Shown here piece after piece: positions 1-34,326 of a stretch of DNA of 34,326 bases (its first letter is position 1; each line of letters starts with the position of its first letter). This DNA is from Deltaproteobacteria bacterium (GTDB lineage: Bacteria; Desulfobacterota; GWC2-55-46; JAJCZF01). The stretch is taken from NCBI GenBank assembly GCA_029262475.1, contig JAJCZG010000014.1, positions 1 to 34,326 on the forward strand. The letters run 5' to 3'. The notes under the pieces were generated by a model. It worked only from the letters and a program-made list of their open reading frames with translations, ran no database searches and was not told the origin of the DNA. Made by a program: the position numbers and the translations under genes.

Positions 1-14
1 GCGGCCCGCTGTGG

Positions 15-44
15 TTGACAAGCCGGGGGGGTATGCTGTAATCT
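15..44 (+). promoter_or_regulatory. Putative sigma70-type promoter upstream of tadA
   Basis: A consensus -35 (TTGACA, 15-20) is followed after 18 bp by TAATCT (39-44). It lies about 75 bp upstream of the preferred tadA start and points the same way. The call rests on sequence match only. Confidence 0.45.
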
Positions 45-119
45 TAACTATATTTTGGTGTTTACCTGCCAGGGGCCACTTTCGGCCTCATGAGAACCGT
101 TCGCCAGAGGACCATTCGA

Positions 120-587
120 TTGACTAACTCTGAGATAGACATCTTCTTCATGGCCCTCGCCCTCGAAGAGGCGGCTCGGGCAGAGGCCAAGGGCGAGGTA
201 CCGGTCGGCGCGGTGCTCGTTAAGGACGGGGACGTCTTCGAAAGCGCCCATAACCTGAGGGAGAGCGCCCACGACCCGACGGCCCACGCCGAGATGATAC
301 TCTTAAGGGGGGCTGCACGGAAACAAAGCGCCTGGCGCGCTGTAGGGACCACGCTCTACGTTACTCTCGAACCATGCATCATGTGCATGGGGGCTATCAT
401 TCAGGCCCGCGTCCCGAGGCTCGTCTTCGGAGCTATGGATCCGAAGGCCGGAGCCTGCGGCTCGCTCTACGATTTCTCACTTGACGAGAGGCTTAACCAC
501 CGCGTAGAGGTTACGAGGGGGGTGATGGCCGAGGAGTCCGGACGTCTCTTAAAAGATTTTTTTAAGCGGCTAAGAACAAATAAATAG
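120..587 (+). CDS. tadA: tRNA-specific adenosine deaminase TadA
   Basis: This is a zinc-dependent deaminase that converts adenosine-34 to inosine in the wobble position of tRNA-Arg(ACG) in the cytoplasm. From the TTG start the product is 155 residues, the normal TadA length. The zinc and catalytic residues are visible: HAE at 56-58 and PCxxC at 85-89, preceded by the family's VPVGAVLV stretch. I chose TTG at 120 because AGAGG (106-110) sits 9 nt upstream and the N-terminus then matches the family. ATG at 90 gives ten extra residues with a poorly spaced Shine-Dalgarno, and ATG at 150 would trim the first helix. It precedes the sugar mutase with a 74-bp gap. The family assignment is secure; the start is uncertain. 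Confidence 0.93.
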   Translation: MTNSEIDIFFMALALEEAARAEAKGEVPVGAVLVKDGDVFESAHNLRESAHDPTAHAEMILLRGAARKQSAWRAVGTTLYVTLEPCIMCMGAIIQARVPRLVFGAMDPKAGACGSLYDFSLDERLNHRVEVTRGVMAEESGRLLKDFFKRLRTNK

Positions 588-661
588 CGCTTTTAACGCG
601 ATAGCGCTTTTAACTGCATAAAAACGCGGCCCGATGCCGCTACGGAGGAATACTAATAAAG

Positions 662-2110
662 ATGGCTTTTACCATACCGAGTAATATATTTCGCCAGTAC
701 GATATAAGGGGGCTTTACGGCTCCGAGCTTACCGAAGACGTAGCGAATTGTCTGGGCCGGGCATTTGCGGCATATCTCTTCAAGACATCCGGGAAGAAGA
801 CGGCAAAGGTAAGTATCGGTCGCGACGTAAGGGTTAGCTCTACCGCGATACGGGACGCCCTGGTAAGCGGCCTTACTGCTGCCGGGGTCGATTGCGTGGA
901 CCTCGGTGAATGCCCATCGCCGCTATCGTATTACTCCGTAAATACGATGGAACTTAACGGAGGTATAATGATCACCGGCAGTCACAACCCGCCGGAGTAT
1001 AACGGCTTTAAGCTTAGCGTCGGTAAGGAGACGATCCACGGGCAGGATATTCAGGGGCTAAGGGTAATAATGCAGGCCGAAAGTAAACACATCCTGCCAA
1101 CGGGCGAGAAGAAGGGCGTAGTAACCGAGACGGATATAATCTCCACTTATATGGCCGAGCTGACGGATAAGTTCTCTCACCTGAGCGGCGAAGACTCCCC
1201 GAAGGTTAAGATCGTCACCGACTCGGGTAACGGCACAGCCGGCCCCGTGGCCCCGGCCCTTTTACGGGCGATAGGCGCTGAAGTTGTCGAACTCTTTAGC
1301 GAACCGGACGGTAATTTCCCGAACCACCACCCGGACCCTACGATACCCGAAAACTTAACCCACCTTATAGCTAAGGTACGGGAGACGGGCGCTGACTTCG
1401 GTGTAGCATACGACGGCGACGCCGACAGAATTGGTGTCGTAAGCGAAGCCGGGGATATCGTATGGGGCGACGAGCTTATGGTGATCTTTTCACGCGATAT
1501 ACTAAAGGACTCACCAGGTGCTACGATTGTAGGCGAGGTGAAATGCTCACAGACACTCTACGACGACATTTTGGCCTCCGGCGGGGAGCCGGTTATGTGG
1601 AAGACCGGCCACTCTCTAATAAAGAGCAAGATGAAGGAGTTAAATGCCGCCATGGCTGGTGAGATGAGCGGCCATATATTCTTCGCCGACAGGTACTACG
1701 GCTTCGACGACGCCATATACGCCACCTGCCGCCTCTACGAGATATTATCCGAGAAGAGGAAGACTGACCCGGGGTATAAATTTTCAGAGCTCTTAAAGGG
1801 GCTCCCAAAGACATTCTCCACGCCGGAGATACGCGTTGATTGTCCTGACAAGGAAAAGTTTACAGTAGTAAAAGAGCTTGGAGCAACCATAGCCGAAGGC
1901 TCGGAGGATATCACTGTAAAGGATGTCGTAACTATTGACGGACTCCGGGTGATAGTGGACGGCGGCTGGGCCCTCCTTCGCGCCTCCAATACGCAGCCGG
2001 CAATGGTGATGAGATTCGAGGCCGAAAACCCGGAGCTTCTTGAACGCCTTAAGGCTTTTATGAAAGAGCGTCTTCAAGGCGCAAGCTCCTCTGTAAGTGT
2101 GCCGTGGTAG
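662..2110 (+). CDS. Phosphomannomutase/phosphoglucomutase (alpha-D-phosphohexomutase)
   Basis: The enzyme interconverts hexose 6-phosphate and hexose 1-phosphate, feeding nucleotide-sugar synthesis for LPS and exopolysaccharide. All four signatures of the superfamily are present: the phosphoserine loop TGSHNP with Ser107, the Mg-binding loop DGDADR at 251-256, the sugar-binding GEMSGH at 333-338 (followed by a conserved GFDDA), and the phosphate-binding SNTQP near the C-terminus. GEMSGH is the form seen in bifunctional PMM/PGM (AlgC-like) enzymes, so both mannose and glucose phosphates are plausible substrates. Its 482 residues are typical. GGAGG lies 11 nt before the ATG. The 3' end overlaps the next ORF by 14 bp if that gene uses GTG 2097. 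Confidence 0.92.
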   Translation: MAFTIPSNIFRQYDIRGLYGSELTEDVANCLGRAFAAYLFKTSGKKTAKVSIGRDVRVSSTAIRDALVSGLTAAGVDCVDLGECPSPLSYYSVNTMELNGGIMITGSHNPPEYNGFKLSVGKETIHGQDIQGLRVIMQAESKHILPTGEKKGVVTETDIISTYMAELTDKFSHLSGEDSPKVKIVTDSGNGTAGPVAPALLRAIGAEVVELFSEPDGNFPNHHPDPTIPENLTHLIAKVRETGADFGVAYDGDADRIGVVSEAGDIVWGDELMVIFSRDILKDSPGATIVGEVKCSQTLYDDILASGGEPVMWKTGHSLIKSKMKELNAAMAGEMSGHIFFADRYYGFDDAIYATCRLYEILSEKRKTDPGYKFSELLKGLPKTFSTPEIRVDCPDKEKFTVVKELGATIAEGSEDITVKDVVTIDGLRVIVDGGWALLRASNTQPAMVMRFEAENPELLERLKAFMKERLQGASSSVSVPW

Positions 2111-2777
2111 GGTCTTTGCCCTGCTGGCTATGAAGAGGTCTTCCGTGTCACATCCATCTTCCATATTCGGCTCCGGCTTACGCTCTCTCTCCTTTTGCGT
2201 CTTCTTCACCTTATTTACTATGGCCATCTTCTCTTGTGGAGCAGGCGTCGCATTCGCCTTCCCCCCGGAGAGACTACCGGAGAGACTAAACGATACCCTC
2301 TACGGTCACACGGCCTATGCCGAGTGCGACGAGGCGGCCCTCCTTCCTGCCGGCAAGTACAGGGATACCGGCCGTACCGTAAAGCTCTATAGCCCCGCAG
2401 CGATTGCCTTTATCAGGATGCGGCGGGCGGCGAGCGCCGACGGCGTTGAGATACTACCTATATCGGGCTTCAGGAAGGTCTCATACCAGGAAGGGTTGTT
2501 TAATCGGGCCGTTAAAAAATACGGCACCAAAAAGGCCGCCGCAAAGTGGGTGGCGCCTCCGGGTTACTCGGAGCACCATACGGGGCTCGCAGTCGATATC
2601 GGTGATAAAACCAAAAGAGGGTGCGACGTGGAGAGCTGCTTCGAAGATACCCCGGCCTTCAAGTGGCTTAAGGCCAATGCCGATGGCTACGGCTTTGAGC
2701 TATCTTTTCCTCCGGGAGGAGCGGTCTCCTACGAGCCGTGGCACTGGAGATATGTAGGTGGTAAAGATTCAAGGTAA
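2097..2777 (+). CDS. Exported D-alanyl-D-alanine carboxypeptidase, VanY/M15B family
   Basis: A zinc peptidase that trims the terminal D-Ala from peptidoglycan stem peptides in the periplasm. Three M15B motifs are in order: SGFR (124-127), SEHHTGLAVD with zinc ligands His160 and Asp167, and EPWHW with His216. A hydrophobic signal peptide (about residues 31-54) ends at AFA before FPPE. The Cys in IFSC could alternatively be a poor lipobox. The start is unresolved: GTG 2097 overlaps the mutase gene, while in-frame ATGs at 2130 and 2220 also leave an export signal, and none has a good Shine-Dalgarno. The overlap suggests translational coupling to the upstream sugar mutase. The family is firm; the substrate (pentapeptide or tetrapeptide) is not determined. 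Confidence 0.85.
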   Translation: MCRGRVFALLAMKRSSVSHPSSIFGSGLRSLSFCVFFTLFTMAIFSCGAGVAFAFPPERLPERLNDTLYGHTAYAECDEAALLPAGKYRDTGRTVKLYSPAAIAFIRMRRAASADGVEILPISGFRKVSYQEGLFNRAVKKYGTKKAAAKWVAPPGYSEHHTGLAVDIGDKTKRGCDVESCFEDTPAFKWLKANADGYGFELSFPPGGAVSYEPWHWRYVGGKDSR

Positions 2778-2957
2778 TTTCGGGTGAAAATTCTGTTGCC
2801 TAGCCGCCTGAAGAAGGATTTTACTTCTAAAACGTCATTCAACTTTAACCTCCAAGCCTTTGTTATCCCCCAAATCTTTCTGGATTCTCTCCTTTCGCGT
2901 TTACGTTAACAACCTGGATCAAACCTATCGTCTTTACCCTATTTCTACTCCCTTTTA

Positions 2958-2966
2958 TGCTATAAT
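2958..2966 (+). promoter_or_regulatory. Extended -10 promoter for the antiporter gene
   Basis: A perfect extended -10 element (TGC followed by TATAAT at 2961-2966) lies 41 bp before the antiporter ATG. There is no convincing -35, which extended -10 promoters can tolerate. Confidence 0.5.
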
Positions 2967-3007
2967 CGAAATATGTCTTAAATCCCCTGAAATAAGGAAC
3001 AAACCCG

Positions 3008-4264
3008 ATGTTATCCGATCACTTGATAATAAATCTATTCCTGATACTTACAGTCGCCTGGGCCTTCGGGAGCCTCTTTGGTCGCTTCGGCCTACCCGTC
3101 GTTCTTGGAGAACTCACTGCGGGGCTGATCCTAGGCCCGGCGCTATTAGGGGTCATAAGCGGCTCAGAGCCTATAGAGTTCATGGCTGAGCTCGGCATTT
3201 TCTTCCTCATGTTCTACGCTGGGCTAGAGATGGACCCGGAAGAGCTTCTGGAACATATAAAGCCCGCAGTAATAGTTGCCCTAGGCGGCTTCGTGCTCCC
3301 ATTCGTGCTCGGATATTTCTTTACCAGGTTCTTTGGCGGCACGCAGTACCAGTCGCTCTTCATGGGCATGGGGTTATCGGTCACTTCACTCGCCGTTCAG
3401 GCGAGGATACTCCACGACATGCAGATACAGAAGACGAAGCTCGGACACATAATAATCGGCGCCGCCATAGCCGACGACATCATGGCGTTAATTGCCCTCT
3501 CTCTCCTCCTCGGGCTCGCCGAGAGCGGAAGCATCGAACCAAGAGTAGTCGCCTTCGTCCTATTTAAGGTAGTCGCCTTCTTCGGAGCTGTGATTCTCCT
3601 TAGCCACTTCGTCCTCGGAAGGCTTAACCTGCGCTTTGATACGGACGCCTCAAGGGACTTTACCTTCGCGCTCCTTTCCGCCCTCGTCCTGGCCTTCTTC
3701 GCCGAGCTCGCTGGGCTGCACCTTATTATCGGCGCTTTCGTCGCCGGACAGTTCGTAAGAAAGCTCGTGCGCGACCCGGAATCATTCGAGCATCTCAGGA
3801 GCCGGATCTACGCTCTAAGCTACGGCTTTCTAGCGCCGATCTTCTTCGTTACCCTCTCCTTCCACCTGCACCTGAGCTTCGAAGTATCTCTCTGGGTCTT
3901 TACCGGAGTAGTTACGGTCATCGCCATTATCGGTAAGCTCGTCGGCTGCGGACTCGGAGGCTACGTTAGCGGACACAGTTTCTGGGAATCCAATATCATA
4001 GGTTTTGGCATGAACGGGCGCGGCGCCGTGGAGCTCGTCGTCGCGATGGTCGTTATAAAATTAAGCGACGAGCTCCTGTTGGCCGGAAAGATAGCCGAAC
4101 CGCTCCTGACGACGGATCAATTCTCGGCGCTAATACTCATGGCCTTCATTACTACCTTCATCGCACCGATAACACTCAAGTGGGGCCTTAAGAAGGCGTG
4201 TCAAAACGACGAACACGCCGAGTTTTGCGTGCTCTGGGATAAGTACGGTAAAGGAAAAAAGTAG
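3008..4264 (+). CDS. CPA2-family cation:proton antiporter (Na+/H+ or K+/H+ exchanger)
   Basis: This inner-membrane antiporter exchanges Na+ or K+ for protons. The 418 residues are almost entirely hydrophobic, with roughly 12-13 membrane segments and the PF00999 pattern from the N-terminus (VVLGELTAGLILGP). The paired aspartates of electrogenic CPA2 carriers are visible at Asp156-Asp157 in AIADD. There is no C-terminal TrkA-N (RCK) domain, so it is the short NapA/KefB-core type rather than a full Kef channel. AAGGA is spaced 9 nt from the ATG. It has its own promoter and is flanked by gaps of 230 and 125 bp, so it is probably monocistronic. The transported ion cannot be read from sequence. Confidence 0.88.
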   Translation: MLSDHLIINLFLILTVAWAFGSLFGRFGLPVVLGELTAGLILGPALLGVISGSEPIEFMAELGIFFLMFYAGLEMDPEELLEHIKPAVIVALGGFVLPFVLGYFFTRFFGGTQYQSLFMGMGLSVTSLAVQARILHDMQIQKTKLGHIIIGAAIADDIMALIALSLLLGLAESGSIEPRVVAFVLFKVVAFFGAVILLSHFVLGRLNLRFDTDASRDFTFALLSALVLAFFAELAGLHLIIGAFVAGQFVRKLVRDPESFEHLRSRIYALSYGFLAPIFFVTLSFHLHLSFEVSLWVFTGVVTVIAIIGKLVGCGLGGYVSGHSFWESNIIGFGMNGRGAVELVVAMVVIKLSDELLLAGKIAEPLLTTDQFSALILMAFITTFIAPITLKWGLKKACQNDEHAEFCVLWDKYGKGKK

Positions 4265-4321
4265 GCTTCTCCGTAACCTGATACCCGTAAAACGCCTGAA
4301 GACCCAGCCCTGTTTTTAAGG

Positions 4322-4374
4322 TATAATTAAAATATGGTCGTCCTTAATCGGTTAGGTATTCTGACTATTATAAT
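4322..4374 (+). promoter_or_regulatory. Candidate -10 boxes ahead of the export operon
   Basis: Two TATAAT hexamers (4322-4327 and 4369-4374) lie in the AT-rich gap before the ATPase gene. Neither has a strong -35. The second would give a transcript whose 5' end nearly coincides with the TTG start at 4390. Confidence 0.3.
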
Positions 4375-4389
4375 ATAGCGGGTGCGGAG

Positions 4390-5127
4390 TTGTCTGAGAA
4401 AGCGAATAGCGCTTACATTCACGGAGATACGGTCTTTGAGGCAGAGGGGCTCACGAAGATCTACGACATGGGCGAAGTGCAGATACACGCGCTTCGCGGC
4501 GTGGATATGGAGCTCTACGCAGGCGAGCTAGTGGCCTTCCTTGGCCCTTCGGGCAGTGGCAAGTCAACACTTCTAAATATCCTCGGCGGCCTGGACACCG
4601 CATCGTCTGGCAGAGTAACCTACCACGGCAGGGAGCTTATCGGAGCTTCTGACAAGGAGCTTACCACTTACCGCCGCCGCCACGTCGGCTTCGTCTTCCA
4701 GTTCTATAATCTGATACCGAGCCTAACGGCCCGGGAAAACGTCGCGGTCGTAACCGAGATCGCCACGGACCCGATGAAGCCGGAAGCGGCGCTCGAGCTC
4801 GTTGGTCTTGGCGACCGCCTTGATCATTTTCCCTCGCAGCTATCCGGCGGGCAGCAACAGCGCGTAGCTATCGCCCGCGCAATAGCCAAAAACCCGGCGG
4901 TTCTCCTCTGCGACGAGCCCACCGGGGCGCTCGATTCCGAGACCGGCATAGTCGTGCTTGAAGCCCTTGCACGAGTAAATACCGAACTCGGCACAACGAC
5001 AGCCCTTATAACACATAACGCCGGTATCGCCGATATGGCCGACAGGATAATCCGCATGAGCGACGGCCGTATTTCGGAGATTCTAATTAACGGCTCGAAG
5101 AAGGCGCCAAGTGAACTTATCTGGTAA
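4390..5127 (+). CDS. ABC transporter ATP-binding protein, MacB/LolD type
   Basis: This is the cytoplasmic ATPase of a tripartite-like exporter. The nucleotide-binding domain is complete: Walker [10 protein letters not shown] (52-60), Q-loop Gln104, signature LSGGQ (151-155), Walker B VLLCDE (171-176) and the DEPTGALDS that marks the LolD/MacB branch. The 245 residues are normal. The first in-frame start is TTG at 4390, directly abutting CGGAG with no spacer. This is unusual, so initiation may be leaderless or weak. The permease gene begins inside the 3' end of this one (17-bp overlap), so the two are almost certainly co-translated. It forms an operon with the permease and HlyD adaptor that follow. 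Confidence 0.9.
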
Positions 5128-7501
5128 AATACTCACTTCACTCGACAAGAAGTTACTTCGAGACACATGGAAGATGAAGGGGCAGTCGCTTGCAATCGCT
5201 CTCGTTATCGCAAGCGGGGTAGCTACCTATATAATGAGCCTCAGTACGCTAAATTCTCTGCAAGAGACGCAGGCCGCCTACTACGACAACTACAGGCTCG
5301 GCGACGTATTCGCCTCGTTAAAGCGCGCTCCTGAGAGTTTAAAGTCCCGTATAAGCAAGATACCCGGAGTGGAGAATGTATCAACACGGGTCGCCTCCGA
5401 GATACGCCTTGAAGTTACGGGCTTTTCAGAGCCGATAACCGGAAGACTCACCTCCATCTCCGACTCCCCCGGCTCCGCTGGCCCGCTCCTTAACAGGCTC
5501 TATCTAAAGGAAGGCCGTCTCGTTAAAGAGGGGACCTCCGGCGAGGTCGTTATAAGCAGGTCATTTTCCGAGGCGCATGACCTAAAGCCGGGAGATAAGC
5601 TAAAGGCCACGATCAACGGCAGACAAAAGTCGCTTGCAATAGTCGGAGTAGCCCTTTCGCCGGAGTATATCTACCAGATAAAACCCGGGAGCCTGATACC
5701 CGACTTCGAACGCTACGCGATTATATGGATGGGCATAACCCCCATGAGGGCGGCCTTTGATATGGAGGGGGCCTTTAACGACGTCGTTCTTTCTACGGCG
5801 CCTAAGGCTAATATCGCAGAGATAATAGACCGCCTGGACGATATCCTCGACCCCTACGGCGGGCTCGGCTCCTACGGCAGAAAGGACCAGCTGTCGAACC
5901 GCTATCTATCCGAGGAATTTAAGATGCTCTCGCAGATGGCGACCATCTTTCCCGTGATATTCCTGGGAGTTGCCGCTTTTCTCCTAAATGTCGTAATGAC
6001 GAGGCTCGTAAGCACGCAGCGCGAGCAGATCGGGCTCCTTAAGGCATTCGGCTACAGGAACATCGACATTGCGCTTCATTTCATTAAATTCGTTTTTCTG
6101 GTAATGGCCGTCGGCCTTACCGGAGGTATCATAGCTGGAATATGGCTCGGGCGAAACCTTAGTGAAATGTATATGGTCTTCTACCGCTTTCCGTTCATAA
6201 CCTACGAGCTCCGGCCTTCGGTAATAGCGAGTGCGGCGCTTATAACCTCTATCGCGGTACTTACCGGCACCCTCTTCGCCATCCGGAGGGCTTCGGCGAT
6301 GCCGCCAGCCGAGGCAATGCTCCCGGAGCCTCCGGTTAGCTACCGCGAGACGATAGTAGAGAGGCTCGGGCTAAAGAATCTCTTTTCGCAGCCTGGGCGT
6401 ATGATCATCAGGCACATCGAAAGACGGCCCGTAAAGAGCGCGCTATCTGTAATAGGTATAGGGTTCGCGTGCGCCATTATGATGATGGGTACCTACTTCG
6501 ACGACTCGGTCGATATGATGGTCGAGAACTTTGCGCTTTCAAACAGGGAGGATATAACCGTCACCTTTACGGAGCCCGCGTCGACCAAGGCCCTGTACGA
6601 ACTCATGGCTCTTCCCGGAGTAGAGTACGCAGAGCCCTTCAGAACGGTCCCGGCAAGGTTCGTCTACGGGCACCGGAGCTACCGTGCCGCAGTGGAGGGC
6701 ATACCGGCAGAGGGGGAGCTTAGCCTGCTCTTAAATGAAGAGATGAAGCAGATAAGTATACCCGGCGACGGTATAGTCCTCACAGACCACCTCGGGGGAA
6801 TACTCGGCGTTAGCCCCGGTGACATTCTAACGGTAGAAACGCTCGAAGGGGACAGGCGTGTGCGCGAGGTGATGGTCTCCGCGCTCATAAGCGAGTTCAT
6901 CGGTGTATCCGCATATATGGAGATAGGCGCTCTAAATAGGTTCATGGGCGAGGGAAACGTAATAAGCGGCGTTAATCTCGATATCGACAGTGAATACCGG
7001 GGGAGCATAAACAGGCGCCTTAACGAGACCCCGAGGGTCGCGGGTACTGACGATAAGCTCGTTAGAATCCAGAACGTCTACGACACGATGGGTGAACAGA
7101 CCGCTATCTTTACCTTCTTCATAACTATCCTCGCCGGGACGATTGCCTTCGGCGTGGTATATAATAGCGCTCGCATTGCGCTATCCGAGAGGTCGAGGGA
7201 GCTGGCGAGCCTTAGGGTTCTCGGCTTTACAAGGGGGGAGATTTCGTTTATCCTTCTTGGAGAGCAAGCGGCACTGACGCTCGCAGCGATACCGGTTGGT
7301 TTCCTGCTTGGCCGATGGTTATGCGCGGGGCTTAACGCCTCGCTCCAGACGGATCTCTTCAGGATTCCTCTGGTGCTTAATGCCGACACATACGCATTCG
7401 CCGCCGTCATCGTTTTAGTATCGGCCTGCATCTCAGGGCTTATCGTACGTAGAAAGCTCGACCACCTCGACCTGGTCGAGGTCCTTAAAGCGAGGGAATA
7501 G
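5111..7501 (+). CDS. FtsX-like ABC transporter permease, two-domain (796 aa)
   Basis: The membrane subunit of the exporter. After an N-terminal membrane segment (about 24-44) comes a large periplasmic MacB-like domain, then a first FtsX domain with three membrane segments (about 270-395). A second membrane anchor (about 440-460) leads to another periplasmic domain and a second FtsX domain (about 665-790). This duplicated layout is typical of approximately 800-residue DUF214/FtsX permeases that pair with a LolD-like ATPase. GTG at 5111 is preceded by AAGAAGG at 6 nt. The 9-bp gap to the adaptor gene supports a single operon. The substrate is unknown; lipids, peptides or small toxic compounds are all exported by relatives. 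Confidence 0.9.
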
Positions 7502-7510
7502 AAAGTTTCC

Positions 7511-8749
7511 ATGAATACTAAAAGAATCGTAATCATAATTATAATCGCCGTCCTGGTAGTAGCGGCGCTCATCTACGGCTACAGGCCGGAGCCGGTAGCT
7601 GTTGACGTCTATACGGCGCGGCGGGGACCCATGCGTTTTGTAATTGAAGAGGAGGGTAAGACGCGCGTAACCGACCGTTTTGTGGTGAGCGCCCCGGTCT
7701 CCGGGTTTACGAGGCGCGTAGCCTTCGACGCCGGAGACACGGTAAAGAAGGGCGAGGTGCTCGTAGAGATAGAGCCGCGCCGTTCTATCATTTTGGACCC
7801 TCGCTCAAAGGCCGAGGCACACTCTAGGGTAAAGGCCGGCGAGGCGGCCTTGCTCGCGGCTGGTGAGAGGACCGTGGCGCTTGGCGCAGAGGCAAAGTAC
7901 TACGCAAGCGAATTAAAACGCCTCACCGGTCTGCTAAAAGATGGTTTTATCTCAGAGGGCGACTACGAGCGGGCCACTACTATGAATGACCGTGCGGCGG
8001 CGGAGCTTAGAAGCTCTACCTTTGCTGAAGACGTCGCTCGCTACGAGCTTCTTACCGCGAAGACGGCGCTTAGATTCTCGACCGGTACTGTAACCGGAAC
8101 GGATCAGGCCGACGGCGCGGGTATAGCGAAAAAGAAGGCGGAGCGCCTTGAGCCCGTTAGTATTAAGTCGCCGGTCTCCGGCAGGATTCTAAGGATACAC
8201 AAAAAGAGCGAGGGCGCGGCGGCGGAGGGCGCGATGCTCTTTGACATAGGCGACCCGGCGAGCCTTGAGGTCGAGGTTGAACTCCTCTCGGCAGATTCGG
8301 TCAGGGTACGGGCCGGGACGGATGTGATATTTAGAGACTGGGGCGGCGTGGGGGAGCTTAAAGGCAAGGTCCGCCTAATAGAGCCAGCGGGCTTTACCAA
8401 GGTATCGGCCTTAGGCGTTGAAGAGCAAAGGGTGCTCGTTATAAGTGATATCACCTCGCCTCCCAAAGAGTGGGGGCGCCTCGGAGACGGCTACCGCGTA
8501 GAGGCGGGCTTTATCCTCTGGCAGGCAGAAGATTTACTTCAAGTACCCGCTAGCGCTCTCTTTAAGGCCGGAGATGATAGCTGGGCCGCCTTCGCAGTGG
8601 AGAACGGTCGCGCAATTCTAAAGCCAGTAGAGATAGGCAGGAAGAACGGCTTATTTACCGAAGTTAGCAAAGGCATCTCAGAAGGAGAAGAGGTAATCGT
8701 CCACCCCGACCTGAAGATAGAAGACGGGACGAGGGTAAGGCTGAGATAG
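7511..8749 (+). CDS. HlyD/MacA-type periplasmic adaptor (membrane fusion protein)
   Basis: This protein links an inner-membrane pump to an outer-membrane channel. It has one N-terminal anchor (about 5-23), a first half of the lipoyl/barrel-sandwich domain (about 50-100), a helical hairpin (about 105-200), the second barrel-sandwich half (about 215-245, SPVSGRILRI), and beta-barrel and membrane-proximal domains to residue 412. No TolC-like gene is in the window, so the outer-membrane partner is encoded elsewhere. The last 16 residues (VHPDLKIEDGTRVRLR) are encoded a second time about 650 bp downstream with mainly silent changes, marking local duplication. With the two preceding genes it makes a MacAB-like export system. 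Confidence 0.88.
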   Translation: MNTKRIVIIIIIAVLVVAALIYGYRPEPVAVDVYTARRGPMRFVIEEEGKTRVTDRFVVSAPVSGFTRRVAFDAGDTVKKGEVLVEIEPRRSIILDPRSKAEAHSRVKAGEAALLAAGERTVALGAEAKYYASELKRLTGLLKDGFISEGDYERATTMNDRAAAELRSSTFAEDVARYELLTAKTALRFSTGTVTGTDQADGAGIAKKKAERLEPVSIKSPVSGRILRIHKKSEGAAAEGAMLFDIGDPASLEVEVELLSADSVRVRAGTDVIFRDWGGVGELKGKVRLIEPAGFTKVSALGVEEQRVLVISDITSPPKEWGRLGDGYRVEAGFILWQAEDLLQVPASALFKAGDDSWAAFAVENGRAILKPVEIGRKNGLFTEVSKGISEGEEVIVHPDLKIEDGTRVRLR

Positions 8750-8798
8750 CGCACCGGATCATAGCAAGGCCGCGCGCGCATGGAAAGGTGGTAAGACT

Positions 8799-9269
8799 AT
8801 GGAGACCGGAAGCGTTATTCAGGAAGCAATGTCTAAAGACAGAGGTAGCGGAAAGTTGTTCTTGGCCTTCGCGGTTCTTCTAACCGCTCTCTTTGTATTT
8901 TCACTGGGTGTAGCTGAAGCGGCGGAGCAGGGGCGGCGCTCACCAACGATTATGAAGAAGGTGCCGACCGGGGGCGGCACTCTAGCGCCCTTGATCATTG
9001 AGTGTCCACAGGATCTCCATGTGACGAACGTAAATATCGACTCTACGGCTGCCGCACCGAGCGGGTGGCAACCGAAAGGCTATCCAACCGGCTATCAATC
9101 CCTGACCCTTGTAAGACATTCGCCGCACTCCGTCCTCTCCGGCAAGCTGTGGTGCTCTTACGCGAAGAGCAGCCTGCCGACGTCCCTTACTATAACCGGG
9201 ATAAGTAAGCCGGTGCCAGCCGGACGGACGTGCACGCCTATCACTGGCTATAAATTCTCCTGCCAGTAG
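8799..9269 (+). CDS. Small secreted four-cysteine protein, function unknown
   Basis: I do not recognise a named family. The 156-residue product has a hydrophobic stretch at about 19-41 ending in VAEA, consistent with a Sec signal peptide cleaved near residue 41. The mature part is about 115 residues with four cysteines (69, 119, 145, 155), enough for two disulfides, and a proline/threonine/glycine-rich sequence. AAAGGTGG lies 9 nt before ATG 8799. A second ATG at 8829 would also keep the signal. It follows the exporter operon by 49 bp in the same direction and ends in a small hairpin. It sits between the hlyD end and a second copy of that end, so it may have been inserted there. Whether it is linked to the exporter is open. 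Confidence 0.7.
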   Translation: METGSVIQEAMSKDRGSGKLFLAFAVLLTALFVFSLGVAEAAEQGRRSPTIMKKVPTGGGTLAPLIIECPQDLHVTNVNIDSTAAAPSGWQPKGYPTGYQSLTLVRHSPHSVLSGKLWCSYAKSSLPTSLTITGISKPVPAGRTCTPITGYKFSCQ

Positions 9270-9287
9270 GCACAACAGTGTGCTTTT
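9270..9287 (+). terminator. Short hairpin with T4 tract after the secreted protein gene
   Basis: GCACA (9270-9274) pairs with TGTGC (9279-9283) around ACAG, followed by TTTT. It starts one base after the TAG stop. With a 5-bp stem it is at best a weak intrinsic terminator. Confidence 0.4.
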
Positions 9288-9294
9288 AATTCGC

Positions 9295-9335
9295 GGAGCG
9301 TGGCCGGGCAGTTTCCCGGTGCCGCGCTACGCTGG
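9295..9335. repeat. Imperfect GC-rich inverted repeat
   Basis: AGCG-TGGC-CGGG pairs with CCCG-GTGCC-GCGCT around a CAGTTT loop, with small bulges. No T tract follows, so this looks more like a folded intergenic element than a terminator. It lies between the two hlyD-tail copies. Confidence 0.4.
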
Positions 9336-9348
9336 GAAGAGTGATCTC

Positions 9349-9399
9349 GTCCACCCCGACTTGAAGATTGAAGACGGAACGAGGGTACGGTTAAGGTAG
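9349..9399 (+). pseudogene. Duplicated 3' end of the hlyD adaptor gene
   Basis: The segment encodes VHPDLKIEDGTRVRLR followed by TAG, identical in protein to the end of the adaptor gene at 8699-8749 but with several synonymous differences. Upstream of it the match fades within a few codons, and there is no start or export signal, so it is a gene fragment. Silent divergence shows the copies are not a very recent duplication. It may be the tail of a second, homologous operon copy or a recombination scar. Confidence 0.75.
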
Positions 9400-9418
9400 G
9401 GGCATTAGTGTGGTTCTG

Positions 9419-9432
9419 ATTCGCACAGCTTT
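9419..9432 (+). repeat. 14-bp direct repeat, left edge of restriction-modification cassette
   Basis: ATTCGCACAGCTTT is repeated perfectly at 11639-11652. The base composition switches from GC-rich to AT-rich immediately after it. It may be a target-site duplication or a recombination junction. Confidence 0.7.
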
Positions 9433-9575
9433 AACAATTCTGAAATTGAAATAATAAGTTATCTTTGGTATTATCGCATTTAAGCTTGAGGCTTAAAAAT
9501 TTACAATATATATTATTAAACATTGCTAAGGTTTTTAATGGTTTAAGAAAGTTGATTGGTTTGCAGGAGTTGAGA

Positions 9576-10535
9576 ATGGATAAGTTACACTGTGTCGAAA
9601 TTTGTGCGGGGGCCGGAGGTCAAGCTCTAGGGCTTGAAGGGGCAGGTTTTGAACCTGATGCACTAATTGAGATTGATAATGCTTGTTGTAATACTCTTAG
9701 ATATAATAGGCCGCTCTGGAATGTTATAGAAGAAGATCTTAATAATTTCAATGGCAATCCATATAAAGGGATAGATCTTTTAGCAGGAGGTGTTCCTTGC
9801 CCTCCCTTTACTAAAGCCGGTAAACAACTGGGGAAGGATGATGAACGCGACCTATTCCCTCAGGCAATCCGTTTGGTTGACGAATGTCGTCCAAGGATTG
9901 TAATGCTCGAAAATGTACGAGGGTTTTTGGATGCAGTCTTTGAAGATTACCGCTGTAATCTAAAACGGCAATTGGAAAAAATGGGCTACATAACAGAGTG
10001 GAGACTGTTAAATGCGTCAGATTATGGTGTTTCTCAGTTAAGACCACGCGTTGTAATAGTCGCTATTAGAAAAGATTTATCGGAGCACTTCTCTTGGCCC
10101 AAACCAAATGAACACAACCCCGTAACAGTTGGAGAACTCCTATACGATCAAATGTTATCAGGTGGCTGGAAAGGTGCCAAAAAGTGGAGAAAGCAGGCAG
10201 ACGAAATTGCACCAACCATTGTCGGTGGTTCAAAAAAACATGGTGGGCCAGATTTAGGGCCAACACGTGCAAAACGTGCTTGGGCAACCCTTGGTGTAGA
10301 TGGTATGGGAATAGCCAACGAGTCACCACAGCATGATTTTGTTGGTAATCCTAGACTTACAATTGAGATGGTTGCTAGATTACAGGGTTTTCCAGATGAC
10401 TGGTTTTTTACTGGTAAAAAAACACCTGCATACAGACAAATAGGCAATGCATTCCCTCCACCAGTCGCTAAAGCGGTTGCCTCAGAAATTAGTAGATGTC
10501 TAACGCATAAGAAGTTTCACGCAGTGGCAAGTTAA
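9576..10535 (+). CDS. DNA (cytosine-5-)-methyltransferase
   Basis: This enzyme transfers a methyl group from SAM to cytosine C5 in a specific DNA site. Conserved motifs are in canonical order: motif I CAGAGG (10-15), motif IV with the catalytic PC (74-75, PCPPF), motif VI ENV (112-114), motif VIII QLRPR (154-158), a target-recognition region (about 175-255), motif IX around R260 and E264, and motif X QIGNAFPPP (288-296). ATG 9576 has GGAG about 6 nt upstream and gives 319 residues. The open frame upstream is AT-rich leader and not coding-like. The gene is markedly AT-rich relative to its neighbours, a sign of horizontal transfer. The HNH gene follows after 9 bp, consistent with a type II system. 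The recognition site cannot be read from sequence. Confidence 0.93.
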   Translation: MDKLHCVEICAGAGGQALGLEGAGFEPDALIEIDNACCNTLRYNRPLWNVIEEDLNNFNGNPYKGIDLLAGGVPCPPFTKAGKQLGKDDERDLFPQAIRLVDECRPRIVMLENVRGFLDAVFEDYRCNLKRQLEKMGYITEWRLLNASDYGVSQLRPRVVIVAIRKDLSEHFSWPKPNEHNPVTVGELLYDQMLSGGWKGAKKWRKQADEIAPTIVGGSKKHGGPDLGPTRAKRAWATLGVDGMGIANESPQHDFVGNPRLTIEMVARLQGFPDDWFFTGKKTPAYRQIGNAFPPPVAKAVASEISRCLTHKKFHAVAS

Positions 10536-10544
10536 GGGCTCAAG

Positions 10545-11135
10545 ATGATTAGACCAAAAGGTGCTCGGACAAAGTTAAGAGAACATTTTCTTAATAATAT
10601 TGGCAAAGTAATGGACGCTAATGAATTGCGTGAAATAGCAGGTGGAATAAGTGAGTGGGCAAGGCGAGTTCGAGAACTTCGCACAGAAGAAGGTTATCAA
10701 ATTTTAACACATAATGACAAGAGCGAATTAAAGCCGGGGCAATATTTGCTCGAAGATTCAAAACCACAGCCAGCTTTTGAGCGTTCTATTTCCAAAGAAA
10801 CAAGAGCGTTTGTCTTAGATAGGAATGGCTTTACTTGCCAGATGTGCGGGGCAGTGGCGGGAGAGTTTCATCCTTACGATCCAAGAAGAAAAACACGTTT
10901 ACATATTGGGCATATTATTGATAAATCTCAAGGCGGAATTGATGAGCCGTCAAATTTACGAGCAATCTGTTCAGTGTGTAATGAAGGAGCATCTAACTTA
11001 ACTTTAGAAAGACCTTCTAACCTAAAACTATTGGCACAAATAAGACGAGCAAAAGGAAGTGACCAGGTTGAAGTCTTAAAGTGGTTAATTCGCAAATACC
11101 CAGAACAAGCAAATAAGTTCTTAGAAAGTGGATAA
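10545..11135 (+). CDS. HNH endonuclease, probable restriction enzyme partner
   Basis: A zinc-finger HNH (beta-beta-alpha-metal) nuclease of 196 residues. Paired CxxC motifs (Cys98/101 and Cys142/145) bracket the catalytic region LHIGHIIDKSQGG with His123, followed by Asn137 in PSNLRAICSVCN. The N-terminal 80 residues are basic and helical and may bind DNA. Its position 9 bp after the cytosine methyltransferase, with the same AT-rich composition, makes it the likely cognate restriction enzyme. That role is inferred from context and not from a recognisable specificity domain. AAGGG sits about 10 nt upstream of the ATG. Confidence 0.85.
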   Translation: MIRPKGARTKLREHFLNNIGKVMDANELREIAGGISEWARRVRELRTEEGYQILTHNDKSELKPGQYLLEDSKPQPAFERSISKETRAFVLDRNGFTCQMCGAVAGEFHPYDPRRKTRLHIGHIIDKSQGGIDEPSNLRAICSVCNEGASNLTLERPSNLKLLAQIRRAKGSDQVEVLKWLIRKYPEQANKFLESG

Positions 11136-11161
11136 ATTACAGTTAGAGAAAGAAACCGTGG

Positions 11162-11174
11162 TGGGCACTGCCCA
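11162..11174. repeat. Short inverted repeat TGGGCA-C-TGCCCA
   Basis: Six-base arms around one base lie in the 87-bp gap between the HNH gene and the next ORF. The core resembles the larger hairpin at 27445-27473 (TGGGC..GCCCA), so both may belong to a dispersed palindrome family. Confidence 0.4.
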
Positions 11175-11222
11175 TCTTTAGGCCAATGCGCCTGCAATAT
11201 AAATATAGTTAGCCAAAAGAAA

Positions 11223-11630
11223 ATGAGTTTTAAAAAAATTGAATACAAAGAATTAAACGCAAGACAAAAAGAAAACTACAACTTTCATCATGTGGCTGCT
11301 GTTTTAGTAGAATATGGGTTTGCTTGCTTGTGGCTAAACGATGATTGGCAAGGAGCTGATTTTATAGCTAACCATGTGGATGGTGAAGTCTTTTTAAAGG
11401 TTCAGCTAAAAGGCAGATTAACACTAGACAAAAAATATCGTGGGAAAAATATATTCGTAGTATTTAGAGAGAACAATCAGTGGTATCTTTACCCACATGA
11501 CGAGATGATGAAAAAATTATTAAAAAAAGGCTTCATGAAGGGTGCAAAAGCCTGGGATGAAAAAGGCAACTATAGCTGGGCACGTGTTCCGAAGACAATT
11601 CTAACAATTTTAAATAGCTATAAAATATAG
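11223..11630 (+). CDS. Putative PD-(D/E)XK-fold protein, third gene of the restriction cassette
   Basis: The 135-residue protein contains a GADF motif (Asp46) followed after about 14 residues by VQLKGR (Gln61-Lys63). That spacing matches the Asp...(E/Q)xK pattern of PD-(D/E)XK nuclease-like folds, in the QxK variant. The N-terminus (YKELNARQKENYNFH) is characteristic of a conserved family of small proteins often found near mobile or defence genes, which I recall as uncharacterised. No transmembrane or signal sequence is seen. AT-richness matches the two upstream genes, and the right-hand 14-bp repeat starts 9 bp after the stop. It may be a second nuclease, an accessory factor or a passenger. 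Nuclease activity is inference. Confidence 0.6.
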   Translation: MSFKKIEYKELNARQKENYNFHHVAAVLVEYGFACLWLNDDWQGADFIANHVDGEVFLKVQLKGRLTLDKKYRGKNIFVVFRENNQWYLYPHDEMMKKLLKKGFMKGAKAWDEKGNYSWARVPKTILTILNSYKI

Positions 11631-11638
11631 ATTGTAAC

Positions 11639-11652
11639 ATTCGCACAGCTTT
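11639..11652 (+). repeat. 14-bp direct repeat, right edge of restriction-modification cassette
   Basis: This is an exact copy of the repeat at 9419-9432. GC-rich host-like sequence resumes immediately to its right. Confidence 0.7.
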
Positions 11653-11718
11653 GCCACGCCTTACCCCGCGTAGAAGAGTGAAGAGCAAACCCTAAGCGCT
11701 GCATTGCGCGTATAAGGA

Positions 11719-11732
11719 GCACACTAGTGTGC
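11719..11732. repeat. 14-bp perfect palindrome after the ABC-2 permease stop
   Basis: GCACACTAGTGTGC abuts the stop codon of the minus-strand permease gene. It resembles the hairpin that abuts the stop of the secreted-protein gene (9270-9283). It may be a weak terminator or a member of the same small repeat family. Confidence 0.45.
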
Positions 11733-12524
11733 CTACTCTCCTACTTTTACCAGCAACCCCTTCTTTTTGATTGTCCTGAAGTTCCATGTGAAGAATAGAA
11801 TCGCTAGTATTATGTAGGCGACGTTCAGGCCCGCGGCCCAAAGTATTTCGTTTAATGGCAGAGCGCCGCCGCTTATGACGGCCCTTAGCCCTTCGAAGAC
11901 GTGCGAGGCGGGGATGAAGTGCGCGATGGTCTTTAGCGGCTCTGGGAGGACGGAGACCGGGTAGAAGACGGCGCTTACGGGCTGAAAGAGAAAGGCGATG
12001 CCCCAGGCCAAAACCTCGGCCTCCTGGCCGAAGCGGAGTATTATGCTCATCGTAACGATACCGACGGACCAGCCCATTATTATGAGGTTTGCGACAAGAG
12101 GAATTAGATCCATGCCGACGGTGAAGATATTAAAGGAATAGAGTATCCACGCGAGGCCGACCAGAACGACCGAGGCGAATATGAGCTTTAAGACACTTAC
12201 GAGCAGGAGCGAGAAGACGTACTCGGCAGGGGATATCGGGGAGATGAAGACGTTAAGAAGGTTCCTCGACCAGGAGTCTTCGAGAAACGATACGGATATG
12301 CCCTGCTGGCTCCGAAAGAGTATATCCCATAGTATGAGCGCGCCGATAAAGAAGGCGACGAAGTTCGGGAGGTCGCCCTTAAAGCGCATAAGGTAGATGC
12401 TTATAAAACCCCAGACGAGGAGGTCGAGTACCGGCCAGTAGAATATCTCCATGAGCCTCGGGAGGCTCCTCTTGTAGAGATAGAGGTGGCGTACGGTATA
12501 GGCGAGTATCCTGGATAAATTCAT
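11733..12524 (-). CDS. ABC-2 type transporter permease
   Basis: The membrane subunit of an export ABC transporter. About six membrane segments across 263 residues and a conserved FxP stretch (FLFQPVSAVFYPVSVLP) place it with the ABC2_membrane family that exports polysaccharides, lipids, drugs or antibiotics. It is the last gene of a three-gene minus-strand operon: the start codon is 6 bp past the stop of the cysteine-rich gene, and the ATPase lies upstream of that. The Shine-Dalgarno is weak (AAGGG at 4 nt, or GAGGAAG further out). The exported compound cannot be predicted. Confidence 0.85.
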   Translation of the reverse strand: MNLSRILAYTVRHLYLYKRSLPRLMEIFYWPVLDLLVWGFISIYLMRFKGDLPNFVAFFIGALILWDILFRSQQGISVSFLEDSWSRNLLNVFISPISPAEYVFSLLLVSVLKLIFASVVLVGLAWILYSFNIFTVGMDLIPLVANLIIMGWSVGIVTMSIILRFGQEAEVLAWGIAFLFQPVSAVFYPVSVLPEPLKTIAHFIPASHVFEGLRAVISGGALPLNEILWAAGLNVAYIILAILFFTWNFRTIKKKGLLVKVGE

Positions 12525-12530
12525 CGGCCC

Positions 12531-12980
12531 TTACGCTTCCTCTTCTTCTCCGTTACCGGGGAGTGTGAAGTTTGTCTTTATATTAAAACCCCTGGCGCGG
12601 AGTGTCTCGCTGTCTTCTCCCTTAAGCACCTTTCTTAACTCATTTTTAGCGACTTCGAGGTTTATTCCCTTAGCGGTAATCTGCTTTAATAGCATCTCGA
12701 AGAGCACCCTCTTTCTGTCGCCGATCTCACTGTCGTCTCGGCGCTTGAAGATCTCCGCACCGCATACGCAGTATTTCAAATGTTCCATCACCGCAAATTC
12801 GCTTCTTTGCAGGGCGACTTCAAGTACGGCGCGCCTCTTCATGGCATGAGTCGCCTCTAAAAAGCTCTCGGGGTCTTTGAAGCACTTTTTGCAGCTATTA
12901 CATGTAGCCGGGAACCTGGTCATTAAAACAACATAAAGTTGGTCCTGAATAGCTCTTAACCTGTTTCCATCGTCGGTCAA
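12531..12980 (-). CDS. Cysteine-rich protein encoded within an ABC exporter operon
   Basis: I do not recognise this 149-residue family. It carries CxxCxxC (Cys27, 30, 33) and, about 40 residues later, CxC (Cys71, 73), an arrangement suited to binding zinc or an iron-sulfur cluster. The remainder is charged and helical, ending in an acidic EEEEA tail; there is no signal peptide or membrane segment. The TTG start at 12980 is supported by AAGGAG 8 nt upstream. It lies 16 bp after the ATPase gene and 6 bp before the permease gene, so it is very likely co-expressed and may be an accessory or maturation factor. That function is inference from position. Confidence 0.7.
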   Translation of the reverse strand: MTDDGNRLRAIQDQLYVVLMTRFPATCNSCKKCFKDPESFLEATHAMKRRAVLEVALQRSEFAVMEHLKYCVCGAEIFKRRDDSEIGDRKRVLFEMLLKQITAKGINLEVAKNELRKVLKGEDSETLRARGFNIKTNFTLPGNGEEEEA

Positions 12981-12996
12981 TTTGTAAACTCCTTAT

Positions 12997-13731
12997 CTAG
13001 CCGTATGTCTTTCCGCGTGCGATCTTCAGGAAAACGTCATCGAGGCTAGACCCCGCGAAGTCTCTCATAATTTCTTCTGGCCTGCCCTGCGCCACGACCT
13101 TGCCTCTGTTCATAAATATCACCCTGTCGCAGAGCTCCTCGACCTCTTTCATATTGTGCGACGTATAGAGTATCGAGAGCCCGCGCTCCTCCTTGATTTC
13201 TTGAAGGAGGGAACGCGTCTTATCTGCAATATCAGGGTCGAGGCTCGCCGTCGGTTCGTCCAGAAAGAGCACCTTGGGGTCGTTTAAGAGGCTTTTGGCG
13301 AGAGAAACCCTGGTGATTTGCCCTGACGATAGCCTCCTCACAGGTACGTCGCGAAGCTCCTCTATCTCGAATTTTTTGAGGAGTTCGGTTATCTTCCTCT
13401 TCCGCTCCTTTACCTCGTAAAGCATGGCGAAGACCGTAAGGTTCTCCCAGACGGTCAGGGCGAATGGCATTGAGATATAAGATGAGGAGAAATTTGCCTT
13501 TGCCAGTATCTCCTGTCGGTGCTTTTTTATGTCAAGCCCGAAGATGCTGACACTGCCGCTCGTCGGCGTTGTGAGCCCGAGGAGCATTTGTAGGGTCGTC
13601 GTCTTCCCTGCGCCGTTTGGGCCGAGCAGGCCGAGTATCTCGCCCTCCATGAGCTCAAATGAAATACCATCCACGGCGCGTACACTACCGAAAACTTTTG
13701 TAAGCCCCTCTACCTGAAGGAGTTTCGTCAT
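12997..13731 (-). CDS. ABC-2 exporter ATP-binding protein with variant Q-loop and signature
   Basis: The cytoplasmic ATPase for the minus-strand exporter. Walker A is GPNGAGKTT (37-45), the signature is LSSGQ (134-138, Ser for the usual first Gly) and Walker B VLFLDE (154-159) is followed by PTASLDP. Where most relatives have a Q-loop glutamine, this protein has an NFSSSYISMPFALTVWENL region, apparently lacking the Gln. That suggests a distinct ABC-2 subfamily. The 244-residue length is normal. It is the first gene of the operon; the ATG has only a weak GGA-type Shine-Dalgarno. The 380-bp region beyond separates it from the divergent glyS. Confidence 0.88.
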   Translation of the reverse strand: MTKLLQVEGLTKVFGSVRAVDGISFELMEGEILGLLGPNGAGKTTTLQMLLGLTTPTSGSVSIFGLDIKKHRQEILAKANFSSSYISMPFALTVWENLTVFAMLYEVKERKRKITELLKKFEIEELRDVPVRRLSSGQITRVSLAKSLLNDPKVLFLDEPTASLDPDIADKTRSLLQEIKEERGLSILYTSHNMKEVEELCDRVIFMNRGKVVAQGRPEEIMRDFAGSSLDDVFLKIARGKTYG

Positions 13732-13930
13732 AAAAATAATTCCATTAGCGAACGTGTACCCCTATGGGTTAAAGAGCTGCCCGTATGCTTAGAGACGCCC
13801 CTGTTGGAGAATAAAAATTTAATATGAGCGCACAGTTACGGTGTGTGCGTGAAAAGAAATCTTTCGTAGTGATTGTAGGGCTTCCGGGTACTTCAGGCAC
13901 GTTTCAGTAACGGCGGTAAGTCCGTTGCTC

Positions 13931-13947
13931 TGTAAAAGTATTTTACA
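13931..13947. promoter_or_regulatory. Operator-like inverted repeat TGTAAAA-GTA-TTTTACA
   Basis: Seven-base perfect arms flank a 3-bp spacer. The right arm coincides with a candidate -35 (TTTACA). Dyads of this size between divergent genes often bind a dimeric regulator; none is encoded nearby. Confidence 0.35.
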
Positions 13948-14056
13948 ATTACTGGATTAATTTTATACCTTTTTGCTCTTAAAAACAAGCCTTGCCAGGC
14001 GTAATTAAAGGCCGGCAGGAAAAAGGCCGTAATAAAGGTTGAAAAATGCGCTATTT

Positions 14057-14084
14057 TTGATAAATTGAAGGTTTCCGGTATAGT
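14057..14084 (+). promoter_or_regulatory. Promoter for glyS
   Basis: TTGATA (14057-14062) and TATAGT (14079-14084) are separated by 16 bp. Predicted transcription starts near 14091, about 20 bp before the glyS ATG. Confidence 0.6.
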
Positions 14085-14111
14085 AAGCCGGACCCCCAAA
14101 AAGGAGAAGGC

Positions 14112-16214
14112 ATGTCTAATAGAGATTTTTTATTTGAGATAGGCACCGAAGAGATACCGGCCGGCTTTATACCAAGGGCGCTCTTAGAGATGGAGACGCG
14201 TTTTAAGCGCGCCTTGGAGAAGGCCCGGATTGAGTACGGAGAAATAGGTACGCTCGGCACGCCGAGGAGGCTTACGCTTACGATAAAGGCCCTATCGGAG
14301 ACGCAGCCCGAAACCAGCTTAGAGGTGCGCGGCCCGAAGGTCGAGGCTGCTTACGGTAAGGACGGAAACCCGACGAAAGCCCTTGAGGGTTTTGCGCGCG
14401 GTCAGGGCGTGGAGCTAACCGATATCGTTACTGTCGAGGCTAAGAAGGGGGCTCACGTTGTAGCGCGCAAGGTTGTAGAAGGCAAGGTGACGATGGATAT
14501 CCTCCCTGAGATACTATCGGCCGTGGTTACGGCAGAGCTATTTCCTAAAGCCATGCGGTGGGGCTCGGGGCGTACCGCCTTCGGCAGGCCGGTACACTGG
14601 ATCGTCGCTCTCTACGGCCCGGATACCGTGGACTTCGAGTACGCAGGCATAAAGAGCGGGAACCGTACGCGCGGGCACAGATTCCTCTCTAACTCTGGCG
14701 GTCCTGTGATAGTAAATGGTATCGACGACTACGCAGACGCTTTAAGAAACGAGTCGGTAATAGTAGACCCGGAGGAGCGGAGGACGATTATAATAGACGG
14801 CTTAAAGCATGAGGCCGACGCCGCAGGCGGGTGTCTCCTTCCCGACGAGGCGCTTATAGACGAGGTCGTAAACCTCGTGGAGTTCCCGGTAGTGCTAAGG
14901 GGCGGTTTCGATAAGAGCTTCCTCTCTCTTCCGAGAGAGGTAATAATAAACGCCATGCGCTCCCACCAGCGTTATTTTTCGCTAACCGACGATAAGGGCG
15001 CGCTCCTGCCGTACTTCCTTACCGTAGCCAATATCGCGGCCAAAGACCCGGAAGTAGTCATAAAGGGTAATGAGCGCGTTTTGAGGGCCAGGCTAAACGA
15101 CGCCAACTTCTACTTTGAGCATGATAAAAAGAAGCCGCTCTCCGAGTGGCTTAACGGTTTAAAGGGTGTAGTCTTTCAGGCGAAGCTCGGCACCAGCTAC
15201 GAGAAGGTCGAGCGCTTTACCGCACTTGCTTTAAAGATTGGCGAGTGGCTCGGCCATAAGGACATGAAAGGGCTAAAGCGTGCCTCTATGCTCTCAAAGG
15301 CCGACCTCGTTACCGGAGTGGTTATGGAATTCCCCAAACTCCAGGGTGTAATGGGTGGAGTTTATGCCGCGATTGACGGGGAAGGCGAAGAGGTAAGTAG
15401 CGCGGTAAGGGAGCACTACATGCCAGTTGCCGCAGGTGCGGAGCTGCCTTCTACAACGACCGGAGCGATAATAAGCATCGCCGATAAGATGGATACCATC
15501 GCCGGGTGTTTTGGCGTGGGGCTAATCCCAACCGGCGCTCAGGACCCGTACGCGCTTAGGCGAGCGGCTATCGGCATAATAGCGATAATTGTCGAGAAGG
15601 GGTTTCAAAACCTCTCTCTCGGCGAACTTATTGGAGCTTCCGTTGCGGGAATTGGTACAAAGCTAACGAGGGAGGGCTCGGAGGTAAAGGCCGATATAAA
15701 AGAGTTCTTTAAGGAAAGGCTTAAAAATCAACTCCTGGCCTCCGACCTCTCATTCGATGTGATAGACTCGGTTCTCTCTACTACTGACTGGGACGGGCTT
15801 GTAGATGCGGTAAAGAGAATACGGGCGCTGGAGGGCTTTAAGGGTAACCCGGATTGCGCGAGGCTCGTCATAGCCTTTAAGCGTGTAACAAATATCCTTA
15901 AGGGCGTGGAGCTCGCGGAGGGCACTGCGCAGAAGCCGGACGTTACGCTCTTTACCGACCCGAACGAAAGCACTTTAGCGGGCCTCTGCCAGAAGATAGC
16001 CCCGGAGATAGAGAAGCTCAGGGCCAAAGGCGACTACGAGGGGGTATTTAAAAAACTCACCTCTATAAAGGAGCCTATAGACGCCTTCTTTGACGAGGTA
16101 ATGGTAATGGTCGACGACGCGGCTGTAAGGGAAAACAGACTAAGACTCTTAAATTCAATACGCTCGCTTTACGTTACGACCGCTGACCTTTCGAAGCTGA
16201 CCACCGCTGAATAG
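14112..16214 (+). CDS. glyS: Glycyl-tRNA synthetase beta subunit
   Basis: The large subunit of the bacterial alpha2beta2 glycyl-tRNA synthetase, which recognises tRNA-Gly while the alpha subunit activates glycine. The 700 residues begin with the diagnostic FEIGTEEIP (7-15). They contain the family blocks RVLRARLNDANFYFE and PTGAQDPYALRRAA, and end in a DALR-type anticodon-binding region. The length is normal and the frame intact. AAGGAG is 5 nt from the ATG. In most bacteria glyQ lies immediately upstream, but here glyS has its own promoter and glyQ is nowhere in the window, so the alpha subunit must be encoded elsewhere. tRNA-Asn follows 165 bp downstream. Confidence 0.96.
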   Translation: MSNRDFLFEIGTEEIPAGFIPRALLEMETRFKRALEKARIEYGEIGTLGTPRRLTLTIKALSETQPETSLEVRGPKVEAAYGKDGNPTKALEGFARGQGVELTDIVTVEAKKGAHVVARKVVEGKVTMDILPEILSAVVTAELFPKAMRWGSGRTAFGRPVHWIVALYGPDTVDFEYAGIKSGNRTRGHRFLSNSGGPVIVNGIDDYADALRNESVIVDPEERRTIIIDGLKHEADAAGGCLLPDEALIDEVVNLVEFPVVLRGGFDKSFLSLPREVIINAMRSHQRYFSLTDDKGALLPYFLTVANIAAKDPEVVIKGNERVLRARLNDANFYFEHDKKKPLSEWLNGLKGVVFQAKLGTSYEKVERFTALALKIGEWLGHKDMKGLKRASMLSKADLVTGVVMEFPKLQGVMGGVYAAIDGEGEEVSSAVREHYMPVAAGAELPSTTTGAIISIADKMDTIAGCFGVGLIPTGAQDPYALRRAAIGIIAIIVEKGFQNLSLGELIGASVAGIGTKLTREGSEVKADIKEFFKERLKNQLLASDLSFDVIDSVLSTTDWDGLVDAVKRIRALEGFKGNPDCARLVIAFKRVTNILKGVELAEGTAQKPDVTLFTDPNESTLAGLCQKIAPEIEKLRAKGDYEGVFKKLTSIKEPIDAFFDEVMVMVDDAAVRENRLRLLNSIRSLYVTTADLSKLTTAE

Positions 16215-16322
16215 GGGGCTACTATAGAGGGCCATGAAAGGCGCAGGGTACGGTAGAAGAGGAGTCAGGAGCTTTATTTGCCGAATTTACCGTGACTTTT
16301 GACTACGGAGTTAATTCTTCAC

Positions 16323-16350
16323 TTGATTTTATCGCCGATTTCTATATAAT
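16323..16350 (+). promoter_or_regulatory. Promoter for tRNA-Asn
   Basis: TTGATT (16323-16328) and a consensus TATAAT (16345-16350) are separated by 16 bp, placing transcription start about 23 bp before the mature tRNA. Confidence 0.65.
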
Positions 16351-16379
16351 AGTTTGATTGGGTTTATTAACCCATCTAT

Positions 16380-16455
16380 TCCCAGGTAGCTCAGCTGGCA
16401 GAGCGGGTGACTGTTAATCACCTTGTCGGGGGTTCGAATCCCTCCCTGGGAGCCA
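16380..16455 (+). tRNA. tRNA-Asn (anticodon GTT), CCA encoded
   Basis: The cloverleaf folds fully: a 7-bp acceptor stem (16380-16386 with 16445-16451), D arm GCTC/GAGC, anticodon stem GGTGA/TCACC around loop CTGTTAA with GTT at 16413-16415, a T arm with GGTTCGAATC, discriminator G16452 and encoded CCA (16453-16455). It is followed by an intrinsic terminator. Its 3' half and terminator recur at 30393-30481, which marks this gene as an integration site. Confidence 0.97.
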
Positions 16456-16497
16456 AATAAAATCAAAGGGTTACGGCTTATGTCGTAGCCCTTTTTT
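16409..16497 (+). repeat. attL-like 89-bp direct repeat (3' half of tRNA-Asn plus terminator)
   Basis: The segment from the anticodon stem through the T tract matches 30393-30481 at 88 of 89 positions; the single difference is G16450 versus A30434. Here it is part of the intact tRNA, as expected for the left end of an element integrated at a tRNA 3' end. Confidence 0.85.
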
Positions 16498-16498
16498 T
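16465..16498 (+). terminator. Intrinsic terminator of tRNA-Asn
   Basis: AAAGGGTTACG (16465-16475) pairs with CGTAGCCCTTT (16484-16494), with one G-T wobble and an 8-nt loop, running into a T7 tract. Confidence 0.85.
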
Positions 16499-16600
16499 CT
16501 TTGAGAACCCCCAAATTGTATAGTTGACAATGAAGTAATCGCTCCACGATGATTCCTTCAACTAATACGTACCAATAAGATCATCCAAAGAATCACTGCT

Positions 16601-16619
16601 CCTTCCTGTACTCTGCACT
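16601..16619 (+). repeat. 19-bp direct repeat, copy 1
   Basis: CCTTCCTGTACTCTGCACT is identical to 28322-28340. Both copies are intergenic and lie inside the tRNA-bounded segment. Confidence 0.7.
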
Positions 16620-16677
16620 GCAATCACTGTCAACATTTTGCAATATTTCAACCAGTAATCGACAAAAAATAAGTATA

Positions 16678-16707
16678 TTGACTGAGCGATTGAAGCGGGA
16701 GTACAAT
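16678..16707 (+). promoter_or_regulatory. Promoter for the pcm-like gene
   Basis: TTGACT (16678-16683) and TACAAT (16702-16707) with an 18-bp spacer form a good sigma70-type match about 120 bp before the start codon. Confidence 0.55.
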
Positions 16708-16829
16708 TAGATCAGGCCGCATAGCTCACTAAGGTCCCGGCCACCTTTATCAGAAACCATCGTACCGCTACAGGTTATAGGTGGGCAAAATTAACTCTTG
16801 AGGTGCGCCGACTAAGATGGGAGGTCGTT

Positions 16830-17585
16830 ATGGTTTTCTTAAGAATCGCATACCTCCGGCGGGGGGTGGCGACCATGGTCTCGGCAATAGCTGTTTTTGT
16901 GCTGCTTATTCTATCTGTTGGCCTTACAGAGTCCGCAGGCGGCAGCTTCAGTGCGGAGCGTGAACGCATGGTCGTCCATGATATCGAGGGCAGGGGTATC
17001 ACTGACGAAAAGACTCTTGCCGCGATGAGGAACGTTCGGAGGCATCTTTTCGTGCCGCGTGCTGTAAGGGGAGCGAGCTACTCCGACCATGCGCTCCCCA
17101 TAGGCGAAGGGCAGACGATCAGCCAACCATTCATAGTCGCCCTCATGACGGAAAAGCTTGCCCTGGATGGCTCGGAGAAGGTCCTTGAGATAGGTACTGG
17201 CTCTGGCTATCAGGCGGCAGTGCTTGCCGAAATTGGCGCAGAGGTCAGCTCCATCGAGATAAAGAAGAAGCTCGCCGGCTCCGCCCGTAAGAGGCTCTCC
17301 GAGCTCGGCTACGACAAAGTGAAGGTCAGGTATGGTGACGGTTATTACGGCTGGCCCGAGGAGGCACCCTTTGACGCAATTATCGTAACGGCCGCCGCAA
17401 ACCACGTGCCCCCACTGCTCCTCGACCAGCTAAAGGACGGCGGGAGACTCATAATTCCGGTCGGCAGCACCAGGTATTTCCAGACCCTTACGCTTGTTAC
17501 GAAGAGGGGTGAAGAGCTTCAAGTGGAGCATATCTCCGGTGCTGTCTTCGTCCCCATGGTTGGGAAGATGCTGGAAGGAAGGTAA
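16830..17585 (+). CDS. pcm: Protein-L-isoaspartate O-methyltransferase with export signal
   Basis: PCMT repairs age-damaged proteins by methylating isoaspartyl residues with SAM. The family block QTISQP (95-100) and SAM motif I VLEIGTGSGYQAAV (118-131) are intact, and the C-terminal two-thirds aligns end to end with Pcm. Unlike the usual cytoplasmic enzyme of about 210 residues, this one starts with a basic stretch and a hydrophobic segment (about 15-36), so it is probably exported or membrane-anchored. ATG 16830 is chosen because GGGAGG lies 5 nt upstream; GTG 16803 would add nine residues without a ribosome site. It is convergent with the spermidine-synthase-like gene 8 bp downstream. The enzyme family is firm and the periplasmic location is inferred. 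Confidence 0.88.
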   Translation: MVFLRIAYLRRGVATMVSAIAVFVLLILSVGLTESAGGSFSAERERMVVHDIEGRGITDEKTLAAMRNVRRHLFVPRAVRGASYSDHALPIGEGQTISQPFIVALMTEKLALDGSEKVLEIGTGSGYQAAVLAEIGAEVSSIEIKKKLAGSARKRLSELGYDKVKVRYGDGYYGWPEEAPFDAIIVTAAANHVPPLLLDQLKDGGRLIIPVGSTRYFQTLTLVTKRGEELQVEHISGAVFVPMVGKMLEGR

Positions 17586-17593
17586 AGGCGCGC

Positions 17594-19990
17594 TCAACAT
17601 AGGGCTTTAAGCCACCTTAAAGAGAGCCATGCCATGAAGTAGAGAATGGCGGAGATGATGATAGCCGTTGTAAAGCCCAGGTAGACGGCCGCCATCATGA
17701 CGAGCACCGAACCAGCAACAGAGACCGTACCGTTAACGGCCCAGGCCCAGGGTATCAGAGCCGCCGTCTTTTCCCCTAGTATCGAGATGCCTGTTGGAAA
17801 AGGGATACCCATTACAACCCCGAGCGGGAAAAAGACTGCTACGGTCAAGGCGTATTTCAGCGCTAGGGCTACTCCGGCAAGCGCCCCCGAGAGTGGGGCG
17901 AGTAGGAGAAGGTAGATTGCGATAACTGGTACTATAAGGAGTACGCCATAGGTTTGGTGTTCCTTAAAGACTTTGAGCCTCCCGGAGATGTAGCTTCCAG
18001 TGCCAGTACCTGTCAGTATAGTGAAGAGTACGACTGAGAAGGCGTAGACGGGCTCACCGAGGACGGGAATGAGCTTTTGTATAAGCGCTATCTCAAGGAA
18101 AATAAAGCCCGCCCCTATTGCCGCGAAGTAGGCGCTTACATAAAAGAGCGTCTTTGCCGGTCCCTTCTCTCTCTTTCTAAGGATAATAGGCAGAAGTATC
18201 AGGACTGCGCTAGCTGTTAAGGCCTGAAGGAGAATCCACGGGAGCATGTAACCACCTTCTATAAGTATACCCCACTTCCTGCCGACGGCCTCGTATGTAT
18301 CCCTCATCCTCGTCATCTTGAAGCTCTGCGAGAAGAAGGGTCTTTCGTCCGTAGGCGCCCTTATCTCGAAGAGGTAGTCATCGAGAAAGGCCTCTCTGGT
18401 ATCTTCGCTTAGCATCTCTTTAAAGTAGCGGTGGTATACGGCTTCGGGGAAACGGTTTCGTATGTTCGCCTCCCCTGAGTCCATGCCGGGGTACCATATG
18501 ATGTCGAAGCCCTCTTCCCTTGTAAAATTTTTGAGGATATCTATTTCAGCTTCACCCACCACACCGTTTTTTATAATGAGCGTCATCACACCCCAGCTCC
18601 TTATGGCGATGATACTCGCTTCCGGCCCTTCGCGGCCCCCGGCGTAGAGCGCCTCTACGGCGGTCGTAAGGAGTTTGAGCTCCATCCTGGGCGGAGGCAG
18701 CAGGTAAATGCTTAGGGAGATAATTCCACCTGGTTTAAGGTGGCTAAGGTACTCTGTGAATGCCTCCACGGTAAGGCTGTAATCCTCGGAGAGCCCCCTG
18801 ATGCCTGAGCTCGATGCACCTAAGGTGCCTGTAAGCGGGAGCGTAATTATATCGAATTTTTTCTTCGTATCTTTCAGCACCCTTCTCCCATAGCCGGCGT
18901 TGATACGTGCGTCATCGTAGATGGAGCCGGAGAATTCGGAGAGGGGGCCGATCATTGCGTCCCGGAGAACGCTCCTCGTCTCGGAGCCCCATATGGCGCC
19001 GGAGCCGTTCTCCATAGCCGAGAGTATCTCCATGCCGCCGCCTGGCTCTATGATGAATACATCGCCGCCCTTCTTAAGGCGGTAGGCTAGGGCGGAGGGG
19101 AGGTGTGTTAGGAAGGCCGTATCCCCTTTTCTTGAGGTGACGGTCTCCAGCCCACCGCCGTTTATGGTAAAGCCCCTTTGTGGCGGGAGCGCTCTCCTGT
19201 ATTTGAGGCTTATGCCGGGGGCGGCGCGTACACCCGGACCTTCTATTATGTCGAGTCTTCCTGATGGGGAGTTTATCGTCTCAAGAACTCTGCCTCCGGG
19301 GAAGTTCAGCGCCGCCGGCAGATCCCGGTAGGGTGAGACCCTTACCTCCATTAGCCCCCCTGGAGCCACGATAGAGAAGATGACCGCCGCGAGCGCCGCC
19401 ACCGTTATGAGCACCCCAGCTATCCTCTTAGGCACTCTGAAGAGTAGTGAGGCCGTAAGCGTTAACGCGGCGGCTACTACCACCACCCCCTCTCCCCCGC
19501 TTCGGCTAAGAACGATGAGGATAAGCAGGCAGCCGGTGCCGGCGCCTAACATATCAGCGAGGTAGAGCTTATGTACCTTAGTGCTCATCGCCCGCATCAC
19601 TAACGCTATGGTCATGCCTGAGAATAGGAAGGGAATCGAGAGTATCAGGTACTGGAGAAGTATCTTTATAAATTCGAACTTCGACCATCCGGCCTTTACC
19701 GGGTCGAATAGAATTTGGTTCGCCGTCAGGTAGGAGACGACTGCTGTTATAGAGAAGAGCGCTGAGAAGATGGAGAGTTTCCCTGTGATATTGCCATCAT
19801 CCTTTATGTGAAGGAAGCAGAGGAGCGTACCCCCGGCCCCGATACCCATAAGAGAGATGCTTATCACCATGAAGGCGAAGTGATACCCTTGTGCCAGTGA
19901 GAAGAGCCTCGTTAGGCCGATCTCATAGGTGAGTGTGGCCGTGCTGACGAGAAAGATGGCCGAATATATCCTGATACTTTTAGCATTCAT
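17594..19990 (-). CDS. Spermidine-synthase-like membrane protein with central SAM-fold domain
   Basis: A 798-residue integral membrane protein. The N-terminal part has about seven hydrophobic segments. A central soluble domain (about 225-575) holds a spermidine-synthase-like Rossmann core with IIEPGGGMEIL as the nucleotide motif, and the C-terminal 200 residues have about seven further segments. This organisation matches the PRK-type spermidine synthase-like membrane proteins common in Deltaproteobacteria. The usual polyamine-synthase catalytic Asp pattern (GGGdG) is altered to GGGM, so aminopropyltransferase activity is doubtful. It is transcribed divergently from the catabolic operon. No Shine-Dalgarno is visible before the ATG (an ATAATAATAAAT leader). 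The function is unknown. Confidence 0.75.
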   Translation of the reverse strand: MNAKSIRIYSAIFLVSTATLTYEIGLTRLFSLAQGYHFAFMVISISLMGIGAGGTLLCFLHIKDDGNITGKLSIFSALFSITAVVSYLTANQILFDPVKAGWSKFEFIKILLQYLILSIPFLFSGMTIALVMRAMSTKVHKLYLADMLGAGTGCLLILIVLSRSGGEGVVVVAAALTLTASLLFRVPKRIAGVLITVAALAAVIFSIVAPGGLMEVRVSPYRDLPAALNFPGGRVLETINSPSGRLDIIEGPGVRAAPGISLKYRRALPPQRGFTINGGGLETVTSRKGDTAFLTHLPSALAYRLKKGGDVFIIEPGGGMEILSAMENGSGAIWGSETRSVLRDAMIGPLSEFSGSIYDDARINAGYGRRVLKDTKKKFDIITLPLTGTLGASSSGIRGLSEDYSLTVEAFTEYLSHLKPGGIISLSIYLLPPPRMELKLLTTAVEALYAGGREGPEASIIAIRSWGVMTLIIKNGVVGEAEIDILKNFTREEGFDIIWYPGMDSGEANIRNRFPEAVYHRYFKEMLSEDTREAFLDDYLFEIRAPTDERPFFSQSFKMTRMRDTYEAVGRKWGILIEGGYMLPWILLQALTASAVLILLPIILRKREKGPAKTLFYVSAYFAAIGAGFIFLEIALIQKLIPVLGEPVYAFSVVLFTILTGTGTGSYISGRLKVFKEHQTYGVLLIVPVIAIYLLLLAPLSGALAGVALALKYALTVAVFFPLGVVMGIPFPTGISILGEKTAALIPWAWAVNGTVSVAGSVLVMMAAVYLGFTTAIIISAILYFMAWLSLRWLKALC

Positions 19991-20119
19991 ATTTATTATT
20001 ATAACCGGAAGAGGTGGAGGGGTAAAAGCTTTACTTTATATTGAGTGGAATTAGCTTTATTTTTGTATTATTCTAATAGTAAAGGGTTTTTTAACTTCTT
20101 TAACTTGCAGGAGGGATAG

Positions 20120-21235
20120 ATGGCCGAGGATATCTTCCGGTTTTCCGATGAGCTTGGACCGACAAAGATTTTGCACATTCATGCGCCGTCCGTTGGCCTT
20201 AAGGGTGCGCTTGTAGTCGATAACGTAGCCATGGGCCCCTCAATTGGCGGCCTTAGGATGGCCACGGATGTGAGCACCGGAGAGTGTTTTCGCCTTGCCA
20301 GGGCAATGACGATGAAGAACGCCGCCGCTGGACTCCCGCACGGAGGCGGTAAGAGCGTCCTCTACGGCGACCCCAACATGCCGAAGAAAAATAAAGAGAC
20401 CCTTATACGCGCCATGGCCTGCGCGCTTAGAGACGTAAGCGAATATATCCTCGCTCCCGACATGGGGACCGATGAGGAGTGCATGGCCTGGATTAAGGAC
20501 GAGATCGGGCGTGTAGTAGGCCTACCGCGTGAGATCGGGGGAATACCTCTGGACGAGCTCGGCGCTACCGGGTGGGGCATAAGCCATGTCGCCGACGTCG
20601 CCGTAAAGGAGTGCGATTTCGAGCTCCCCGGCGCAAGGGTCGTGATTCAAGGTTTCGGGGCCGTTGGAAAGCACTCTGCCCGCTTCCTTGCCGAGAAGGG
20701 TACGGTCCTTGTTGGTGCATGCGACAGCCGGGGAACTATTTACAATCCAAAAGGTCTTGACGTTGATGCCTTGATCGAGCTCAAAAATGCCGGTAAGAGT
20801 GTCACGGATTACGATGACGGCGAGGTTATGGATAGAGACGCCATCGTCGGCCTTGAGTGCGATATCTGGATACCGGCGGCGCGCCCTGACGTCATCCACG
20901 AGGGTAATGTGGACCTCCTAAAGGCAAGGCTCATCATAAGCGGCGCTAACATTCCTATAACCGAAGGCGCGGAAAAGAGACTACACGAGAAGGGCATACT
21001 GAACGTACCGGACTTTATCGCGAACTCCGGAGGGGTCATCTGCGCCGCGATGGAGTATAAGAAGGTTCCTCGCTCTATCGCCTTCAAAGCCATAGGCGAA
21101 AAGGTTACTGAAAATACCGAGCTGGTACTAAATGAATCGAGGGAGAAGGGCATACTCCCGCGAGAAGCCGCAGTGAACTTCGCCATGGGGCGCTTGAGGA
21201 AGGCTATGGATTCTAAACGCTGGTCTGTCTTCTAA
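20120..21235 (+). CDS. Glu/Leu/Phe/Val dehydrogenase family amino-acid dehydrogenase
   Basis: This enzyme oxidatively deaminates an amino acid to its 2-oxoacid with NAD(P)+. The N-terminal catalytic domain has GGLRM, the lysine motif PHGGGKSV and APDMGT with the catalytic Asp; the C-terminal Rossmann domain has VIQGFGAVGKHSA. GGGKSVLYGDP resembles leucine and valine dehydrogenases (GGGKxVIxGDP) more than the GGAKGG of glutamate dehydrogenase, whereas the ELGATGWG stretch is GDH-like. Substrate therefore stays open between branched-chain amino acids and glutamate. AGGAGGG is well spaced before the ATG. It leads a five-gene operon with a ferredoxin-dependent 2-oxoacid oxidoreductase, which favours a branched-chain substrate. 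Confidence 0.88.
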   Translation: MAEDIFRFSDELGPTKILHIHAPSVGLKGALVVDNVAMGPSIGGLRMATDVSTGECFRLARAMTMKNAAAGLPHGGGKSVLYGDPNMPKKNKETLIRAMACALRDVSEYILAPDMGTDEECMAWIKDEIGRVVGLPREIGGIPLDELGATGWGISHVADVAVKECDFELPGARVVIQGFGAVGKHSARFLAEKGTVLVGACDSRGTIYNPKGLDVDALIELKNAGKSVTDYDDGEVMDRDAIVGLECDIWIPAARPDVIHEGNVDLLKARLIISGANIPITEGAEKRLHEKGILNVPDFIANSGGVICAAMEYKKVPRSIAFKAIGEKVTENTELVLNESREKGILPREAAVNFAMGRLRKAMDSKRWSVF

Positions 21236-21266
21236 CATTTCTTTAGACGGTTTTCAAGGGGGTCGG

Positions 21267-22193
21267 ATGTATCGTATTCGTTTCCACGGACGTGGCGGTC
21301 AGGGGATGAAGACCGCAAGCCGCATTCTCGGTACGGCCTTTTTCATAGAAGCCTTCGAAGTGCAGGATGCACCCATCTACGGTGCCGAACGCCGCGGCGC
21401 GCCTGTCTTCGCCTACGTTCGAGCGGGCCGCGAGGCTATTAACGAGCGCGGCGCTATCACTAACCCAGATCTAGTCGTAGTCGCCGACGATACGCTCGTT
21501 CCGGTGCCTGCCGCCGGAGTACTTCGCGGGGTGACGGAAAATACGGTACTTATCATAAATAGCGTCGAGGAGCCGGAGACGTGGCGAGAGCGGTTGAACC
21601 TGACCGGACCTGTTGTGACGATGCCGGGGGTAAAGGTCGGGGACGCGCAAGAGGTGAGGTTTACTGGCGTGGTAAGTGCTGCAGCAGCTGCGGCCGTTAC
21701 CGGTGTCATCTCCAAGACATCATTTGAGGCAGCCATAAGAGAAGAGATTGCCCCTCTCGGAGAAGCGGTCGTCGATGAAAATTTAAAGAGGGGTGTTGAA
21801 GCCTTCGACCTGACAGTCAAGAATGGCGTATCTATTAAAGAGGGAAGTACAGTCTCTGCGGCCGCTTATAAGAGGCCGGAGTGGATAGAACTCGGTTTCG
21901 AGAGTGCCGCCATCTCCGCCCCTGCCATACACAGTGCCGCGACGAGCGAGCGCATGAAGACTGGGCTCTGGCGCACCGTGCGACCGGTCATTGACTATGA
22001 CCGCTGCAACCGGTGCTGGTGGCTTTGCAGTACATTTTGCCCGGACGGTGCGATAAGCGTCAACAAGGAAGGCTTTCCGGAGATAGACTACGAGCACTGT
22101 AAGGGCTGCATGATATGCATGGCCCAGTGCCCGCCGCACGCCATCTCCGCCGAAGCGGAGCACGGGAGAAAGGAGGGTGGAGATGAAGCGTAG
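21267..22193 (+). CDS. 2-oxoacid:ferredoxin oxidoreductase, fused gamma-delta subunit
   Basis: This is part of the complex that converts a 2-oxoacid plus CoA to acyl-CoA, CO2 and reduced ferredoxin. Residues 1-190 form the gamma domain, opening with the typical RFHGRGGQG and later GAERRGAP. A linker leads to a delta domain with two [4Fe-4S] motifs: Cys247/250/254/258 and Cys278/281/284/288, each CxxCxxxCP-like. In many organisms gamma and delta are separate genes; here they are one polypeptide of 308 residues. AGGGGG precedes the ATG. It starts 31 bp after the dehydrogenase gene and overlaps the alpha gene by 11 bp. The fold and role are clear; pyruvate versus 2-ketoisovalerate specificity is not. 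Confidence 0.92.
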   Translation: MYRIRFHGRGGQGMKTASRILGTAFFIEAFEVQDAPIYGAERRGAPVFAYVRAGREAINERGAITNPDLVVVADDTLVPVPAAGVLRGVTENTVLIINSVEEPETWRERLNLTGPVVTMPGVKVGDAQEVRFTGVVSAAAAAAVTGVISKTSFEAAIREEIAPLGEAVVDENLKRGVEAFDLTVKNGVSIKEGSTVSAAAYKRPEWIELGFESAAISAPAIHSAATSERMKTGLWRTVRPVIDYDRCNRCWWLCSTFCPDGAISVNKEGFPEIDYEHCKGCMICMAQCPPHAISAEAEHGRKEGGDEA

Positions 22194-23430
22194 GCTACTT
22201 ACAGGAAACGCCGCTGCGGCATGGGGAGCGCGCCTCGCCGATGTTGACTACATTCCCGCATTTCCCATCACCCCTCAGACTGAAATAATCGAAACCATAG
22301 CCGGGTGGACCGACAGCGGCGAGATGGACGCCTCCATGGTGACGATGGAGAGCGAACACTCGATGATAACCGCCGCAGGTACTGCCGCTGCCACAGGCGT
22401 TCGCGTCTTTACCGCAACATCCAGCCAGGGGCTCCTCTATGCTATGGAGATGCTCTACACCGTTGCGGGATGGAGGGCACCATTCGTCCTTGTAAACGTC
22501 TCTCGCGCTCTCGCCGCGCCAGTTACCCTTGAACCGGACCATAACGACGTGCTCGCAGCCAGGGACTCGGGCTTTCTGCAGCTCCACTGCTCAACCTGCC
22601 AGGAGGTCCTAGACGGCGTCCTCCTCGCCTACCGTATAGCCGAGGACTCTCGTGTAAGACTCCCCATGATAGTCAACCTCGACGGCTTTTACCTTTCATT
22701 TACGAGGGAGCCGGTGGAAGTGCCAACAGCAAAAGAGGCTAAGGCTTTTCTCCCGCCATTCGACTCGAAGGGCATGAGCTTTAGAGCAAGCTCCCCCATA
22801 AGCCAGGCGGTCGCCGTCCTCGGAGGAGGTCCGTATTCGTACTTCCGCTACGAGACCCACCTCGCAGCACTAAACGCTCTTACAGTATTTGACGAGGCAG
22901 CCGAGGATTTTTCCAAAATATTCGGCAGGAGCTACGGCTCAGTGGAATCGTACCGTACAGAGGATGCGAAATATCTATTCGTTATGATGGGCTCGTTTGC
23001 GACAAAGGCAAGGGAGGCGGTGGACCGCCTTCGTGATGAAGGTTGGCCCATAGGTCTTCTAAGGCCGCGCCTCGTTAGGCCCTTCCCTGCCGAAGCCATT
23101 GCGCGCCTTGCCTCTGGCAAAGAGGCTGTCGCCGTAATAGACCAGAACCTCTCGCTTGGCAAGGGGGGCGTGCTCTTTACGGAAGTATCCTCCGTCCTCT
23201 ACGGCCAGCCCGGTGCTCCGGTGATGCTGAGTTTCATAGGAGGGCTCGGTGGGCGTGACATAAGCCCGGAAGAGTTCTTCGAGATCGCCGGTGTTGCAAA
23301 ACACGCTGCCAAAGAGGGTAAGGCTCCGCCGCCAAGACTTTTATATACGGAAGACGAGCTTAAAGAGGTGAGGAAGCTTCAGATGATAGCAAACGTAGAG
23401 CGTGGAGAGCTTGAAGATGAAGACGAGTGA
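22183..23430 (+). CDS. 2-oxoacid:ferredoxin oxidoreductase, alpha subunit
   Basis: The alpha subunit carries the thiamine-pyrimidine-binding and CoA-facing domains. The family motif YIPAFPITPQTE lies near residue 25, followed by MESEHSMITAAGTAAATG and, near the C-terminus, a transketolase-C-like domain with GLLRPRLVRPFP and LSLGKGG. ATG 22183 is preferred because AGGAGG lies 6 nt upstream; a GTG two codons earlier is also possible. The product is 415 residues. The start overlaps the gamma-delta stop and the stop overlaps the beta start by 14 bp, so the subunits are translationally coupled in the order gamma-delta, alpha, beta. Confidence 0.92.
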   Translation: MKRRLLTGNAAAAWGARLADVDYIPAFPITPQTEIIETIAGWTDSGEMDASMVTMESEHSMITAAGTAAATGVRVFTATSSQGLLYAMEMLYTVAGWRAPFVLVNVSRALAAPVTLEPDHNDVLAARDSGFLQLHCSTCQEVLDGVLLAYRIAEDSRVRLPMIVNLDGFYLSFTREPVEVPTAKEAKAFLPPFDSKGMSFRASSPISQAVAVLGGGPYSYFRYETHLAALNALTVFDEAAEDFSKIFGRSYGSVESYRTEDAKYLFVMMGSFATKAREAVDRLRDEGWPIGLLRPRLVRPFPAEAIARLASGKEAVAVIDQNLSLGKGGVLFTEVSSVLYGQPGAPVMLSFIGGLGGRDISPEEFFEIAGVAKHAAKEGKAPPPRLLYTEDELKEVRKLQMIANVERGELEDEDE

Positions 23431-24340
23431 GACGCGCTTCAAGGGAATGAGGGACCTGCCGTCAGCCCATCTTCTGGGTACGGGGACGGCTATGTGCGCC
23501 GGGTGTGGCGGCCTTGAGGTGCTCCACGAGATATACGATATACTCGGTAAGAAGACCGTATTCGTAAATGCTGCGGGCTGTATGACACTTTTATCCATCT
23601 ATCCCTTTACGCCGTTTAGGGGTTCATGGATATATACCGCAATGGCCTCGGCCCCTGCCGGCGCGCAGGGCGTCCGGGACGCTCTCGACACCCTGAAGAG
23701 AAAAGAACGCATGAAGCCAGCCGACGACCTGAAGGTGGTATGCCTTACAGGCGACGGCTCGGCTTACGGCATGGGGCTCTCGTCTACCTCGGCAGCGATA
23801 GATCGTGGTCTGGACTTTTTATATATCTGCTACGACAACGAGGGATACGGTAACACTGGTCAGCAGTTCTCGGCGGCTACCCCTCACGGCGCAAGGACCT
23901 CTACGAGCATGGGACCTCGCGGCTTCCCGGGGAGTAAGAAGGATCTATTCTCCATCTGGGCAGCAAACAGCCCAGCATACGCGGCGACGGTCGCAGGCGC
24001 GGAGCCCCTTGACCTCGCAAGAAAGATAGAGAAGGCCGATACCGCGAAAGGCCCGAGGCTCATCCTCGCACTCTCGCCATGCCCAGTCGGGTGGGGCTAC
24101 GACCCGAAGGACTCCGTTGAGATCGGCAAGCTTGCGGTAAAGACCGGCATCTGGCCTTTGAAGGAATATATAGACGGCAAGGTGGTACATACCAAAATTC
24201 CGAAGAAACGCTTGCCGGTAGAAGAGTACCTGAAGAGGCAGGGGCGTTTTGCGCATCTCTTCGAGCCTGTACGTAAGGACGATATCTTAAAGGAGATACA
24301 GGCTGGCGTGGACGCCTACTGGGAAGGGGTCGAAGGGTGA
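23417..24340 (+). CDS. 2-oxoacid:ferredoxin oxidoreductase, beta subunit (TPP-binding)
   Basis: The beta subunit binds thiamine diphosphate and a proximal [4Fe-4S] cluster. Cys27 and Cys30 (CAGCGG), Cys55 (AAGCM) and a later Cys in SPCPVGWGY are the four expected cluster ligands. The TPP motif runs from GDG (112-114) to NEGYGNTGQQ (from Asn141). These features are typical of POR/VOR beta subunits. ATG 23417 has GGAGAG 7 nt upstream and gives 307 residues; GTG 23402 would add five. The gene overlaps alpha and is followed 42 bp later by the acyl-CoA synthetase gene. Confidence 0.92.
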   Translation: MKTSETRFKGMRDLPSAHLLGTGTAMCAGCGGLEVLHEIYDILGKKTVFVNAAGCMTLLSIYPFTPFRGSWIYTAMASAPAGAQGVRDALDTLKRKERMKPADDLKVVCLTGDGSAYGMGLSSTSAAIDRGLDFLYICYDNEGYGNTGQQFSAATPHGARTSTSMGPRGFPGSKKDLFSIWAANSPAYAATVAGAEPLDLARKIEKADTAKGPRLILALSPCPVGWGYDPKDSVEIGKLAVKTGIWPLKEYIDGKVVHTKIPKKRLPVEEYLKRQGRFAHLFEPVRKDDILKEIQAGVDAYWEGVEG

Positions 24341-24382
24341 GGATCCTTTTGGCTGACCTTCCAAATATTTGAATAGGGAGGT

Positions 24383-26110
24383 ATGACGATTCTCATGGAG
24401 AGATGCCGGAAGAGTTATTTTCACGAGGGCGGGGATATACCCTTGATCGGTGATACGATTGGGGAGCGGTTCGCCGGCGTAGTAGAACGCTTCCCGGATA
24501 ATGAGGCGGTCGTCTCCGTGCCGCAAGGCCGCCGCCTTACTTACGCTGAGCTATCCACAGCAGTGGACGAACTTGCGCGCGGGCTCATCGCCTACAGCTT
24601 TTCCAAGGGCGACCGTATAGGGGTATGGGCTACGAATAATATCGAGTGGCTACTCCTTCAGATGGCGACGGCCCGAATCGGCGCGGTACTGGTTAATATC
24701 AACCCAGCCTACAGGCCGAAGGAGCTGGAGTACGCGCTGAAGCATTCCGAGGTCCAAGCCCTCTTCGTAATGCCGTCTTTCAGGAAGAGCAATTACGTTG
24801 AGATGCTCACGGGGCTTATGCCCGAGCTCAGGGAGGCCGCTTCGGGCGAGAGGTGTTATAAGGAGTTCCCGTTTCTAAGGCATATTGTCCTCTACGACCC
24901 GAGAGCACCGGAGGAGACGAAGAGGCCGTACCCGGGCTTTATTCTCTGGCAGGAGGTGCTTAACGCGGGGATAGGTATCCCCGCCGAGAAGTTAGACGAG
25001 GCAGCCCGAAGCCTTGATACGGACGACCCTATAAATATCCAGTACACATCCGGCACGACTGGCTTCCCGAAGGCGGTCGTGCTAACGCATCACAATCTGA
25101 TAAATAACGCATACTTCTCGGCAAGGGCACTGCGCTTCACAGAGGCGGACCGTCTCTGCGTACCGGTCCCCTTCTACCACTGCTTCGGTATGGTGCTCGC
25201 TAACCTCCTTTGCCTCTCTGTTGGTGCGTGCGTAGTCATCCCTTGCGAGCACTTCGACCCGGCGGCGGTGCTCAGGGCCGTGGAGGCAGAGAAGTGCACG
25301 GCGATCCACGGGGTGCCGACGATGTTTATAGCCGAGCTGGAATCCAAAGAATTCAAAAATACTGACACAAGCTCTCTTCGAACAGGTATCATGGCTGGGG
25401 CCACCTGCCCTCCGGCGCTCATGAAACGCGTAATGGAGGATATGCACTGCGCTGGAATACTTATCGGTTATGGCCAGACGGAGGCCTCGCCAATAACTCA
25501 CCTTACGCATATGGAGGATACACTAAAGAGGAGGACCGAGACGGTAGGTAAGAACCTGCCGCACCAGGAGGTCAAGGTAATAGATACTTTAAGTGGAAAG
25601 ACAGTCCCGCTCGGCGAGGCCGGTGAGATATGCTTCCGCGGGTACCACGTCATGAAAGGCTACTACGGAGACGAGGAGGCAACCTCAGGGGCCATAGACG
25701 GAGACGAGTGGCTTCACTCCGGGGACCTGGGAGTGATGGACGTCGACGGCTATCTCAAGATAACCGGCAGGCTAAAGGAGATGATAATTCGAGGTGGAGA
25801 GAATATCTACCCGAGAGAGATAGAGGATCTGATATTTACCCATCCGAAGGTAGCTGAGGTGGCGGTCTTCGGCATACCGGACGAGTACTTCGGCGAGGAG
25901 ATAATGGCCTGGATAGAATTGCACTCGGGCGAGAGCTCTAAAGAAGAAGAGATTCGAGAATTTTTGAGGGATAGGATAGCCCACTATAAGATTCCGAAGC
26001 ATATACTATTCGTCGATGAGTTCCCCATGACCGTTACCGGAAAGCTGCAAAAATTCCGCATGAGGGAGATTGCAGTGGAAAGAATGCGTAAAGAGAATAG
26101 GAACCGTTAA
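24383..26110 (+). CDS. AMP-forming acyl-CoA synthetase (ANL superfamily)
   Basis: This enzyme activates a carboxylic acid to its CoA thioester via an acyl-adenylate. Signature elements are the P-loop-like YTSGTTGFPKA (221-231), GYGQTEASP, the GDLGVMDVDGYLKITGR hinge region and catalytic Lys554 in TVTGKLQ. The 575 residues and the internal sequence resemble medium/long-chain fatty-acyl-CoA ligases rather than acetyl-CoA synthetase. The start is ambiguous: GGGAGG is one base from ATG 24383 and 13 bases from ATG 24395. As the last gene of the operon it could activate the acids derived from amino-acid breakdown or regenerate acids from acyl-CoA. The physiological direction and chain length are not evident. 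Confidence 0.9.
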   Translation: MTILMERCRKSYFHEGGDIPLIGDTIGERFAGVVERFPDNEAVVSVPQGRRLTYAELSTAVDELARGLIAYSFSKGDRIGVWATNNIEWLLLQMATARIGAVLVNINPAYRPKELEYALKHSEVQALFVMPSFRKSNYVEMLTGLMPELREAASGERCYKEFPFLRHIVLYDPRAPEETKRPYPGFILWQEVLNAGIGIPAEKLDEAARSLDTDDPINIQYTSGTTGFPKAVVLTHHNLINNAYFSARALRFTEADRLCVPVPFYHCFGMVLANLLCLSVGACVVIPCEHFDPAAVLRAVEAEKCTAIHGVPTMFIAELESKEFKNTDTSSLRTGIMAGATCPPALMKRVMEDMHCAGILIGYGQTEASPITHLTHMEDTLKRRTETVGKNLPHQEVKVIDTLSGKTVPLGEAGEICFRGYHVMKGYYGDEEATSGAIDGDEWLHSGDLGVMDVDGYLKITGRLKEMIIRGGENIYPREIEDLIFTHPKVAEVAVFGIPDEYFGEEIMAWIELHSGESSKEEEIREFLRDRIAHYKIPKHILFVDEFPMTVTGKLQKFRMREIAVERMRKENRNR

Positions 26111-26235
26111 TGGCCTCTGTTGACGAGATGCTCCGTAAAATAGGAGTCTCTTTCCATGTCTACGGATGAGTATTACTACCGGTAACCCTGAACCGTGAGG
26201 CTTATTAAAACCTGCGGACTTGTAGGTGTAGTCCT

Positions 26236-26382
26236 CCCCTCTACCGTTCCCCCTGAAAACGATAATTGACAGACCTTCCCGAGAAGTATATCTTTCCATG
26301 TATGATGAATTGCTATCTCTACGACCTCATACAGGCTGATATCTAATGCCCCACCTCTACTCACATAAAAGCTCCGGCTGGC
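26236..26382 (+). repeat. 147-bp direct repeat, copy 1 (promoter and start of a putative integrase gene)
   Basis: The segment matches 27473-27619 without gaps, with six mismatches that I counted. It includes TTGACA (26266-26271) 15 bp before TATATC (26287-26292) and an ATG at 26346 that opens MPHLYSHKSSGW in both copies. It appears to be the upstream region and first codons of a gene whose body is lost. Confidence 0.85.
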
Positions 26383-26444
26383 GCGTACACTATCGCGTCT
26401 ACTTCTCCGACGGCACCCATGTCGATAAGGCCCGCTACGAGTAA
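26346..26444 (+). pseudogene. Truncated tyrosine-integrase-like N-terminal stub
   Basis: The 32 codons start MPHLYSHKSSGW and continue with a YRVYFSDGTHVDK segment, then stop at TAA. The pattern of a short basic start, an aromatic beta-strand and an (F/Y)xDGT turn resembles the N-terminal arm-binding domain of phage-type tyrosine recombinases. No catalytic domain follows. The family assignment is from general resemblance only. Confidence 0.45.
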
Positions 26445-26557
26445 CCCTATCGAGTAATTACCCCCCCAGCCTCACAACCAACACAGTTTAGAAGTGATAT
26501 AATTAAGGTAGGGATATAACAGATACGTTTAAAAAATGTAGAATGGGGGGAGTAATC

Positions 26558-26962
26558 ATGAAGGATCTATTTGCAGTAGATATTATGACAAGGCCGGTAT
26601 TGTCAGCAAGGAAAAATGCCTCGGTAAGAGATATAACGCTTCAGCTTCTTTCCGGTCTGTTTAGTGGAGTGCCTGTCACGGATGATGAGGGTACTGTTAT
26701 TGGAATCGTGACAGAAGTGGATATTCTGCGGCAGATAAAGAAGGGAAAAGAGCTTGGCAAGATACTGGCCGGGGATATCATGACAAAAGAGCCTATTGTG
26801 ACCGTTTCGGTCACTACACCGGTTGATGAAGTCATAAAAACCATGCTCGATGAAAAGATCACACGCCTCCCTGTTACAGAAGAAGGTAAACTAGTAGGCG
26901 TTATCGCAAGATGTGATCTGCTTAGGACTGTGATCGAGCCTGAGTTTGTGAGTTATATGTAA
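26558..26962 (+). CDS. Two-CBS-domain protein
   Basis: This 134-residue protein consists of two tandem CBS domains (about 5-60 and 72-128), each with the typical DIMTxxPV...VxxxVxDIxxxL and GVPVTDDEGTVIGIVTEVDIL pattern. Such stand-alone pairs bind adenine nucleotides and act as energy sensors for partner proteins. ATG 26558 is preferred, since a GGGGGAG run lies 5 nt upstream; ATG 26543 would add five residues. A TATAAT at 26498-26503 is a possible promoter. It lies between the two 147-bp repeats. The partner is unknown. Confidence 0.9.
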   Translation: MKDLFAVDIMTRPVLSARKNASVRDITLQLLSGLFSGVPVTDDEGTVIGIVTEVDILRQIKKGKELGKILAGDIMTKEPIVTVSVTTPVDEVIKTMLDEKITRLPVTEEGKLVGVIARCDLLRTVIEPEFVSYM

Positions 26963-27132
26963 GGTACAAACGTAGCTCCGTTAGGAGAATGTTCACCTTT
27001 GAGAGATAGCCCTATGCACTGGCGGTAGCTGAAATTCTTGTGACGTAAATATACGAAACATGTAATTCAGTAGGTTGTCCGGGTAATCCGGAGAGTGTAG
27101 GCTTCAATAATTTTTTAATCTGGAGGTGTATG

Positions 27133-27417
27133 ATGGAACTGCGCGACGAGATTGCAAAAGCGGCATATTCTCTGTTTGAGAAGAGCGGTTGGGTGCACGG
27201 CAAACATGAGGAGCACTGGTTTGAGGCTGAGAAGGCTGTATCAAGCAGAATGGGGGGGGAAGCTACTCAAAAGATCAAGGCAGCGATAGGATCAAAAGAT
27301 CTCGTGTTGTCAAAGCCACAGAAGAAGGGGATTTGGCCGCAGGACAAACCCGCTGCAGAGAGTAAGAAGACTACAAGGGCCAGGAGAAATAAGGCCCGTA
27401 GTGCTGCCAAGCCTTAA
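27133..27417 (+). CDS. DUF2934-family small protein with Lys/Arg-rich tail
   Basis: The 94-residue product carries the DUF2934 pattern (IAKAAYSLFEKSGWVHG, then HWFEAEKAV) in its first 40 residues, usually found in small cytoplasmic proteins of unknown function. The C-terminal half is rich in Lys, Arg and Ala, resembling nucleic-acid-binding tails. GGAGG is 6 nt from ATG 27133; the adjacent ATG 27130 is only 3 nt away. It shares the 1.1-kb block between the 147-bp repeats with the CBS gene. The function is unknown. Confidence 0.75.
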   Translation: MELRDEIAKAAYSLFEKSGWVHGKHEEHWFEAEKAVSSRMGGEATQKIKAAIGSKDLVLSKPQKKGIWPQDKPAAESKKTTRARRNKARSAAKP

Positions 27418-27444
27418 ACAGTCCACCCAGAAAAACAAATCCTC

Positions 27445-27473
27445 GGGTAGGGTGGGCGGTGCCCACCCTACCC
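27445..27473. repeat. 13-bp-arm perfect hairpin downstream of the DUF2934 gene
   Basis: GGGTAGGGTGGGC (27445-27457) pairs exactly with GCCCACCCTACCC (27461-27473) around GGT. There is no T tract, so it is more like a dispersed palindromic repeat than a classical terminator. It abuts the second 147-bp repeat. Confidence 0.75.
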
Positions 27474-27619
27474 CCCTCTACCGTTCACCCTGAAAACGAT
27501 AATTGACAGACCTTCCAGGGAAGTATATCTTTCCATGTATGATGAATAGCTATCTCTATGACCTCATACAGGCGGATATCTAATGCCCCACCTCTACTCA
27601 CATAAAAGCTCCGGCTGGC
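27473..27619 (+). repeat. 147-bp direct repeat, copy 2
   Basis: This copy aligns at a constant offset of 1237 bp to 26236-26382. Its ATG (27583) opens the same MPHLYSHKSSGW, then diverges and stops at 27631-27633. The SRAP gene starts 12 bp after that stop. Confidence 0.85.
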
Positions 27620-27633
27620 ACACCCGTAAATAA
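27583..27633 (+). pseudogene. Second truncated integrase-like start (16 codons)
   Basis: The first 12 codons equal those of the stub at 26346. The reading then changes to HTRK and ends. It is the boundary of the second repeat copy rather than a functional gene. Confidence 0.4.
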
Positions 27634-27645
27634 TAGGCTTTCACC

Positions 27646-28308
27646 ATGTGCGGACGCTACGTAAATACGACTCCCCTTGAGGGGCTGATAGACGAGTTCG
27701 ATGTCGATGCACCGCCTCTGGAGACCCACCCCGACTATAACGTCGCTCCGGGGCGCAACGTGCTCGCCGTCATAAACGACGGCAAGAATCGCCTCGTGGA
27801 GTGCAGGTGGGGCCTCATCCCCCACTGGGCAAAGGAGGCATCGGTCGGGTACAAGATTATAAACGCCCGCTCCGAGACGGTCGCAGAAAAGGCTTCATAT
27901 AAGATGCCTTTCCGGAAGCACCGCTGCCTCGTCGTTGCAGACGGCTTCTTCGAGTGGAGGAAAGACGGAAAGCGAAAGGCGCTATTTTACTTCTTCCTCA
28001 AGTCCGGCAAACCATTCGGCTTCGTCGGCCTCTATAGCCATTGGACATCGCCAGAAGGCGAGAAGGTATGTACATGTACGATACTCACTACCGAGGCTAA
28101 TGATGTCGTGCCCCATGTCCACGACCGTATGCCTGTTATAGTAGTAAAGGACAGCGAGAGCCTGTGGCTTGATCCTTCCATTGAGGACTACGCCTCGCTC
28201 TCGCCTGTAATGAAGCCCTACGAACCATCATTGATGAGTTCATACGAGGTCTCGACGATAGTCAACTCCCCGGCCAACAACACGCCTGAGAATATAAAGA
28301 CTCTCTGA
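27646..28308 (+). CDS. SRAP/HMCES (YedK) family abasic-site DNA-protein crosslinking protein
   Basis: SRAP proteins covalently trap abasic sites in single-stranded DNA through the N-terminal Cys. Cys2 follows the initiator Met in MCGRY, and the other active-site residues are in place: Asn73 in NARSE, Glu103 in DGFFEWR and His159 in HVHDRMP, close to the positions in E. coli YedK. The 220 residues are full length. Only a weak ribosome site precedes the ATG. It begins immediately after the second integrase-like repeat; SRAP genes are frequent on mobile DNA, although here composition is host-like. It is a confident family call. Confidence 0.92.
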   Translation: MCGRYVNTTPLEGLIDEFDVDAPPLETHPDYNVAPGRNVLAVINDGKNRLVECRWGLIPHWAKEASVGYKIINARSETVAEKASYKMPFRKHRCLVVADGFFEWRKDGKRKALFYFFLKSGKPFGFVGLYSHWTSPEGEKVCTCTILTTEANDVVPHVHDRMPVIVVKDSESLWLDPSIEDYASLSPVMKPYEPSLMSSYEVSTIVNSPANNTPENIKTL

Positions 28309-28572
28309 TAAACTGCGGCTTCCTTCCTGTACTCTGCACTCATGGTATGCTCTTAGTAGATGTTTATTACTACTGTAATTCAATGGATACAGCAGATTGA
28401 CTTGGCTTAACCTGTATGCTGTTGTAATTTATCTATAATTAAATTTACACACCAGAGTAGATTGATTATGATTCGCCTTATACAGACGTTATAATTATTG
28501 TTAGAATTAAACAAGTATCACAGAATTTAATATAGACAATAGACTTAGTCACTTAATTTCGGGATATCCAAA
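28309..28572. other. AT-rich intergenic region with 19-bp repeat copy 2
   Basis: No gene is evident. The 19-bp repeat shared with 16601-16619 lies at 28322-28340, after which composition becomes AT-rich. A TATAAT (28434-28439) and a TTGACT (28397-28402) are present, but their spacing does not make a convincing promoter. Confidence 0.5.
28322..28340 (+). repeat. 19-bp direct repeat, copy 2
   Basis: The sequence is identical to 16601-16619. It lies 14 bp after the SRAP stop, at the onset of the AT-rich stretch. Confidence 0.7.
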
Positions 28573-28701
28573 ATGACAGACACAGATGCAGAAGGCATAT
28601 CGTCTATTGGCCCCGCTCCCGCAGAAGAGGAGCGAAACAACCGCACGAACAACAAACTGAAACCCAAAAATCCATTTTTGCAAAGATTGAGTCGTTACTA
28701 A
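28573..28701 (+). pseudogene. Displaced 5' end of the membrane protein gene (frameshift)
   Basis: ATG 28573 opens a 42-codon frame (MTDTDAEGISSIGPAPAEEE...) that ends at TAA 28699-28701. Inserting one A in the A5 run at 28666-28670 would join it to the frame of the downstream membrane protein, giving ...LKPKKSIFAKIESLLKL. The hydrophilic start would make a natural cytoplasmic N-terminus. It is probably one gene broken by a 1-base deletion or a sequencing error. Confidence 0.55.
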
Positions 28702-28724
28702 AGCTCGCTGGAATCGCTGGTACT

Positions 28725-29939
28725 TTGACCGCGCTGATGGGGTTTTCTGCGGTTCATGTACACTTCTCGCGCCTCAATGTACCGTCACATTTCATCGACT
28801 ATCAGGTCGTGCTGAAGGCTGGCATGATACCAGCGATTTTACTAGCCATCCTTGCAACCTATGTCGTATGGACTTCTCGTAGCATTCGGGAAAACGCTAA
28901 ATTGAGTGCTCTGCAGATTATGCCGATCTTGCCACTCATGTTTCTTAGTATACTGTTTTTAATCATCGGAACTCTATTCTCTCTGCTTTTGTTAGTCTGG
29001 TGCATTGCGTGGGTGATCCATTTCCCGATAGATGCGACCTTTGGTATTTCACTGTCCACCCGCCAATTATTCTACGCAGGAATAGGCTTGTTTCTCGTTG
29101 CCGGGATTCTGCAGTTGATTTATAGGAAATTCTTTGGCCTGACAAAGCGGAGGTGGGGTCGTTTATTTAGTAAACCGGAGTTCATGCCGCATGGCTTTCA
29201 GAACTTTGTTGCGAATGGACTAAGATTTAAATTTCTAGATTCCTCCTGTGCTTTCACTGAAGAAGTAATGCAAAGAAAGGTGACACGTCAAGCAAATGGC
29301 GAACAGAACACAGTACTGCCCAAAAAACAGAAAAACTACGAGATGAGCCCCAAGGTGTGGCTATACTTACTTCCACTATGCTGGTTAATAATGCCATCTG
29401 CTTTCATTGCATTGTTTTTTGCCACAAAGACAGTCATCTACCTTTGGGATCCTGCACTTTCCCAGCAGCTCCCTTCTACTAACCTTTTGTTATGGAGCGG
29501 ATTGATTGCAGGCGTATTTTATAGTCTCTCCGTCACTGCTGCAGTGTTTGACCTTGATGGTATCCTGAATTCTCAAAATAGGGGAATCCGCCTTATCGGA
29601 ATTACAGAAGGTGCTGCTGCACTTCTTATCACTTATGTGATCTTTGCCACACTGTACACTACAAAGATATATCCTAACCTCGGTAGAACTTGGGGCGGTG
29701 GAAGGCCAGCATCTATTTCCATTTGCCTAGCGAAAGACGACATTCCTAATGCAGATATCCTGAAAGAACTACTTCCGCACGCAAGCATAGGTACGTCAAA
29801 AGACACATTGTGTATTGATTCAGTATTTTTAGTACACTCAACCAAGGAGAATTCCATAATTATTGATAAGATGGACGGGGCACCCTCAGGCATGGTGGTT
29901 TCCAATGACCGGATCCAGTTGATCACCTGCCCGAGATGA
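28725..29939 (+). CDS. Multi-pass membrane protein of unknown function
   Basis: I do not recognise this family. From the TTG at 28725 it has 404 residues with about seven hydrophobic segments: one near the start, three between about 25 and 150, and three between about 205 and 310. A soluble C-terminal domain of about 90 residues follows, with several beta-like stretches and three cysteines. The frame is open well upstream of 28725 and probably joins the ATG at 28573 after a one-base frameshift. AT-rich codon use differs from the metabolic genes to the left, suggesting separate acquisition. It is the last gene before the right-hand att-like repeat, so it may be cargo of an integrated element. 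Confidence 0.65.
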   Translation: MTALMGFSAVHVHFSRLNVPSHFIDYQVVLKAGMIPAILLAILATYVVWTSRSIRENAKLSALQIMPILPLMFLSILFLIIGTLFSLLLLVWCIAWVIHFPIDATFGISLSTRQLFYAGIGLFLVAGILQLIYRKFFGLTKRRWGRLFSKPEFMPHGFQNFVANGLRFKFLDSSCAFTEEVMQRKVTRQANGEQNTVLPKKQKNYEMSPKVWLYLLPLCWLIMPSAFIALFFATKTVIYLWDPALSQQLPSTNLLLWSGLIAGVFYSLSVTAAVFDLDGILNSQNRGIRLIGITEGAAALLITYVIFATLYTTKIYPNLGRTWGGGRPASISICLAKDDIPNADILKELLPHASIGTSKDTLCIDSVFLVHSTKENSIIIDKMDGAPSGMVVSNDRIQLITCPR

Positions 29940-30392
29940 GACCAGTGCGAAGTTATAGTAAATTCTTAATGAAGATACAAAAGACGTTCTAATCAGGCAC
30001 GGTGTGTATTTACCCCTCCCCATTCCAACATGGCAAGCGGATCCGTACCAAGCGATTCATTGTAGGGCAACTCAGATTGATTGGGGAGTGAAGATAGGCC
30101 CATAGGCCTATGGTGGAGTTGGTTTCTGACGGTAATAGATAACCCTCAACCCTACTCTAAGGGGTTTGTTTGTAGGTGTACTGCGCACCTGTAGTAAATT
30201 GGTTTCTGTTGATTAACGGATGTAATCGGCATTCGCTCTGACAAAGAGAGGTCAAGTTGCGACTGTATAGTAAATTGTATAGTGAATGCTCGGTAATATA
30301 CGGTAACGTACGGTAAAGGCTCTCTTCTGAAATGGCTAATTTCGTAATGAAATAGCAACGTACGGTAAATGGTCCTGCCCTTATTAATATAC
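29940..30392. other. Repeat-rich non-coding region left of the att-like copy
   Basis: No plausible gene is seen. The region has a 14-bp perfect palindrome CCATAGGCCTATGG (30100-30113), a segment like 26183-26230 (30140-30180), a 12-bp near-tandem pair (TGTATAGTAAAT then TGTATAGTGAAT, from 30264), and CGGTAA iterons. Such short repeats beside a tRNA-derived core resemble integrase arm-binding sites. Confidence 0.55.
30291..30368 (+). repeat. CGGTAA iterons
   Basis: CGGTAA occurs at 30291, 30301 and 30311 with an exact 10-bp period, and again at 30363. Further copies lie at 30130 and, in the related upstream segment, at 26180. One-turn helical spacing suggests protein binding on one face of the DNA. 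Confidence 0.6.
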
Positions 30393-30481
30393 GACTGTTA
30401 ATCACCTTGTCGGGGGTTCGAATCCCTCCCTGGAAGCCAAATAAAATCAAAGGGTTACGGCTTATGTCGTAGCCCTTTTTT
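30393..30481 (+). repeat. attR-like 89-bp direct repeat (tRNA-Asn 3' half plus terminator)
   Basis: This displaced copy of 16409-16497 lacks the 5' half of the tRNA, so it is not a functional tRNA gene. One substitution (A30434) breaks the acceptor stem sequence. Its direction matches that of the intact tRNA, which is the classical layout for the distal end of an element inserted at a tRNA 3' end. Confidence 0.85.
30449..30481 (+). terminator. Duplicated intrinsic terminator within attR-like repeat
   Basis: This is the same stem as at 16465-16494, followed by T6 after a GCCC. It would still terminate plus-strand transcription leaving the island. Confidence 0.75.
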
Positions 30482-30848
30482 GTGTTTACTTGTAAATTCG
30501 AAGCCCTTTGCCGAAGGCAAATCGGGCTTGACCGGGGAGTATACCCAATCACCCAAGCCTTCCAGTAATGCATCCGAACGCTCCAGTTGGTTCATATCCG
30601 TTTTTCCGTTAAGGGAATTTTTCCTCTCCGAGTAACGCGCCGTATTCATCAAAGATTATACGCAGGTAAAAGCCCCGGTTTCTATCCGGAGGCTCTTATT
30701 ATGCGTCCTGGGTATAGATGGAGACGAAGAGGGCGGGGCTTGTGTCGAAATACTTATATAATTATGATAGCATCAGGGGTAGAGACCGGCCCACTATTAT
30801 GAACACATACCGGTAATGTTTTTATAAAAATAAGGAGCTACGCTCGAC
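30482..30848. other. Intergenic region right of the att-like copy
   Basis: No gene is evident. It contains a hairpin at 30501-30529 (AAGCCC/GGGCTT continuing as TTTGCC/GGCAAA around GAA, with a 2-nt bulge), the terminator-like hairpin at 30671-30694, and a TATAAT (30757-30762) without a clear -35 that may serve the next gene. Confidence 0.5.
30671..30698 (+). terminator. Terminator-like GC hairpin
   Basis: AGCCCCGG (30671-30678) pairs with CCGGAGGCT (30686-30694) with one bulged A and a 7-nt loop, preceded by an A run and followed by CTTATT. The T tract is poor. Confidence 0.35.
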
Positions 30849-31091
30849 ATGGATCTCTTCTCAATTGCAACATGGGTAATCGCCGCCCTAAGCCTTATTG
30901 GCGTCATGCTTAACATACGAAAGGATAAACGCTGCTTCATCTTCTTTGCTATTGGCAATGCCGGATGGATCGTAATAGACATGATGATTGGCCTCTATGC
31001 TCAGGTCCTGCTCTTTTCCGTTTTAACTGTCTTTTCTCTTTACGGATACATTACCTGGAGAAGGGAAGAAATAAGGGCGGTAGTAGAGTAG
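30849..31091 (+). CDS. Small three-helix membrane protein, PnuC-like repeat
   Basis: An 80-residue inner-membrane protein with three hydrophobic segments (about 4-20, 28-47 and 50-68) and a short charged tail. The order (an N-terminal helix ending in GVMLNIRKDK, then FFAIGNAGWIVIDMMIGLYAQ, then VLTVFSLYGYITW) resembles half of a PnuC-type nicotinamide riboside transporter. It matches small conserved membrane proteins that are usually left uncharacterised. AAGGAG lies 11 nt before the ATG. It precedes arfB in the same direction by 74 bp. Transport function is not established. Confidence 0.65.
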   Translation: MDLFSIATWVIAALSLIGVMLNIRKDKRCFIFFAIGNAGWIVIDMMIGLYAQVLLFSVLTVFSLYGYITWRREEIRAVVE

Positions 31092-31165
31092 GCCCTGTCG
31101 GCTCACCGATTGAACAATCGAAGATTACGCTTGAGCAGAGAGCTTGTAAGTCGTAAACTCATAGG

Positions 31166-31585
31166 ATGATACGCATATCAGAAGATATTTTTATCCTGGA
31201 GAGTGAGATTAGCGAGGAGTTCATCCGGAGCGGCGGCCCCGGCGGGCAGCACGTAAATAAGGTCTCCACCGGCGTTCAACTCCGCTTCGACATACCGGCG
31301 TCAAGTCTTCCGTTAAGTATAAAGGATCGACTCATGAGCCTTGGCGGGAGCAGGGTCTCCAGGGAAGGGGTTCTTATGATCTCTTCCACGGGGTCGAGGA
31401 AGAGGGAGCTTAACAGGGCTGACGCGCTTTCGAAACTTGTTGGCCTCATAAAGAAGGCCTTAGAACGCCCAAAGCCCAGGGTTAAGACGAGGGTCTCGAA
31501 GGCCAAAAAAGCAAAACGCCTCGATGAGAAGAAGGCACGCAGTTCCACAAAGAAGCTAAGGGGAAAGGTAGGAAAGGAAGATTAA
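31166..31585 (+). CDS. arfB: Peptidyl-tRNA hydrolase ArfB (ribosome rescue)
   Basis: ArfB releases nascent chains from ribosomes stalled on non-stop mRNA, with a class-I release factor-like catalytic domain. The catalytic GGQ is at 26-28 in SGGPGGQHVNKV, and the domain is followed by the Lys/Arg-rich tail (from about residue 100: KPRVKTRVSKAKKAKRLDEKK) that enters the empty mRNA channel. The 139 residues and the lack of a stop-codon recognition domain distinguish it from PrfA/PrfB. The tail with KAKxxR supports ArfB rather than PrfH. The Shine-Dalgarno is weak (ATAGG abuts the ATG). Confidence 0.92.
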   Translation: MIRISEDIFILESEISEEFIRSGGPGGQHVNKVSTGVQLRFDIPASSLPLSIKDRLMSLGGSRVSREGVLMISSTGSRKRELNRADALSKLVGLIKKALERPKPRVKTRVSKAKKAKRLDEKKARSSTKKLRGKVGKED

Positions 31586-31726
31586 TTTCTCTGCGGCTCT
31601 CTAAAATATTAGATGCTTCTTCTTCACCCCGGAGCGTCATTAGCCATCATAACCCAACTCGCTTGCAACTGTATCCTCTTCGCCCTGCGTCACCCGGCCT
31701 GAGAGTCTGCGCGAGATTCGTGGCCA

Positions 31727-32305
31727 TTACCTGCGAGACCTGTTAAGTATACGATGATTTTTTAGCTCTGCGTCCAGGAGTCGCGCTTCGGGTACGTAAC
31801 CGGTTAGCTTTGCCCAAAATGCCTTGCCGTGGCTATGTACTCTGGTGTGGACGAGCTCGTGAATTAAAACGTAATCCATAAGCTCTTCCGGCAGTGTTAC
31901 GAGTTCAACATTAAGGCTAATATTTTTCTTTAACGAGCAGCTTCCCCAGCGCGTCTTCTGGTTACGGATGGAGAGGCGGTTATAAGGAAGACCGTGTCTC
32001 TCCGATAGGGCCGTAAGGCGTCCGGTAAGGAGCTCTCTAGCGGCCTTCCAGTCGATCTCCGCTGAGTGTGCGAGGTGGGTGTTACGCTCAAGCTCCACTT
32101 CTCTAATGCGGCCCTGGTGTTTACTTATCCAGTCGGTTTTAGCACGCGCGAACGCTTTAGCTATCCTGAGAGGTACGCCGTAAGGCACGGCCACTCTAAC
32201 GCCCCTGAAGGGTTTTACGGTGATATTCATGTGCCGGGCCTTACGGCTGCTCTCAAAGAGTACAGGGCCGACCCCGTCGATATTAAGCGTCTCTTTACCG
32301 CGCAT
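31727..32305 (-). CDS. YgjP-like (DUF45) SprT-type zinc metalloprotease
   Basis: A 192-residue member of the YgjP/WLM-like metalloprotease family. HELVH (149-153) supplies two zinc ligands and the catalytic Glu, with a further His in HSHGKAFW as the third ligand. The block KTRWGSCSLKKNISLN just upstream is characteristic of the family. ATG 32305 is chosen over TTG 32350 because a purine-rich AAGAAGGAAG and GGGGAG precede it. It converges with arfB across a 141-bp gap lacking a clear terminator. Its substrate is unknown. Confidence 0.88.
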   Translation of the reverse strand: MRGKETLNIDGVGPVLFESSRKARHMNITVKPFRGVRVAVPYGVPLRIAKAFARAKTDWISKHQGRIREVELERNTHLAHSAEIDWKAARELLTGRLTALSERHGLPYNRLSIRNQKTRWGSCSLKKNISLNVELVTLPEELMDYVLIHELVHTRVHSHGKAFWAKLTGYVPEARLLDAELKNHRILNRSRR

Positions 32306-32437
32306 CTTCCTTCTTATCTCCCCGCCTCCCAGCGGCCTCCGGTGTTTCAAGCGTCGTCTTCTGTAAAGTGAAAGGTTAATTGGTATCCTGGATAGTACCC
32401 TTCGAGCGTTAAGTGCACAAGGTTTTTATTAAGCCCC

Positions 32438-32467
32438 TTCACTTTACGGCTCTTTTTACCCTATAAT
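32438..32467 (+). promoter_or_regulatory. Promoter for the small membrane-anchored protein
   Basis: TTCACT (32438-32443) and TATAAT (32462-32467) are separated by 18 bp, about 115 bp before the ATG at 32583. Confidence 0.45.
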
Positions 32468-32582
32468 AGAGTTGAACGGGAATGTTATACTCCGGCACCC
32501 GGCCCTGGAGCTGACCGCTGAACGGGCGAAGCGCCATTAGCAATTGAAGCGAAGTAATAGTTGAAATATAAGGGGAGAGACC

Positions 32583-32888
32583 ATGAGCGGAAAGACGATA
32601 ACAGCTTTAATAGTATGCGTAGTCGTAATTATGCTGGCGATATTTTTTAGCGGCTACAAGGGGGAAAATAAAGGCGCTGACCAAAAAACAGGCTACGAAC
32701 GAAGTACCGGTAAGGTAGAAGGAAGTTTTGATGCTAAGGGCATGGATACGAGGCTCAACGAGGTTGTGGTTCACGATTTAGATGTGGTAAAGGGGGATGT
32801 AACGGGCGTAGATGAGGGTGGGTTTTCGCCGGAGAAGATGCCTTCTTTTGAAGTTAAAAAGAAGACGGGTATGGTAGAGTCGGAGTGA
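32583..32888 (+). CDS. Small membrane-anchored hypothetical protein
   Basis: I do not recognise this protein. The 101 residues consist of an N-terminal hydrophobic anchor (about 6-24, with MSGK before it) and a hydrophilic, charged remainder rich in Lys, Glu, Asp and Gly with no cysteine, so it is probably a periplasm-facing tethered peptide or an uncleaved signal. GGGGAGAG precedes the ATG. It ends 8 bp before a strong 18-bp hairpin and converges on the nucleotidyltransferase fusion gene. It could be an accessory to a nearby membrane process, but nothing shows that. Confidence 0.6.
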   Translation: MSGKTITALIVCVVVIMLAIFFSGYKGENKGADQKTGYERSTGKVEGSFDAKGMDTRLNEVVVHDLDVVKGDVTGVDEGGFSPEKMPSFEVKKKTGMVESE

Positions 32889-32896
32889 AAATAGGC

Positions 32897-32935
32897 ACGC
32901 ATGAAGAGGGGGGGTACCCCCCCCTCTTCATGCGT
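32897..32935. terminator. Perfect 18-bp hairpin between convergent genes
   Basis: ACGCATGAAGA plus G7 (32897-32914) pairs with C7 plus TCTTCATGCGT (32918-32935) around TAC. It sits between two convergent stops and probably terminates both, though neither side has a long T tract. Confidence 0.65.
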
Positions 32936-32948
32936 AGCGCCCTTTAAC

Positions 32949-34208
32949 CTACTGCTCGCTATCTTCCGGCCCCTCAGGGTCGATGGGCTCGGGGTAGCTT
33001 ATGCGCCCGAGAAAGCTCTCGCTGTGCCCGGCAAGAAGACCTACTTCTATGGTATGGGCTCCGCCGGTTAGATCGAATCTAATCTTATCCCTGTCCCCGA
33101 CTACGAACCCTTCTATTAAAGCGTCAGTGTCGGGTGTCGCCTTAAAGCCCTCCCAGGTATATGGCTCACCGTCGATGATGACCTCGGTAACGTATTTTTG
33201 AGGCCCTACGGTGCCGGTAGGCATAAGGAGGCGTACCTCCACCTTAACGGAGGTCGGGCCGTTTAATAATACGTGAAGGTTATCTCCTTTCGACCCAATC
33301 CACCACTTCTGGCGGCCGGTCGGTAATTTCAAGAAGACCTCTCGAGCTTGATACGGCTCCTCGCTCTGCCAGATAACGTTCTTCTTCTTTCCGAAGGGCG
33401 AGTAGTGGCCGATAGAGAGGCCTCCCAGGGCGACCGCAGCCAATATAAATAAAAAGATCAGGTACTTTGTCTTCCTCCAGTGTATCGTCTTCTTCCACTT
33501 CATTTTGTGTATTGCCGGCCATACCTCTTTTCTGGCCAGGTCCAGGTCGTTTGGAAAGTCTATCTCTACCCACGGCTCTCCGGCGATATTAATTGCCTTG
33601 ATATTTTCGTCGTTGCAGGCGGCCCTTATAGCCTCTATTACCCAGCTCTTCTCGGCGCCGTTCTTAATAAGCGAGTCCGCCCTCTTGAAGAGCGCCTCGG
33701 CCCCTCGCTCATTAAAGCGAAGTAAGCCCAGGCTCTCGCCCCTAGCCATCTCCGGGGGGAGGTCTTTGCCAAGATCAACCACCCTGCCCTCCTGTACGGC
33801 AACCTTCGTCTGTTCCTGCCCCTTGGTGGCTGTGGAATCGAAGACGAGGGCGTTTCCTCCCCTTGCAATGAGGCGGTCGAGGATAGACGGGTGAAAGAGG
33901 AGGTCGCAGTTCATGAGGACGAAGGGGCCCTTGACCCAGTCCCTGGCGAGCCATAGCGAGTAGAGGCTGTTCGTCTCAGCATAGATCCTGTTTTCAACGT
34001 ATTCTACGCGGTCCCCTAGGAGTTCCCTTACCTTATCGGCCTGGTGGCCAATTACGACGAGCACCTTTCCAACGCCGGCGTCCGAGAGGGCATCTAACTG
34101 GTGTTCGATCAGTGTTCTTCCGCCCACCTCAAGTAGACATTTGGGCAGTCCGCCGCTCATCTTTCCAAGTCTACTGCCGAATCCCGCTGCGAGTATTACT
34201 GCTTGCAT
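32949..34208 (-). CDS. Sugar/alditol-phosphate nucleotidyltransferase fused to a membrane anchor and periplasmic domain
   Basis: Residues 1-235 form a nucleotidyltransferase domain: AAGFGSRL (7-14), the basic LPKCLLEVGG (21-30, Lys23) and a metal-binding NCD (100-102), with a second acidic EIDFPNDL at 215-222. The best resemblance is to choline- and inositol-phosphate cytidylyltransferases. A basic segment leads to one membrane helix (about 249-265), then about 150 residues of non-cytoplasmic beta-rich sequence with an acidic end (PEGPEDSEQ). Stand-alone relatives lack the last two parts. The ATG is at 34208; the gene lies downstream of a terminated minus-strand gene. It may couple synthesis of an activated alcohol to an event on the outer face, but this is inference. 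Confidence 0.8.
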   Translation of the reverse strand: MQAVILAAGFGSRLGKMSGGLPKCLLEVGGRTLIEHQLDALSDAGVGKVLVVIGHQADKVRELLGDRVEYVENRIYAETNSLYSLWLARDWVKGPFVLMNCDLLFHPSILDRLIARGGNALVFDSTATKGQEQTKVAVQEGRVVDLGKDLPPEMARGESLGLLRFNERGAEALFKRADSLIKNGAEKSWVIEAIRAACNDENIKAINIAGEPWVEIDFPNDLDLARKEVWPAIHKMKWKKTIHWRKTKYLIFLFILAAVALGGLSIGHYSPFGKKKNVIWQSEEPYQAREVFLKLPTGRQKWWIGSKGDNLHVLLNGPTSVKVEVRLLMPTGTVGPQKYVTEVIIDGEPYTWEGFKATPDTDALIEGFVVGDRDKIRFDLTGGAHTIEVGLLAGHSESFLGRISYPEPIDPEGPEDSEQ

Positions 34209-34237
34209 AATAAAAGACCTCTGTTATTGAGTGATAT

Positions 34238-34259
34238 AAAAATGGCTTAAGAGTAAGCC
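34238..34259 (-). terminator. Intrinsic terminator of the upstream minus-strand gene
   Basis: GGCTTA (34244-34249) pairs with TAAGCC (34254-34259) around AGAG; on the minus strand the stem is followed by A and a T5 run (34238-34242). It would end transcription from the gene whose 3' end enters the window at 34326. Confidence 0.65.
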
Positions 34260-34272
34260 TTAAAAAAACCTG

Positions 34273-34326
34273 TTAGATACGTTCTTTCTTCCATCTCTTA
34301 AATTCCACAGGAGTTCCGTCGAACTC
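34273..34326 (-). CDS. C-terminal fragment of an unidentified protein (partial at window edge)
   Basis: On the minus strand 17 codons (EFDGTPVEFKRWKKERI) end at TAA 34273-34275, 14 bp before the terminator. The continuous frame and the terminator placement make a real gene end likely, but the sequence is too short to identify. Confidence 0.35.
   Translation of the reverse strand, partial: EFDGTPVEFKRWKKERI

Follow-up and report, generated by a model that had tools for sequence, protein, structure and literature searches.

A Type II-like restriction–modification cassette between two copies of a 14-bp host sequence, probably a target duplication

The window, by which we mean the whole analysed stretch of 34,326 nucleotides, carries what we consider a horizontally acquired Type II-like restriction–modification (R-M) cassette, and its 2.2-kb foreign block lies between two copies of a 14-bp sequence that is probably host target DNA. 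Target duplications at the edges of R-M units were described in 2000, and the way in which such units enter a genome with no transposase of their own is still unsettled. The features of the cassette and of its immediate surroundings are compiled in Table 1.

Table 1. Features of the R-M cassette and its junctions (positions refer to the window)
Feature	Position	Strand	Basis
Dispersed host intergenic repeat copy (AGTGTGNTTNTNATTCGCNNAGC), broken by the insertion	9407..9429	+	16 genome copies at up to 2 mismatches
14-bp direct repeat, left copy (target sequence)	9419..9432	+	Position, genome-wide uniqueness
AT-rich cassette leader, 5′ of the methyltransferase	9433..9575	+	Composition
C5 DNA cytosine methyltransferase	9576..10535	+	PF00145 E=4.9e-68; TIGR00675 E=1.3e-47; PADLOC DruM2/MTase_II models
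HNH nuclease, presumed cognate restriction enzyme	10545..11135	+	PF01844 E=3.4e-9; PADLOC REase_II E=4.5e-11
P3, third small gene, 135 aa, probable PD-(D/E)XK-like	11223..11630	+	GADFIA...QLKGR motif; weak fold matches
14-bp direct repeat, right copy (duplicated target)	11639..11652	+	Uniqueness; first half of host repeat missing
Hairpin-repeat unit of the host, probably the ABC-2 gene's terminator; lies in host DNA right of the insertion	11655..11737	-	Hairpin block recurs in the genome; layout as in aligned host units

An earlier note on this DNA had reported a perfect 14-bp direct repeat around the cassette, and this is confirmed: ATTCGCACAGCTTT occurs at 9419–9432 and 11639–11652, and these are the only two copies in the genome (2,395,542 bases, allowing up to one mismatch). 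The note had also placed the edges of the AT-rich block exactly at the 14-mers, which is true to within about 15 bp but not to the base. A maximum-likelihood change-point fit with an order-2 model delimits the foreign segment as 9404–11656 and a fit on GC only as 9404–11641, while the edges lying within 2 log units cover 9389–9412 and 11639–11664. The GC content is 0.39 within the segment as compared to 0.54 outside. An exact 14-mer common to both 300-bp junction neighbourhoods appeared in about 0.1% of simulated trials (roughly 1 in 1000), and 2.6% of the mismatched pairs formed from flanks at other loci reach an alignment score of 14, a looser measure. Given the latter value, the 14-bp repeat taken alone is suggestive and not conclusive.

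The bases themselves can be traced to the host. Positions 9407–9429 (AGTGTGGTTCTGATTCGCACAGC) are a member of a dispersed hairpin repeat, 16 copies of which are present in the genome at up to two mismatches and for which a reversed-pattern control returned no copy, and bases 1–11 of the left 14-mer are the last 11 bases of this member. The left 14-mer is thus internal to a host repeat, which runs on into the left flank, where the host sequence ends with ...GGCATTAGTGTGGTTCTG directly before it (left of 9419). At the other junction, the 14-mer is preceded by cassette sequence in place of the expected AGTGTGGTTTTA, the first half of the host repeat, and the host sequence to its right (beyond 11652) begins with GCCACGCCTTACCCC.... 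Aligned members of the host repeat consist of the hairpin followed by TTTTAATTCGCGCAGC or near variants. Both copies of the 14-mer have in common the variable bases AC and the TTT that follows, a combination that the other listed members of the repeat lack, which argues that the copies derive one from the other and are not two independent repeat members. Since the left copy sits within the host repeat and the right copy is devoid of the preceding half, the 14 bases most likely represent host target sequence that was duplicated at insertion.

Members of this hairpin or terminator repeat family are found at 9277–9299 and 9407–9429 as well as on contigs C13, C86, C52 and others; on C13 they are arranged in tandem with a spacing of 106 bp between a peptide-release-factor-like and a thyX-like gene. 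A known structured RNA at the insertion site was considered and rejected. A search of 47 further genomes of the order for the joined flanks, i.e. an empty site, gave no such junction and short repeat matches only, and in the genome itself further matches to the joined site were confined to hairpin blocks. The flanking HlyD-like and ABC-2 genes are conserved but never occurred together in the loci of relatives that were examined, hence synteny did not yield an empty site either.

The left flank contains another odd duplication, which speaks for a complex history of this intergenic region. The earlier note had mentioned neither this duplication nor the membership of the 14-mer in a host repeat. 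The sequence at 9347–9399 repeats the 3′ end of the HlyD-like gene (8697–8749) with 87% identity, 650 bp downstream of it, and a secreted-protein open reading frame of unassigned function (8799–9269) lies in between. All differences between the copies are synonymous, leaving the encoded peptide VHPDLKIEDGTRVRLR-stop unchanged, and this conservation marks 9347–9399 as the remnant of a once functional homologue. It could be what is left of a deleted tandem gene or an imported gene end, and the duplication was probably an event separate from the cassette insertion at the same spot. Other repeats are located farther away in the window. A tRNA-Asn(GTT) gene at 16380–16497 is matched 14 kb off, at 30393–30481, by 89 bp that repeat its 3′ part and the sequence downstream with 99% identity; this pair resembles the termini of a tRNA-targeted island, and no integrase was recognised among the few open reading frames scanned. 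The region 28000–31000 is of lower GC content, and 26236–26382 and 27473–27619 form a 147-bp direct repeat with 96% identity and a distance of 1.2 kb.

Profile searches and the open reading frames identified the gene content that the earlier note had given, namely genes of a C5 methyltransferase and an HNH nuclease followed by a third small one. Again in agreement with the note, the cassette showed no transposase or integrase; its two flanking genes revealed none either. The methyltransferase, whose start at ATG 9576 was picked by alignment with relatives (the listed open reading frame opens with TTG at 9465), contains the motifs PCPPF, ENV and GNAFPPP and exceeds the cut-offs of PF00145 and TIGR00675. 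It is nearest to models of the DruM2/MTase_II group of PADLOC; no other Druantia genes are contained in the cassette. The HNH match likewise lies above the Pfam cut-off, and the assignment of this protein as an IscB RNA-guided nuclease was rejected, as it reaches 49 bits against a cut-off of 175 in NF040563 and matches in the HNH part only.

The third gene, P3, stops 8 bp short of the right 14-mer and matched no significant family in profile searches. It possesses a conserved GADF...QLKGR motif with D46...Q61-L-K63 conserved, and its structural model (pLDDT 70) gave weak matches, the best to Hjc (E=0.02) and others to RecU and EcoRV, from which a PD-(D/E)XK fold appears probable. Homologues of P3 adjoin methyltransferase genes on Paracoccus plasmids and viral contigs, and a search of phages and viral contigs with P3 alone yielded none. 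At three such loci (L127, L128 and L172, on Paracoccus plasmids and a viral contig), the homologue has a large methyltransferase on one side and a DEAD/DEAH helicase together with a GIY-YIG-type protein on the other, a neighbourhood that possibly represents an uncharacterised defence operon.

When compared to Type II R-M systems that combine a C5 methyltransferase with an HNH enzyme, the cassette shares the adjacent genes in fixed order and orientation, the methyltransferase being located directly upstream of the HNH gene in 80 of the 80 best HNH relatives. These originate from bacterial genomes of many phyla, and their HNH proteins are 73–83% identical to that of the window. The difference lies in the third gene, which is P3 in the window and Vsr in 12 of the 80 relatives, whereas P3 accompanies none of the 80 module copies examined. 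Vsr, a companion of C5 methyltransferases, resembles P3, with its probable nuclease fold, in being a small gene directly downstream; however, P3 matches no Vsr model and carries the D...QLK motif instead. The methyltransferase–HNH pair is a widespread mobile module. Of 395 genomes of the phylum, 3 contain it, and this rarity indicates that it was acquired; the genome under study holds a single copy. A tree of both proteins groups the window with Cyanobacteriota, Pseudomonadota and one Hydrogenedentota row (support 96/90), apart from the Syntrophobacterales copy of its own phylum (L057, on the same contig as G290/L136). Gain by horizontal transfer is the plain reading of these data. A search of E. 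coli genomes for the module returned one partial plasmid match to the methyltransferase only.

Other copies of the module exhibit junctions of several kinds. Direct repeats with a score of at least 20 within 300 bp surround the module at 7 of 79 loci, as compared to 0.03 expected from mismatched flank pairs. At L089, the repeat comprises 63 bp with 98% identity (3907–3969 and 5601–5663) and coincides with the 3′ end of pyrE, and at L106 it comprises 205 bp with 92% identity (3703–3904 and 5611–5815) and coincides with the 3′ end of pth; L070, L072 and L111 have repeats of 121–129 bp that are noncoding or hairpin-rich, and L071 has one of 26 bp over the start of citD (gene names were read from translations). 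In the L106 copies the reading frame is kept and 6 of 9 changed codons are synonymous, by manual count on the alignment, which suggests that one copy was formerly a working gene elsewhere. From this pattern, some 'target duplications' may in fact be imported gene ends. A different junction is seen in the G290 genome of the same phylum (L136, about 5558–7815), where a module with Vsr is bounded by inverted ends, GGTAGTGT.CTA.TT, complementary at 14 of 16 positions, and by an 8-bp duplication. One genus-mate (L155) has no cassette and a 114-bp stretch at that place, two others (L153 and L154) have a different, SDR-like gene there, and single ends of the GGTAGTGT.CTA.TT type occur elsewhere in the G290 genome and in genus-mates. 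All of these junction kinds resemble described classes of R-M mobility.

Units that duplicate their target were reported by Nobusato et al. 2000 and Furuta et al. 2010, whose work is summarised in PMC3874152 and PMC3031569; both sources describe R-M insertion with target duplications, short or long. According to the review PMC3874152, a short target duplication goes along with imperfect inverted repeats in some units, and others generate long, variable target duplications on the order of 100 bp. With these the cassette has in common that it encodes no transposase of its own, shows a direct repeat of host target at its edges and is located between host genes. It differs from the long-duplication class, with repeats on the order of 100 bp (PMC3874152), in that its repeat measures 14 bp, from the short-duplication class in that its ends lack inverted repeats beyond chance, and from the described units in general by having three genes, the third of which is unusual. 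The earlier note had proposed an R-M insertion with a long target duplication; the foreign, sporadic cassette and the host-derived repeat give good support to insertion with a target duplication, while 'long' does not quite apply to 14 bp. The window hence contains an R-M insertion of a known general kind that fits neither duplication class exactly. As to tRNA-targeted integrative elements, no tRNA lies within 6000–15000 and neither the cassette nor its flanking genes include an integrase.

Alternatives to a duplicated target have to be weighed against these observations. The repeats might be attL and attR, left by site-specific integration of the tyrosine-recombinase or another type, or by a short-homology crossover of a circle that bore the 14-mer. 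Such a crossover would likewise leave direct repeats lacking inverted ends, one plasmid-borne module adjoins a tyrosine recombinase gene, and the repeats flanking L089 and L106 are the 3′ ends of pyrE and pth, the L106 copies differing largely at synonymous sites as if one had been imported from a functional gene. However, no integrase is present in the cassette or its flanking genes and no tRNA at the site, and as the 14-mer is explained as host sequence, its presence in the circle would be a coincidence; we thus regard this account as unlikely. The cassette might also be the passenger of a transposon with decayed inverted-repeat ends, mobilised by a transposase acting in trans. This receives some backing from the G290 copy, for which the inverted ends, the 8-bp duplication, the single ends elsewhere in that genome and its genus-mates, and the genus-mate without a cassette have been described above. 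The window cassette shows no comparable ends, and 14 bp exceeds most transposon duplications, which are shorter; this explanation appears quite unlikely.

Chance was considered as well, in which case the shared 14-mer would be coincidental and the cassette would have entered by ordinary illegitimate or homologous recombination. Exact 14-mers between long flank windows of unrelated loci are expected in 0.36 of 73 cases, and the window's score of 14 belongs to the 2.6% background of the loose alignment; on such statistics the repeat is short enough for a non-negligible role of chance. The location of the 14-mers at both compositional edges, their uniqueness in the genome and the match to the host repeat on the left side only speak against it, making coincidence highly improbable. 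Lastly, the cassette might be a transposase-free mobile element of which the HNH enzyme or P3 makes the staggered cut with a preference for host hairpin repeats, thereby creating the 14-bp duplication. We deem this scenario very unlikely; that nucleases of the cassette took part in its insertion is conceivable but finds no support.

Under the preferred reading of a duplicated host target, insertion would have started from a cut with a stagger of about 14 bp, or from a short-homology event to the same effect, in the downstream part of the host hairpin repeat, within a gene-free intergenic stretch between convergent transcripts, and repair would have copied the 14 bp onto both sides of the insert. 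The inserting enzyme would have been supplied from elsewhere, because none is encoded in the cassette. Target duplication is weakened by the lack of inverted repeats at the cassette ends, by the negative search for an empty site in the 47 genomes of the order, by the non-negligible chance of a 14-bp repeat on loose statistics and by the complex history to which the second duplication in the left flank points. An insertion point in the downstream portion of such a dispersed hairpin repeat is reminiscent of REP-like intergenic repeats serving as targets, with the difference that the window provides a single case and no sign of a preference for the repeat. Judging from family knowledge, the methyltransferase would protect a specific sequence and the HNH enzyme would cut the same sequence when unmethylated, with P3 as a putative accessory nuclease-fold protein.

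The predicted Type II activity would confer defence against phages and render the cassette hard to lose. Cell killing upon loss of the R-M genes is known for some Type II systems, and the cassette may be retained for this reason. For the window, repeats inside the same genome allow the duplicated bases to be attributed to the host, and the module, occurring in many phyla with at least three kinds of junction, constitutes a convenient family for comparing the junctions of R-M units.
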